From Jatrophihabitans sp. (GTDB lineage Bacteria > Actinomycetota > Actinomycetes > Mycobacteriales > Jatrophihabitantaceae): a stretch of 52,787 nt of DNA. Location of the stretch: positions 1-52,787 of the forward strand of contig DASWNX010000022.1 of NCBI GenBank assembly GCA_036399055.1, written 5' to 3'. Below, in pieces: positions 1 to 52,787 of this stretch (position 1 is its first letter; the number at the start of each line of letters is the position of its first letter). The notes beneath the pieces were generated by a model. That model worked only from the letters and a program-made list of their open reading frames with translations, made no database searches and was not told the origin of the DNA. The position numbers and the translations under genes were made by a program.

Positions 1-156
1 GACAACCTCACCCTGGTCTGCGGCTATCACCATCGTGAGTTCGACCGCGCCGGCTGGAGCTGTCAGATGACCGACGGCCACCCCCAGTGGATCCCGCCCG
101 CCTGGATCGACCCCACCCAAACACCCAGACGCAACCACCGCATCAACCGGCAATGA
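1..156 (+). CDS. HNH endonuclease (DUF222/13E12 type), C-terminal end only
   Basis: Frame 1 is open from the first base to TGA at 154-156 and gives 51 residues beginning DNLTLVCGYHHREF. This matches the last part of the HNH nuclease domain at the end of DUF222-containing proteins (REP13E12 family), which are multicopy in many actinomycetes. The CGYHH stretch contains the closing His of the HNH metal site, and the Pro/Arg-rich tail is typical of the family. The gene begins left of the window, so it cannot be said whether it is intact. A second diverged copy of this tail follows 21 bp downstream. The family is often described as a mobile or homing-like nuclease repeat; its role here is unknown. 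Confidence 0.75.
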   Translation, partial: DNLTLVCGYHHREFDRAGWSCQMTDGHPQWIPPAWIDPTQTPRRNHRINRQ

Positions 157-177
157 GGTAGGAGCACGGTCGACCTG

Positions 178-333
178 GACAACCTCACGCTGGTCTGCGG
201 CTATCACCACCGTGAGTTCGAACGCGCGGGCGGGACCTGCCAGATGACCGACGGCGACCCCCACCGGACCCCGCCCGCCTGGATCGAGCCCACCCGAACA
301 CCCAGACGCAGTCAGCGGTTGAGCCGGCAATGA
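178..333 (+). pseudogene. Second HNH endonuclease tail, remnant
   Basis: This stretch is colinear with 1-156 at a constant offset of 177 bp and also ends in TGA (331-333). The two 51-residue peptides share 38 identical positions by eye. Just upstream, 157-177 adds only a Val-Asp-Leu in frame, without a start codon or the rest of an HNH domain, so it is a broken copy. It may have come from a tandem duplication or from recombination between two different DUF222/HNH genes; the many conservative substitutions favour an old event. Confidence 0.7.
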
Positions 334-403
334 CGGCCGCATGGGGCATCGAACGCTTGAGGACAGTGGCTGAGGAACGCTCGACACCGTCTCGGCCCAG
401 AAG

Positions 404-880
404 ATGCGAACACTTCTCATCCGGCCTTGGTACCGTTCGACGGTGGCCGAGAAGGATCCGTACCAGCTGCTGGGCGTGCCTCGTGACGCCTCCGATGAGC
501 GGATCCGTGCCGCCTACGAACTGGAGATCAACCGCGCCACCCGCGACGGCGCCATCCGCTACGCCGCCGAGCTGTCCGCCGCCTACGAGACCATCTCCAG
601 CTCGCAGCGGCGGGCGTTGTACGAGCGGCACGGATTCACCGCGATCAGCGAGCGAACGCCCGGAGCCTCGCGACCTCCCGGCCCTTGGCGGGCGACGGAG
701 CAGGGCGAGCCGGCCCGGCGCCGCACCCGCCGACGCGGGCTGAAGGTGACAGCGCTGCTGATAGTCGTGCTCGTCCTGGTCGCTGGATTGTTCCTCGCCA
801 CGCGAGACGCCGAAGCCGCGAGTCGGACAGCGCTGGTGAGCCAGCCGCCGGCGGCCGCCCAGCTCCTCACGCACCGCTAG
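404..880 (+). CDS. J-domain-like membrane protein lacking the HPD motif
   Basis: 158 aa. Residues about 18-77 match the J-domain pattern: YQLLGVPRDAS, helix RIRAAYELEI, then a helix ending RRALYERHG. The loop that should carry His-Pro-Asp reads INRATRDGAI, so it probably cannot stimulate the DnaK ATPase and is better called J-like. After a basic linker (RRRTRRRG) there is one membrane helix near residues 118-133 (ALLIVVLVLVAGLFLAT) and a short outer tail. This predicts a tail-anchored protein with its J-like part in the cytoplasm. The start is uncertain: ATG 404 or GTG 443, the latter just before the domain. It converges on the 2017-aa membrane-protein gene; a role in the same system is only a guess. 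Confidence 0.65.
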   Translation: MRTLLIRPWYRSTVAEKDPYQLLGVPRDASDERIRAAYELEINRATRDGAIRYAAELSAAYETISSSQRRALYERHGFTAISERTPGASRPPGPWRATEQGEPARRRTRRRGLKVTALLIVVLVLVAGLFLATRDAEAASRTALVSQPPAAAQLLTHR

Positions 881-996
881 CCCGCGACCCGGGCCCGATC
901 AGTCGACGGCTCGACTCGCGGCCGGCGCGCTCGACTCGGAGCGCGACCGGCGCTGCCGCACAGCCGCTGCCACCAGTCAGCATGCCAAGCGCGGCG

Positions 997-3900
997 TCAG
1001 GGAACCGTCGCGATGGAGACGTTGACCGCCTGCGCGGTGGTCGAGGCGGTCACCGTGACGGTGACGGTGCCCGTCTGCGTGGTGGTGACCGCGGTGGCCC
1101 CCGAACCAGTGGTGGTCGTCTTCGTCGCGGTGACGTCGTAATCGCCCGGTGGCAGCTGGCTGAAATTGGCCAGACCCTTGTTGTCGCTGACGTCATCGGT
1201 CGGCGCGGTCACCAACGCATCAGCCGGCAACAGGCTGACGGTGGCCCCCTCCACCAGCGCGCCCCCGGTCCTCTGCTTGACCGTGATGGCCAGCGAGCCG
1301 CCCTTCTGGGTCAAGGAGACCTGCGCCGAGGTCGGCGTGCTCGAAGAGGCCGGCGTCACCGACTGGGTCGCCGTGGTCCAGCCCACCCCGTGACTGGTTC
1401 CCGGATTGGCTGTCAGCGTGTACGCCAGCGACGGGACGACCCAGATCGAGGAGACATTGCTGACGGTCGAGGTCGAGGTCGGGAAGGACGCCGCGGTGTA
1501 CAGCGTCGTCGTCCCCTGCTTGACCACCAGCGACACCGTCGCCGGCGCCGGGTTGGTGTCCAACGCCAATGGGGTGGCCAGCACCTTCAGATCCAGCTGG
1601 ACCTCGGCGATGGTGAAGCCGACCGAGGTGCTCACCCCGGAGCCGGCGCCCGACACCGTTATCGCATAAGGAGAAGTGGCGCTCACCTGGGTCGGGGAGC
1701 CACCGGTTGACATCACCTTGCCATGGTGATTGGCGGGCAACTCGATCCAGACCGTCCAACTTCCCGACGGCACCGAGTTGAACGTCGTGGTGTACGACGG
1801 CGCCGTGCCGGTCAGCGTCTGCGGCGCCTGCGGCGGGTTGCTGTTGAGCGGGCTGGCGGTCAGGTAGGCCTTGGCGCCGTCCACCGCATAGCCGTTGCTG
1901 GCGGTGAAGGTGACCACGACGTTGTTCTTCACCCGCTCCAGCGACGGGCTCAACGTGGGATTCTGCCCTGAGCTCACCGAGGTCGGGCTGTTCAGCGTGA
2001 GGTAGCCGGTCTTGGCGAACCGCACCACGTATGAGTCATCGGCCACCGGGCTGAACCCGAAGAACCCGGCGCCGGCGTCCCCACCGCTGGTCGTGGTCTT
2101 GACGACGCTGCTGTCGCTGATCCTGATCAGGCTGACGGTGACGCCGTCGAGGGGGCTGGCGACCTGGCTGGTGCCCTGCTCACCGGACACGATGCCCGAG
2201 ATGCTGCTCGTCCGGACATCGGTGCGCACGTAGATCGTCTGGTTGGCCACTCCGACGAACACGGTGAGTTGCACGTTCAGGGTGGCGATGTTCGGCCCGC
2301 TGATCTGCAAGGTGTACGTGGTCGGCACGATGGCGTTGAACTGGTAGAGGTTGCCGGTCCCCACCGTGGTCTGGGTGACCGCGGCCTGGCTGCCGTCGCT
2401 GGGCGTCAGGACCAGGGTCGCGTCGGTGACCAGGTCAGCGCTGGCGTTCGAGGCCGTGTCGGCGACGCCGACCTTGAGATTGACCTTGTTCGCGTTGAGC
2501 TTCAGCACTCGGGTGGAGTCGGTGGCACCGGTGCTGACCTGGAAGTACTCGCGTTGCTGGGCGGTGTAGCCCGTCGCGGACATGTCGACCACCCAACCGC
2601 CGGCGGCCAGGCCGTCCCGGGAGTTGGTCCCGGTGATCCGGAACTGGCCGTCGCTGTCGCTGATGGCGGTGAAACCGGTGGCTCCGGCTGTCGCCGGGCA
2701 GTGCGCCAGCGCCGTCGCGCTCGCGCCGCAGAAGGTCGCGGTGAGCAGCACGTTGCCCAGCGCCTGGGTGATGTCGGCGCCCAACACCGCCTGGGTGGCG
2801 CCGACGATCGATCCGCGGGCGTTGAGCGTGGCCACGCAGCTGGACTGGGCGCCGGCTGCGATGGAGATGCTGGTGGCGCCGTCGGCGCAGGTCACGGCGA
2901 TGTCGACGCCCGTGCTGCCGAAGGCGTGCCCGGCCGCCTGGATGCGCACCTTGTACGCCGCGCCAGGGGTGAGGCCGTTGAAAGTGACGCTGGCCGAGCC
3001 CGGCGGCGCGGTCTGGGTGACCGGCGTCGAGCCGCCGCCGGACAGGACGAAGATCGCGTTCGTCACAGCGCTGCCGCCGCTGTCGACCGGCGAGATCTCC
3101 AGGCTGCCGAGCTGGCGCAGCTCCATCGTCGGCACCACGCAGTCCACCCCCAGGGCACAGCTGAAGCTGACCGTGGCGCTGGCGTGACCAGGCAGGCTGG
3201 CGGTGAGCTGGTAGTTGCCCGGCCGGACCAGGCCGGCCTGCGGGTACTCCGAGTCCGTCCAGCTCAGCGCGCCGTCGGCGTCCACCGAGACGTCGACCAC
3301 GCCGGTCCCGGTCGCCTTGCGGTTGACGGTGATGTTGACATTCGAGCGGTTGACGCTCGCGTCCGCCGGGTTGATCGTCACCGCGCCCGAGATGGCCCGA
3401 GCGGTCGGCGCCAGGTTGACCGCGATCAGCGAGCCGGTGGTCACCGCCAGGCCGGTCACGTTGTAGGCGTTGAAATCGCTGGCGGCGATGCTGACATCGG
3501 CCTGGCCGACCACCAGCGCAAGCCGGGCCCGCGGGATGTCGGCGAAGTCCGTCGCGCAGGCGCCCATGCCCGAGGTCGGCGCGTTGCCGTCCGCGGTCAC
3601 CGCGAAGCAGCCGCGCGAGTCGGTGACCACGTTGACCTGCGCCCGGATCGGGGTCGTGCCGGAATAGGCGACCACCCCGCTGACCGTGACTGAGGCGTTG
3701 GCCAGGCCCTGGCTCGAACCGGTGTAGGAGCTGCTCACCCAGCCGATCAACTGCGGGATCGACTGGGTCATCGCCAGCTGGGTGTTGAGCTCCTGATCCT
3801 CACCCACCGGCACCGACATCGTGCCGCTGTTGGCGCCCTTGGACGCGGCCACGGTGTGCGAGCCGGGACCGAGCGCGACGATCCGCACCCGCCCGGCGAC

Positions 3901-6900
3901 GCCGGTCCGGATGAGCGGCTGGGCCGCCAGCGGCGCCGGCGTGACGGTGACGGTGACCGGATCGGTGGCGTTGACCAGCCCGCCGGACTCGTTGGGCGCC
4001 ACCACCGACAGCACCAGCCGGGCGAGCCGGTGCAGGTTGGCGTCATAGCGCCCCGTCGCGCCACGGTCCAGGATCACCTGCGCGCCCGGCACCGGGCGGT
4101 ACTCGGGGTTGAGCGGGTGGACGTAGACCAGGTAGGCGCCATGCGCCAAACCGCGCACGGTGTAGGAGCCGTTCGAGGTCGAGGTCAGCGAGCACTTGCC
4201 GACCGCCGGGACCGGCACGCAGGTCTGCACGCCGCCAGGGCTGCTCGGCGGCGCCAGGGCGCAGGTCGGCGGTGACGCCGGCGCCGGGCTGCTCGGCAGC
4301 ACCAGCACGCAGGTGCGGTAGTCGACCTGGTGGGCGTAGTCCTGTCCGGTGGGCACCGGCTCGTCCGGGTCGTCGACCTTGCTGAGGTCCGGGCCGGTGC
4401 TCAGGTTGCCCACCGTGGCGTTGACGGTTCCGACCACGGTGGCCGACGGGTACAGCGCCAGCTGCGGCGCCTCCACGGTGGCGCCGAGCGGAACCTGCAC
4501 GTCGACGGCGCCGCTCTCATACCCCGGCGCGCTGACCACGACGCGGTGCAGGCCGGGGAGCAGGCCGGTGATCGGAAGCAGGTCGATCGAGGGGACGGTG
4601 TACTCCTGGCTGGGGTCGACGCCGCAGACGATCAGCGGGTTGGCCGCCCCGCCCGGGGCGCAGGCGACCTCTACGGCGTGCTGGGAGACGTCGACCCCGA
4701 CGTTGATCTTGCACAGGTCCAGGTTGGCCTTGCTGCCCGGCGGCAGCAGCGGGTCGTAGTCATCGGCCTGGTCACAGCTGAGCGGGCCGCCGCTGCGCGC
4801 GTCGGTGATCCGGCCGCGCACGTGCGAGCTGGACGGCAGCACACCGCCCGGCGTCGGGTTCAGCCTCAGGGCCACCGAGGCCACCCCGCCGACCTTGGCG
4901 GTGACGGTGGCGTAACTGGTGGTGCGGCCGTAGAGCTCGGCGCCCAGCACGTAGGTGCCCGGCGCCACGCCGTTGAACCGGAACGAGCCCGGCGGGTTGG
5001 ACACGCTCATCGTCTTGTACGTGTTGGCCGGGCCGGTCAGCACCAGGCCGGCGCCGACCAGGCCCAGGCCGCCGGAGTCGCTGACGGTTCCGCCGACGAC
5101 CGCGGTGGCCGGCGTCAGCATCGCGTCGACCACAGCCCTGGACTGCCCGGCGGCCAGCTGGATCTGATGGGTCTGCGGCAGAAAGCCGGGCTCGGCGATG
5201 GTCACGCTGTACTTGCCGGGCGCCGGCAGCGCCGGCAGGGTGAACCGGCCGACCGGCCCGCTGGTGACGGTGGTGGCGGTGCGGGTGATGCTTCCGTCGG
5301 TCGCGGTGACGGTGGCGCCCCCGACACCGCTGCTGACGCCGAGGCTGTCCAGGCCCTGGACGGTGCCGACGAGCGATCCCATGCCCGACTTCAGGCCCAG
5401 GTCCAGCGCCTTGGACTGGCCCGCGGCCAGGGTGACCAGCGAGGACTCCAGGCTCAGGCCGTCCTTGCTGGCGCTGATCAGGAAGGCGCCCGGGGTGGAC
5501 AGCCCGGTGACCTTCCAGGCGCCGATGCTGCCGGAGGAGGTCGAGCTGGTGGCCACCACGTTCTGGCCGTCGCTGATCGTGATGGTCGCGCCGCCGACCG
5601 CGCCGGCCGGCCCGGTGATCCGGCCGGTCAGGCTGCCGTTGCCGGCGGTCATGGCCACCGGCAGCGGCTCGGTGGCGTCGGCGTCGGCGGCGTTGAGGAT
5701 GTACTGCCGGGTCTGGTAACCGGGCTTGGCGAAGGTGAGCAGGTAGTACCCGGGAGCGCTGATCCCGGCGAATGACCAGGCCCCGTTCTGCCGGGTCAGC
5801 GTGGACTGTTTGGCCGAGACCGCGCTCTGGGCCCGGGCTGTCAGCTGCGAGGCGGAGATCTTGCCGATCGCCCCGCGCCGGCTCTCGGTGACGGCCTTGG
5901 CCGACAGCCCGACCGGCTGGGCGCCCGCGGCCTTCTCATCCACCAGCGACGTCGGCTGCAGCGAGACCTTGACCCCGGCCGGCGCGGCGCCGGTGACGAT
6001 CCCGTTCAGCCGAACCCCCGCGGCCTGGGCGGTGGCGGGGACCGGTCCCGCCTTGGCCGGCCCCGGTTTGGCCGGCTTAGCGCCGCCCGAACCTCCGGAG
6101 CCCGACCCGCCGGAGCCCGACCCGCCGGAGCCCGACCCGCCCGAGCCCGACCCGCCCGAGCCCGGCCCGCCGGTGGCCGAGTCCGAGGGCTCAGCGGACT
6201 TCGAGCTTCCGGCCTGCTGAGTGGCCTGGTTGCCTCGGACCGACTTGGCCAGCATCGGGATCCCGGCTCCGGCCAGCGCCGCCCACAGCCCCAACACGGT
6301 CACGATGGCCAGCAGTTTCATGCCGAGCGGGCTGAACAACGGCCGTGACGTGAGGGCGCCGGTCACGCTGGTCGGAGCGCCCAAGCCGCGCGCCGCCACC
6401 AGGAACGGGTGCCGGGCCCGGCCGCCGAACATCCGCGGCCGGCTCAGGGTCAGCCGGCCCCGCACCCGGGCCGACCCGCCGGGCGGCACCTGCAGCCGAC
6501 GCCGGCTCAGCCGCAGGTGGGCGCCGTGGGACACCTCGGTCCTGAGCTCGACCCTGGCCGGGCTCTGGCCGGTGTTGCGCAGCAGCACCTCGATCCGGCG
6601 GCCGAAGACCGCCGTCGAGTCGGTGGGCGAGACCTCCATGCTCAGCCGGCTGGGCTCGTCGACGATCAGCGAGCCCTCGGCCATCGTGGTGGCGGTGACG
6701 CCGCTGAGATGGGGCGCGGACGAGCGCGCCGCCGCCGGGTCGCTGGCCTGCACGGCGACCACGAACGGGTAGCGGCCCGGCATGGTGCCCGAAGGCGGCC
6801 GCAGCGACAGCTCGACCACCCTGCTGGCGCCGGCCGCCACCGGGCCGACATGCAGCGGCGCCGGCAACCATGACGAGTCCAGGCCCAGCACTGACACGCT

Positions 6901-7050
6901 CAGCAGCCGCGGGCCCTGGGCGTGGTTCACCAGGCCCAGCTCGACCACCACGGTCTCGCCGGCGCCGGTCCGGCTGACGGCGTGCAGGTTCGCTGAGGGA
7001 GCTGGTTCCGGGGCCGGCATGCCACGGCCCTGCGAGGGTGGTCGGGTCAT
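997..7050 (-). CDS. Giant single-pass membrane protein with carboxypeptidase-regulatory-like repeats
   Basis: 2017 aa, last gene of the DUF4255 operon, starting 5 bp after the 886-aa gene. Residues about 20-235 look like two Ig-like beta-sandwich domains and there is no signal peptide. One membrane helix follows at about 244-266, preceded by TSRPLFSPLGMK. A GSGGS linker (about 293-323) leads to roughly 1,650 residues of beta-rich modules. Several are clear CarboxypepD_reg-like units (for example GSLTGRITGPAGAVGGATIT, then GAWKVTGLS); later ones are Cys-containing and more diverged. Predicted topology is N-inside with the repeats outside. No M14 peptidase catalytic domain is visible, so a name such as hydrolase would mislead. 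From its operon partners it probably serves an eCIS-type machine as a cell-surface or anchoring component; this is inference. Confidence 0.7.
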   Translation of the reverse strand: MTRPPSQGRGMPAPEPAPSANLHAVSRTGAGETVVVELGLVNHAQGPRLLSVSVLGLDSSWLPAPLHVGPVAAGASRVVELSLRPPSGTMPGRYPFVVAVQASDPAAARSSAPHLSGVTATTMAEGSLIVDEPSRLSMEVSPTDSTAVFGRRIEVLLRNTGQSPARVELRTEVSHGAHLRLSRRRLQVPPGGSARVRGRLTLSRPRMFGGRARHPFLVAARGLGAPTSVTGALTSRPLFSPLGMKLLAIVTVLGLWAALAGAGIPMLAKSVRGNQATQQAGSSKSAEPSDSATGGPGSGGSGSGGSGSGGSGSGGSGSGGSGGAKPAKPGPAKAGPVPATAQAAGVRLNGIVTGAAPAGVKVSLQPTSLVDEKAAGAQPVGLSAKAVTESRRGAIGKISASQLTARAQSAVSAKQSTLTRQNGAWSFAGISAPGYYLLTFAKPGYQTRQYILNAADADATEPLPVAMTAGNGSLTGRITGPAGAVGGATITISDGQNVVATSSTSSGSIGAWKVTGLSTPGAFLISASKDGLSLESSLVTLAAGQSKALDLGLKSGMGSLVGTVQGLDSLGVSSGVGGATVTATDGSITRTATTVTSGPVGRFTLPALPAPGKYSVTIAEPGFLPQTHQIQLAAGQSRAVVDAMLTPATAVVGGTVSDSGGLGLVGAGLVLTGPANTYKTMSVSNPPGSFRFNGVAPGTYVLGAELYGRTTSYATVTAKVGGVASVALRLNPTPGGVLPSSSHVRGRITDARSGGPLSCDQADDYDPLLPPGSKANLDLCKINVGVDVSQHAVEVACAPGGAANPLIVCGVDPSQEYTVPSIDLLPITGLLPGLHRVVVSAPGYESGAVDVQVPLGATVEAPQLALYPSATVVGTVNATVGNLSTGPDLSKVDDPDEPVPTGQDYAHQVDYRTCVLVLPSSPAPASPPTCALAPPSSPGGVQTCVPVPAVGKCSLTSTSNGSYTVRGLAHGAYLVYVHPLNPEYRPVPGAQVILDRGATGRYDANLHRLARLVLSVVAPNESGGLVNATDPVTVTVTPAPLAAQPLIRTGVAGRVRIVALGPGSHTVAASKGANSGTMSVPVGEDQELNTQLAMTQSIPQLIGWVSSSYTGSSQGLANASVTVSGVVAYSGTTPIRAQVNVVTDSRGCFAVTADGNAPTSGMGACATDFADIPRARLALVVGQADVSIAASDFNAYNVTGLAVTTGSLIAVNLAPTARAISGAVTINPADASVNRSNVNITVNRKATGTGVVDVSVDADGALSWTDSEYPQAGLVRPGNYQLTASLPGHASATVSFSCALGVDCVVPTMELRQLGSLEISPVDSGGSAVTNAIFVLSGGGSTPVTQTAPPGSASVTFNGLTPGAAYKVRIQAAGHAFGSTGVDIAVTCADGATSISIAAGAQSSCVATLNARGSIVGATQAVLGADITQALGNVLLTATFCGASATALAHCPATAGATGFTAISDSDGQFRITGTNSRDGLAAGGWVVDMSATGYTAQQREYFQVSTGATDSTRVLKLNANKVNLKVGVADTASNASADLVTDATLVLTPSDGSQAAVTQTTVGTGNLYQFNAIVPTTYTLQISGPNIATLNVQLTVFVGVANQTIYVRTDVRTSSISGIVSGEQGTSQVASPLDGVTVSLIRISDSSVVKTTTSGGDAGAGFFGFSPVADDSYVVRFAKTGYLTLNSPTSVSSGQNPTLSPSLERVKNNVVVTFTASNGYAVDGAKAYLTASPLNSNPPQAPQTLTGTAPSYTTTFNSVPSGSWTVWIELPANHHGKVMSTGGSPTQVSATSPYAITVSGAGSGVSTSVGFTIAEVQLDLKVLATPLALDTNPAPATVSLVVKQGTTTLYTAASFPTSTSTVSNVSSIWVVPSLAYTLTANPGTSHGVGWTTATQSVTPASSSTPTSAQVSLTQKGGSLAITVKQRTGGALVEGATVSLLPADALVTAPTDDVSDNKGLANFSQLPPGDYDVTATKTTTTGSGATAVTTTQTGTVTVTVTASTTAQAVNVSIATVP
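6098..6172 (-). repeat. 15-bp tandem repeat, 5 units, GSGGS linker
   Basis: Five consecutive 15-bp units of the form GAGCCCGACCCGCCG (plus strand), the first three nearly perfect, code for the pentapeptide GSGGS in the linker just outside the membrane helix of the 2017-aa protein. Copy-number change by slippage would keep the frame and only alter linker length. Confidence 0.9.
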
Positions 7051-7055
7051 CTCAC

Positions 7056-9716
7056 TCAGCCGCCCGGGTTCGGGACGGTGATGTCGACTCTCAACTGCTC
7101 GCTGGCGTCGATCTCACGGGTGACCGAGCCCTGCGCCGCGGCCGAGGCGGTCGGCCGGGTCTCGATCACATAGCTCTGCGGGGCGTCGACGTCAGGTAGC
7201 ACGTAGCGTCCGGCGCTGTCGGTGGTGACAGTCCGGGTGATGACCGTCGGGTACTGGCTGGCGAGGTAGAGCTGCACCTGCCAGCCGGGCCGCGGCTGGC
7301 CGTTGGCGGTGGCCACCACTCCGCTGATCTGGGCCGGCGCGGCCAGCACCGGGTTGTAGACCCGGACTTCGCCGGCGCCGAGGGTGACGATGGTGGAGGT
7401 CGGGCTGGTGCCCCGCCGGTTCACGCTGAGCGTGTAGGTGCCCGGCGGCACGCCGCCGATCTCGAACTGGCCGAGCCGGTTGTCGGGCTTGCTGGCGCTG
7501 GTCACCGCGAAGCTCGAGGTGCCCGACACCAGGTTGATCTGCACCTCGCCGGTGGGCGCCGGCCTGGAGCCCTGGCCGGCGCCGCGCTGGGAGACCGTTC
7601 CCTGGACCACCGCGGTCGAGGACTGCATGCTGACGCCGATGCCCTCGGAGGTGATCCGCGCGCCCTGGGAGCCCGGGGTGATGGCGCCGGACTGGTCCAG
7701 CGACACCGACACGGTCTGGCCGGCCAGGTCCGCACGGGAGAAGGTCACCGTGTAGGTGCTGGGAATGCTCAGCCCGCCTACCGTCCAGCCGCCGACGTTG
7801 CCGGTGCTCTGGGTGACGGTCTGCACGGTCAGCGCGCCGTTGGTGACGGTGACGGTGACACCCTGGGCCGGGCTGCCGCTGGGCAGCTGGCTGACCTTGC
7901 CCGACAGGCTGCCGGCGGACTGGCCGAGGCTGACCGCGACCCCGCTGAGTTTCTGCCCCGCCGACAGCGCGATGGTCACGGTCTGGGACGCGTAACCCGG
8001 TTTGCTGACCACCAGGGTGAAGCTGGCCGGGGTCGGCAGGCTGAGCAGGGTGAAGCCGCCCACCCTGTCCTGGGTCAGCGAGACGGTCCGGGCGACCGTG
8101 CTCCCCGAGGTGGCGGTGACGGTGGCGCCGCCGAGGGCGCCGGTGGGCCCGTTCACCTGGCCGCTGATCAGGCCGTCGCCCTTGCGCAGCCGCAGCTGGA
8201 CCCCCTTGCGGTCCTCGCCGCCGCCGAGGTCGACCCGTTGCACGTCGTTGGCGTAGCCGGGCTTGACCACGACCAGGTCATAGACGCTGGGCGAGGGCAC
8301 GTCGGCGATGCTGAACTGGCCGTCCGAGCCGACCGGGACGGTCCGCACGATCGCCTGGGTGGTGCCCGGGGGCGTCGAGGCCGACGGCGCGCGCGCGGCG
8401 GCTCCGGCAGCGCTGGGCAATTCCAGGTACACCGACGCGGCCGAGACGTCCTCGCCTGTGACGGTTCCCGAGATGGTGGCCGGAACACCGCCGAGCCGGA
8501 CGTCCAGGCCCTGGCGGGCCTGCCCCGGTTGAACCGCGACGGTGCTGGCGTCGGCGTCGGTGGCCGCGCCCGGATACCAGAGCTGGACGAAGCCGGCGCC
8601 GCGAAAGCGCAGCTTGTAACTGCCTTCGGGCAGGTTGGGCAACGTGAAGGCGCCGGCCGGGCTGGTGGCGGTGGTGGCGATCGCGTTGGCCAGGTCGGCG
8701 GTGCTGAACGCCTCGACGGCGACGCCGGGCACCGGGGTTCCCGAGGTCAGCAGCCGGACGGTGCCCGACATCGTGGCGGTGCCGATGGCGCTGGAGACGG
8801 TGCGAGCCTGGGCGACCTGCAGCGCCAGGTCGCGGTCAGCGGCCGACTGGCCCACCAGCCTGGCCAGCGCGACGGTGATCACGATGGCGAACACGGTCAC
8901 CGCGGCCAGCAGGCCCAGCAGCGAGATCGGCCCGCGGGACAGCCAGGGGCGCTGCAGGAACGTCCCGGTGGCCAGCGGCGCGACGTCCGGTCTGGGGGCG
9001 GCCGGCGCGGGCGCCGCCGGCTTGCCGCGCTGGGAGTCCAGCAGCCGCCTGGCCAGGCGCGCCCTGCCAGGCGATGCCGGCTCCGCGCGCTCGTCCAGGT
9101 GTCGCTCGTCCAGGTGTCGCTCGTCCAGGTGCCGCTCGTCCAGGTGCACGGTGAAGACCCGCACCATGGGCGAGCCCATCAGCGGCCGCCGGGCCCGGGT
9201 GGTCAGCTCCACGATCCGGTGCTCGCCGGGCGCCAGCGCGATGGCCTCGGGCGCGAAGCCGAACCGCAGCTTGTCCTCGGCGTCCGCGCCGGCCAGCCGG
9301 CCGCTGACGGTGGTGTTGCCCTTGTTCTGGATCACCGCGCCGAACGAGGCTCGCCGGCCGCCGTAGACGGTGACCGGGTCCAGCTGCAGGTGCACCGCCG
9401 GGGCAGCCGGCACGTGCAGCTCGATCTCCTCGACGGCGTTGGCGTACGGCTGGGTCAGCTCGCGGACCTGGATCGCGATCCGCCGGTCGCCGGCCGCGAT
9501 GCCATCGGGGATGGTCACGTTGACGATCACGGTCTGGGAGGCGCCCGGGAACAGCGACAGCTGATCGGTCTCCAACCGCACCCAGCTGGGGTCAGCGCCC
9601 AGCACCCGCAGCGTGTACCCGCCGATCAGCTCGCCGGTGTTGGTGACCAGCACCGTGATCGGCAGCGTGCGGCCCGGTTCGATGACGCTGCCGCGTGGGG
9701 CGATGTCGACGCGCAT
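7056..9716 (-). CDS. Single-pass membrane protein with carboxypeptidase-regulatory-like repeats
   Basis: 886 aa, third gene of the operon; its ATG (9716) lies 1 bp beyond the stop of the 799-aa gene, so the two are probably translationally coupled. Residues about 1-105 and 106-190 form two Ig-like, NEW3/COG1470-type domains (VIEPGRTLPITVLVTNTGEL is typical). A four-copy HLDER pentapeptide run sits at 191-210. The juxtamembrane motif QRPWLSRG precedes one membrane helix at about 263-288. The outer part (about 310-886) contains six or more CarboxypepD_reg-like modules (MSGTVRLLTSGTPVPGVAVE; GDGLISGQVNGPTGALGGAT). Architecture and order match the flanking 799- and 2017-aa proteins, so the three are diverged paralogs. 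Function is unproven; membrane attachment or surface display for an eCIS-like particle is the contextual guess. Confidence 0.7.
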   Translation of the reverse strand: MRVDIAPRGSVIEPGRTLPITVLVTNTGELIGGYTLRVLGADPSWVRLETDQLSLFPGASQTVIVNVTIPDGIAAGDRRIAIQVRELTQPYANAVEEIELHVPAAPAVHLQLDPVTVYGGRRASFGAVIQNKGNTTVSGRLAGADAEDKLRFGFAPEAIALAPGEHRIVELTTRARRPLMGSPMVRVFTVHLDERHLDERHLDERHLDERAEPASPGRARLARRLLDSQRGKPAAPAPAAPRPDVAPLATGTFLQRPWLSRGPISLLGLLAAVTVFAIVITVALARLVGQSAADRDLALQVAQARTVSSAIGTATMSGTVRLLTSGTPVPGVAVEAFSTADLANAIATTATSPAGAFTLPNLPEGSYKLRFRGAGFVQLWYPGAATDADASTVAVQPGQARQGLDVRLGGVPATISGTVTGEDVSAASVYLELPSAAGAAARAPSASTPPGTTQAIVRTVPVGSDGQFSIADVPSPSVYDLVVVKPGYANDVQRVDLGGGEDRKGVQLRLRKGDGLISGQVNGPTGALGGATVTATSGSTVARTVSLTQDRVGGFTLLSLPTPASFTLVVSKPGYASQTVTIALSAGQKLSGVAVSLGQSAGSLSGKVSQLPSGSPAQGVTVTVTNGALTVQTVTQSTGNVGGWTVGGLSIPSTYTVTFSRADLAGQTVSVSLDQSGAITPGSQGARITSEGIGVSMQSSTAVVQGTVSQRGAGQGSRPAPTGEVQINLVSGTSSFAVTSASKPDNRLGQFEIGGVPPGTYTLSVNRRGTSPTSTIVTLGAGEVRVYNPVLAAPAQISGVVATANGQPRPGWQVQLYLASQYPTVITRTVTTDSAGRYVLPDVDAPQSYVIETRPTASAAAQGSVTREIDASEQLRVDITVPNPGG
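9091..9150 (-). repeat. 15-bp tandem repeat, 4 units, HLDER pentapeptide
   Basis: Four head-to-tail units of TCGTCCAGGTGTCGC (plus strand) at 9091-9105, 9106-9120, 9121-9135 and 9136-9150 differ at only a few bases. They encode four HLDER pentapeptides in the predicted cytoplasmic part of the 886-aa protein. Confidence 0.92.
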
Positions 9717-9717
9717 C

Positions 9718-12117
9718 TCAGCTGCCCGCCCCGAGCCGCAGGCTCTGCCGGACGGTGTCGCCGGCGGTGACCCTCAGCAGCGCGGTCTGCTGGCTGAAGC
9801 CGGGCATGCTGGCGGTCACGGTGTAGGCGCCCGGCGCCAGGTCGGTCAGCAGGTAGCCGCCGTCGGGAAGGCCGCCGCCGGCGCCGGTGGCCTGGGACTT
9901 CCAGCTCTGCTTGCCGTCGGTGGCGACCACGCTCGCCCCGGGCAGCGGGCTGCCGGCCGGGCCGGTGACCACGCCGGTGATCCGGCCCAGCGCCGTGGCC
10001 AGCACCGCCTGGATCCGTGGCGGGGCGCCTTCGGCGCTGAGCTCGATCGGCATCGTGGTCCCGGCGTAGCCGGGCAGGCTGAAGGTCAGGGTGTACGAGC
10101 CGGGCGCGGGCAGGGCGTTGAAGCTGAAGTAGCCGACCGCTCCGGTGGTCAGCGTGGTGGAGGACATCGTCGTCGGCGCCCCGCCCACCGTCACGCTCGC
10201 TCCGCCCAGGCCGTTGCCGGCCGAGTCGACGAGGGTGCCGCTGACGCTGCCGACGCCGGCGGCGAGTGAGACGTTCAAGCCCGACCGGCTCTGACCGGGG
10301 CCGAGTTGCACCACCGAGGTGTGGGCGCCGTAGCCGGAGGCGCTGAAGGTGATCACGTAGGTGCCCGGGGTGGGCAGCGCCGGGATCACGAAGCTGCCGA
10401 CGGTGCCGGTGGTGGGGGTGCCGATGGTGACGTCCTTGCCGTTCACCGTGGTGGTGATGGCGACTCCGCCCAGCGGCTGCCGGCCGTCGGTCACCACCCC
10501 GCCGATCTGGCCGTTGCCGACGCTGAGCCGGACGGTCGACTGGAACCGTTTCTGGCCGCCGGCGACGGCGGTCACCACGGTGGTCGCCTGGTAGTCGGGC
10601 GCGGTGAAGCTCAACTCGTAGATTCCGGGAGCGGGCAGGTTGCTCAGCTGGTACCTGCCGCCGGTCAAGGTGATGGTGCTGGCGACCGGCCTGGTGACCT
10701 TGCCGATCAGCGAGGTGGCCCGCACGGTCGCGGTCACCGGCGACAGGGTGTCACCTGCGTCGATGCTGCCCTGGATCGAGGCGGGCAGTCCGGTGATCAC
10801 GGCGTTGACACCGCCGGTCGCGGCTTCGGTGTCGGCGGTGACCGGCTTCGCGCCGGCCTGGGTGGGAGCGGCCGGGTACCACAGCGTCTTGTACCCGGTG
10901 GCGCTGAAGCGCAGCAGGTAGCGGGTCGGGAACAGCCCGGCGAGGGAGTACGTGCCGTCGGCCTGGCTGGCCGCCGAACTCGCGACCTGCAGGCCCTTGT
11001 CGGTGGTGCGCAGCGCCTCCACCAGGATGCGGCCGGCCGGCAGGTGGTTGCTTTTCGCCGTCACGGTGCCGGTGATCACCGCGCCCACCCCGGGTGGCAG
11101 CGGCCCGGTCTTGGGCAGCGCGCCGGCCGGGGCTGAGCCGTCGGTGACCGACGCGGCGTTGGCGATGCCGCCGCTCGGCGCGTCGGCGGCGGCGAAGAAC
11201 GAGGCCGGGGCCTGCTTGGTCATCGGCTCGCCCTTGAACGCCTGGCTCAGGCCGAGCAGGAACACCGAGGCCCACAGCCCGACGATCGTCAGCAGCACGA
11301 GCGCTGTCAGCAGGCCCCGGCTGAGCATCGGACGCTGCCGCAACCGGACCGCGGCGCTCTGCGTGACCGGCGCCAGCACGGCCGTCGGATCGGCGACCGC
11401 CGCCGCGTCGGCGGCTGCCCGGGCCGGGTCGGCCTCGGCGCGCAGCTCCTCCAGCCACAGGTCGTCCTCGTCGCGGCCGGTGTAACGCGCCGTCGGCCCG
11501 TCGAGGTCAGCGTCGGGCGCCGCGCCGGCGGCCACCCCGACTGCCTGCACGGTGAGGGTGCGGTCCAGTTCGGCGCCGGTGATCATCCGCGGCCCGCGCA
11601 CCCTGAGCACGCAGACCGCGACGGCGCCGGCCTCGATCCGCAGCCGCGGCGGGGTGAAAGAGGTGCTCACCGCGCGGTCGGCGTCCACCGCGGTGAGTGA
11701 GACGTCCAGCGCCACGTTGCCGGCGTTGGCCAGCTCGAGCACGAACCGGGCCTGCCGGCGGGCCCGAACGACCTGTGGCCGGCAGCTCATGGACAGCTCC
11801 GGCCGCGGCGCCACCAGCATGTCCAGGTCGAGGTAGGCCGAGGGCAGGCCGGCCCCGACCGAGGCGACCTCGATGGTGACGGCGTGCCGTCCGGCCGGAT
11901 AGCTGGTGGGCACGCCGACCGAGAGGGTGACCTGCCCGCTGGCGTCGGGGAACAGCGGCAGCAGCATCGGCTTGCTGGTCACGCCGGCCGCGGGCAAGCC
12001 GATGACCCGGGTGGTGACGCCGTCGATGATCGTGCTGGTGTTGCGGATGTCGAGCACCACCTCGGCGTTGCCGCCGGGGGAGATGTCGATGAGCCGGGTG
12101 TCTGCGGTGACGAGCAT
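9718..12117 (-). CDS. Single-pass membrane protein with carboxypeptidase-regulatory-like repeats
   Basis: 799 aa, second gene of the operon, starting 5 bp after the DUF4255 stop. Two Ig-like domains occupy about residues 1-105 and 106-195 (SPGGNAEVVLDIRNTSTIID). An acidic, Ala-rich linker (about 212-245) leads to the motif LRQRPMLSRG and a membrane helix at about 268-291. Outside are about five CarboxypepD_reg-like modules with the repeated pattern G-x-V-x-G-T-V, G-x-x-V-x-V, GYKTLWYPA and GSYTLTFSLPGY. There is no signal peptide, so the N-terminal beta-domains should stay in the cytoplasm. It has the shortest outer region of the three paralogs. As far as I recall, eCIS loci of Streptomyces also carry genes labelled hydrolytic protein beside DUF4255 and ATPase genes; this could not be checked here. 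Confidence 0.7.
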   Translation of the reverse strand: MLVTADTRLIDISPGGNAEVVLDIRNTSTIIDGVTTRVIGLPAAGVTSKPMLLPLFPDASGQVTLSVGVPTSYPAGRHAVTIEVASVGAGLPSAYLDLDMLVAPRPELSMSCRPQVVRARRQARFVLELANAGNVALDVSLTAVDADRAVSTSFTPPRLRIEAGAVAVCVLRVRGPRMITGAELDRTLTVQAVGVAAGAAPDADLDGPTARYTGRDEDDLWLEELRAEADPARAAADAAAVADPTAVLAPVTQSAAVRLRQRPMLSRGLLTALVLLTIVGLWASVFLLGLSQAFKGEPMTKQAPASFFAAADAPSGGIANAASVTDGSAPAGALPKTGPLPPGVGAVITGTVTAKSNHLPAGRILVEALRTTDKGLQVASSAASQADGTYSLAGLFPTRYLLRFSATGYKTLWYPAAPTQAGAKPVTADTEAATGGVNAVITGLPASIQGSIDAGDTLSPVTATVRATSLIGKVTRPVASTITLTGGRYQLSNLPAPGIYELSFTAPDYQATTVVTAVAGGQKRFQSTVRLSVGNGQIGGVVTDGRQPLGGVAITTTVNGKDVTIGTPTTGTVGSFVIPALPTPGTYVITFSASGYGAHTSVVQLGPGQSRSGLNVSLAAGVGSVSGTLVDSAGNGLGGASVTVGGAPTTMSSTTLTTGAVGYFSFNALPAPGSYTLTFSLPGYAGTTMPIELSAEGAPPRIQAVLATALGRITGVVTGPAGSPLPGASVVATDGKQSWKSQATGAGGGLPDGGYLLTDLAPGAYTVTASMPGFSQQTALLRVTAGDTVRQSLRLGAGS

Positions 12118-12122
12118 GGCGG

Positions 12123-12716
12123 TCAGGGCGCCCCGGCAGGCTGGGACCCGGCAAGCCGGGCCGGCATCGGCGCTGTGAGGGCCTGGATGCGTTGCACGGC
12201 CGGCGCCGCGTCCGCCCAGGCGCCGACGTCCAGGGCCGTGGTCAGCACGATCTCGAACGCCGCCCGCATCGAGCCCTCGATGGAGGCGAAGACGTCTTTG
12301 ACGCGTCCCGTATCGGCCGGCGCCAGCGCGATCTGCACGCTGGACAGCAGTCCGGGGGCGGTGAATTCCGATGGCAGCGCCTGATGGGTGAGAAAGCAGC
12401 CGAGCACGTCGCCGAGCAATTCGTGCTCGTCGCGGACGTTGCCGGCCCAGGCGCTGACCAGGTAGTTCAGCTCGATCATGGGCAGTGGCCCGCGCCGCTG
12501 GAGGCGGCCGTTGGCGTCGGCGCGCTCGGGCATCGGGCGGGGCGGCTGCGGGCTGCGCCCCACCCCGAACAGGAACATGCTGACGGTGATCCGGCTGAGC
12601 TGGGCAGACCAGCTTCGAGATGGCGGGTCGAAGGACACCTCACCCACCTGCTCGGGCAGCGGCAGCGCGGCTCGGACCAGCTTCTCCAGACCTTGTTCGA
12701 CGAGGGGGATCAGCAC
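12123..12716 (-). CDS. DUF4255 (Pvc16/Afp16-like) contractile-injection-system protein
   Basis: 197 aa from GTG 12716, chosen because GAGGGG sits about 8 nt upstream; the open frame extends to 12812 but those residues do not look like the family. The body matches DUF4255/Pvc16_N: an N-terminal helix (LIPLVEQGLEKLVRAALP), a strand SRITVSMFLFGV, the conserved PMIELNYLVSAWAGN, then DEHELLGDVLGCF. In phage-tail-like systems (PVC, Afp, MAC) this family is the tube or sheath terminator cap at the distal end of the particle. It is first in an operon with three membrane proteins and is divergent from the AAA+ ATPase gene, a combination specific to eCIS loci. No sheath or tube gene is nearby. Confidence 0.8.
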   Translation of the reverse strand: MLIPLVEQGLEKLVRAALPLPEQVGEVSFDPPSRSWSAQLSRITVSMFLFGVGRSPQPPRPMPERADANGRLQRRGPLPMIELNYLVSAWAGNVRDEHELLGDVLGCFLTHQALPSEFTAPGLLSSVQIALAPADTGRVKDVFASIEGSMRAAFEIVLTTALDVGAWADAAPAVQRIQALTAPMPARLAGSQPAGAP

Positions 12717-12961
12717 AGGTCCATCCCCTCGAGTGCGCGAAACAAAGACCGGCGAATGCCGCGTTTGTAGTGCCCCCGAGGACGTGGCAACCTGTATCAG
12801 CCTTGCACTCACGTCTGCCCGAAATCATAACGTCAAGTTCGCAAGTGTGCAGTCGCTGTTAGCAGTTGGTTATCGAGAACAGTGGCACGGGCGGGCTAAA
12901 CCACCCCGGATGGGCTGAAAACGTCAGCGGGAACGACCTGCAGTGCAGGAGGAGACACCCC
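12717..12961. promoter_or_regulatory. Divergent control region, DUF4255 operon / AAA+ ATPase
   Basis: This 245-bp gap between divergently read genes is the natural place for both promoters. It has an AT-richer core (about 12825-12875), but no -35/-10 pair clean enough to assign was found. A 13-bp palindrome CCTGCAGTGCAGG (12937-12949) overlaps the start of the ATPase Shine-Dalgarno AGGAGGAG (12947-12954). A hairpin there could lower ATPase translation. Confidence 0.5.
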
Positions 12962-14935
12962 ATGCGACAGCGAATGGCCGAGCTGGTCGACCGGATCGCG
13001 GTGGCCGGCCGGCGCCGGTCAGAGGCGGCCGGCGGCCAGCAGCCAGCCGGCGACCGGAGCGGCGCGAGCGCAGAGCTCGACTCGATCATCGCCGTGCTGC
13101 GTGCCGACTACGCCGCTGGTCCGGCCGAGAGCGAACAGGACGTCCTCACCGGCCTGAGCGAGGTGTTCGGCCTGGACCCGGTCGACGCCGGGCTGCTGAC
13201 GGTCGCCGCCGCCGCGGATCTCGACGCCAACCTGGGCATGGCTTTCGGGCTGCTGCGCGGGCTGAGCGCGCCGGCCCGGCCCAGCGTCGGGCTGGCCCTG
13301 GAGCTGTCCGGGATTCCCACGCTGGCGCCGGACGGGTTCGACCGGCTCGGCCCGGACGGTCCCCTGCGCCGGCACCGGCTGATCGAGGTGCTGGGCCCGG
13401 AGCCGTGGCTGGGGCGGCAGTTGCGCGCTCCGGATCCGGTGGTGTCCTTTCTCGCCGGTTCGGACCAGTCCGATCCGCCGGTCGCCGCCATGCTGAGCTT
13501 CCCGGTTCCGATCGAGCTGGCCGAGACCGCTGTGCTGTCGGCCGCGATCAGCAACGGCGTGCCGCTGGTGTGGGTCAGGTCGAGCGCCGCCGCGGCCGGC
13601 AACTCACTGGCCGCCAGCGCGTTCGCCGCCCTCGGGCTGCAGTGCCTGGCGGTGGATCTTCACCGGTGCCCGGCCGACACCGAGCTGCTCGCAGCGCTGG
13701 CCTCAGCCGCCCGAGAAGCCGGCCTGCGAGGGTGCGGCCTGGTGGTGACCGGCGCCGAGCTGCTCGGCGAACCGGCCAACGTGGCCGGCCTGGAGCTACT
13801 GGAGCGGGCTGCGGTGCCGGTCGTCGCGGTCGGCGCCCGGCCGTGGAATCCGAGCTGGGCGCGCCGGTTTCCGCTGGCGGTGGACGCCCGTCCGCTGGCG
13901 GTCACCGATCGCGCCGCGGTCTGGCACGCCGGGCTCGGTGACCTGGCCTCCTCCGATGACGAGCTGCGCCATGTCCTGCTCGGGCTGCGGCTGACCCCTG
14001 AGGAGGTTCTGGAGACCGCCAGGTACGCGCGGATGCTGGCCGATTCCCAGCAGCAGCCGCTGTCGGCCGCTCTGGTGCGCGAGGCGGCTCGCCGGGTCGG
14101 CGGCTCGGGCGGCGCCGGGGTGAACCGGATCGCGGCTTCGGCCCAGACCGGCGCGGGCCCGAGCTTTTCCGACCTGGTGCTGCCCGAGCACGCCCGGCAG
14201 TCGCTGAACCAGCTGGTCAGTTGGGCTCGGGTTCGCGACCAGGTCACCGCCCGCGGGCCGCTGCGCGCCAAGGGCAGCGGGATCGCGGCGCTGTTCACCG
14301 GAAGCCCCGGCACCGGAAAGACCCTGGCCGCCAACGTGATCGCCGAGGAGCTGTCCATCGACCTGTTCCAGGTCGACCTGTCCGCGATCGTGGACAAGTA
14401 CATCGGCGAGACCGAGAAGAACCTTGAGAAGGTGTTCCAGTCGGCTGAGGCGCTGGATGTGGTGCTCTTCTTCGACGAGGCCGACGCGCTGTTCGGCAGC
14501 CGGTCGGAGGTGCGTGACTCACGCGATCGCTACGCCAACCAGGAAGTCGCCTACCTGCTGCAACGGATGGAGCAGTTCGACGGCATCACCATCCTGGCGA
14601 CCAATCTGAGAGGCAACCTGGATCAGGCCTTCTCGCGTCGGATGAGCTTCATCGTGCACTTTCCCGATCCGGACGCCGCCACCCGGCGACGGCTGTGGCA
14701 GAGCCACCTCAAGCAGTTGCAGGCGCTGGATCCCCATGATCCGGTCGATCTCGACTTTCTGGCCGAATCGGTGGAACTGGCCGGCGGGGACATCCGCAAC
14801 ATCGTGCTGTCGGCGGCCTATGACGCGATCAGCGCTGACCAGCCGATAGGCATGCGCCACCTCGCCGTGGCGACGGTGGGTGAATACCGCAAGCTGGGCC
14901 GGCGGGTTCCCGAGCACGGCTTTCTCCCGGCTTGA
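12962..14935 (+). CDS. AAA+ ATPase of contractile injection system type (Pvc15/Afp15-like)
   Basis: 657 aa from ATG 12962, preceded by a strong AGGAGGAG 7 nt upstream. Residues 1-390 are a family-specific N-terminal region including a degenerate, P-loop-less ATPase-like fold. Residues about 405-640 are a classical AAA+ module: Walker A GSPGTGKT, Walker B VVLFFDEADALFG, sensor 1 TILATNL, arginine-finger region DQAFSRRMSF, and sensor 2/lid GGDIRN. Length and layout fit the ATPase encoded with nearly every eCIS (Pvc15/Afp15), thought to act in particle assembly or effector loading, though its exact role is debated. It faces away from the DUF4255 operon and is followed by a convergent gene, so it is probably monocistronic. 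No cargo gene was recognised next to it. Confidence 0.8.
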   Translation: MRQRMAELVDRIAVAGRRRSEAAGGQQPAGDRSGASAELDSIIAVLRADYAAGPAESEQDVLTGLSEVFGLDPVDAGLLTVAAAADLDANLGMAFGLLRGLSAPARPSVGLALELSGIPTLAPDGFDRLGPDGPLRRHRLIEVLGPEPWLGRQLRAPDPVVSFLAGSDQSDPPVAAMLSFPVPIELAETAVLSAAISNGVPLVWVRSSAAAAGNSLAASAFAALGLQCLAVDLHRCPADTELLAALASAAREAGLRGCGLVVTGAELLGEPANVAGLELLERAAVPVVAVGARPWNPSWARRFPLAVDARPLAVTDRAAVWHAGLGDLASSDDELRHVLLGLRLTPEEVLETARYARMLADSQQQPLSAALVREAARRVGGSGGAGVNRIAASAQTGAGPSFSDLVLPEHARQSLNQLVSWARVRDQVTARGPLRAKGSGIAALFTGSPGTGKTLAANVIAEELSIDLFQVDLSAIVDKYIGETEKNLEKVFQSAEALDVVLFFDEADALFGSRSEVRDSRDRYANQEVAYLLQRMEQFDGITILATNLRGNLDQAFSRRMSFIVHFPDPDAATRRRLWQSHLKQLQALDPHDPVDLDFLAESVELAGGDIRNIVLSAAYDAISADQPIGMRHLAVATVGEYRKLGRRVPEHGFLPA

Positions 14936-15075
14936 CCGCTGACGTCTGCGGCTGACGGCTGGAGCGTGTCAACCGCTGAAGCAGACAGCTCGCGGTCTCA
15001 CCTCGACCCGACGAGTGCGGCGCCAGAGGCAGTGCGAAACCCTGCGGGCCGTGCGAGATCAGGGGCTGGGCGAGA

Positions 15076-15627
15076 TCAGGACTTTCCCATCGGCCGGCGG
15101 CCGAGGTCGGCCTCTCGGAAGACATCGACCGGTTTGCGTAGTACGTCCTCAACGTCAGTGCCCTGCCAGATCCACCCGCCGGCCAGCTTCATCAAAGCGA
15201 TCAGCTGATCGTCCTCGCCGTCCTGGTAGAGCTGCTCGCAACTTTCACAGAGCGCCCAGAAGCTAGGCAGTGTGTCGTCCTTGCCGAACCGCCGAAACTG
15301 CACGCGGTCAGTCGCCAGCGGATGCACCCAGACCACGTCGGCCCCGCCGCAGAACGCGCAGCTCTGAGTCGGCGCCGCATGCGGCGCCCCGGACTGAGAG
15401 GAACGGTTCTGAGAGGAACGGTTCTGAGTGGGGCGGCCTTGATCGGGGTGACGGCCCTCGTCGGTGGGGCGGCTCTCGTCGGCGGCGCGATCACTCTCAT
15501 CGGTGTGGCGGCTCTCGTCCGCGTGTCGCTTCTCGTCGGCGTGACGGCCTTGATCGGAGTGGCGGCTATCGTCGGCGTGATGGCCTTCGTCGGCACTGTG
15601 CGCACCGGTGTCGGGAGAGGAGGCCAC
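15076..15627 (-). CDS. Hypothetical zinc-ribbon-like protein with N-terminal hexapeptide repeats
   Basis: 183 aa from GTG 15627; no clear ribosome-binding site. Residues 16-79 are a low-complexity tract of hexapeptides of the form R-[HP]-x-D-[EQ]-[SGK] (RHADEK, RHADES, RHTDES, RPTDEG, RHPDQG), ending in pentapeptides RSSQN. Residues 88-183 form a compact domain with CAFC (90-93) and CESC (127-130), consistent with one zinc site. Between and after these come VWVHPLATDRVQFRRFG, LPSFWALCESC and LAGGWIWQGTDVEDVLRKP. The family was not recognised beyond resembling short actinobacterial zinc-ribbon proteins. It converges on the eCIS-type ATPase gene, with no evidence of a shared function. Confidence 0.6.
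   Translation of the reverse strand: MASSPDTGAHSADEGHHADDSRHSDQGRHADEKRHADESRHTDESDRAADESRPTDEGRHPDQGRPTQNRSSQNRSSQSGAPHAAPTQSCAFCGGADVVWVHPLATDRVQFRRFGKDDTLPSFWALCESCEQLYQDGEDDQLIALMKLAGGWIWQGTDVEDVLRKPVDVFREADLGRRPMGKS
15391..15582 (-). repeat. In-frame hexapeptide (18-bp) and pentapeptide (15-bp) coding repeats
   Basis: About eight degenerate 18-bp units code for R-H-x-D-E-S-like hexapeptides. At the 15394 end there are two exact 15-bp units CTGAGAGGAACGGTT (15394-15408 and 15409-15423) plus a partial third. The tract makes the protein's N-terminus rich in His, Asp, Glu and Arg and probably disordered. Confidence 0.8.
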
Positions 15628-15979
15628 GACAAGTGACTCTATCTCCTACCGGCAGAGAATCGCGCGTTGTTTGCAGCATAAACCGGGCCCAGTTCGACCA
15701 CGGGCTGTAGTTGGTCGGTGACTAGTTTGCCGCTTGTGTGGCCCGTGCTGGGCTCGATATTCTTGCCTGGTACGGGGGTACACGAGGGATGCAAGACCAG
15801 TAGAAGCCCTGTCGCGACGGTACGGGGGTGCCGGGTCGGGCAGGGCTTCTCTGCGTCTGCAGGTCCTGGCTCTGTCTGCAGTCCTCGTACTGGTGAGTAA
15901 CTCAGCGTTGGGCGCTGTAGGACAAAATCAGGCAGTTTGAAGGCATCCAAAGGGCGTAACCCGGATTACCCTTGCCGGT
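15628..15979. other. Structured intergenic region, possible RNA element
   Basis: A 352-bp gap between divergent genes with much secondary-structure potential. GCCCAG (15687-15692) and CACGGGC (15699-15705) pair with CTGGGC (15748-15753) and GCCCGTG (15741-15747). A competing pairing is CGACCA (15695-15700) with TGGTCG (15712-15717). Further right, AGAAGCCCTG (15802-15811) pairs perfectly with CAGGGCTTCT (15841-15850), flanked by an outer ACCAGT/ACTGGT pair (15796-15801 / 15889-15894). GGTACGGGGGT occurs twice (15769-15779, 15819-15829). No known riboswitch was recognised. It could be a leader of the ohrR-type gene, a small RNA, or a terminator set. Confidence 0.4.
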
Positions 15980-16435
15980 ATGACGGCGATGCGCTCGCAA
16001 GAGTCGACCGAAGGTCTTGACGACCAGCTGTGCCTGGCGCTCTACCTGGCGTCGCGGGCCATGACAGCCACCTACCGCCCGGTCCTCGACGAGCTGGGGC
16101 TGACCTACCCGCAGTACCTGGTCCTGATGCTGCTGTGGGAGCAGGGAACGTCGTCGGTGGGCGAGATCGGCTCCCGACTGCACCTGGAGTCCAACACCCT
16201 CTCCCCGCTGGTCAAGCGGCTGGAGGCCCTGGAGTTGGTCAGCAGGAGCCGGCGTCCCGGGGACGAGCGGACCGTAGACGTGCAGCTGACCCGCCAGGGC
16301 AAGGCGATGCGCCGCCGCGCTGCCGGGGTGCCGGCTCAGATCTGCGAGGCCACCGAGCTGGACGCAGCCGCCCGGGCCCGTTTGATCAAGAAGTTACGCC
16401 GGCTGACCGCCGACCTGGAGAAGAAGCAGGGCTGA
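15980..16435 (+). CDS. ohrR: MarR-family regulator, OhrR type (organic peroxide sensor)
   Basis: 151 aa. It has the MarR winged-helix layout: dimer helix, LTYPQYLVLMLLWEQG, recognition helix LHLESNTLSPLVKRLEALEL, and the wing RRPGDERTVDVQLT. The N-terminal motif DDQLCLALYLASRAM carries the single Cys (residue 18) that matches the peroxide-sensing Cys of OhrR, with the two following tyrosines (YLA, TYRPV) that normally contact it. There are no other cysteines besides one near the C-terminus (ICEATEL, about 115), so one-Cys or two-Cys sensing cannot be decided. OhrR represses ohr until oxidised by organic hydroperoxides. The only ohr in the window lies 26 kb away at 42026. Start ATG 15980 is taken; ATG 15989 is possible. 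Confidence 0.75.
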   Translation: MTAMRSQESTEGLDDQLCLALYLASRAMTATYRPVLDELGLTYPQYLVLMLLWEQGTSSVGEIGSRLHLESNTLSPLVKRLEALELVSRSRRPGDERTVDVQLTRQGKAMRRRAAGVPAQICEATELDAAARARLIKKLRRLTADLEKKQG

Positions 16436-16490
16436 TCCTGCCCCGTCCCGGTCAGGCCGCTCGATCGCGCCCGGCGAGCCGTCCACTTGA

Positions 16491-16508
16491 TAGATCGCAC
16501 ACGATTTA
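16491..16508. promoter_or_regulatory. MarR/OhrR-like dyad downstream of ohrR
   Basis: TAGATCG-CACA-CGATTTA is an 18-bp near-palindrome (6 of 7 arm positions pair) in an AT-richer patch within a GC-rich 157-bp gap (16436-16592). MarR-type OhrR proteins bind AT-rich dyads of this size next to ohr genes. Here no gene starts within reach on either strand, so it may be a leftover operator. The rest of the gap shows only short GCGACGCGA-like repeats (16550-16575). Confidence 0.35.
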
Positions 16509-16592
16509 ATCGCCTCCGTTGGGGTTGGGCCATCCTGGACGCCAAGTGAGGCGACGCGACGCGAGGTGACGCGAGCCCGACCGGTGGCTGAC

Positions 16593-17291
16593 TCAGCCGG
16601 CGTCGACGGCCCGCCGCGCGATCGCCAGCAACCCGGCGTCTTGATTGTCAGATCGGCCCTGCGCGAAGGCGGCTTCGGCCACCACGACCCGAACGCCGTC
16701 GCGCCGGGACGCGAACGCGGCCGCCGGCAACTTGCTCGGCGAGCCCGGGTAGCGGCCGCCCTCGCGCAGCAGGTCGTTGACGTTTCCCGTGCCGTCCGAG
16801 GTGACCAGGTCGAGGTAGTCAGCGGCCTGGCTGGGGTTGTCGAAGGTCACCGTGCTGACCGCCACCACCACGTCCCTGCCGTCCTGCCGGGCGCTGAACA
16901 GGCTGCGGCGCACCGAGGCGCACGGCGTCCGGGCGAAGAAGACCTGCACCTGCCCGTAGGAGTACGCCGCGCAGTCGGTCTGGTCGTCGCCGGCCCGCAG
17001 CAGCAAGCCGGCGGCGGGGCGCTGCGAGCCGGCGGGTGAGCCGCTCGGGCCGGCGAGCGCCGACGAGCTGCCGGGCGAGGTGGAGCCGGCCGCGGCGGGG
17101 CCGGATGGCGACGCAGGCGCCGTCGGGTCCGTCGAGCGAGGGCCGGCGAAGGTGAGCAACCCGACCAGCACGATCAGGCTGACCGCCAGCCACCCGGCCA
17201 GCATGGTGACTGCCAGCTTGAGCCGGTCGCGCGGTGGCCGCTGCCGCTCGTCGGAGTCCTCGTCCGGTTCGGTCAGCCAGCTCACGCGCAC
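16593..17291 (-). CDS. Membrane-anchored hypothetical protein
   Basis: 232 aa from GTG 17291. A charged cytoplasmic N-terminus (WLTEPDEDSDERQRPPRD) leads to one membrane helix at about residues 30-49 (VTMLAGWLAVSLIVLVGLLT) and a Ser/Pro/Gly/Ala linker (about 52-92). An outer domain of about 135 residues follows, containing CAAYSYGQVQVFFARTPC, a likely disulfide pair, and STVTFDNPSQAADYLDLV. The overall plan, a short anchor, flexible spacer and small alpha/beta domain, is common among actinobacterial lipid- or membrane-anchored proteins of unknown role, and no family was identified. It is divergent from the solA-like gene, with about 65 bp between starts. Confidence 0.65.
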   Translation of the reverse strand: MRVSWLTEPDEDSDERQRPPRDRLKLAVTMLAGWLAVSLIVLVGLLTFAGPRSTDPTAPASPSGPAAAGSTSPGSSSALAGPSGSPAGSQRPAAGLLLRAGDDQTDCAAYSYGQVQVFFARTPCASVRRSLFSARQDGRDVVVAVSTVTFDNPSQAADYLDLVTSDGTGNVNDLLREGGRYPGSPSKLPAAAFASRRDGVRVVVAEAAFAQGRSDNQDAGLLAIARRAVDAG

Positions 17292-17356
17292 ACCGTAACG
17301 TCATGAGCGTTAGCGCGAAGAGCGAGTGGGGATGAGCAGGCGCCAGGAGTGGGTGG

Positions 17357-18523
17357 ATGAGCGACTACGACGTGATCGTCATCGGGCTGGGCGGGATGGG
17401 GTCGGCGGCGGCTCACTCGCTGGCCGCCCGGGGGCAACGGGTGCTGGGAATCGAGCAGTTCACCCCGGCGCATCCGCTGGGGTCCTCACACGGCGCCACC
17501 CGGATCGTGCGCAAGGCCTACTTCGAGAAGCCGGACTACGTGCCGCTGTTGATCCGCGCCTATCAGCTGTGGGATGAGCTGTCGGCGGCCATCGGCGCTC
17601 AGCTGCTCACCCGATGCGGCGCGCTGATGATCGGCCGGCCCGACAGCGCGGTGGTCACGGGGACCCTGGCGTCGGCCCGGCGCTGGTCGCTGCCGCACGA
17701 GGTGCTCGACCCGGCCGGCCTGCGCGCCAAGTACCCGCAGTTCGCGCTGCCCGAGGACCAGCTGGCGGTCTATGAGGCTGACGCCGGATTCGTCAACCCC
17801 GAGGCCAGCGTGCTGGCCAACCTCGAGCTGGCCGCCGCTTCCGGCGCCGAACTGCGGTTCGAGACGGCGGTCGAGCAGGTCGAGGTGGGCTCTGACCAGG
17901 TGCGCCTGGTGGCCGGCGGCGAGCACCTGAAGGCGCCGCGGGTGGTGGTCGCCACCGGCGCCTGGGCCGGGCGGCTGGCCGGCCTGGACGGATACCCGAT
18001 CCAGGTGCAGCGCCAGACGGTGCACTGGCTGCGGCCGCGCACCTCGGTGGCCGACTTCGACGCCGAGCGCTTCCCGGTCTATCTGTGGAGCCATCCGGTG
18101 GCGCCCGGGGCAGACCGTCTCGAGGTGTACGGATTTCCGCACCAGGCCGGTGACGAGGGTGTCAAGGCGGCGTTCTACCACGACTGGTCCGACGTCGACG
18201 TCGATCCCGACACGCTGCGGCGGACGGTGTCGGAGTCGGAGTTCCAAAGGCTTCAGCAGCTGCTGGCCCATACCCTGCCCGACCTCGCGGGCGAGTGCGT
18301 GACAAGCCAGGTGTGCATGTACCCCGGGACTCCCGACGATGACTTCCTGCTCGGCATGGCTCCCGGCTCGTCGGGCCGGGTGGTGCTGGCACTCGGCTTC
18401 TCCGGACACGGGTTCAAGTTCGTCCCGGTGGTGGGTGAGATCGTCGCCGACCTGGTGATCGACGGAGCGACCCGCCACGACATCGGCTTCCTCTCACCCG
18501 ATCGGTTCGCCGGTCGGCGATGA
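17357..18523 (+). CDS. solA: Monomeric sarcosine oxidase / N-methyl-amino-acid oxidase
   Basis: 388 aa. The N-terminal dinucleotide-binding motif VIVIGLGGMGSAAAHSLAAR with the acidic strand end GIEQF binds FAD. SSHGATRIVRKAYFE is the signature after it. The C-terminal VCMYPGTPDDDFLLG carries the Cys (about residue 320) to which FAD is covalently bound in this family, and GFSGHGFKFVPVVGEIVADL closes the FAD site. The enzyme oxidatively demethylates sarcosine or N-methyltryptophan-like substrates to the amino acid, formaldehyde and hydrogen peroxide; which substrate cannot be told from sequence. Its TGA overlaps the ATG of glycerate kinase by 4 bp, so the two are coupled, which hints at a C1/glycine-serine route feeding glycerate. 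Confidence 0.82.
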   Translation: MSDYDVIVIGLGGMGSAAAHSLAARGQRVLGIEQFTPAHPLGSSHGATRIVRKAYFEKPDYVPLLIRAYQLWDELSAAIGAQLLTRCGALMIGRPDSAVVTGTLASARRWSLPHEVLDPAGLRAKYPQFALPEDQLAVYEADAGFVNPEASVLANLELAAASGAELRFETAVEQVEVGSDQVRLVAGGEHLKAPRVVVATGAWAGRLAGLDGYPIQVQRQTVHWLRPRTSVADFDAERFPVYLWSHPVAPGADRLEVYGFPHQAGDEGVKAAFYHDWSDVDVDPDTLRRTVSESEFQRLQQLLAHTLPDLAGECVTSQVCMYPGTPDDDFLLGMAPGSSGRVVLALGFSGHGFKFVPVVGEIVADLVIDGATRHDIGFLSPDRFAGRR

Positions 18524-19614
18524 GGTCCCGGGTGCTGATCGCGCCGGACAAGCTCAAGGGCAGCTTGCCGGCGCCGGCCGCCGCCGCGGCGCTGGCTCAG
18601 GGCTGGCGCTCGGTGCGGCCGGACGACGAGCTGGTGCTGCTGCCGATGGCCGACGGTGGGGACGGCACGCTGGCGGTGCTGGCGGCCGACCGGCCGGACG
18701 CGCGCTGGACGCCGGTGCCCACCGTGGACGCGGTGGGCAGGCCCAGGCTGGGCCGTTACCTGCGCGCGGGCGACACCGCTGCCATCGAGCTCGCCGAGAT
18801 CTGCGGCATCGCCGGGTTGAGCCCGCTCGACCCGATGGGCTCGCACACCATCGGCCTGGGCATCGTGGTGGCGGCGGCGCTGCGCTCCGGCGCGGGCAGC
18901 CTGGTGATCGCGCTCGGCGGCTCCGCCTCGACCGACGGCGGGGCAGGGGCGCTGTCGGCGTTGGGCGCGCAGTTGGTGGGCGTGGCGGGCCTGCTGCCGC
19001 CCGGCGGTCGCGGTCTGGGCGGGCTGGCGGCGGTGCGCGCTGACCGGCTGGCGCTCCCGCCGCCCGGCGGGGTGCGGGTGCTGGTCGATGTGCAGGCCCC
19101 GCTGTTCGGCCCGACCGGCGCCGCCTTCGTCTTCGGACCGCAGAAGGGCGCCGATCAGGCTGAGGTGGCGGAGCTCGATCAGGGCCTGCGCCGGCTGGCG
19201 GCGGTGCTGGGAACCGACCCGGACCAGCCCGGGACCGGAGCGGCCGGCGGCGCCGGGTACGGACTGGCCTACTGGGGGGCACAGCTGACGCCCGGCGCCG
19301 AGGCGATCGGCGAACTCGTCGGGTTGCCCGAGGCGGTGCGGCGGGCTGACCTGGTGCTCACCGCCGAGGGGCGCTTCGACGCCGGCTCGCTGACCGGCAA
19401 GACCTGCGGGCACGTTCTGCGACTGGCTGCCCGCGACGGCGTGCCGGCCCTGGTGGTGGCCGGGTCGGTGGCCCAGGAGATGGCGGCCGCGGCGCCCGGT
19501 GTCGGCCTGCTCAGCCTGAGCGAGCTGGCGGGCTCGGTGCGAGCGGCTCAGCAGGATCCGGCGCGGTGGCTGGTCGAGGCCGGCCGGCAGGCCGCCGAGG
19601 CGATCATCGGCTGA
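18520..19614 (+). CDS. glxK: Glycerate 2-kinase (type II, GlxK/GarK family)
   Basis: 364 aa, starting in an ATGA overlap with the oxidase gene. Family signatures are APDKLKGSL at the N-terminus, MADGGDGTLAVL, the ribose/glycerate loop GGSASTDGGAGALSALGA, FGPTGAAFVFGPQKGA, and LTAEGRFDAGSLTGKT. It phosphorylates D-glycerate with ATP, giving 2-phosphoglycerate (or 3-phosphoglycerate in some members), and so returns glyoxylate- or serine-derived carbon to glycolysis. It is slightly shorter than the usual 375-380 aa but shows no gap in core motifs. It ends 17 bp before a convergent transporter gene. Confidence 0.88.
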   Translation: MRSRVLIAPDKLKGSLPAPAAAAALAQGWRSVRPDDELVLLPMADGGDGTLAVLAADRPDARWTPVPTVDAVGRPRLGRYLRAGDTAAIELAEICGIAGLSPLDPMGSHTIGLGIVVAAALRSGAGSLVIALGGSASTDGGAGALSALGAQLVGVAGLLPPGGRGLGGLAAVRADRLALPPPGGVRVLVDVQAPLFGPTGAAFVFGPQKGADQAEVAELDQGLRRLAAVLGTDPDQPGTGAAGGAGYGLAYWGAQLTPGAEAIGELVGLPEAVRRADLVLTAEGRFDAGSLTGKTCGHVLRLAARDGVPALVVAGSVAQEMAAAAPGVGLLSLSELAGSVRAAQQDPARWLVEAGRQAAEAIIG

Positions 19615-19631
19615 GTCTCGGCCCGCCTGCC

Positions 19632-20705
19632 TCAGGCCTGGTCGGTGGCCGGAAAGACCAGTTCCCGCACCAGCACCCGCAGGATCAGCGCCAGGGGCAC
19701 CCCGAAGAGCGCGCCGGGAACGCCGAGCACCGCGCCGCCGAGGATCACCGAGGGCACTGTGATCACGCCGGGCAGCTCGACGGAGAACTTCATCACCCGC
19801 GGCTGGATCAGGTAGTCCTCGAACAGCCGGTAGCCGAGGTAGAAGGTCAGGGTGGCGATCGCGGTGGGCAGGCTCACTGACAGCGACACCAGCGTCACCA
19901 CCACCCCGCCGACCGTGGAGCCGATCACCGGAACCAGGGAGAGCACCGTCACCAGCGCCCCGAGCATCACCGCGTACGGGATTCCCCACGCCAGCGCCCA
20001 GATCGAGGTGCCCAGCCCGCACAGGATGGCGATCGCCACCGTGGACAGCATGAACCGCCCGACCTGCACGATGAGCTCGTCGAGGATGCGGGTGGCGCGG
20101 ACCTGCCGCGAGGCCGGGATCGCCCTGAGAGTCAGCTCCCGCAGGTGCGGCAGCCCGATCGCGAAGTACAGCGACAGGAACGCCACCACCACGATGTCGG
20201 TGACCGCGGTGAACAGCAGCGTCCCGCCGGTCACGACGTAGTCGAGGAAGTCGGTCGGGTTGACCGAGTTGCTGGTCGAGGACTCGGTGGCGGCCGCGAT
20301 CCGGTCACCGAGCGGGCCCAGGTGGCTTCCGGCGTCGCGGATCAGCTCCGGCCCCGACTCGATCAGCGTCGGCAGCTGGGTGCTGGCGGCGTCCACGGCG
20401 AGCACTATGGGCGCGCTGAGCAGCACCACGACGGCCAGCCAGGTCAGCAGCGCGGCGACCGGCCTGCGCATTCCACGCCGCTGCAGAAAGCCGATCAGCG
20501 GATCGAGGGTCACGCCGATCAGCAGGGAGAACGCGAGCAGGTACAGCAGCGTCCGCAGCTGCTCGACGATGCGGAACCCCAGGTAGGCGACCCCCACCCC
20601 GACCGCGAACCAGCACGCGAACGCGATGACAGAGCGCGGCCGCCGGACGTTCACCACTTCCTCGACCGGCTGCCCGCCGATGGGGACCGCGCCCTTGACG
20701 TCCAT
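19632..20705 (-). CDS. AI-2E family transporter (permease)
   Basis: 357 aa, ATG 20705. Seven to eight hydrophobic segments are visible: two at the N-terminus (about 28-45 and 52-70), one at 84-105, a long non-membrane stretch to about 150, then five or six in the C-terminal half. These include the conserved LGGAVLGVPGALFGVPLALI with its Gly-rich loops and the ExLIQPRVM-like FEDYLIQPRVMKFSVELP. The family is named for autoinducer-2 export, but most actinobacterial members have no proven substrate and some move Na+/H+. No quorum-sensing gene is nearby, so the name should not be taken as function. Confidence 0.8.
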   Translation of the reverse strand: MDVKGAVPIGGQPVEEVVNVRRPRSVIAFACWFAVGVGVAYLGFRIVEQLRTLLYLLAFSLLIGVTLDPLIGFLQRRGMRRPVAALLTWLAVVVLLSAPIVLAVDAASTQLPTLIESGPELIRDAGSHLGPLGDRIAAATESSTSNSVNPTDFLDYVVTGGTLLFTAVTDIVVVAFLSLYFAIGLPHLRELTLRAIPASRQVRATRILDELIVQVGRFMLSTVAIAILCGLGTSIWALAWGIPYAVMLGALVTVLSLVPVIGSTVGGVVVTLVSLSVSLPTAIATLTFYLGYRLFEDYLIQPRVMKFSVELPGVITVPSVILGGAVLGVPGALFGVPLALILRVLVRELVFPATDQA

Positions 20706-20751
20706 GCGGCAAAGGTTAGTGGAGTAAGCGCTGATCAGGCGCTGCCTGCGC

Positions 20752-21840
20752 CTACTGGAACTGCAGGCTTACCTCGGCGGTCACCGGGCGCGCCTGGCAA
20801 GCCAGGACCAACCCGGCGGCCAGCTCCTCAGGCTCCAGGGCGTAGTTGCGTGTCATCGAGACCGAACCGGCGGTCACCAGCGCCCGGCAGGTGCCGCAGA
20901 CACCGCCCTTGCAGGCGTACGGCGCGTCCGGACGGTTGGCCAGCACGGCGTCCAGAATGCTGAGGCCGGTGTAGCCGACCGCGATCGTCGAAGTCCGCCC
21001 GGACAGCGTGACCGTGACCTGGCTGCGGTCGGAGTCGGCGTGCTCGGACTGCGTGACGACGGGTTCCGGGGGCTCGTCGCCGACGTAGAAGAGCTCTGAG
21101 TGCACGGCGGTGCTGGGCACCCCGCCGGCCACCAGCGCGGCGCGGGTGCTGGACACCATGCCCAGTGGGCCGCACAGGTACCACTCGTCGACGTCCTTGC
21201 ACAGGCCGTCCAGCAGGATGGCGACCTTGTCCTCGTCGATTCGGCCGGTCAGCAGGTCAGACAGCTGCGGTTCGGCCGACAGCACGTTCAGCAGGGTGAA
21301 CCGGCTCGGATAGCTGTTCTTGAGGTCTGCCAACTCCTCCAGGAACATCACGTCGTTGGAGGTCCGGTTGCCATAGACCAGGGTGAGCCGGCTGGCGGGC
21401 TCGGCGCGCAGGATCGAGGCGACGATCGACAACACCGGGGTGATGCCCGAGCCCGCGGCCAGGCAGCTGACGTGGCGCTCGTTGTCCGGCGACACCGGGG
21501 TGCCGAACCGGCCGGCCGGGGTCATCACCTCGACCACGTCGCCGGCTCGCACGCCGCCGGTCAGCCAACCGGAGAACACCCCGTTGGTGATCCGCTTGAC
21601 GCCGATTCGCAGCTGGCCGCGCTCGGCCAGGTCCGCGGGCGTCGAGCAGATCGAGTACGTCCGGCGCTCCTCCTGACCGGCGGAGGCGCCGGTGGAGCTC
21701 CGGCGCAACGTCAGGTGCTGACCCGGCGTGAAGTCGTATTCGGCGCGCAGCTCGGCCGGCACCGTGAAGTGCACCGCGCACGCCTCGTCGGTGAGCGGCT
21801 CGACGCGCGCGACGGTGAGCTCGTGAAAGCCGCCGCTCAC
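20752..21840 (-). CDS. paaE: Phenylacetyl-CoA epoxidase reductase subunit PaaE
   Basis: 362 aa from GTG 21840, which forms a GTGA overlap with paaD; an in-frame ATG at 21900 would need a 60-bp overlap. The N-terminal ferredoxin-reductase part has the FAD motif RRTYSICS and NADP-binding AAGSGITPVLSI; the C-terminal plant-type ferredoxin has CKGGVCGTC (about residues 308-316) and a fourth Cys near the end (VLACQARP), binding [2Fe-2S]. It passes electrons from NADPH to the PaaA di-iron centre. It is last in the paaABCDE order of the operon. Confidence 0.92.
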   Translation of the reverse strand: MSGGFHELTVARVEPLTDEACAVHFTVPAELRAEYDFTPGQHLTLRRSSTGASAGQEERRTYSICSTPADLAERGQLRIGVKRITNGVFSGWLTGGVRAGDVVEVMTPAGRFGTPVSPDNERHVSCLAAGSGITPVLSIVASILRAEPASRLTLVYGNRTSNDVMFLEELADLKNSYPSRFTLLNVLSAEPQLSDLLTGRIDEDKVAILLDGLCKDVDEWYLCGPLGMVSSTRAALVAGGVPSTAVHSELFYVGDEPPEPVVTQSEHADSDRSQVTVTLSGRTSTIAVGYTGLSILDAVLANRPDAPYACKGGVCGTCRALVTAGSVSMTRNYALEPEELAAGLVLACQARPVTAEVSLQFQ

Positions 21841-22394
21841 AGCGACTTGAATTCGTCGAAGGGCTCGGCGCAGCTCCGGCAGCGTCGCAGGGACTTGCAC
21901 GGCGTGGAGCCGAACTGGCTGATCAGCTCGGTGTCGGCCGAGTCGCAGCGTGGGCAGCGGGCAGGGGCGGCGGGATCGTCGACACCGTGACCAGCGGGCC
22001 TGCTGGTGAGGCTCAGAGCGACCGGACCGGTTCGGGTCGGCCGCGGCGGGGCGATGCCGTAGTCACGCAGCTTGGCCCTGCCGTCCTCAGTGATCCAGTC
22101 GGTGGTCCAGGCCGGCGCCAGCTCGATGACCACCCGGGTCCGCGGGTCCACACCTCGGGTGTGGGCCAGCACGTCCTGCCGGATCGCCTCGGTGGCCGGG
22201 CAACCCGAGTAGGTGGGGGTCAGCACCACTTCGGGCAGGCCGTCGACGGCGAACCGGACATCACGCAGGATGCCCAGGTCGGCGATGGTCAGCACCGGTA
22301 TCTCGGGGTCGGGAACCTCCGCGGCGGCCAGCCGCAGCGCCGCCAGCCGTTCCAGGTCGGAGTCGGTCCTCATCGTCACTGCTGGTGTCACCAC
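21837..22394 (-). CDS. paaD: Phenylacetyl-CoA epoxidase maturation/accessory protein PaaD
   Basis: 185 aa. The start is one of two adjacent GTG codons (22394 or 22391, the latter giving a GTGA overlap with paaC); ATG 22373 is a third option. The N-terminal half is a MIP18/DUF59 domain (VPDPEIPVLTIADLGIL, and TYSGCPATEAI with the conserved Cys). The C-terminus has two CxxC pairs, CPRCDS and CRSC, forming the zinc ribbon usual in PaaD. It is related to iron-sulfur targeting factors and is thought to help assemble the PaaE cluster or the PaaA metal site. Confidence 0.9.
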   Translation of the reverse strand: MVTPAVTMRTDSDLERLAALRLAAAEVPDPEIPVLTIADLGILRDVRFAVDGLPEVVLTPTYSGCPATEAIRQDVLAHTRGVDPRTRVVIELAPAWTTDWITEDGRAKLRDYGIAPPRPTRTGPVALSLTSRPAGHGVDDPAAPARCPRCDSADTELISQFGSTPCKSLRRCRSCAEPFDEFKSL

Positions 22395-23179
22395 TGAGCC
22401 CCCGGGTGCGATCGGTGCAGGTGCTGCATCTCGGCGAGCAGGTAGCCGAATCCCTCGGTGTGCAAGCCGTCGCGGCCGCCGGAGGGCTTCCAGTCACCGG
22501 CAGGCACGCTCAGGGTCGCCTCCGTCAGGACGGCCTGGACCGATCCGAGCCAGGCCGGGCGCAGACTCGAGGGCAACGGGCCGACCCCGAGGTCGGCGAT
22601 CCTGCGGGCCAGCTCGTCGTCTGCGAACAGCTCGTGGGTGAAAGGCCACACCGCCTCGAGCGCGGCCTGGCTGCGCTGGTGGCTGAGCTCGGTGCCGTCA
22701 CCCAGTCTGATGACCCAGGCGCTGGCGTGCTCGATGTGATAGGCCACCTCTTTGACGGCCTTGGCGGCGATCGCGGCCAGCTGGGCGTCTCGGGAGGACT
22801 GCAGGTCGCGGTAGAGCTCGTACTGGTAGCAGGAGAACAGCAGCTGCCTGATCATGGTGACGGCGAAGTCACCGTTGTCGATCTCGGTCAGCTGCAGGTT
22901 GGTGAACTGACGCTCCTCGCGCAAGTAGGCCAGGTCGTCCTCGGATCGGCCGCTGAACGCGCCGCCGTAGGCGAGCAGCGTCCGGGCCTGGCCGAGCAGG
23001 TCGAGCGCGATGTTGGCCAGCGCCAGGTCTTCCTCGATCTGCGGGGAGCGGGCCGACCATTCCGAAAGCCGGTGCGACAGGATAAGGGCGTCGTCGCCGA
23101 GCCGGATCGCGTAAGAGGCCACCTCGGCGCTGGCAGGGGCGGGCATGGCCTCACCGGGCGCGCTCACGGGACTAGTCAT
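22388..23179 (-). CDS. paaC: Phenylacetyl-CoA epoxidase structural subunit PaaC
   Basis: 263 aa, ATG 23179. The four-helix ferritin-like fold is visible as RLGDDALILSHRLSEWSARS, the LEEDLALANIALDLLGQAR-type helix, EDDLAYLREERQFTN, and EVAYHIEHASAWVIRLGDG. PaaC pairs with PaaA in the (AC)2 core of the oxygenase and lacks full catalytic iron ligation in characterised homologs. Length matches the usual 250-260 aa. It is separated from paaB by about 30 bp rather than overlapping, unlike its neighbours. Confidence 0.92.
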   Translation of the reverse strand: MTSPVSAPGEAMPAPASAEVASYAIRLGDDALILSHRLSEWSARSPQIEEDLALANIALDLLGQARTLLAYGGAFSGRSEDDLAYLREERQFTNLQLTEIDNGDFAVTMIRQLLFSCYQYELYRDLQSSRDAQLAAIAAKAVKEVAYHIEHASAWVIRLGDGTELSHQRSQAALEAVWPFTHELFADDELARRIADLGVGPLPSSLRPAWLGSVQAVLTEATLSVPAGDWKPSGGRDGLHTEGFGYLLAEMQHLHRSHPGAQW

Positions 23180-23211
23180 TCACTGCGCTCCTCGCTCGCT
23201 GCGGTGCTCAC

Positions 23212-23499
23212 TCACAGGTGCTCGACCCCGTCGGGGATCTCGTAGAACGTCGGGTGCCGGTAGGGCTTGTCGGCCGAGGGCTCGAAGAAGGCGTCCTTCT
23301 CCTCCGGCGAGCTGGCGGTGATGTCGGTCGAGGGCACCACCCAGATCGAGACGCCCTCGCTGCGGCGGGTGTAGAGGTCGCGGGCGTTCTGCAGCGCCAG
23401 GGTCGCGTCGGCGGCATGCAGCGAGCCGACATGGACGTGGTTGGAGCCGCGGGCGGGCCGCACGAACACCTCCCACAGCGGGCTGGGTGGGGTGCTCAC
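23212..23499 (-). CDS. paaB: Phenylacetyl-CoA epoxidase subunit PaaB
   Basis: 95 aa from GTG 23499, in a GTGA overlap with the paaA stop. The frame stays open upstream inside paaA, but family length (about 95 aa) and the start [18 protein letters not shown] fix this start. [20 protein letters not shown] and the C-terminal [11 protein letters not shown] are the PaaB signature. It is a small structural subunit of the multicomponent epoxidase, thought to bridge (PaaAC)2 units. Confidence 0.93.
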
Positions 23500-24500
23500 G
23501 CCGCCTCCGTCACCGCGGCCGCCTGCTTCTTCGCCGCGTAGGCGGCAGCAGCCTCGCGCACCCAGGCGCCGTCTTCGTGCGCCTGCCTGCGGTTGGCGAT
23601 CCGTTGGCGGTTGCACGGGCCGTTGCCCTTGAGCACCTCCTGGAACTCGGTCCAGTCGATGACCCCGAAGTCGTAGTGACCGCGCTCGGCGTTCCAGGCC
23701 AGGTCCGGATCGGGCAGCGTCAGGCCCAGCGTCTGCGCCTGCGGAACGCAGATGTCGACGAACCGCTGGCGCAGCTCGTCGTTGGAGAACCGCTTGATTC
23801 CCCACGCCGTGGACTGCGCGGAGTTGGGGGAGTCGTCATCGGGCGGGCCGAACATCATCAGCGAGGGCCACCACCACCGGTCGACCGCGTCCTGGGCCAT
23901 CGCATGCTGCTCGGGGGTGCCCTGCGACAGGTGCAGCAGCGACTCGAAGCCCTGGCGCTGGTGGAAGGACTCCTCCTTGCAGATCCGGATCATGGCGCGG
24001 GCGTAGGGGCCGTAGGAGCACCGGGTGAGCGGGACCTGGTTGGTGATCGCGGCGCCGTCGACCAGCCAGCCGATCGCGGCCACGTCGGCCCACGTCGGCG
24101 TCGGGTAGTTGAAGATCGAGGAGTAGCGCTGCCGGCCGGCGTGCAGCAGGTCCAGCATCTCTTCACGGCTCATGCCCAGCGTCTCGGCGGCTGAGTACAG
24201 GTAGAGGCCGTGGCCGGCTTCGTCCTGGACCTTGGCCAGCAGGATCGCCTTGCGGCGCAGCGACGGCGCCCGGGTGATCCAGTTGCCCTCCGGCTGCATG
24301 CCGATGATCTCGGAGTGGGCGTGCTGGGCGATCTGGCGAATCAGGGTCTTGCGGTAGCCCTCGGGCATCCAGTCGCGTGGCTCGACCCGGCCGTCGGAGG
24401 CGATCAGTCGCTGGAAGGCCGCCTCCAGTTCGGCGTCCTGCCCCATGGCGTCCTGCCCCATGACGTCCTGCCTCGTGGGCTCCTGCGCAGTGGCGTCCAT
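23496..24500 (-). CDS. paaA: Phenylacetyl-CoA epoxidase catalytic subunit PaaA
   Basis: 334 aa. It carries the di-iron ligands in [12 protein letters not shown] and [11 protein letters not shown] (ExxH motifs), plus [13 protein letters not shown] and [16 protein letters not shown], typical of PaaA. It epoxidises the ring of phenylacetyl-CoA with O2, giving 1,2-epoxyphenylacetyl-CoA, the first ring attack in aerobic phenylacetate breakdown. The first 25 residues are poorly conserved and contain 15-bp tandem repeats coding MGQDA. Each repeat carries an ATG preceded by GGGGCAGG-like sequence, so the true start could be M1, M14 or M19. First gene of the paaABCDE operon. Confidence 0.92.
24433..24492 (-). 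repeat. 15-bp tandem repeat at the 5' end of paaA
   Basis: Four units: two exact GCGTCCTGCCCCATG (24433-24447, 24448-24462), one with three changes (24463-24477) and one more diverged (24478-24492). On the coding strand each exact unit reads as an ATG followed by GGGCAGGA, so the array repeats both start-codon and ribosome-binding-like sequence. Confidence 0.88.
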
Positions 24501-24513
24501 AACCTCTCCCCAA

Positions 24514-24533
24514 AACCGAATGATCGTTCGGTT
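24514..24533. promoter_or_regulatory. TetR-like operator between paaA and paaZ
   Basis: AACCGAATGATCGTTCGGTT is a 20-bp dyad with 9 of 10 base pairs matching, 13 bp from the paaA start and about 80 bp from the paaZ start. ACCGAACGATC-type palindromes are the kind of site bound by PaaR, the TetR-family repressor of phenylacetate genes that responds to phenylacetyl-CoA. No paaR gene is in the window. Confidence 0.7.
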
Positions 24534-24613
24534 AGTCTATGCTTGCGCTCCGGTCGCTGGCAAGCTGCTCTAGCCGAATCCGCAGGCGACCCAGGATGAA
24601 AAGGGGATCTCTC

Positions 24614-26650
24614 GTGGCCGAGTTGCTGCGCTCGTACCTATGTGACCAGTGGGTCACCCCCACCGGCGACGGCTTCGACCTGCTCGACGCCTCGACCTCG
24701 CAACCGGTGGCCCGCTGGTCCACCGAGCCGGTCGACGTGGCCGCGGCCTACTCCTACGCCCGCACGGTGGGCGGCCCGGCGTTGCGCCGGCTGACCTTCA
24801 CCGAGCGCGCCGCGATCCTCAAGCAGCTGGCCGGCTACCTCAACGACCGGCGCGAAGCCGACTACTACCCGCTGTCCTACGCCACCGGCGCCACCCTGTT
24901 CGACTCCAAGTTCGACGTCGACGGCGGCATCGGAGTGCTGTTCGCCTATTCCTCCAGGGGTCGCCGCGAGCTGCCGGACTCCACGGTCTACATCGACGGC
25001 CCGGTCGATCAGCTGTCCAAGGACGGCTCGTTCGCGGCCCAGCACATCTACACCTCCCGGCGCGGGCTGGCGTTGTTCATCAACGCCTTCAACTTCCCGG
25101 TGTGGGGCATGCTCGAGAAGTTCGCGCCGGCGTTCCTGGCCGGCGTTCCGGTCGTGGTCAAGCCGGCTGAGCAGACGTCCTACCTGACGGAGAAGGTCTT
25201 CGCCGACATGGTCGAGTCGGGGCTGCTGCCCCCGGGCGCCATCTCGCTGGTCTGCGCGGCGCCCGACGGGCTGCTCGAGCACCTCACCGGCCAGGACGTC
25301 GTCTCGTTCACCGGCTCTGCCGCCACCGCCCGGCAGCTGCGCCAGCACCCGGTGGTCAATCGCGAGTCGGTGAAGTTCACCGCCGAGGCGGACTCGCTCA
25401 ACTGCGCGATCCTCGGCCCGGACGCGGTCACCGGCCAGCCTGAGTTCGACCTGTTCATCCGCGAGCTGAGCCGCGAGATCACCGTCAAGGCCGGCCAGAA
25501 GTGCACCGCGATCAGGCGCGCGTTCGTGCCGTCCGGCCAGCTTGACGCGGTCATCGAGACGCTGACCGCCAGGCTGTCCAAGGTGGTGGTCGGTGACCCG
25601 CGCACCCCAGGCACCACGATGGGAGCGCTGGCCACCTTGGAGCAGCGCGATGAGCTGGCGGCGAACTTGCGCAAGCTGGAGGCCGGGGCCGATGTGGTGA
25701 TCGGCGGCCTGGGCTCCGCGGCTGCCCAGGCGCTGCCCGAGAACGGGGCATTCGTGGCGCCGACCGTGTTGCGCGCCCGCAGCGCCACCGCCGAGGCGGT
25801 GCACACCGTGGAGCCGTTCGGCCCGGTGGCCACCCTGATCGGTTACCAGGACGCTGACGAGGTCATCGAGCTCGCCGCCCTGGGCGAGGGCTCGCTGGTC
25901 GGATCGGTCTACTCCTACGATCCCGACTTCGTCCGCGACGTGGTTCTGGGAGCGGCGGCTCACCACGGCCGGATCCTGGTAGTCGACCGTGACGACGCGC
26001 GGTCCTCCACCGGCCACGGCTCGCCGCTGCCGCTGCTGGTGCACGGCGGCCCAGGCCGGGCCGGTGGCGGTGAGGAACTCGGCGGTGTCCGGGGCGTGCT
26101 GCACTTCATGCAGCGGACCGCCGTGCAGGGCTCGCCGCGGGCGCTGGCAGCCGTCACCGGACGCTGGACACCTGGCGCGCCGACGATCACCGAGGACGAG
26201 CACCCGTTCCGCAAGCACCTGGAGGATCTGGCTATCGGGCAGGTGCTGTTCACCGACAGCCACACCGTCACCGCTGAGGACATCGAGCAGTTCGTGGCGC
26301 TGACCGGTGACTCGTTCTACGCCCACACCGATCCCGAAGCCGCCGCGGCCAACCCGCTGTTCGGGGGCATCGTCGCGCACGGTTACTACGTGATCTCCCG
26401 GGTCGCCGGCCTGTTTGTGGACCCCGCGCCGGGACCGGTGCTGGCCAACTACGGTTTGGACAACCTGCGCTTCATCACACCGGTCAAGGTCGGTGACTCG
26501 ATCCGCGCCCAGCTGACCTGCAAGGAGAAGAAGGCGCGCCAGACCGAGGCCTACGGCGAGGTGCGATGGGATCTCATCGTCCGCAACCAGGACGACGAGC
26601 TGGTGGCCACCTATGACGTGCTGACCCTGGTGGCCAAGCGCGACAGCTGA
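24614..26650 (+). CDS. paaZ: Bifunctional oxepin-CoA hydrolase / aldehyde dehydrogenase PaaZ
   Basis: 678 aa from GTG 24614, selected because AAAGGGGA lies 7-8 nt upstream and the length then matches E. coli PaaZ (681 aa); ATG 24596 is an alternative. Residues 1-515 are an aldehyde dehydrogenase: NFPVWGMLEKFAPAFLAG, the general-base Glu in KFTAEADSLN, and the nucleophile Cys in AGQKCTAIRRAF. Residues about 535-678 are a MaoC-like hydratase with the Asp/His pair in TGDSFYAHTD and GIVAHGYYVISR. The enzyme opens the oxepin-CoA ring and oxidises the resulting semialdehyde. Divergent from paaABCDE across the putative PaaR operator. The later genes paaF, G, H, J, K and paaR are not here. Confidence 0.92.
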   Translation: MAELLRSYLCDQWVTPTGDGFDLLDASTSQPVARWSTEPVDVAAAYSYARTVGGPALRRLTFTERAAILKQLAGYLNDRREADYYPLSYATGATLFDSKFDVDGGIGVLFAYSSRGRRELPDSTVYIDGPVDQLSKDGSFAAQHIYTSRRGLALFINAFNFPVWGMLEKFAPAFLAGVPVVVKPAEQTSYLTEKVFADMVESGLLPPGAISLVCAAPDGLLEHLTGQDVVSFTGSAATARQLRQHPVVNRESVKFTAEADSLNCAILGPDAVTGQPEFDLFIRELSREITVKAGQKCTAIRRAFVPSGQLDAVIETLTARLSKVVVGDPRTPGTTMGALATLEQRDELAANLRKLEAGADVVIGGLGSAAAQALPENGAFVAPTVLRARSATAEAVHTVEPFGPVATLIGYQDADEVIELAALGEGSLVGSVYSYDPDFVRDVVLGAAAHHGRILVVDRDDARSSTGHGSPLPLLVHGGPGRAGGGEELGGVRGVLHFMQRTAVQGSPRALAAVTGRWTPGAPTITEDEHPFRKHLEDLAIGQVLFTDSHTVTAEDIEQFVALTGDSFYAHTDPEAAAANPLFGGIVAHGYYVISRVAGLFVDPAPGPVLANYGLDNLRFITPVKVGDSIRAQLTCKEKKARQTEAYGEVRWDLIVRNQDDELVATYDVLTLVAKRDS

Positions 26651-26718
26651 TCGACCGCCGCCGCTCACAGCCAGCTCTGGTCCATCTCCAAGCTGGCGGT
26701 GAGCCGGCGCCGGTTAGC

Positions 26719-26748
26719 TCGTGTCGTACAGACAGGTAGACGACACGA
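26719..26748. promoter_or_regulatory. Inverted repeat in the htrA leader
   Basis: TCGTGTCGT (26719-26727) and ACGACACGA (26740-26748) are perfect 9-bp inverted repeats with a 12-nt spacer, ending 4 bp before the GAGG ribosome-binding site of the protease gene. It could be a dimeric operator for a stress regulator or an RNA hairpin controlling translation. The rest of the gap 26651-26763 shows nothing else. Confidence 0.5.
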
Positions 26749-26763
26749 ACCGAGGTGGTCAGC

Positions 26764-28122
26764 GTGAGCGACCAGTCCACACCCGAGCAGGCCGGTCACG
26801 CCAGCGCCCCGTCGGAGCAGCCGTATCACGTGCCGACCGCCCACCAGCAGGCCTGGTCGGCGGCCCAGCACTACCCCGGGCAGCCGTACTGGAGCCCGCC
26901 GCCGGTCCCCGACAAGCCGCGCTCGCACCGGCTGCTGATCGGCTCGGTGGCTGCTGCCACAGTGGCCGCGCTGGCGGTCGGCGGCATCGCGGTGGCAGAG
27001 CGGTCGGGTCCGGAGTCATCGGAGCAGGCCACCGTCACCTCGCCGAACAGCCCGAACCCATTCGGCGACGGCCAAGCCTCGCCCTACGGCAACGGCTCCA
27101 ACGGCAACGGCGACGACTCCAACGGCGACGGCTCCGACGGCAACGGCTCCAACGGCGGCGACTCGAGCACGGCCCGGACCACTGGGCCGGCCACCGCCGC
27201 CCAGCAAATCGGAGTCGTCAACATCAGCACCACCGTCAACTACGGCCAGGGCAAGGCGGCCGGCACCGGAATCGTGCTGAGTCCGGACGGTGAGATCCTG
27301 ACCAACAACCATGTCATCGAGGACTCCACGGCGATCACGGTGACAGTGGTCAGCACCGGCAAGAGCTACACCGCCACGGTGGTGGGCACCGCTCCCAGCC
27401 AGGACGTCTCGGTCCTGCAGCTCAAGGGCGCCAGTGGCTTGGCCACCGCAAAGCTCGGCGACTCGGGAAAGGTAGAAGTCGGAGACGCCGTGACCGCGGT
27501 GGGCAACGCGGGCGGAACTGGTGGAACGCCGACCGCGGCGACGGGCACGGTGACGGCGCTGAACCAGTCCATCACCGCCAGCGACAGCGACGGCAGCGAC
27601 ATCGAACGGTTGACCGGGATGATCCAGGTAGACGCCGACATCGAGGCCGGCGACTCCGGCGGCCCGCTGTATGACAACGCCACCGGCAGCGTGATCGGCA
27701 TCGACACCGCCGCCTCGTCGGCCTCTGCCCGCTTCGGCGGCGCCACCACCGGTTTCGCGATTCCGATCGCCAAGGCGCTGGGCATCGCCGATGAGATCGA
27801 GTCCGGACAGGAGAGCAGCACCGTCAACATCGGCTACCCGGCGTTCCTCGGGGTGCAGCTGTCGCCGACCGGCTCGTCCAGCCAGGAGGCCGTCGGCGCC
27901 CGGATCTCAGGCGTGGTCCCTGGCTCGGCAGCGGCTGAGGCCGGCCTGCGGGCGGGTGAGGCCATCACCGCGGTCGACGGCACGGCCATCACCAGCGCCA
28001 GCGGGTTGTCGAGCGTGCTGGAGGCTCACCAGCCCGGCGATGAGGTGCGGCTGCGCTATACCGACTCAGCGGGCCAGAGCCGCAGTGTCAGCGTCAGGCT
28101 GGGCGCCGGTCCGGCTGATTGA
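26764..28122 (+). CDS. HtrA/DegP-type membrane-anchored serine protease (S1C) with PDZ domain
   Basis: 452 aa from GTG 26764, preceded by GAGG at 26752-26755; GTG 26755 is possible. A Pro/Gln/Tyr-rich cytoplasmic N-terminus leads to one membrane helix at about 57-78 (IGSVAAATVAALAVGGIAV) and an Asn/Gly/Asp/Ser linker with NGDGSDGNG-type repeats (about 100-140). The trypsin-like domain follows with the triad His about 183 (TNNHVIED), Asp about 214 (PSQDVSVLQL) and Ser about 298 (AGDSGGPLY). The PDZ domain is at about 360-450 (ISGVVPGSAAAEAGLRAGEA). Family members degrade or refold damaged proteins outside the membrane and act in envelope stress. This matches the usual actinobacterial PepD/HtrA layout. 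Confidence 0.88.
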   Translation: MSDQSTPEQAGHASAPSEQPYHVPTAHQQAWSAAQHYPGQPYWSPPPVPDKPRSHRLLIGSVAAATVAALAVGGIAVAERSGPESSEQATVTSPNSPNPFGDGQASPYGNGSNGNGDDSNGDGSDGNGSNGGDSSTARTTGPATAAQQIGVVNISTTVNYGQGKAAGTGIVLSPDGEILTNNHVIEDSTAITVTVVSTGKSYTATVVGTAPSQDVSVLQLKGASGLATAKLGDSGKVEVGDAVTAVGNAGGTGGTPTAATGTVTALNQSITASDSDGSDIERLTGMIQVDADIEAGDSGGPLYDNATGSVIGIDTAASSASARFGGATTGFAIPIAKALGIADEIESGQESSTVNIGYPAFLGVQLSPTGSSSQEAVGARISGVVPGSAAAEAGLRAGEAITAVDGTAITSASGLSSVLEAHQPGDEVRLRYTDSAGQSRSVSVRLGAGPAD

Positions 28123-28197
28123 GCTCACCGGGGCCCTGGTTGACAGCCTCGCCCACGCTCCCTCGACGCCTCCACCGCAGCTGCGGGGTGGCAGGGC

Positions 28198-28500
28198 TCA
28201 GGAGGCCAACCCGCTCACGCGCCTGTGGTGATCAGCGCCGGCCGGTTCGCCACGCTCGCGCTGGCTGATCTCGGCCCACACCGCATCGAGGGAGAGCCCG
28301 AGGACGTCGGCGATCGCAGCGATGGTCGGGAAGGCAGGGGTCGCTACGCGGCCGGTCTCGATCTTGCGAAGGGTCTCGGGTGAGACACGTGCGTTGAGCG
28401 CGACATCGAGCATCGAGCGTTCTGCCCTGGCGCGACGCAACAGCGCGCCCAGGCGCTGTCCGCGTTCGACCTCTGCGGGTGTGAGCGGCAACCTGACCAT
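28198..28500 (-). CDS. XRE-family helix-turn-helix regulator
   Basis: 100 aa from ATG 28500. Nearly the whole protein is a Cro/C1-type domain: LGALLRRARAERSMLDVALN (helices 1-2), the recognition helix VSPETLRKIETGR, and PAFPTIAAIADVLGLSLDAV. There is no ligand domain. It is divergent from the methionine aminopeptidase gene with a dyad in the 64-bp gap, so it probably represses itself and that gene. This regulator-map pairing is seen in other actinomycetes, where the pair appears to travel as a unit; that is recollection, not shown here. Confidence 0.85.
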   Translation of the reverse strand: MVRLPLTPAEVERGQRLGALLRRARAERSMLDVALNARVSPETLRKIETGRVATPAFPTIAAIADVLGLSLDAVWAEISQRERGEPAGADHHRRVSGLAS

Positions 28501-28520
28501 GGCTCCGATGATAGTACCGG

Positions 28521-28541
28521 GATAATATGGCCGGGATTATC
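28521..28541. promoter_or_regulatory. Dyad and -10-like boxes between XRE gene and map
   Basis: GATAAT (28521-28526) and ATTATC (28536-28541) form a 6-bp inverted repeat with a 9-nt spacer; CCGGGAT also occurs as a direct repeat (28518-28524, 28531-28537). GATAAT fits an actinobacterial -10 box for the rightward gene, so a bound repressor would block the promoter. The site is AT-rich compared with its surroundings. Confidence 0.5.
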
Positions 28542-28564
28542 ATTGGATGCGTGAGAGGCGCCGC

Positions 28565-29347
28565 ATGATCGAGATCTTGAACCCGGCCGAACTGGCCCGA
28601 GCACACCAGACAGGCGCCCTGGTCGCCGACATCCTGCAGGCGCTGAAGAGCCGTAGCACGGTCGGCACGAACCTCCTCGACGTCGACCGGTGGGCCCAGG
28701 CCATGATCGTCGAGGCTGGGGCGCTGTCCTGTTACGTCGACTACGAGCCATCCTTCGGACGCGGGCCGTTCGGGCACTACATCTGCACGGCCGTCAACGA
28801 CGCTGTGCTCCATGGACTGCCCCATGACTACACCCTCGCCGACGGCGACCTGCTGACGCTGGACCTCGCCGTCTCCCAAGCAGGAGTCGCCGCGGACTCG
28901 GCCATCAGCTTCATCGTGGGCGAGACAAAGCCTCCGGAGAGCGTCGCGATGATCAGCGCGACCGAGCGCGCATTGAGCGCGGGCATAGCCGCTGCCGGAC
29001 CCGGTGCTCGCATCGGCGACATCTCCCATGCCATCGGCTCGGTCCTCAGCGAGGCGGGATACCTGATCAACGCCGAGTTCGGGGGCCATGGCATCGGATC
29101 GACGATGCACCAGGACCCGCACGTCCCCAACACCGGACGGCCAGGCCGTGGATACACGCTGCGCCCCGGGCTGCTGCTCGCACTGGAGCCATGGGTCATG
29201 GCCGACACCGCTGAACTCATCACCGACGCCGACGGATGGACGCTGCGAAGCGCGACGGGCTGCCGGACAGCGCACAGTGAGCACACGATCGCCATCACCG
29301 ACGACGGAGCCGACATCCTCACCTTGCCGACGCAGGCGCACTCGTAG
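28565..29347 (+). CDS. map: Type I methionine aminopeptidase
   Basis: 260 aa from ATG 28565, with GAGAGG 6 nt upstream; ATG 28547 lacks such a site. All catalytic residues of the family are visible: His in VNDAVLHGLP, metal ligands Asp in LLTLDLAV and VAADSAISF, His in FGGHGIGSTMHQDP, Glu in LALEPWVM, and Glu in TAHSEHTIAI. It removes initiator Met from new proteins. There is no N-terminal SH3 or zinc-finger extension. A genome normally has a housekeeping map beside secY/adk, so this copy, paired with its own XRE regulator, is probably an extra, conditionally expressed enzyme, perhaps a stress or actinonin-type resistance paralog. Confidence 0.88.
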   Translation: MIEILNPAELARAHQTGALVADILQALKSRSTVGTNLLDVDRWAQAMIVEAGALSCYVDYEPSFGRGPFGHYICTAVNDAVLHGLPHDYTLADGDLLTLDLAVSQAGVAADSAISFIVGETKPPESVAMISATERALSAGIAAAGPGARIGDISHAIGSVLSEAGYLINAEFGGHGIGSTMHQDPHVPNTGRPGRGYTLRPGLLLALEPWVMADTAELITDADGWTLRSATGCRTAHSEHTIAITDDGADILTLPTQAHS

Positions 29348-29392
29348 CTCGGAAGCCGCACCTGCCCTGTGCCCTGGCGCCCGCTCGAGCTC

Positions 29393-30430
29393 TCAGGCTG
29401 CTCCGGCGCTGGCGGCGTAGCTTTCGATCTCGCTCAGCACCCGGGACTTGACCGCGTCGGGGGCGAACGAGGCGGTGACCGCGTTGGCGGCCAGCGCGGC
29501 GACGCCGGCCTCGTCGAGGTTCAACAGCTCGGCGGCGATCGCGTACTCGTTGTTGAGGTCAGTGGAGAACATCGGCGGGTCATCGGTGTTGATGGAAACC
29601 TGCACGCCGGCGGCGACCAGCTCGGCCAGCGGGTGCTGGGACAGCTCAGGCACCGCCCGGGTCGCGATGTTCGAGGTGGGGCAGACCTCGAGCGGGATCT
29701 GATGCTGAGCCAGGTAGGCCAACAGCTCCGGATCCTGGGTGGCCGAGGTGCCGTGCCCGATCCGCTCGGCGCCCAGCAGCCGGATCGCGTCCCAGATGGT
29801 GCCCGGACCGGTGGTCTCACCGGCATGCGGAACGCTGTGCAACCCGATCGCCCGGGCGGCGTCGAAGTAGGGGGCGAACTGCGGCCGCGGCACGCCGATC
29901 TCCGGGCCGCCCAAGCCGAAGCTGATCAGGCCGTCTGGCCTCAGCTCGGTCGCGATCCGGGCGGTCTCAGCCGCCGCGGGCAGGCCGGCCTCGCCGGGGA
30001 TGTCGAAGCACCACCGCAGCACGACGCCGAGCTCGCGCTCGGCGGCCACCCGGGCGTCCTCGATCGCCTCCAGGAAGGCCTCGGCAGCGATGCCCCGGCG
30101 CACTGAGGAGTAGGGCGTGATGGTCAGCTCGGCGTAGCGAATCTGCTGGGCCGCCATGTCGCGGGCCACTTCATAGGTCAGCATCCGGACGTCCGTGGCG
30201 TCACGGATCAGATCGACCACCGAGAGGTAGACCTCGATGAAGTGACCGAAGTCGGAGAAGGTGAAGTACTCCGCGAGCTTGTCGACGTCGGCCGGCACGC
30301 CTGCCGCGGGATGGCGAGCGGCCAGCTCGGCGACGATGCGAGGCGAGGCCGAGCCGACGTGGTGCACATGCAGTTCGGCCTTGGGCAGGCCGGCGATGAA
30401 GGCCGTGAGATCAGGGCGCGGGGGGATCAC
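29393..30430 (-). CDS. Adenosine deaminase family enzyme (possible aminodeoxyfutalosine deaminase)
   Basis: 345 aa from GTG 30430. The metal-dependent amidohydrolase barrel shows zinc ligands His21 and His23 (ELHVHHVG), His in the HAGE motif (about 200), the catalytic Glu there, and Asp in NTDDPP (about 283). ERIGHGTSA carries the catalytic His. Adenosine deaminases make inosine; a related Streptomyces subgroup removes the amine from aminodeoxyfutalosine in the futalosine menaquinone pathway, and its start LHVHHVGSASPRI resembles what I recall of that subgroup. Substrate is therefore open; no mqn gene lies in the window. It is separated by 43 bp from the co-directional bkd operon upstream and may be read through from it. 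Confidence 0.82.
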   Translation of the reverse strand: MIPPRPDLTAFIAGLPKAELHVHHVGSASPRIVAELAARHPAAGVPADVDKLAEYFTFSDFGHFIEVYLSVVDLIRDATDVRMLTYEVARDMAAQQIRYAELTITPYSSVRRGIAAEAFLEAIEDARVAAERELGVVLRWCFDIPGEAGLPAAAETARIATELRPDGLISFGLGGPEIGVPRPQFAPYFDAARAIGLHSVPHAGETTGPGTIWDAIRLLGAERIGHGTSATQDPELLAYLAQHQIPLEVCPTSNIATRAVPELSQHPLAELVAAGVQVSINTDDPPMFSTDLNNEYAIAAELLNLDEAGVAALAANAVTASFAPDAVKSRVLSEIESYAASAGAA

Positions 30431-30473
30431 CGGCCGAGTCTTTCATCCAGGCGTCGGACTCGCGGTCACCGGC

Positions 30474-31829
30474 TCACAGCTCACCCAACGCGGTCACCGG
30501 ATTCTCGACGCAGTCGGCCACGAAGCGCAGGAAGCCGCCGGCCACTCCGCCGTCGCAGGCCCGGTGGTCAAAGGCCAGCGTCAACTGGCTGACCTTGCGG
30601 ACGCTCAGCGCTCCCTCGTGCACCCACGGCCGGTCGATGATCCGGCCCAGGCCCAGGATGGCCACCTCGGGATGGTTGATGATGGCGGCCGAGCCGTCCA
30701 CCCCGAAGACCCCGTAGTTGTTCACCGTGAAGGTGCCGCCGGTCAGGTCGGCCGGTGTCAGCGAGCCGGCCCGGGCCGCTTCGGTGCGAGCCGTCAATGC
30801 CGCCGACAGCTGCCGGGTGGTCATCGCCTGCGCCTTTCCCAGCACCGGCACCAGCAGCCCGCGGGGGGTCTGGGCGGCGAAGCCGAGGTTGACGTCGGGC
30901 AGGATCTCCACGGCATCAGAGGTGATCCGGCTGTTCAACTCGCGGTAGCGCTGCAGTCCCAGCACGCAGAACCGGGCCACCAGGGCAAGCACGCTCACCG
31001 GCTCGTCCGGCCGGGCGGCGTTCAACGCCCGCCGCGCCTCGAGCAGGCCGGTGGCGTCGACGTCGACCCAGACGGTCGCCTCCGGGATCTCGCGGCGGGA
31101 CTGGCTGAGCTTGTCGGCCATCACCCTGCGCAGACCCACCAGCGGCACCCGCTCGACGCCGGCCACGTCCTGCGCGGACGCGGCGCCGGCCGGGCTCGTC
31201 GCGGTCACGACTGCCGGCGCCGCAGCGGCAGGCGCGGAGGAGAATGCCTCGACGTCGCAGCGGCGAATGACGCCGGAAGGGTCCGAGGGCCGGACCGCGG
31301 TCAGGTCGATGCCCCGGTCGCGGGCCAGCTTGCGCACCACCGGCGAGATCACCGAGGTGGCGATCAGTTGCCGGCCGGGGGCGACCGGCGCCGGGCTGGT
31401 GGCGACGGTCGCTGCGGCCGGGACCGTCCGCCGTCCGGCGCGACCGCGTCGTCGGGCCGGCGCCGATGAGGTGCCGTAGCCGATCAGAACGGCCCCGGAG
31501 TACTCCGAGGACTCGGCGACGCCGTGCTCGGCATCGACTCTCTCAGCCGCGGGACCTCGGGCGGCGCTGCTGTCCTCGGCGGCAGCGGTGACGCCGGCCT
31601 CCTCGACGGCGATCAGCGGGGAGCCGACCGGAATCCGCTGGCCGGGCTCGCCGAACAGCGCGGACACCCTGCCCGCGAACGGGATCGGCACCTCGACCGA
31701 GGCCTTCGCGGTCTCCACCTCGACCACTGGCTGGTCGATGCGCACCTCGTCGCCCACCGCCACCAGCCAGGTGAGGATCTCGGCGTCGGTCAGGCCCTCG
31801 CCGAGGTCGGGCAGCAGGAAGTCAGGCAT
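30474..31829 (-). CDS. bkdC: Branched-chain 2-oxo acid dehydrogenase E2 (dihydrolipoamide acyltransferase)
   Basis: 451 aa, ATG 31829, overlapping the E1 beta gene by 8 bp. It has one lipoyl domain (1-78) with the lipoylation Lys42 in VETAKASVE, an Ala/Pro-rich linker, an E1/E3-binding domain (about 150-195, SPVVRKLARDRGIDL), a second linker, and the acyltransferase core. The core ends in the catalytic motif DHRACDGG, where Ala-Cys replaces the more common VVDG spacing residues but His and Asp are kept. It transfers branched acyl groups to CoA, supplying isobutyryl-, isovaleryl- and 2-methylbutyryl-CoA for breakdown and for branched fatty acids. Confidence 0.9.
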   Translation of the reverse strand: MPDFLLPDLGEGLTDAEILTWLVAVGDEVRIDQPVVEVETAKASVEVPIPFAGRVSALFGEPGQRIPVGSPLIAVEEAGVTAAAEDSSAARGPAAERVDAEHGVAESSEYSGAVLIGYGTSSAPARRRGRAGRRTVPAAATVATSPAPVAPGRQLIATSVISPVVRKLARDRGIDLTAVRPSDPSGVIRRCDVEAFSSAPAAAAPAVVTATSPAGAASAQDVAGVERVPLVGLRRVMADKLSQSRREIPEATVWVDVDATGLLEARRALNAARPDEPVSVLALVARFCVLGLQRYRELNSRITSDAVEILPDVNLGFAAQTPRGLLVPVLGKAQAMTTRQLSAALTARTEAARAGSLTPADLTGGTFTVNNYGVFGVDGSAAIINHPEVAILGLGRIIDRPWVHEGALSVRKVSQLTLAFDHRACDGGVAGGFLRFVADCVENPVTALGEL

Positions 31830-32883
31830 GGAGGTCGGTTCCGGCGGGAGCGCTGGGCAGCACCACGGTGTCGTCGAACTGCAACCGGTCGATCGCGTCG
31901 AGGATGCGGTCCACCGAGGGCAGGTGATGCTTCTCCAGAATCGGCGGCGGGTACGGGATGTCGAAGCCGGTGACCCGCCCGATCGGCGCGTGCAGCTGGT
32001 GAAAGCACTGCTCGGTGAGCCGGGCGACGATCTCGGCCCCGAAGCCGGCGAAGCCGCTGGCCTCGTGCACCACCACGGCGCGGCCGGTCCGGCGCACCGA
32101 GGCGACCACTGTCCGGTCGTCGAACGGGCTCAGCGAGCGCAGGTCGATCACCTCGGCCGAGATGCCGTCCTGAGCGGCCGCGTCGGCCGTCTCAAGCAGG
32201 GTGGGCACCATCGAGCCGTAGCCGATCAGGGTCACGTCCTCGCCGGTGCGGCGCACCAGCGCCTCGTGGAACTGCGCCGCGGGCTCTGCCGAGATCTCCT
32301 CCTTGGCCCAGTACCGCCGTTTGGGCTCGAGGAAGACGACCGGGTCGTCGCACGCGATGGCCTGGCGCAGCAACCAGTAGGCATCCGAGGCGGTGCCGGG
32401 AGCGACCACCTTCAGGCCGGGCGTGGACACCCAGTACGCCTCGGATGAGTCGCAGTGATGCTCGACGCCGCCGATGCCGCCGCCGTAGGGGATCCGGATC
32501 ACCACCGGCAGTGTGATCCGGCCGCGGGTGCGGTTGTGCAGCTTGGCCAGGTGCGAGGTGATCTGCTCGAAGGCGGGGTAGGAGAAGGCGTCGAACTGCA
32601 TCTCGACCACCGGGCGCAGGCCGTGCATCGCCATGCCGATGGCGGTGCCGACGATGCCGGACTCGGCCAGCGGCGAGTCGAACACCCGCCGGTCGCCGAA
32701 CTCGGCGGCCAGGCCGTCGGTGACGCGGAACACGCCGCCAAGCGCGGCGACGTCCTCGCCGTAGAGCAGCACCCGGTCATCGGCGCGCAGCTCGTCGGCC
32801 AGCGCCCGGTTCAGCGCGCCGGCCATGGTCAGGCTGCCCAGCTTCTCGGGCTTGGCCACAGACTTCTGCGCGAAGGCGGTCAT
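31822..32883 (-). CDS. bkdB: Branched-chain 2-oxo acid dehydrogenase E1 beta
   Basis: 353 aa, ATG 32883 in an ATGA overlap with the E1 alpha gene. The transketolase-like pyrimidine-binding domain has LLYGEDVAALGGVFRVTDGL and FDSPLAESGIVG, followed by EMQFDAFSYPAFEQITSHLA and RIPYGGGIGGVEHHCDSSE. The C-terminal half has DLRSLSPFDDRTVVASVRRT and VVVHEASGFAGFG. With E1 alpha it forms the thiamine-diphosphate heterotetramer that decarboxylates the 2-oxo acids of Val, Leu and Ile. Confidence 0.92.
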   Translation of the reverse strand: MTAFAQKSVAKPEKLGSLTMAGALNRALADELRADDRVLLYGEDVAALGGVFRVTDGLAAEFGDRRVFDSPLAESGIVGTAIGMAMHGLRPVVEMQFDAFSYPAFEQITSHLAKLHNRTRGRITLPVVIRIPYGGGIGGVEHHCDSSEAYWVSTPGLKVVAPGTASDAYWLLRQAIACDDPVVFLEPKRRYWAKEEISAEPAAQFHEALVRRTGEDVTLIGYGSMVPTLLETADAAAQDGISAEVIDLRSLSPFDDRTVVASVRRTGRAVVVHEASGFAGFGAEIVARLTEQCFHQLHAPIGRVTGFDIPYPPPILEKHHLPSVDRILDAIDRLQFDDTVVLPSAPAGTDLHA

Positions 32884-33974
32884 GACGCCTCCGCCGCGAG
32901 TTCTTCGGCGAGCTCGGCTGCCTGCTGGCGCAGCGCGGCGGTCGGCTCGGTGTAGACGTGGGCGAACAGCTCCGCCGGGTCGGTGACCGGATCGGCGTTC
33001 ATCGCCGCTCGCAGCCGGGCCGACCGGGTTTCGCCTTCCTCGGCGATCGCCGCGATGCCGGCCTCGTCGATCAGCCCCTGGTCCTGCAGGTAGGTCTGCA
33101 GCCGGGCGAGGGGGTCGCGGGCCAGCCAGCGGGTGACCTCGGCGTCGTCGCGGTAGCGCGAGGCGTCATCGGCGTTGGTGTGCGCCTCGATCCGGTAAGT
33201 CAGCGCCTCGATCAGGGTGGGGCCCTCGCCGCGCCGGGCGCGCTCGATCGCCTCGGTCATCGCCACGTGCACCATCGCCGGGTCGTTGCCGTCGATCAGC
33301 ACGCCGGGCATGCCGTAGCCGATGCCCTTGTGGGCCAGCGTCTCGGCCCGGGTCTGCTTGGCCAGCGGCACCGAGATCGCATAGCCGTTGTTCTGCACCA
33401 GGAACACCACCGGCGCCTGCCAGACCGCGGCGATGTTGAGCGCCTCGTGGGTGTCGCCCTCGCTGGTGGCGCCATCGCCGAGCAGCACGACGGCCACGGT
33501 GTCCTCGCCGGCCAGCTTGGCCGCGTGCGCCAGGCCGACCGCATGCAGGGTGTTGGTGGCCAGCGGCGTGCACTGAGGGGCGGTGCGGTGCAGGTACGGG
33601 TCGTATCCGCAGTGCCAGTCACCGCGCAGCAGGGTCAGCACCTCGACGGGGTTGATCCCGCGGCTGACCAGCGCCATCGAGTCCCGGTAGGTCGGGAACA
33701 GCCAGTCGCGCTGGGCCATCGCAGTCACCACGCCGACCTGGCAGGCCTCCTGGCCGCGCGAGGACGGGTAGACCGCCAGCCGGCCCTGCTTGGTGAGCGC
33801 GGTGGCCTGGGTGTCGAAGCGGCGGCCCAGCGACATCAGCCGAAACAGCTCGAGCAGCACGTCGGCGTCTGGCAGCTGTCCGGTGTCGGCCGAGGTGGCA
33901 TGACCGTCGGCGTCGATCAGGCAGCGCGGGGTCGCGGTGGGCAGGAACCCAGCGGACGTAGTGGCCACAGTCAT
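32880..33974 (-). CDS. bkdA: Branched-chain 2-oxo acid dehydrogenase E1 alpha
   Basis: 364 aa from ATG 33974; the upstream frame to 34040 overlaps the bkdR promoter region and is not family-like. The thiamine-diphosphate motif GDGATSEGDTHEALNIAA...NN is complete (GDG to QNNGYAIS). Upstream lies SLGRRFDTQATALTKQGRL, and the phosphorylation-loop region YRIEAHTNADDASRYRD matches the E1 alpha family. It is the first gene of bkdABC, divergent from the Lrp-type regulator. The ribosome-binding site is weak, so it may be read from a leaderless or near-leaderless transcript. Confidence 0.92.
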   Translation of the reverse strand: MTVATTSAGFLPTATPRCLIDADGHATSADTGQLPDADVLLELFRLMSLGRRFDTQATALTKQGRLAVYPSSRGQEACQVGVVTAMAQRDWLFPTYRDSMALVSRGINPVEVLTLLRGDWHCGYDPYLHRTAPQCTPLATNTLHAVGLAHAAKLAGEDTVAVVLLGDGATSEGDTHEALNIAAVWQAPVVFLVQNNGYAISVPLAKQTRAETLAHKGIGYGMPGVLIDGNDPAMVHVAMTEAIERARRGEGPTLIEALTYRIEAHTNADDASRYRDDAEVTRWLARDPLARLQTYLQDQGLIDEAGIAAIAEEGETRSARLRAAMNADPVTDPAELFAHVYTEPTAALRQQAAELAEELAAEAS

Positions 33975-34063
33975 GTGCCAAGTGTGGTGGCTGGCTGACC
34001 GTTGATCTAGAAATGCGGGCGGAATCCAGACGATTGGCAAGCCAGGGCTTGTTATCGTGCAGT
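33975..34063. promoter_or_regulatory. Divergent bkdA/bkdR control region
   Basis: 89 bp between the two starts, AT-richer than the genes, containing TTGGCAAGCCAGGGCTTG, where AAGCC is repeated in inverted form as GGCTT, and TTATCGTGCAGTATG next to bkdR. Lrp/AsnC regulators typically control such divergent genes from this position. No single operator can be assigned with confidence. Confidence 0.45.
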
Positions 34064-34555
34064 ATGTCGAATACTAAGCCCCCGCAAGCGGTTGAGGTTA
34101 GACAACCGGTCCAGCTGGACGACACCGACCGGGCAATCGTCGCCGAACTGCGCGAGGACGGCCGGGTGTCGATGCGCGCGCTGGCCGAGAAGCTGCACAT
34201 CTCGCGGGCCAGCGCCTACACCCGGGTCGAGCGGCTGGTGACCGAGGGCGTGATCACCGGCTACAGCGCCTCGATCGATCCCGAGCGCTATGGCTTCGGC
34301 ATCTCGGCCTACGTCTACCTCAAGATCAGCCAGCACTCCTGGAAGGCGGTCCGGCGGCAGGTGCTGCAGATTCCCGAGGTCTGGCACGGCGCGCTGGTCT
34401 CGGGCGAGAACGACCTGGTGCTGCTGGTGCGCGCCCAGGACGCGGCCAGCATGCGGGAGTTGGTGCTCAACACCTTTCAGACCATGCCCGACGTGCTGGC
34501 CACCCAGACCGTGCTGATCCTCGACGAGCTGAGCGGGCCCCGCAAGAGCCTGTAG
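34064..34555 (+). CDS. bkdR: Lrp/AsnC-family regulator, BkdR type
   Basis: 163 aa from ATG 34064. The winged-helix part (about 20-75) reads LDDTDRAIVAELREDGRVSM and LHISRASAYTRVERLVTEGV. The C-terminal RAM ligand/oligomer domain (about 85-155) reads SAYVYLKISQHSW, VWHGALVSGENDLVLLVRA and DVLATQTVLIL. Divergence from bkdABC suggests it senses branched-chain amino or oxo acids and controls that operon, as BkdR does in pseudomonads and actinomycetes. The position is seen directly; the ligand is inferred. Confidence 0.85.
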   Translation: MSNTKPPQAVEVRQPVQLDDTDRAIVAELREDGRVSMRALAEKLHISRASAYTRVERLVTEGVITGYSASIDPERYGFGISAYVYLKISQHSWKAVRRQVLQIPEVWHGALVSGENDLVLLVRAQDAASMRELVLNTFQTMPDVLATQTVLILDELSGPRKSL

Positions 34556-34636
34556 AGCCGGCGTGGCGCATCCGCTCAGCGGGGCTGTGAGTAAGCGCTT
34601 TCGCCTGCGCCGCCCGCGCTGCCTAGACTGCAAGTC

Positions 34637-35467
34637 ATGACAGTTCCCACTCTGGCCATGAACAACGGCGTCCAGATCCCTCAGGTCGGCTTCGGGGTCT
34701 TCCTGGTGCCCGACACCGAGACCGAGACCGCCGTTTCGACCGCGCTTGAGGCCGGCTACCGGCACATCGACACCGCGAAGCTGTACCAGAACGAGGCCGG
34801 CGTCGGGGCGGCGATCGCCAAGTCCGGCATTGCCCGCGACGAGCTCTTCGTGACCACCAAGGTGTGGAACTCCGAACAGGGCTTCGACGCGGCGACCGCC
34901 TCTTTCGAGGCGTCCATGGACCGGCTGGGCCTGGAAGTGCTGGACCTGCTGCTGATCCACTGGCCGGCCCCGGACCTCGAGCGCTACGTCGACACCTGGC
35001 GCGCCTTCGAGAAGCTTTACGCCGAGGGCCGGGTCCGCGCCATCGGGGTCTCCAACTTCCAGCCCGCTCACCTGCAGCGCTTGTTGGACGAGACCTCGGT
35101 CGTGCCGGCGATCAACCAGATCGAGCTGCACCCGTTGCTTCCGCAGGCAGAGCTGCGGGCCTTTCACGCCGAGCACGGCATCCTCACCGAGGCGTGGTCA
35201 CCGCTGGCACGCGGCGGTGAGGTGCTGGCCGACCCGGTGATCACTCAGATCGCCGAGCGGCTCGGCAAGAGCCCGGCCCAGGTGATCCTGCGCTGGCACA
35301 TCGAGTTGGGCAACGTGGTCATCCCCAAGTCGGTGACGCCGTCGCGGATTCGGGAGAACCTCGAGCTCTTCGACTTCAGCCTGAGCGCCGAGGACCTGAG
35401 CGCGATCGCAGGCCTGGAGACGGGTGAGCGGATCGGCCCGCATCCTGACACCTTCAGCCGCGGCTGA
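34637..35467 (+). CDS. Aldo/keto reductase (2,5-diketo-D-gluconate reductase-like)
   Basis: 276 aa. The AKR tetrad is complete: Asp45 and Tyr50 (HIDTAKLYQNE), Lys75 (VTTKVWN), His108 (LLLIHWPAP). GVSNFQPAHLQRLL and the NADPH-binding IPKSVTPSRIRENLELFDF are also present. It reduces aldehydes or ketones with NADPH; the close family includes 2,5-diketogluconate and methylglyoxal reductases, and the natural substrate cannot be told. It is monocistronic, ending before a large hairpin shared with the convergent pgm gene. Confidence 0.88.
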   Translation: MTVPTLAMNNGVQIPQVGFGVFLVPDTETETAVSTALEAGYRHIDTAKLYQNEAGVGAAIAKSGIARDELFVTTKVWNSEQGFDAATASFEASMDRLGLEVLDLLLIHWPAPDLERYVDTWRAFEKLYAEGRVRAIGVSNFQPAHLQRLLDETSVVPAINQIELHPLLPQAELRAFHAEHGILTEAWSPLARGGEVLADPVITQIAERLGKSPAQVILRWHIELGNVVIPKSVTPSRIRENLELFDFSLSAEDLSAIAGLETGERIGPHPDTFSRG

Positions 35468-35492
35468 TCGGCTCTCCCTGCCTATCGGCCCT

Positions 35493-35551
35493 ATTGTGCG
35501 GCCTGAATCCGCGCTGAAGCCGGCTGGAACCGCGGATTCAGGCCGCACAAT
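35493..35551. terminator. Long hairpin, likely bidirectional terminator
   Basis: The arms 35493-35513 and 35531-35551 are perfect 21-bp inverted repeats (ATTGTGCGGCCTG... and its complement), with a 17-nt loop; CCC/GGG outside extends the stem past a one-base bulge. It fills the gap between the convergent aldo/keto reductase and pgm genes, ending 4 bp from the pgm stop. No U-tract follows on either side. The perfect long arms are unusual for a simple terminator. Confidence 0.7.
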
Positions 35552-35555
35552 GGGA

Positions 35556-37229
35556 CTACGCCTGGAGTGCGGCGGCCACGATCTCGCGGGCCTCGTCCTG
35601 GATCCGGGACAGCCCAACGGGGCCGTCGAAGGACTCGGCGTAGAGCTTGTAGACGTCCTCGGTGCCGGACGGGCGGGCGGCGAACCAGCCGCGCTCGGTG
35701 GTCACCTTCAGCCCGCCGATCGACGCGCCGTTGCCGGGGGCGGTGGTCAGCCGGCCGGTGATCGGCTCACCTGCCAGGGTCGAGGCGGTGACCTGCTCGG
35801 GTGACAGCTTGGCCAGAACCGCCTTCTGCTGCCGGGTGGCCGGCGAGTCGATCCGCGCGTACGCCGGCTCGCCGAACCGCTCGGTCAGCGAGCGGTAGCG
35901 CTGGGAGGGCGACTCACCGGTGACCGCCAGGATCTCCGAGGCCAGCAGGCACAGGATGATGCCGTCCTTGTCGGTGGTCCAGACGCCGCCGTCGCGCTGC
36001 AGGAACGACGCGCCGGCCGACTCCTCGCCGCCGAAGCCCACCGAGCCGTCGAGCAGGCCGGGGACGAACCATTTGAAGCCGACCGGCACCTCGATCAACC
36101 GCCGGCCCAGGTCAGCGGCCACCCGGTCGATCATCGACGAGCTGACCAGGGTCTTGCCGACCGCGGCGTCGGCGCGCCAGCCGGGCCGGTTGGCGTACAG
36201 GTAGCCGATCGCCACGGCCAGGAAGTGGTTGGGGTTCATCAGCCCGCCGTCGGCGGTGACGATGCCGTGCCGGTCGGAGTCGGTGTCGTTGCCCGTGGCG
36301 ATGTCATAGAGGGTGGCGCCGCTGCTGTCGGCCTGCATCCGCTCGATCAGCGAGGCCATCGCCGCCGGTGAGGAGCAGTCCATCCGGATCTTGCCGTCCC
36401 AGTCCAGGGTCATGAACCCGAACCGCGGGTCCACGTCGGGGTTGACCACGGTCAGGTCCAGGCCGTAGCGCGAGCCGATCTCGCCCCAGTAGGCCACCGA
36501 CGCCCCGCCGAGCGGGTCGGCGCCGATCCGCACGCCGGCCGCCCGGATCGCCTCGAGGTCGAGCACGTCGGGCAGCGCCGAGACGTAGGCGTCGAGGAAG
36601 TCAAAGCCCTGGACGTGGTCGGAGGCCACCGCCCGCTCGTAGGGGATCCGCTTGATCTTCGCCGCCCCGGCGGCCAGCAACTCGTTCGCCCGGTCCTGGA
36701 TCCAGCCGGTGATGTCGGTGCCGGCCGGCCCGCCATCCGGCGGGTTGTACTTGAAACCGCCGTCGCCGGGCGGGTTGTGGGAGGGGGTGACCACCACGCC
36801 GTCGGCCTGACCTGACCCGGCGCCGCCGCGACCGGCGTTGTGGTTCAGGATCGCCCGGGACACCGCCGGAGTGGGGGTGTAACCCTGCCGGGAGTCGACC
36901 CGCACGCCGACCTCGTGCGCGGCGAACACCTCCAACGCCGAGCGGACCGCGGGCTCGGACAGCGCGTGGCTGTCGGCGCCCAGGTAGAGCGGGCCGTCGA
37001 TTCCGTGCACGGCGCGGTACTCGCAGATCGCCTGGCTGGTGGCCAGGATGTGGTCCTCGTTGAAGGTGGTGCTCAACGACGAGCCGCGGTGACCGGAGGT
37101 GCCGAAGCTGACCCGTTGCTCGGCGGCCGAGACGTCCGGGTGCAGCTGGTAGTAGGCGTCGATCAGGCTGTCGAGGTCGACGAGGTCCTCGGCGGTGGCC
37201 GGCGACCCGGCGCGAGAGGGATTGGGCAT
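35556..37229 (-). CDS. pgm: Phosphoglucomutase (alpha-D-glucose phosphate specific)
   Basis: 557 aa from ATG 37229; the frame extends to 37265, but this start fits the family N-terminus and length (E. coli 546 aa). Motifs are [13 protein letters not shown], the phosphoserine loop [14 protein letters not shown] (Ser about 148), the metal site [23 protein letters not shown], and the C-terminal phosphate-binding [14 protein letters not shown]. It interconverts glucose 1- and 6-phosphate, linking glycogen, trehalose and wall-precursor synthesis to glycolysis. It is divergent from the xylose operon across about 100 bp. Confidence 0.93.
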
Positions 37230-37330
37230 GCCTCGATCAAACCACTTCCACGGGGTATGCAGCACCGCCTGGCAGAGGTACGGTGACAGGTAAGTTCAAT
37301 GCCTAAACAAACAAACCTGAGGTAGGACAG
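37230..37330. promoter_or_regulatory. Divergent pgm/xylA region with a candidate ROK operator
   Basis: Within this GC-rich 101-bp gap, 37291-37317 is distinctly AT-rich (TAAGTTCAATGCCTAAACAA then ACAAACC). Read on the other strand it contains GTTTGTTTGTTTAGG, close to the GTTTGTTT half-site of XylR/ROK operators in xylose operons. It lies just upstream of the xylA ribosome-binding site (GAGGTAGGA, 37319-37327), where a bound repressor would block transcription. Confidence 0.5.
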
Positions 37331-38578
37331 ATGGCGCTCACTCCCACCACGCTCACTCCCACCACGCTCACCCCCACCACGCTCACTCCCACAAAGGCTG
37401 ACCGGTTCTCTTTCGGGCTGTGGACGATCGGCTGGCAGGCCAAGGACCAGTTCGGCGACCCCACCCGGGCGCCGCTGGACCCGATTGAGGCGGTGCACAA
37501 GCTCGACGAGCTCGGCGCCTACGGAATCACCTTCCACGACGACGACCTGGTCCCGTTCGGCGCCACGGCCGCCGATCGGGACAAGCAGCTGGCCAGGTTC
37601 CGCCAGGCCCTGGACGAGACCGGCATGGTCGTTCCGATGGTGACCACCAACCTGTTCACCCACCCGGTGTTCAAGGACGGCGGCTTCACCAGCAACGACC
37701 GCTCGATCCGCCGCTACGCGATCCGCAAGACGCTGCGCAACCTCGAGCTCGCCGTCGAGCTCGGCGCGCAGACGTTCGTGCTCTGGGGCGGTCGCGAGGG
37801 CAGCGAGTACGACACCGCCAAGGACGTCCAGGCCGCGCTGGACCGCTACCGGGAGGCGATGAACCTGCTGACCCAGTTCGTCACCGACCGCGGCTATGAC
37901 ATCCGGTTCGCCCTCGAGCCCAAGCCCAACGAGCCCCGGGGCGACATCCTGCTGCCGACCGTGGGCAACGCGCTGGCCTTCATCTCATCCCTGGACCAGC
38001 CCGAGCTGGTGGGCGTGAACCCAGAGGTCGGCCACGAGCAGATGGCCGGGCTCAACTTCGTGCACAGCGTCTCGCAGGCGCTGTGGCACGGCAAGCTGTT
38101 CCACATCGACCTCAACGGCCAGCGCAGCATCAAGTTCGACCAGGACCTGGTGTTCGGTCACGGCGACCTGTTCAACGCCTTCGGCCTGGTGGACCTGCTG
38201 GAGTTCGGCGGCAAACCCGGCGCCGACGGCGGCGCAAGCCCGGCATACACCGGTCCGCGGCACTTTGACTACAAGCCGTCGCGCACCGAGGACTACGACG
38301 GGGTCTGGGACTCGGTGCGCGCCAACATGCGCACCTACCTGATCCTCAAGGAGCGGGCCACCGCGTTCCGCTCGGACCCCGAGGTGCAGCAGGCCCTGGC
38401 CCACGCCAAGGTCGGCGAGCTGTCCCAGCCGACCCTGGGCGAGGGAGAGGGCTACACCGAGCTGCTGGCCGACGCCAGCAGCTTCGAGGACTTCGACGCC
38501 GACGCGGCCGCGGAGCGCGGCTACGGCTTCGTCCGGCTGAACCAGCTCGCGCTGGAACACCTCACCGGCGCCCGGTAA
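37331..38578 (+). CDS. xylA: Xylose isomerase
   Basis: 415 aa, actinobacterial-type enzyme (usual length about 388-395). Active-site residues are clear: His69 and Asp72 ([12 protein letters not shown]), Glu and Lys in [11 protein letters not shown], the metal-site Glu/His in [13 protein letters not shown], Asp in LFHIDLNGQ, and HFDYKP. The extra length is at the N-terminus, where a four-copy 15-bp repeat codes for LTPTT pentapeptides before the conserved [14 protein letters not shown]. It converts D-xylose to D-xylulose, and D-glucose to fructose in vitro. First gene of xylA-xylB-ROK; no xylose transporter is present here. Confidence 0.95.
37336..37395 (+). repeat. 15-bp tandem repeat at the 5' end of xylA
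   Basis: Four consecutive units GCTCACTCCCACCAC at 37336-37350, 37351-37365, 37366-37380 (one change) and 37381-37395 (the last bases differ). They begin right after the start codon and code for LTPTT, adding about 15-18 residues to the usual XylA N-terminus. Confidence 0.92.
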
Positions 38579-38580
38579 GC

Positions 38581-40026
38581 ATGCCGAGCGAGCATCGGGC
38601 CAGCGCCAGCGAGCCCGGCGCGCAGCGAAGTGGCAACCGGTCCCTGGTCGCCGGGGTGGACTCCTCCACCCAGTCGTGCAAGGTGGTGATCCGCGACGCC
38701 GACACCGGGCGGCTGGTCCGGCAGGGCAGGGCCGGGCACCCCGAGGGCACCGAGGTGGACCCCCAGCACTGGTGGCACGCGCTGAGCGTGGCGCTGGAGC
38801 AGGCCGGCGGGCTGGCCGACGTGTCGGCGATCAGCGTCGGCGGGCAGCAGCACGGGATGGTGTGCCTGGACTCCGACGGCCAGGTGATCCGGCCGGCGCT
38901 GCTGTGGAATGACACCAGGTCCGCCGCCGCGGCGGCAGACCTGGTCGCCGAACTGGGTCCGCGGTACTGGGCCGAGGCCGTCGGCAGCGTTCCGGTGGCC
39001 TCGTTGACCGTGACCAAGCTGCGCTGGCTGGCCGAGCACGAGCCCGAGCATGCTGCCCGGACGGCGGCGGTCTGCCTGCCGCACGACTGGCTGAGCTGGA
39101 AGCTGGCCGGCGCCGGCGGGCGCCTCGACGCGCTGGTGACCGACCGCTCGGACGCATCGGGAACCGGTTACTTCGACGGTCGCGGCAACGATTACCGCAC
39201 CGACCTGCTGGCGCGTGCGCTGGGACACCAGGCGACCCTGCCCCGGGTCGCCGGCCCCGCCGAGCCGGCCGCCGAGCATGCCGGGCTGCTGATCGGCCCG
39301 GGCGCCGGTGACAACGCCGCCGGAGCGCTCGGAGTGCAGATGGGCGGGGACACGCTGGTGTCGCTGGGGACGTCCGGGGTGGCCTGCGCCCGCAGCGAGG
39401 TCCAGCCGGCTGACCCCAGCGGACTGGTGGCCGGCTTCAGCGACGCCACCGGGGCGTTTCTGCCGCTGGTCTGCACCCTGAACGCCGCCCGGGTGCTCGA
39501 CGCGGCTGCCCGGCTGCTCGGGGTCGGCCTGGCCGAGCTGAGCAGGCTGGCGCTGTCGGCTGAGCCGGGGGCCGGCGGTGTGACGGTGGTGCCGTACCTC
39601 GAGGGTGAGCGCACCCCCAACCTGCCGCACGCCACCGGCGCGGTGCACGGGCTGACGCTGGCCAACTCGCAGCCGGCGAACCTGGCCCGCGCCGCGGTCG
39701 AGGGCATGCTGTGCGGGCTGGCTGACGGCCTGGACGCCCTGGTGGCTCAGGGCGTCTCGGTGACGGGCGTGCGCCTGATCGGCGGCGCCGCACGGTCTGA
39801 GGCGGTCTGCCGGATAGCCCCGTCGGTGTTCGGCGCGCCGGTCACGGTGCCCGAGCCCGGCGAGTACGTGGCCGACGGCGCCGCCCGGCAGGCCGCCTGG
39901 GTGCTGTCCGGCGCCGCCGAGGCGCCGGTGTGGGACCTGGGCGCCTCGACCGTCTACGACGGCCCCCCGACCGCCGGACTGCGCCAGCGCTACGCCGAGG
40001 CGGCCGGCAAGCACCTGAGCCGATGA
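38581..40026 (+). CDS. xylB: Xylulokinase
   Basis: 481 aa, starting 2 bp after xylA. FGGY-kinase signatures: [17 protein letters not shown] (ATP loop), [14 protein letters not shown] with [12 protein letters not shown] (substrate Asp), [32 protein letters not shown], and [14 protein letters not shown]. It phosphorylates D-xylulose to xylulose 5-phosphate, the entry to the pentose phosphate pathway. About 20 residues precede the conserved core, so a later start is possible. TGA overlaps the ATG of the ROK gene. Confidence 0.93.
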
Positions 40027-41192
40027 CAGCGCTGGGAAACCCCGCCGGCCAGCAGACCGTCCGGCGGCACAATCTCAGCCTGATCACCACGTCGCTGGCG
40101 GCCGCGCCGGGTTCGCGGGCCCAGCTCGCCCAGCGGACCGGCCTCACCAAAGCCACCGTCTCAAGCCTGGTGGACCACCTCATCAGCCGTGACGTGCTGG
40201 TGGAGGGGCCGCCGGCCACTGCCGGGATAGGCCGGCCGGCCCGTCCGGTCACCCTCAACCCCGAGGGCCCGATGGCCCTGGGCGTGGAGGTCAACGTCGA
40301 CTACCTGACGGTGTGCGTGCTGGACCTGACCGGGCAGTTGCGCTGCTACCGGCACAGCGTCGCGGAGAACCGGGCCCGGAGCGCGGCCGAGGTGATCGAG
40401 CAGACAGCCGAGCTCGTCGGCGAGGTGCTGCGGGAACTGGGCCGGCCGCTGCTCGGCGCAGCGCTGGCGCTGCCGGGCGTGGTCGGCGCCGACGGAACGC
40501 TGTCGCGGGCGCCGAACCTGCCCGGCCTCACCGGCGGGCAACCGGGCCGGCAGCTGGCTGCCGCGCTGGGACTGCCGCCGCTGCTGGTCGACAACGAGGC
40601 CAACCTGGGCGCCCTGGCCTGCCTGCGCGCCGAGCCGGCGGTGGGCCCGGACTTCGTCTACGTCTCCGGTGAGATCGGGGTAGGCGCCGGCCTGGTGGTG
40701 GCCGGTGAGCTGTTCCGGGGCGTCAACGGCTTCGCTGGCGAGCTCGGCCACGTGGTGGTCGCCCAGGACGGCCCGGACTGCGGCTGTGGCGGCCGGGGCT
40801 GCGTGGAGCAGTACGCCGGGCAGGAGGTGCTGCTGCGCACCGCCGGGCAACCGGGCCTGGAGCAGCTGGAGGCCGCGGTGGCGGCCGGGGACCCGGCGGC
40901 GCTGGACGCGGTCGCGCGGGCCGGCAGCGCGCTGGGAGTGGGCCTGGCCTCACTGCTCAACGTGATGGACCTGCCCACTGTGGTGCTCGGCGGCGTGTAC
41001 GCCCGGCTGTTCGAGGCCATCACCCCGTCCTTGACCGCTCAGCTGGACCGGCGGGCGCTGGCGCCGCGGGGCGCCGGCCGGCTCAGCAGGTCGCCGCTGG
41101 GCATCGACGCCGCCGCGCGGGGCGCGGCCGGCGCGGTGCTGGACCGGGCGCTGCGCGATCCGGCCGGCATCCCCGTCCTGGCCGGCGTCTGA
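40023..41192 (+). CDS. xylR: ROK-family transcriptional regulator of the xylose operon
   Basis: 389 aa from ATG 40023 in an ATGA overlap with xylB. The N-terminal winged helix (about 10-75) has [20 protein letters not shown]. The ROK sugar-kinase-like domain follows, with [29 protein letters not shown], the signature [18 protein letters not shown] and GFAGELGH, and the zinc motif CGCGGRGC (about 255-263). ROK repressors of this layout (XylR, NagC) release DNA when sugar binds. Its place in the operon implies autoregulation through the AT-rich site before xylA. The xylR symbol rests on context. Confidence 0.85.
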
Positions 41193-41225
41193 GCGGGTTG
41201 GGCAGTCCCGGCAGGCGGCGGTGTC

Positions 41226-41933
41226 TCAGCGGGTCGAGCGGGAGTTGTGGTTCCAGTAGCCCTTGGCGTAGATCTCGGACCGGCTCAGGCCCAACCGCGC
41301 CAGCTCGTCACGCACCGTCAGGATCGCCCGGGACTCACCGAGCACGTAGGCGTAGCCGGGGCCGGCCCCGGGCCGGAGCCGGTCCAGCGCGCCGACCAGC
41401 AGGTCAGGCTGCCCGGCCGGCCGGCCGTCGCGGGCCAGCCACTGAACCTCGGCGTTGGCCGGCAGCGGGTAGCGCTCGCCGTCGTCGGAGATCTCGGCCA
41501 GCACCCGCAGGCCGCGGCCGGCCGCGCCGGCCGCCTCTGCCAGCGCTGCGATCGCCGGCAGCCCGGCCTCGTCGGTCAGCGCCAGCAGCCAGGACGCCGC
41601 GGGCAGCGGCAGCTCGCCGCGCGGGCCGAAGAAGCTCACCTGGCCGCCGACCCGCAACTCCTGGGCCCAGCTGGAGCCCGGGCCGTGGCCGTGCAGCACC
41701 GCGTCGATGACCAGCTGCTCGCCGACGCTGGAGCGGACGGTGTAGCGCCGTCGCACCTCGCGCCCGTCCGGACCAGTCAGCACCACGGCGATGTCGCAGC
41801 CCAGCGGCCAGTGCCGCCCGGTGATCTCGGGCGCGGCCAGGGTGATTCGGCGCATCCGCGGCGACAGCATGGTGAGTTCGGCCACTGTCGTCAGGAAATG
41901 ACCGGTGCGGGTGATGTGTTGGACGTCAGGCAT
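41226..41933 (-). CDS. Siderophore-interacting protein (NAD(P)H-dependent ferric-siderophore reductase)
   Basis: 235 aa. N-terminal FAD-binding barrel with RRYTVRS and GPGSSWAQEL, followed by FFGPRGELPLP. The C-terminal NAD(P)-binding half ends in the family's SEIYAKGYWNHN motif, the hallmark GYW of SIP proteins. It reduces ferric siderophores in the cytoplasm to release iron. No siderophore biosynthesis or uptake gene is beside it. It is divergent from ohr, with starts 92 bp apart. Confidence 0.87.
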   Translation of the reverse strand: MPDVQHITRTGHFLTTVAELTMLSPRMRRITLAAPEITGRHWPLGCDIAVVLTGPDGREVRRRYTVRSSVGEQLVIDAVLHGHGPGSSWAQELRVGGQVSFFGPRGELPLPAASWLLALTDEAGLPAIAALAEAAGAAGRGLRVLAEISDDGERYPLPANAEVQWLARDGRPAGQPDLLVGALDRLRPGAGPGYAYVLGESRAILTVRDELARLGLSRSEIYAKGYWNHNSRSTR

Positions 41934-42025
41934 GGTGGGTTCAGGATGCCATCGCCCTCACCGGCGCTGTCGCCTGCCAGCCACCTGCCAGCGGTACCCG
42001 CCAGTCATCGACAACAAGGAGCCTC

Positions 42026-42448
42026 ATGCCCAACGAACTGACCAAGGTCAACTACGTCACCGCGGCCACCGCCACTGGCGGCCGGGCCGGTCACGTCACC
42101 AGCGCCGACGGCCTCATCGACTTCGACCTTGCCCAGCCGGGCACCTCGCCGGAGCCGGCGGTCAACCCCGAGACGCTGTTCGCCGCGGGATACGCCGCCT
42201 GTTTCCAGGGCGCGCTGGCCAACCGGGCCAAGACCAAGGGAGTGGACACCTCGGACTCGAAGGTGACCGCCCACGTCTCCTTCGGGCCTACCGCCGACGG
42301 CGGCTTCGGCCTGGCAGTGGAGCTCGAGGTCAGCATGCCGGGCGTCGAGCCGGCCCAGGCCCATGAGCTGCTGGAGCTTGCGCACCAGTTCTGCCCGTAC
42401 TCCAAGGCCACCCGCGACAACATCGTGGTCACGCTCACGGCGGTCTAA
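42026..42448 (+). CDS. ohr: Organic hydroperoxide resistance protein Ohr
   Basis: 140 aa from ATG 42026, with AAGGAG 7 nt upstream. OsmC/Ohr fold with the two redox cysteines in place: AAGYAACFQGAL (about residue 57) and QFCPYSKATR (about 123), plus the Arg/Glu network (NPETLFAAGY). It reduces organic and lipid hydroperoxides using lipoylated proteins as electron donors; dihydrolipoyl proteins such as the bkd E2 are the known type of partner. Unlike the usual ohr-ohrR pair, its probable regulator lies 26 kb away (15980). No AT-rich OhrR-like dyad is seen in the 92-bp upstream gap. Confidence 0.93.
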   Translation: MPNELTKVNYVTAATATGGRAGHVTSADGLIDFDLAQPGTSPEPAVNPETLFAAGYAACFQGALANRAKTKGVDTSDSKVTAHVSFGPTADGGFGLAVELEVSMPGVEPAQAHELLELAHQFCPYSKATRDNIVVTLTAV

Positions 42449-42457
42449 GAGCTGCGG

Positions 42458-42503
42458 CCCTCGGCGGTTGACGCGAACTGACCCGGAGGTCGACCGCCGA
42501 GGG
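42458..42503 (+). terminator. Perfect hairpin between ohr and sdaA
   Basis: CCCTCGGCGGT (42458-42468) pairs exactly with ACCGCCGAGGG (42493-42503), and the stem extends inward by four more pairs including one G-T. It starts 9 bp after the ohr stop and ends 14 bp before the sdaA ATG. It has no U-tract. It may terminate ohr transcription, or sit in the sdaA leader and control its translation. Confidence 0.6.
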
Positions 42504-42517
42504 TGCAGAATGGGCAT

Positions 42518-43945
42518 ATGGCCATCAGCGTGTTCGACCTCTTTTCGATCGGGATCGGGCCGTCGTCTTCGCACACGGTCGGCCCGATGCGTGCGGCCCG
42601 AACCTTCGTGCTGGGGTTGGAGGCCGACGGCCTGCTCGAGAAGGTCGCCCGGGTCCGCGTCGAGCTGTTCGGCTCGCTCGGCGCCACTGGCCGCGGCCAC
42701 GGTTCGGACCGGGCCGTGGTGCTGGGCCTGGAGGGCGAGACCCCCGAGGACGTCGACACCGACACCGTGCTGAGCCGGGTGGCCGAGGCGCGCCGGGCTG
42801 AGATGGTGATGTTGCTGGGCCGGCATCCGGTTCAGCTGACGACCGCGGACCTGGTGCTGCACCGGCGCCTGACGCTGCCGTTTCATCCCAACGGAATGCG
42901 GTTCACCGCCTTCGCCGAGGCCATTGACACAGAACCGGCGCCGGCCGAGGCAGGCGCGGAGTCTGGCGCGCCGGAGCCGCCCACCCCGCTGCGCGAGCGG
43001 ACGTACTACTCGGTCGGCGGCGGGTTCGTGGTGGACGAGGACGCGACCGGCGCCGACCGCATCAAGGCCGACGACACCGTGCTGCCCTACCCCTTCACCA
43101 CCGCCGCCGAGTTGTGCGCCCACGCCGCGGCCAGCGGCTTGCCGATCTCACAGATCATGTTGGCCAACGAGTGCGTGTGGCGCCCGGAGGCCGAGGTACG
43201 CGCCGGCCTGCTCAAGATCTGGCAGGTGATGCAGGACTGCGTGACGGCCGGCTGCGGCCATGGGGGCATCCTGCCCGGCGGCCTCAAGGTGCGCCGGCGG
43301 GCCCCCGAGCTGTCCCAGTCGCTGACCGGTGACTCGTTCTCCACCGACCCGCTGCGGGTGATGGACTGGGTCAACCTGTTCGCCCTCGCCGTGAACGAGG
43401 AGAACGCCGCCGGCGGCCGGGTGGTCACCGCGCCCACCAACGGCGCGGCCGGCATCATCCCGGCCGTGCTGCTCTACTACCGCCGGTTCGTTCCCGGCGC
43501 CTCCGACGACGGCGTGGTCCGGTTCCTGCTGACGGCGGCCGCCATCGGTGTGCTCTACAAGGAGAACGCCTCGATCTCCGGCGCCGAGGTGGGCTGCCAG
43601 GGCGAGGTCGGCTCGGCCTGCTCGATGGCCGCCGGCGCGCTGTGCGAGGTGCTCGGAGGCACCCCGGCGCAGGCCGAGAACGCCGCCGAGATAGGCATGG
43701 AGCACAACCTGGGGCTGACGTGCGACCCGATCGGCGGCCTGGTCCAGGTCCCTTGCATCGAGCGCAACGCGATGGCTGCCGTGAAGGCGATCAACGCCGC
43801 CCGGATCGCGATGCGCGGCGACGGCCAGCACATCGTCAGCCTGGACAAGGTGATCCGGACGATGCGCCAGACCGGGGCCGACATGCAGGCCAAGTACAAG
43901 GAGACCTCGCGCGGCGGCCTGGCGGTCAACATCATCGAGTGCTGA
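42518..43945 (+). CDS. sdaA: L-serine ammonia-lyase (single-chain, iron-sulfur)
   Basis: 475 aa from ATG 42518. The N-terminal beta domain has [20 protein letters not shown], the substrate loop of the family. The alpha domain carries the [4Fe-4S] ligands in [17 protein letters not shown] and [19 protein letters not shown], and the closing IIEC tail, whose C-terminal Cys is the fourth iron ligand replaced by serine during catalysis. It deaminates L-serine to pyruvate and ammonia. All key cysteines are present. The last two codons and stop recur at 47118-47130 as part of a downstream tandem duplication. Confidence 0.93.
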
Positions 43946-43992
43946 GCCGCTGAGCGCCGGCAGCGTCACGCCGCCAGCCCAGACTCGGCCGG

Positions 43993-46944
43993 TCAGGCCG
44001 CCGACGCGTCGGCCAGTTCGGCGTCAATCCCAGCGCGCACCTGGCCTGCGGTGGTGGTGACCGGGTTGGCGGTGCTCGCGTCCGGTTGGTTGTCATAGCA
44101 CTCGGACAGGTAGCCGGCGCCGTTCGCGCCGCCCTCTGCGGAGGTTTGGAAGCACACCACCACGGCGGTCGCAGGCAGGCCAGCCACCTGGTAGCGGCCG
44201 GTCTCGTCGGTGTTGGCGCCGCCTAGGTACGAGCCATCGACACTATTGACTTCGACGAAGGCGTACGGGATGCCGGCGCCCGCCAAGTCGCTGACCTGGC
44301 CGCTGATGCCGGCGCCGTCGGCGAGTTCGGCGTTGATGCCCGTCCGCATCTGGCCGGCCGTGGTGGTCACCGGGTTGGCGGTGCTCGCGTCCGGGTGGTC
44401 GTCGTAGCACTCGAACAGGTAGCCGGCGCCGTTCGGACCGCCTTCGGCGCTGCGGAAGCACACCACCACCGCGGTCGCAGGCAGGCCGGTGACCTGGTAG
44501 CGACCGGTGTCGTCGGTGAAGCTGCCAGCGCCGAGGTACGAGCCGTCGACCCCCAAGGTTTCCACGTAGGTGAACGAGAGCCCGTTGCCGGCTGAGTCGG
44601 TGACCCGGCCGGTGATTCCGGCGGCGACGGCGAGCTCGGCGTCGATGCCGGTGGTCACCGTGTCGGCGCTGACGTGCACCAGGGCGCCGTTGCCGTTGTC
44701 GTAACACTCGTTCACGTACCCGGTGACTGCCGGTCGGCGGACATTCGCGGCGTCGAAGCAGATGGAGTAGTCGCCGGCGGCCAACCCGGGCAGCCGGTAG
44801 CTGCCGTCCTCATAGTCGGAACTGGCAGTGGCGTACTGGCCGGACTCGGGATCATAGGCATAGATGTAGGCCCCGCCGAGCGCGGCGCCGTCGGAGCCGG
44901 TGAGCTGCCCGGTGATGGCCGCGCCCGAGCTCAGCACCGCGTCCACCGTGACCGAGCCGGCGGATCCCACCGTGACCGGATCCGCGGTGTCCATCGAGGG
45001 CTGGTTGTCATAGCACTGCATGGCGTAGCCGCCGGCTGCCGGACCCTCGGCGTAGGCGGGGTCGAAGCAGACTCGGTAGTCATCGGCGGACAGGCCGCTG
45101 AGGGTGTAACTGCCGGACTCGTCAGTCTGGGAGGAGTAGCCCTCGTAGGAGGTCCAGCTGTAGGCGTTGACCAGCACGCCACTGATCGCAGCGCCCGAGG
45201 CGTCGGTGATCGTGCCGGTGATCGAGGCGCCCCGCGACAGTTGGACGTCGGCCGTGCTCAACTGCCCGGCGGTCACGGTGATCGGTGACCCGCTGCCGTC
45301 GGCCTGGGCGCCGTAGCAGGTCCGCTGGTAGCCGCCGGCGGTGTAGGTCGGGTCGAAGCACACCGTCACCTGACCCGGCGCCAGGCCGGTGAGCTGGTAG
45401 CTGCCGTCGTCGTTGGTGCCGGTCGAGGTCAGCAGGCGGCCCGAGCTGTCGTAGACGTCCACCCAGACGCCGGCGACCGGGCCGCTGTCATCGGTGACGG
45501 TGCCACCGACCGCGCCGGCCTGAGCGACGGTCCCGTTCACCGTGGTGGCCTGACCGGCCACCACGTCCACCGTCACGAAGTGATCGCCGGCGCAGCTGTT
45601 GGTGTAGCCGTAGGGCGCGGCGTCCGAGCTGACGTACGAGCCGTCGAAGCACAGGCTGTAGCTACCAGCCGCCAACCCGGTCATGGCGTACTGACCGGTG
45701 CTGTCGCTGTAACCCGAGCCGTAGCCCGCGCCGTACGCCCCGACCGAGATGTCGGGAACCGCGGCGCCGCTGGGATCGGTGACCATGCCGGTGATCGCGC
45801 CGCCCGCGGTCAGCTCGGCGTTGACGCCGGCGCTGGTGTGTCCGAGGCTGACTACCACAGGCGTTCCGGATTCGTACGGCGGCTGGTCGTCATAGCACTC
45901 GTCGAGGTAGCCGGTGGCCGATGCCCCGTGTGCGGCTTGGCCGTAGAAGCACACCTGGTACGAGCCGGCAGCCAGGCCGGTCACGGTGTAGCTGCCGTCC
46001 GCGCGGGTGGTGGCGCCGTGGCCGATCTGGTTGGGATTGTCGGGGTCCCACACGGACACCGAGACGTCGGCGATGCCGTGCCCGGCGGAGTCGGTGACCC
46101 GGCCGGCGATCGCACCGGCGACCGGCAGGTAGTCGACCAGGCCGGAGGTCATCTTGCCGGCCAGGACGGTCACCGGCGTGCCGGTGTCGCCGTAGCCGTA
46201 GGGCTGCTGGCGGTAGCAGCCAGGCAGGTAACCGGTAGGCGAGTGGCCGGCGGTCTCGTCGTGAGGGGAGAAGCACAGCAGGTAGGACCCCGCCGTGAGG
46301 CCGGTGACCGAGAACTGGCCGGTGCCGGAGGTGGTTGCCCAGGCCATGCTGTTGCCGGTGGACGTCTCGCGTACCTCGACCTGGGCCCGGCTGATCGCGC
46401 GGCCCTGCTGGTCGGTCAGCTTGCCGCGCAGGCCGGTCGCGCTGCTGGTCGAGCGGGTCTCGGCGGTGAGGGTGGCCGCGGCGCCGACGTTGCGGCTCTT
46501 GTCGCGGGGAAACACCGCGTAGCTGTAGGCGCTGGCCGGGGCCAGGCGCTTGTCGGTGAACGTGGCCTGCCGACTGCCCAGCGCCGCCACCAGCGTGCCG
46601 TCCGAAGCCGAGATCGGAGGGGCGTCGCCGGCCGCCCGCCGGATCAGCACCCCGGCGAAGTCGGGGTCGGTGGGGTTGGTCCAGCCCAGGCTGATCGAGT
46701 GCGCGTCGTTGCCGGTCATGCCCAGTGCGGTGACTGGCGCCGGTGCGGTGGTGTCGCGCGAGGGCTTGAGACCCGCCCCGGGGCCGGCGCCGGGGCGGCT
46801 CGGTCCGGCCGAGGTGGCCCCGGGCGCGGGGTTAGCGCTGGGTGTGGCGGTGGGCCCGGCCGCGTAGGACGGCGAGCTGGTCAGCAGCCCCGCCACCAGA
46901 GATGTCGCGGCGAGCAGGGCAAGGACAGGACGGCGTGCAGACAT
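43993..46944 (-). CDS. Secreted multi-domain repeat protein (FN3-like plus carboxypeptidase-regulatory-like modules)
   Basis: 983 aa. A Sec signal peptide (MSARRPVLALLAATSLVAGL, cleavage near SYA-A at about 28) leads to a Pro/Ala/Gly linker and an FN3-like domain (about 70-165, APVTALGMTGNDAHSISLGW). Eight modules of about 90-100 residues follow, each opening with G-x-[VL]-T-D-x-x-G and containing Y-x-[VL]-T-G-L-x-A and VCFD...ECYD-type cysteine pairs, likely disulfides in the exported protein. The last two modules are nearly identical, a recent internal duplication. There is no LPxTG, membrane helix or other anchor at the C-terminus (ELADASAA). Ribosome-binding site GGGGAG 6 nt before ATG. 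It could be a cell-surface, matrix or adhesive protein; no enzyme domain was seen. Confidence 0.75.
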   Translation of the reverse strand: MSARRPVLALLAATSLVAGLLTSSPSYAAGPTATPSANPAPGATSAGPSRPGAGPGAGLKPSRDTTAPAPVTALGMTGNDAHSISLGWTNPTDPDFAGVLIRRAAGDAPPISASDGTLVAALGSRQATFTDKRLAPASAYSYAVFPRDKSRNVGAAATLTAETRSTSSATGLRGKLTDQQGRAISRAQVEVRETSTGNSMAWATTSGTGQFSVTGLTAGSYLLCFSPHDETAGHSPTGYLPGCYRQQPYGYGDTGTPVTVLAGKMTSGLVDYLPVAGAIAGRVTDSAGHGIADVSVSVWDPDNPNQIGHGATTRADGSYTVTGLAAGSYQVCFYGQAAHGASATGYLDECYDDQPPYESGTPVVVSLGHTSAGVNAELTAGGAITGMVTDPSGAAVPDISVGAYGAGYGSGYSDSTGQYAMTGLAAGSYSLCFDGSYVSSDAAPYGYTNSCAGDHFVTVDVVAGQATTVNGTVAQAGAVGGTVTDDSGPVAGVWVDVYDSSGRLLTSTGTNDDGSYQLTGLAPGQVTVCFDPTYTAGGYQRTCYGAQADGSGSPITVTAGQLSTADVQLSRGASITGTITDASGAAISGVLVNAYSWTSYEGYSSQTDESGSYTLSGLSADDYRVCFDPAYAEGPAAGGYAMQCYDNQPSMDTADPVTVGSAGSVTVDAVLSSGAAITGQLTGSDGAALGGAYIYAYDPESGQYATASSDYEDGSYRLPGLAAGDYSICFDAANVRRPAVTGYVNECYDNGNGALVHVSADTVTTGIDAELAVAAGITGRVTDSAGNGLSFTYVETLGVDGSYLGAGSFTDDTGRYQVTGLPATAVVVCFRSAEGGPNGAGYLFECYDDHPDASTANPVTTTAGQMRTGINAELADGAGISGQVSDLAGAGIPYAFVEVNSVDGSYLGGANTDETGRYQVAGLPATAVVVCFQTSAEGGANGAGYLSECYDNQPDASTANPVTTTAGQVRAGIDAELADASAA

Positions 46945-47182
46945 AGTGACTCCCCGTTGGAACGCTTGACGCTCGTAGAACGCTTAACGCGCGTCAAACG
47001 TCGTGTTACGCAGCGAACCTAGCGTGGCGGGGTTGTCGCGTCTAGCCCGATCGCCTGAAAAGGCAGCTCTGCCCCTGTGCGACCGGTGCGAAGACGCAGT
47101 GAGCTGGCGGGTCAGCCTCGAGTGCTGAGCCCGCCGGCGCCGGCAGCGTCACGCCGCCGGCGCCAGCCCAGACTCAGCCGCC
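46945..47182 (-). promoter_or_regulatory. Intergenic region between the duplicated repeat-protein genes
   Basis: It contains the leader of the 983-aa gene. On the coding strand there is TTGACG (47003-46998) in a stretch where AAGCGTTC occurs twice 20 bp apart, then AACGGGGAGTCACT before ATG. The part 47118-47182 is a diverged copy of the end of sdaA and the spacer after it (43935-43992). No further gene is seen. Confidence 0.5.
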
Positions 47183-49771
47183 TCAGGCCGTCGGCGCGTC
47201 GGTGAGCTCGACGTCCACTGCGGAGCTGACCTGGCCGGCGGTGGTGGTCACCGGCACGCACTCGGACAGGTAGCCGGCGCCGTTGGCGCCGCCCTCGCTG
47301 GCCTGGAAGCACACCGTCAGCGACGCTGCCGGCAGGCCGGTGAACCGGTAGTGGCCGGCCTCGTCGGTGCTGAGAGACAGCCCCCAGTCGCTGCCCTGGG
47401 TCTCGACGGTGACCTGCGCGATCGGCTCGCCAGCGGAGTCGGTGACCTGGCCCTCGATTCCGGCGCCGACGGCCAGCGCGGCGTCGACGCCGGACGTGAC
47501 CACACCGGTGGTGACGTGCACCAGGGCGCCGTTCTGATTCTCGTAGCACTCGTTCACATAGCCGGTGACGGCCGGCTGGCGGACGGTGAACGCGTCGAAG
47601 CACACGGTGTAGTCGCCCCCGGCCAGCCCGGCCAGCCGGTAGCTGCCGTCGGAGTAGTCGGAGCTGGTGGCGGCCTGCTGGCCGGACTCAGGATCGTAGG
47701 CATAGACGTAGACACCGCCGAGCACGGCGCCGTCGGAGCCGCTGACCTGCCCGGTGATGGCCGCGCCCGCACTCAGCACCGCGTTCACCGGCACCGAGCC
47801 AGAGGCGCCGACGGTGACCAGGTCAGCGGTCTCGAACGAGGGCTGGTTGTCATAGCACTCGGCCGCGTAGTAGGCCGCGTAGTAGCCGGTTGACGGCGCC
47901 TGGGCGTAGGACGGGTCGAAGCAGATCTGATAGTCATCTGCGCTCACCCCGCTGAAGGTGTAATTGCCAGCCGCGTCGGTCTGGGCGTAGTAGCCGCTGA
48001 AGCCGACCATGCCGTAGGCGTTGACCAGCACGCCGCTGATCGGAGCGCCCGAGGCGTTGGTGATCGTGCCGGTGATCGAGGCGCCCCGCGACAGCTGGAC
48101 GTCGGCCGTGCGTAGCTGCCCGGCGGTGACGGTGATCGGCGTGCCGCTGCCGTCGGCCTGGGCGCCGTGGCAGGTGCGCTGGTAGCCGCCGGCGGTGTAG
48201 GTCGGGTCGAAGCAGACCGTCACCTGGCCCGGCGTCAGGCCGGTGATCTGGTAGTTGCCGCTGCCGTCGGTGTTGGCCGAGCTCACCGGGTTGCCTGAGC
48301 TGTCGGACACGGTCACCCAGACGCCGGGCACCGGGCCGCCGCCGCCGGTGACGGCGCCGCCGACCGCGCCGGCCTTCTCGACGCTCTCATCGAGAGTGGT
48401 GGCCTGGCCTGCCACCACGTCCACCATCAGCCCGCTGCAGCTGTTGGTGTAGCCGTAGGGCGCGGCGGCAGTGATGGCGTGCGAGCCGTCGAAGCACAGC
48501 GTGTAGCTGCCGGTCGGCAACCCCTTGACGGTGTAATAGCCGTTGCTGACGCTACGGCTGGCGCCGGCGAGCTGCGAGGCGCCGTGCACCCAGACGTCGA
48601 CGTCGATGTCCTGCACTGGTGCGTTGCCGGGATCGGTGACCCGGCCGGTGACCGCGCCGGCCACCGCGAGTGCGGCGTCGACGCCGGCGCTGGTCTGTCC
48701 GAGGCTCACTGCGACTGGCGTGCCGGAGGCGGTGCGCGGCGGCTGGTCCACGTAGCACTCATCGAGGTAGCCGGTGGCAGACGCTCCACTCGCGCCCTGG
48801 GTGTCGAAGCAGACCTGGTACGAGCCGGCGGCCAGGCCGGCGACGGTGTAGGTCCCGTCCTGCTGGGTGAGGGCGACGTAGGGCCCGAAGTCGGGGGTGC
48901 TCGGATCGAAGGTGTAGATCACGACGTTAGGAAGGCCATTGCCGGTGGAGTCGGTGACGCGGCCCGAGAGAGCGCCGCCGGTTGGCAGGTCCTCGACCAG
49001 GCTGGGAGTCATCTGGCCGGCCAGCACGGACACCGGCGCGCCGGTGTGGCTGGAGCCGTGGGACCGTGGGCCGGAGCAGTCGGACAGGTATCCGGTGCTT
49101 GAGTGGCCGGTGGTATGGCTGTCGGTGCGAAAGCAGAGTGAGTAGGAGCCCGGGGCCAGGCCGGTGACGGAGAACTGGCCGTTGGTGGCGGTGGCCGCCA
49201 CGGCCATGGTGTCGCCGGAGGAAGCGTCGCGGACCTCGACCTGGGCGCTGCCGATGGCGCGGCCCTGCTGGTCGGCCAGCTTGCCGCGCAGGCCGGTCGT
49301 GGTGCTGGTCGAGCGGGTGGCGGTGGTCAGGGTGGTCGCGACGCCGGCGTTGTGGCTCTTGTCCCGGGGGAACACCGCGTAGCTGTAGGTGCTGGCCGCG
49401 GCCAGGTGCTTGTCGGTGAACGTGGTCTGCTGGGTGGTCAGGGTCGCCACCAGGGTGCCGTCCGAGGCCGAGATCGGCGGGACGCCGCCAGCCGCTCGCC
49501 GGATCAGCACCCCGGCGAAGTCGGGATCGGTGGAGTTGACCCAGCTCAGGCTGGTGGAGTGCGCGTTGTTGCCCGTCAGCTGGAGCTTGGTGACCGGTCC
49601 CGGTGGGGTGCTGTCACGAGTCGGCTTGACTGGCGTGCCGGCCTGGCTTCCCCCGCTCGTGGCAGGGTTGGGCGCGGTGGGCCCGGTGGCGTAGGACGGT
49701 GAGCTGGTCACCAATCCGGCCACCAAGGTCGCCGCGGCGAACAGAGCAAGAACGGGCCGGTGTGTACGCAT
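47183..49771 (-). CDS. Secreted multi-domain repeat protein, paralog of the 983-aa neighbour
   Basis: 862 aa with the same plan: signal peptide (SLVAGL-like LVAGLVTSSPSYA), linker, FN3-like domain (PVTKLQLTGNNAHSTSLSW), then seven modules of the carboxypeptidase-regulatory-like type with paired cysteines (VCFDPTYTAGGYQRTC). It lacks one of the C-terminal modules found in the 983-aa protein, and its last module is shortened (SECVPVTTTAGQ, missing the Asp-rich segment). Leader AACGGAGAGTTAAT before ATG corresponds to AACGGGGAGTCACT of the neighbour. It arose with its neighbour by tandem duplication and each may have its own promoter. Function unknown; extracellular. Confidence 0.75.
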   Translation of the reverse strand: MRTHRPVLALFAAATLVAGLVTSSPSYATGPTAPNPATSGGSQAGTPVKPTRDSTPPGPVTKLQLTGNNAHSTSLSWVNSTDPDFAGVLIRRAAGGVPPISASDGTLVATLTTQQTTFTDKHLAAASTYSYAVFPRDKSHNAGVATTLTTATRSTSTTTGLRGKLADQQGRAIGSAQVEVRDASSGDTMAVAATATNGQFSVTGLAPGSYSLCFRTDSHTTGHSSTGYLSDCSGPRSHGSSHTGAPVSVLAGQMTPSLVEDLPTGGALSGRVTDSTGNGLPNVVIYTFDPSTPDFGPYVALTQQDGTYTVAGLAAGSYQVCFDTQGASGASATGYLDECYVDQPPRTASGTPVAVSLGQTSAGVDAALAVAGAVTGRVTDPGNAPVQDIDVDVWVHGASQLAGASRSVSNGYYTVKGLPTGSYTLCFDGSHAITAAAPYGYTNSCSGLMVDVVAGQATTLDESVEKAGAVGGAVTGGGGPVPGVWVTVSDSSGNPVSSANTDGSGNYQITGLTPGQVTVCFDPTYTAGGYQRTCHGAQADGSGTPITVTAGQLRTADVQLSRGASITGTITNASGAPISGVLVNAYGMVGFSGYYAQTDAAGNYTFSGVSADDYQICFDPSYAQAPSTGYYAAYYAAECYDNQPSFETADLVTVGASGSVPVNAVLSAGAAITGQVSGSDGAVLGGVYVYAYDPESGQQAATSSDYSDGSYRLAGLAGGDYTVCFDAFTVRQPAVTGYVNECYENQNGALVHVTTGVVTSGVDAALAVGAGIEGQVTDSAGEPIAQVTVETQGSDWGLSLSTDEAGHYRFTGLPAASLTVCFQASEGGANGAGYLSECVPVTTTAGQVSSAVDVELTDAPTA

Positions 49772-50757
49772 ATTAACTCTCCGTTAAGTTAGTGTCACGG
49801 ACAGTAACACAATGTGCGGGATGGGACGACGCCAGCGACGACTGCTCGACGCCGCCCCGTCCGTGCGCCGCATGGAACAGGCGTCGGCCTGGGCAGTGAG
49901 ACCGCCAGCGGAGCGTCCACGACCCACGGTTAGCAGGTGTCGCTGCGCGCCTGCGGATTAATTGCTACATGCCGAGCTGGTCCGTGACTGCGTCGATTTC
50001 GGCGACAAACCCAGCAGGCGGGGCGCCCCGAAAGGGTCATGAAGGTCGTTAGCGCATCTGATGTTGAGCGGACGTGTCACCTGCGCTCAATTCGTTTGAT
50101 GCAGACTCGCGGGCCGGACCATGCCTAATGTGAAATCGCCGTACGGCGGCAAGCACACGTATACATTGCCACGCTGGATGACTCCGCGGACGGGTGCTCG
50201 CAGTGCGCGCCTCCCGTGAGTCAAGGCACGCGATCGCCTCAGGTCTCCACTGGGCCGTATTCCTTGGGGGCGCCACGTGGGGAGCCAGCCAGCCAAGAGT
50301 GCGCGATACAACAAAGGCACGGGAGGTGTTATTCTGGACAAAGTGTACTATAGTTCGAGTGCGTTATCGACCGAAGGGGAGCTATGGGACCGAACGTTCG
50401 GGTAGACGTAGCGGCTGCATGCTGCTTCTTCCCCGACCACGTGCCGGCGATCGGGCCACGGTTGGCGCTCTAACGCCGATGCACACCTAAGTCACACCCG
50501 GCGTGATGGCCAATAGCTCTGCCTAGGGTGCAGACGCAGCTAGGGGATGACTTATTCAAGGCGTCGGGCCACAAAGCTTATCCCGAGCTTTAATGCCCTC
50601 CTTCGGCCGAGGATTGATGTTATTTGTGTGAAGGGCTGCCATGCGTAACCACGCCGAAGTCAAAAGGTGCTCTGCACACATCCTATTCACGTAGAAACGT
50701 AAATTTTCTCGGTGCAATCAAGGCAATGACTCTTCAACATGGAATGGAGACGATCGG
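49772..50757. other. Gene-poor, lower-GC region of about 1 kb
   Basis: No convincing gene. GC drops: hand counts of 50341-50400, 50581-50640, 50641-50700 and 50701-50760 give 31, 32, 29 and 27 G+C out of 60. Visible items are: GTGTTACTGTCCGTGACAC near the 862-aa gene start; GGGGCGCCCC (50020-50029); the perfect palindrome CCGAACGTTCGG (50390-50401); a 29-codon frame 50384-50473 with AGGGGAG before its ATG and TACTAT at 50346-50351; and a 17-codon frame 50641-50694. Neither small frame resembles a known peptide. The left end must hold the 862-aa gene promoter and the right end that of the flavoprotein gene. Confidence 0.55.
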
Positions 50758-52317
50758 GTGGCGGGAATCTCCATAGCGGTGGTGGGCGCGGGTGCGTCTG
50801 CGGTGGCTTTTTTGGCTGCTCTTGATGGTGGGGGTGGTGTGGAGCCGGGTGAGTTGTTGATCTTTGATCCGTCGCGGTGGTTGTGGCGGGGGCGGCCTTA
50901 TCAGCCTGATGATGATTGTGTTCGGGTGAATTCGGTGCCGGCTGACATGTCGGTGGTGGCTGGGGATTCGCAGCATCTGTGGAACTGGTTGCAGGCTCGG
51001 GAGATCATGCTTGAGCGGTCGGTTCTGGTGGATGAGTTGTCGGGCAGTGTGTTCATTCCGCGGGCGGTGTATGGGGATTATTTGGAGCAGTCGGCGCGGC
51101 AGGCGTTGTTGTCGTTGGGGCGTCGTGGGTGGCGGGTGCGGATTGTCCGTGAGTTGGTGACCGGGTTCGGGCAGTGCGGTGATGGCCGGCTTGAGGTGCG
51201 TGCGGGTGGGCAGGTGTCGGTGGTCGATTACGCGGTGTTGGCCACGGGGGCGGGTGCGCCGACTGATGTGTATGGGTTGGCGGGGGTCAAGGGTTTCATC
51301 GCTGATCCGTATCCGGTGGCGGGCAGGTTGTTCGGGGTCGGTGATGACAGCTCGGTGGCGGTGATCGGCACGGGCTTGACGGCAGTGGATGTGGCGTTGG
51401 GTCTTCGGGCCAAGGGGCATCGGGGGCCGATTCGGTTGCTGTCGCGCTCGGGTTCGTTGCCGGGGGTGCGTCAGCGGGCGGTGGCTTTGCAGATGCAGCA
51501 TTTCACCTCAGCGGCGTTGGCGGAGTTGCGTGGGTCGGTGGGTCAGCTGCGTATCGCTGATGTGGTCGATTTGATGTCGAAGGAGTTAGCGCATTGGGGT
51601 GAGGACCCGGCTGAGTTGCTGGCTGAGGTCACCGGTGTGGGGGATGAGTCTGGGATCGCCCGGTTGCGTCGGCATCTGGGGTTGGTCGATGACAGCTCGG
51701 TGGCGCTTCGGTTGGTTCAGCAGGCGGTGCCTGAGGTGGGTCCTGACATCTGGCCTTATCTGGCTGGTGAGGAGCAGGAGCTGATGTTGAGCAGTCATTA
51801 CCGCACGATCATGAGCCTGTGCTGCCCGATGCCCCCGACCAGCGCCAGCCTTCTGCTGGAGTTGGCCGACAGCGGGCAGTTGAGCGTGGAGGCGGGGTTG
51901 CAGGGCATCGCCCCGGCCGCGGGCGGGGCGGGTTTCGAGGTGACCGTCGACGGGCGGGTTGAGAGCGCGGATGTGGTGGTCAGCGCCGTGAACGCGCGAG
52001 TTCGCGGTTACTCTTTGGGCGCCGCTGATCTGACTGACTCCCTGACCGAGCAGGGGTTGGCGTTGCGTCATCGCCATGGCGGGCTGGTCACTGACCGGGC
52101 TAACAGCAGGGCCCGGCGCCCGGATGGGTCGCCGTCCCGGCTCTACACCCTGGGCGATCCGGCCTCGGGTTCGTTGTTCTTCACTTTCGGCGTGCAGTCG
52201 TTGGTCGACCGCGCGGTGGACATCGCGCGCGACCTGGCGATCCGCAGCCGGATCGCTCCGCCAGAACGCCTCGGCCCGCAGGCGTCGGCGCCCACCATTC
52301 AAGGAGCACCGGCATGA
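50758..52317 (+). CDS. FAD/NAD(P)-binding protein (NAD_binding_9/COG4529-like)
   Basis: 519 aa from GTG 50758, with GGAATGGAGA upstream. N-terminal dinucleotide motif IAVVGAGASAVAFLAAL, then WRGRPYQPDDDCVRVNSVPADMS, which resembles PF13454 (FAD-NAD(P)-binding) proteins, and a second Rossmann motif VAVIGTGLTAVDVALGL around residue 200. GDPASGSLFFTFGVQSLVDRAVDIA closes the FAD site. Substrate unknown; family members are flavoprotein oxidases or monooxygenase-like enzymes found beside specialised-metabolite genes. Third-position usage changes sharply near 51780: before it, codons end mainly in G or T (TTG Leu, GGT/GGG Gly, GAT Asp); after it, in C or G like the rest of the window. Its TGA overlaps the next ATG. 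Confidence 0.75.
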   Translation: MAGISIAVVGAGASAVAFLAALDGGGGVEPGELLIFDPSRWLWRGRPYQPDDDCVRVNSVPADMSVVAGDSQHLWNWLQAREIMLERSVLVDELSGSVFIPRAVYGDYLEQSARQALLSLGRRGWRVRIVRELVTGFGQCGDGRLEVRAGGQVSVVDYAVLATGAGAPTDVYGLAGVKGFIADPYPVAGRLFGVGDDSSVAVIGTGLTAVDVALGLRAKGHRGPIRLLSRSGSLPGVRQRAVALQMQHFTSAALAELRGSVGQLRIADVVDLMSKELAHWGEDPAELLAEVTGVGDESGIARLRRHLGLVDDSSVALRLVQQAVPEVGPDIWPYLAGEEQELMLSSHYRTIMSLCCPMPPTSASLLLELADSGQLSVEAGLQGIAPAAGGAGFEVTVDGRVESADVVVSAVNARVRGYSLGAADLTDSLTEQGLALRHRHGGLVTDRANSRARRPDGSPSRLYTLGDPASGSLFFTFGVQSLVDRAVDIARDLAIRSRIAPPERLGPQASAPTIQGAPA

Positions 52318-52787
52318 CTATGACCAAGCCTGAGGAGCAGGCGTTTCTGGCCGACACGCACACGGGTCTTCCGCTGCCCTCCGCCCCGGTTTTCGCCACT
52401 CATCAGCAGGAGCGCGAGCACCGCAAGCTGCGCCTGGCGGCCGCTCTTCGGATCTTCGGCCGGCTCGGCTTCGGAGAGGGGATCGCCGGGCACATCTCCG
52501 TGCGCGACCCCGAGCACCGCGACCGCTTCTGGGTGAACCCGTTCGGGGTGTCGTTCAAGCTGGTGACCGTCGAGGACCTGATCTGCGTCGACAGCGCCGG
52601 GGTGGTGGTGGAAGGCAAGCATAAGGTCAACCCGAGCGCTTTCGTGATCCACTCCGCCATCCACGAGATGCACCCCCACGCCGAGGCCGCCGCCCACGCC
52701 CACACCTTGCACTCGCGCGCCCTGGGCTCGCTGGAGCGGCTGCTGCTGCCCCTGGACCAGGAGTCAGCGGCCTTCTACCAGGACCAA
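52314..52787 (+). CDS. Class II aldolase/adducin family protein, 5' part
   Basis: 158 residues from ATG 52314 (ATGA overlap, AAGGAG 8 nt upstream), open to the window end. The fold signature is clear: AAALRIFGRLGFGEGIAGHISVRD, FWVNPFGVSFKLVTVEDLICVD, VNPSAFVIHSAIHEMHPH, and the zinc-site AAAHAHTLHSRALGS. Members include fuculose-phosphate aldolases, ribulose-5-phosphate epimerases and non-sugar enzymes that split or decarboxylate hydroxy acids. The long N-terminal extension and tight coupling to the flavoprotein suggest a two-step pathway on a shared small molecule; what it is cannot be said. Confidence 0.85.
   Translation, partial: MTMTKPEEQAFLADTHTGLPLPSAPVFATHQQEREHRKLRLAAALRIFGRLGFGEGIAGHISVRDPEHRDRFWVNPFGVSFKLVTVEDLICVDSAGVVVEGKHKVNPSAFVIHSAIHEMHPHAEAAAHAHTLHSRALGSLERLLLPLDQESAAFYQDQ

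Follow-up and report, generated by a model that had tools for sequence, protein, structure and literature searches.

What are a tail-terminator cap and an AAA+ ATPase of the eCIS type doing beside three large membrane proteins, with no particle gene in view? The stretch analysed (the window, 52,787 nucleotides of Jatrophihabitans sp.) is one entire contig, C22; its position 1 is merely where the contig stops and marks no biological boundary. The earlier note had left two options: the particle genes are to be found to the left of position 1, past a pair of HNH tails, or the set is a separated and possibly repurposed unit. The left part of the window is organised as follows:

1..156, forward strand: DUF222/HNH-type gene, of which only the 3' tail lies on the contig (152 bp match an end of contig C20 with 98.7% identity)
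166..333, forward strand: second HNH-type tail, a tandem copy 87% identical to the first
404..880, forward strand: DnaJ-domain protein, 158 aa (PF00226, 30 bits, cut-off 27.8)
997..7050, reverse strand: protein A, 2017 aa, a single transmembrane segment (TM, residues 246-264) followed by Ig-like repeats (PF13620, 6 stretches)
7056..9716, reverse strand: protein B, 886 aa, a paralog of C, TM 266-284 (PF13620, 6 stretches)
9718..12117, reverse strand: protein C, 799 aa, N-terminal beta-sandwich region, TM 264-282, Ig-like repeats (PF13620, 5 stretches)
12123..12812, reverse strand: DUF4255/Pvc16_N cap, the tail terminator (PF14065 (Pvc16_N), 82.2 bits, cut-off 27)
12866..14935, forward strand: AAA+ ATPase, eCIS type, Pvc15-like (PF00004, 98.5 bits; PF22977 (WHD), 39.3 bits)

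The earlier note had staked its reading on the DUF4255 and ATPase profiles, and both gave significant matches; the two genes are transcribed divergently, as it had described. The cap gene is present in a single copy genome-wide and has no family in either NCBIfam or PHROGs; orthologs of the ATPase adjoin the cap in relatives. At the left edge, the presumed HNH remnant proved to be two tandem C-terminal tails of the HNH type, which match the end of a complete 432-aa gene of contig C29 with amino acid identities of 80% (1..156) and 73% (166..333). The DnaJ-domain protein has an ortholog in the corresponding position (70%) in G014, the closest relative compared.

A genome-wide profile search for contractile sheath and gp19 tube, as the earlier note had proposed, located the particle genes on a different contig, C17, which carries the one real sheath match and both gp19 tube matches. 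A further sheath match on C40 (E 0.066) was too weak and was rejected as evidence. Beside the sheath and tubes, C17 encodes LysM (LysM/CIS_tube), VgrG-like, gp25, baseplate-J and Tail_P2_I genes. No particle gene was seen in the window by these genome-wide searches or by an ORF profile scan to 16435, in agreement with the earlier note. As is generally expected of a CIS or eCIS, the sheath, tube, baseplate and spike genes thus share one region of the genome (C17), and a Pvc16_N terminator and an AAA+ ATPase are both found, here in the window. We conclude, with a probability of roughly 0.85, that the window holds one end of a complete CIS locus of the Streptomyces type (class IId), the particle genes of which lie on C17. 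The host is a Jatrophihabitans-like actinobacterium, and its relatives carry both parts in a single locus. The apparent puzzle of a cap and ATPase without a particle is thereby removed.

The class assignment is based on the structural proteins, which appear closest to those of CIS-Sc (S. coelicolor, class IId, sco4242-sco4260) among solved structures. Cytoplasmic systems of that class have particles lying free in the cytoplasm, and their firing kills the producer. For four proteins the best solved match is in CIS-Sc: baseplate-J scores 529 bits, the sheath 458 bits, the cap 190 bits (by profile, against the 9gts chain) and the tube 44 bits. The two tubes, the LysM/CIS_tube, VgrG-like, gp25, baseplate-J and Tail_P2_I genes and the three single-TM proteins are likewise CIS-Sc-like. 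The DUF4255 cap and sheath families are also held in common with the extracellular PVC/AFP systems, but the matches are much weaker than those to CIS-Sc (Pvc2 196 versus 458 bits; Pvc16 40 versus 190 bits). Only the membrane-facing proteins look unusual in this locus. By analogy, the sheath, tubes, LysM/tube initiator, spike, baseplate and cap would assemble a cytoplasmic particle, and the ATPase may be needed for activity as opposed to assembly, as reported for S. coelicolor.

The option of particle genes to the left of position 1 is supported: C17, which carries them, ends in a cut DUF222/HNH gene, and in G014 the orthologs of C17 (reversed) and then C22 are contiguous on one contig, with 70-100% identity. 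Sheath and cap occur on one contig, 22.8-27.9 kb apart, in five relatives (G014, and at 23-26 kb the other four, G009, G016, G018 and G013), whereas here cap/ATPase and particle genes are on separate contigs, between which C20 may intervene. C17 and C22 each terminate within a DUF222/HNH gene, and their end pieces correspond to consecutive parts of one gene, approximately 276 bp apart on C29. Synteny and contig ends together thus point to a repeated-family DUF222/HNH gene between the two parts as the reason that they are found on different contigs. It follows that repeated HNH-family genes can break CIS loci in draft genomes.

Because whole-genome DNA searches with the HNH gene scored part of the first-look candidates (40 of 79 and 40 of 344), the 1500-base ends of all 46 contigs were compared. 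HNH pieces were found at 4 of the 92 ends: the start of C17, the start of C22 and both ends of C20 (119 kb). In G014 a single intact HNH gene stands between the two ends of C20, so that the remaining two, C17 and C22, pair with each other; C17-C22 is therefore the conserved join, and it is likely that nothing else lies between them in the source strain. Direct adjacency is made less certain by the presence of the same HNH gene at both C20 ends, and no sequence bridges C17 to C22. Joining the C20 ends to each other would create a 119-kb circle of core genes (gatB, ligA, rlmN, frr, smc, leuC, gltX, citramalate synthase and tRNA genes), a content that makes a plasmid unlikely. As these ends are neighbours in four relatives (G014, G009, G016 and G018), simple self-closure is impossible in a normal chromosome. 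C20 is thus either misjoined inside or located between C17 and C22.

The latter would mean that recombination between HNH copies placed C20 there, with the particle operon and cap module truly apart in this strain, some 120 kb from each other, yet one system. The restriction of HNH pieces to those four ends is consistent with such an arrangement, as are the end orientations, which permit the order C17-reversed, C20-reversed, C22; the core genes on C20 and the neighbouring of its ends in relatives argue the same way. Nevertheless, we consider it rather unlikely, since the conserved layout of G014 has C17 genes beside C22 genes and the C20 ends together, and an insertion is unneeded if C20 is misjoined internally. 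Against a single locus counts G012 (87% identical), where sheath and cap are also on different contigs, though in a draft of about 570 contigs.

The second option, a cap/ATPase/membrane set repurposed to work without a particle, could be weighed against other genomes. A peptide-pattern scan of genome contigs, using two patterns from the C-terminal, post-TM part, yielded 55 loci, none of them from Streptomyces. The 31 loci that match a generic repeat alone (L082-L112) were excluded from module counts, leaving 24 module loci; L079, which has the same isolate name as L077, was excluded from whole-genome searches. The tallies for A and B (23 and 24 of 24 loci) include paralog cross-matches overlying C; these (B in L062; A in L075 and L076) were not counted. 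In L066, which has C, B and A, the 10 kb or so upstream contain no cap, a point against the single-locus reading. A contractile sheath gene was found in 22 of the 23 genomes carrying the membrane-protein module. A repurposed unit would fit a window in which no particle gene was seen, and would fit L063, the one genome with no sheath match; that record, however, comprises 3.3 Mb, and the matched contig 10 kb. Set against it are the sheath, tubes and baseplate in the same genome, the sheath in nearly all carriers and the synteny of C17 and C22 genes in G014. A stand-alone module is rejected on the latter two grounds, and we regard a repurposed unit as very unlikely.

With the window assigned to a complete CIS locus, the question becomes what its membrane proteins contribute. 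The three large membrane proteins that had been noticed are real (799, 886 and 2017 aa), each with one strong hydrophobic 19-mer within residues 246-284 and with significant PF13620 (CarboxypepD_reg) stretches. Orthologs of A adjoin B in relatives, and B shares 28% identity with C over 710 columns (B alignment of 9 rows). NCBIfam holds no family for C and a weak one alone for B. C is conserved over its full length, with a mean column identity of 61% (10 rows) or 50% (20 rows). An AlphaFold model of C (mean pLDDT 81.9, pTM 0.37) was compared using Foldseek, which returned Ig-like proteins of adhesin, pilin, complement and ciliary origin; the query-normalised TM-scores are 0.19 or less among the 50 matches listed, and no specific relative of C can therefore be named. 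The predicted topology would place the N-terminal domain of A, B and C inside and the Ig-like repeats outside.

An N-terminal region and one TM are common to the trio and the Sco4256-4258/'hydrolytic protein' family, as judged from relatives encoded in Streptomyces plasmid CIS loci. C matches a protein of NZ_CP108387.1 (BLASTP 27% over 171 aa, E 1e-10; hhalign probability 98.6%), and the C and B alignments match an S. clavuligerus 'hydrolase' with hhalign probabilities of 98.2% and 98.6%. Sco4256 itself is absent from the sequence sets searched; we infer that the plasmid proteins are its orthologs from locus, layout and common product name. The C-terminal parts differ: those of the trio are unrelated repeats forming Ig-like ectodomains, whereas Sco4256-4258 have ricin-like or toxin/lectin-like ends.

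This relationship raises the possibility that A, B and C are toxic cargo, that is, CIS-associated effectors like Sco4256-4258. According to PMC10066040, deletion of sco4256-4258 leaves approximately 85% of particles empty and abolishes CIS-dependent death, and each protein lowered E. coli viability; tube-lumen loading and toxicity are known there for S. coelicolor only. Sco4256 was detected in three particle preparations (PMC10020575), but PMC6593405 lists it as a membrane glycoprotein. The full-length conservation of C also speaks against cargo, as does its C-terminal part, which resembles carboxypeptidase-regulatory and pilin/adhesin Ig-like domains and not enzymes. We give a cargo role slightly less than an even chance. 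In the mechanism that we propose, A, B and C would act at the membrane to which the baseplate may be docked, either as effectors associated with the CIS or as partners in the envelope.

The other membrane-facing protein is encoded with the particle genes, directly after the baseplate genes:

C17:6892-7602, reverse strand: zinc-ribbon tail-anchored protein, TM 213-231

CisA (Sco4242) likewise has its gene after the baseplate genes, and a Cys-rich stretch before the TM. The zinc-ribbon Pfam matches of the tail-anchored protein are below curated cut-offs, and in 20 of 21 matches no more than 0-7 residues separate the TM from the stop. In contrast to CisA, no ectodomain is present, and the profile match to a Streptomyces CisA-like protein covers a zinc ribbon of only 31 residues (78% probability); we have therefore not adopted the name CisA. 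The extracytoplasmic C-terminal domain of CisA is absent in all six synteny loci, and the Streptomyces CisA-like ectodomain was found in none of the 24 genomes searched, while the search matched both Streptomyces plasmid records (one being the source of the query). Two features are lineage-specific: the Ig-like repeat ectodomains and, in the place of CisA, a tail-anchored zinc-ribbon protein that is devoid of the CisA ectodomain. We found no earlier account of this variant in the literature searched (preprints, most subscription papers and supplements aside). The stress-sensing domain proposed for CisA is thus missing from the matches in a lineage with an otherwise retained locus, and whether firing depends on that domain could be studied in such natural variants.

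A possible role of the tail-anchored protein is to dock the baseplate on the membrane's inner face. A more far-reaching proposal is that many actinobacteria (Jatrophihabitans-like, Nocardioides, Cellulomonas, Jiangella, Georgenia, Sanguibacter and others) differ from Streptomyces in how the interface between CIS and membrane is constructed. The sensing ectodomain proposed for CisA would be gone and the zinc-ribbon docking protein would remain; the cap-adjacent trio, with its long outside Ig-like stalks, would sense and would form an envelope-spanning complex at which the cytoplasmic CIS docks and fires. Taken as a whole, this proposal is improbable.

Finally, most homolog alignments begin at around residue 33 of the cap and residues 29-37 of the ATPase, so the listed starts of both genes are probably too far upstream; the true starts are probably near 12716 for the cap and 12962 for the ATPase.

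The draft assembly of this genome comprises 46 contigs (4.53 Mb), and the window is the entire contig C22 (52787 bp). It carries the following genes of a contractile injection system (CIS):

997-7050, minus strand, protein A, 2017 aa
7056-9716, minus strand, protein B, 886 aa
9718-12117, minus strand, protein C, 799 aa
12123-12812, minus strand, cap protein (DUF4255/Pvc16_N), profile match
12866-14935, plus strand, AAA+ ATPase with WHD domain, profile match

The cap, ATPase and three large proteins described in the earlier note were borne out by matches to Pvc16_N, AAA+ with WHD, and CarboxypepD_reg, the latter with 5 or 6 significant stretches in each of A, B and C. The cap is the single Pvc16_N gene in the whole genome. 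One strong hydrophobic segment was found in each of A, B and C, within residues 246-284; B and C share 28% identity over 710 columns, and A matches portions of both. A model of C contains beta-sandwiches (1-196), a helix (267-295), a low-confidence linker (296-343) and then a string of beta repeats. Close relatives in named collections include Frankiales, Pseudonocardiales and Jatrophihabitans MAGs. Elsewhere in the window, two adjacent large ORFs of 983 and 862 aa (43993-46944 and 47183-49771, both minus strand) have very similar signal-peptide-like N-termini.

The genome search proposed in that note, using sheath and gp19 tube profiles, placed the sheath gene and the two gp19 tube genes on contig C17 (minus strand), at 17-20 kb from the left end. 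In the direction of C17:1 the operon goes on to encode a low-complexity protein of 1400 aa, CIS_tube+LysM, VgrG-like, gp25, baseplate-J and Tail_P2_I proteins, and a protein with weak zinc-ribbon matches. The low-complexity protein (L006:13162-17364, minus strand, on a fetched stretch of C17) is flanked by the second tube gene and the LysM gene and has no family in PHROGs; near the equivalent place, a Streptomyces plasmid locus encodes a protein of 1020 aa that has no Pfam family. A weak sheath-profile match on contig C40 (51772-52029, minus strand, E 0.066) was rejected as a second sheath, being probably due to chance.

C17:1-870 (minus strand) is the 5' portion of a DUF222 gene truncated by the contig end, and C22 begins within the tail of a DUF222-type gene. 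In the closest relative compared, G014, a single contig carries sheath (96%) and tube (100%), on to UPF0029 (83%) and the ortholog of C17:2963-3544 (81%), followed after ~0.6 kb by the DnaJ-like gene of C22 (70%), A (87%), B (88%), C (90%) and the ATPase (93%); G014 also carries the cap. This order reads as C17 reversed, then C22. Sheath and cap share a contig at a distance of 22.8 to 26.1 kb in four further relatives (G009, G016, G018 and G013) and 27.9 kb in G014, and lie on separate contigs in G012 (ATPase 87%), a draft of about 570 contigs. One of the two options in the earlier note put particle genes beyond the HNH tails left of position 1; sheath, tube and baseplate genes are on C17, and their G014 counterparts are contiguous with those of the C22 genes. 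Judged from sequence, the window locus is an ordinary class IId-type CIS, split in the assembly at a repeated HNH-family gene. Spacer homology with G014 ends at C17:2934 and C22:386, the window's strain having extra DNA at the break, which on the C17 side contains a lower-GC stretch (0.50-0.58). This stretch (L119:901-2900, C17) adjoins the truncated HNH gene and includes a 549-aa ORF (1097-2746, plus strand); none of it occurs at the G014 place.

From each of the 46 contigs, both 1500-base ends (92 in all) were compared with an intact 432-aa HNH-family gene of contig C29. HNH pieces occur at four ends, the 5' part at the starts of C17 and C20 and the tail at the start of C22 and the end of C20. 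C20 (118,856 bp) carries three tRNAs and the core genes citramalate synthase, gatB, ligA, rlmN, frr, smc, leuC and gltX. Self-closure would make it a circle of core genes, which implies either a misjoin within C20 or a moved segment. A C20 segment shifted by recombination between HNH copies, and now separating C17 from C22, would account for the HNH pieces at both C20 ends. However, in G014 the genes of the two C20 ends flank a single intact HNH gene (C39:69114-70436), and these end genes also adjoin in G009, G016 and G018, so that the conserved arrangement pairs the two ends of C20 with each other and C17 with C22. We favour, at about four to one, a misjoin inside C20 with the C17-C22 pairing kept, and regard the moved segment as the less likely explanation. 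C20 (L143-L148) has the look of a circular permutation, since its two ends adjoin in four relatives; at about 27-29 kb, close to ligA/rlmN, it may be misjoined or a segment may have moved.

The closest solved structures for the sheath, baseplate-J, tube and cap, by sequence and profile matches, are those of the Streptomyces coelicolor CIS, whose baseplate is reported as 9GTP and whose cap as 9GTS, with 8BKY and 8BL4 the earlier models of this system (PMC12237407, PMC10066040). The sheath scored 458 bits with 8bky and 450 with 8bl4, ahead of 350 with 9ezm and 196 with Pvc2. At the limits used, baseplate-J matched 9gtp only (529 bits) and the tube 8bl4/9gtp/9gts only (44 bits). The cap matched 9gts with 51 bits by sequence and 190 by profile, compared with 40 by profile for Pvc16. 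Streptomyces plasmid loci reached via the ATPase have a gene set similar to that of the CIS locus here.

The three S. coelicolor proteins Sco4256-4258 are reported as CIS-associated single-TM effectors with similar N-termini, whose triple deletion leaves about 85% of particles looking empty and abolishes CIS-dependent death (PMC10066040). In descriptions of Sco4256 homologs, the first domain is chaperone-like and is followed by a TM, and about a third end in a toxin- or lectin-like part (PMC10020575). Similarity over the N-terminal region and TM links window protein C to a Streptomyces plasmid 'hydrolytic protein' (BLASTP 1e-10, hhalign 98.6%), and the alignments of C and B to an S. clavuligerus 'hydrolase' (hhalign 98.2% and 98.6%, respectively). 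We infer that these 'hydrolytic protein' and 'hydrolase' entries are orthologs of Sco4256; A, B and C differ from the Sco4256-4258 family by their long Ig-like ends.

CisA (Sco4242) of S. coelicolor is encoded after the baseplate genes, is required for contraction in cells, and runs from a cytoplasmic N-terminus through a TM to an outside domain, which is proposed as a stress sensor (PMC12237407), with a possibly Zn-binding Cys-rich stretch ahead of the TM (PMC10020575). At this position C17 encodes:

L006:6892-7602 (C17), minus strand, protein at the CisA position, its CxxC motifs paired and its TM at the extreme C-terminus, without outside domain (also at loci L120-L138 and L140)

In all six synteny loci the protein has four CxxC motifs, a linker rich in proline and, close to the stop, a TM. 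A profile gave 21 matches in 20 of 23 genomes, and the hydrophobic segment ends 0-7 residues ahead of the stop in 20 of the 21; L139 has no suitable ORF. The ectodomain of the CisA-like protein of NZ_CP108387.1 was found in 0/24 genomes and in both Streptomyces plasmid records searched, one its own source. The C17 protein is called CisA-like by position and Cys-rich/TM layout only; unlike CisA, it lacks the outside domain.

A scan with the C alignment, using one genome per species, gave 55 loci, comprising 24 actinobacterial loci with long matches (L058-L081) and 31 repeat-only matches. The cap adjoins C in 21 of the 24; the L075 and L081 sequences begin at C or just ahead of it, and L066 has no cap in about 10 kb of DNA upstream of C. 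An ATPase match lies inside the fetched stretch in 16/24. Within the window's family, cap and sheath occur in 16 and 15 of 24 genomes, respectively. The alternative of a separated, repurposed unit is not supported: a sheath gene is present in 22 of 23 module-carrying genomes searched, the exception (L063) being a 3.3 Mb record.

Gene content, order, homology and predicted segments are established for the CIS locus here, and its membrane interface is unusual and worth a note. The particle may be cytoplasmic and dock to the membrane via the tail-anchored CisA-position protein, with the A, B, C trio possibly acting at the docking membrane. Deletion of the S. coelicolor ATPase reportedly leaves particles looking normal, with cell death reduced as in other CIS mutants (PMC10020575). 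In the relative G016, caps, sheaths and ATPase matches each occur twice (contig C1, about 593-616 kb and 2075-2130 kb), which makes two CIS loci.
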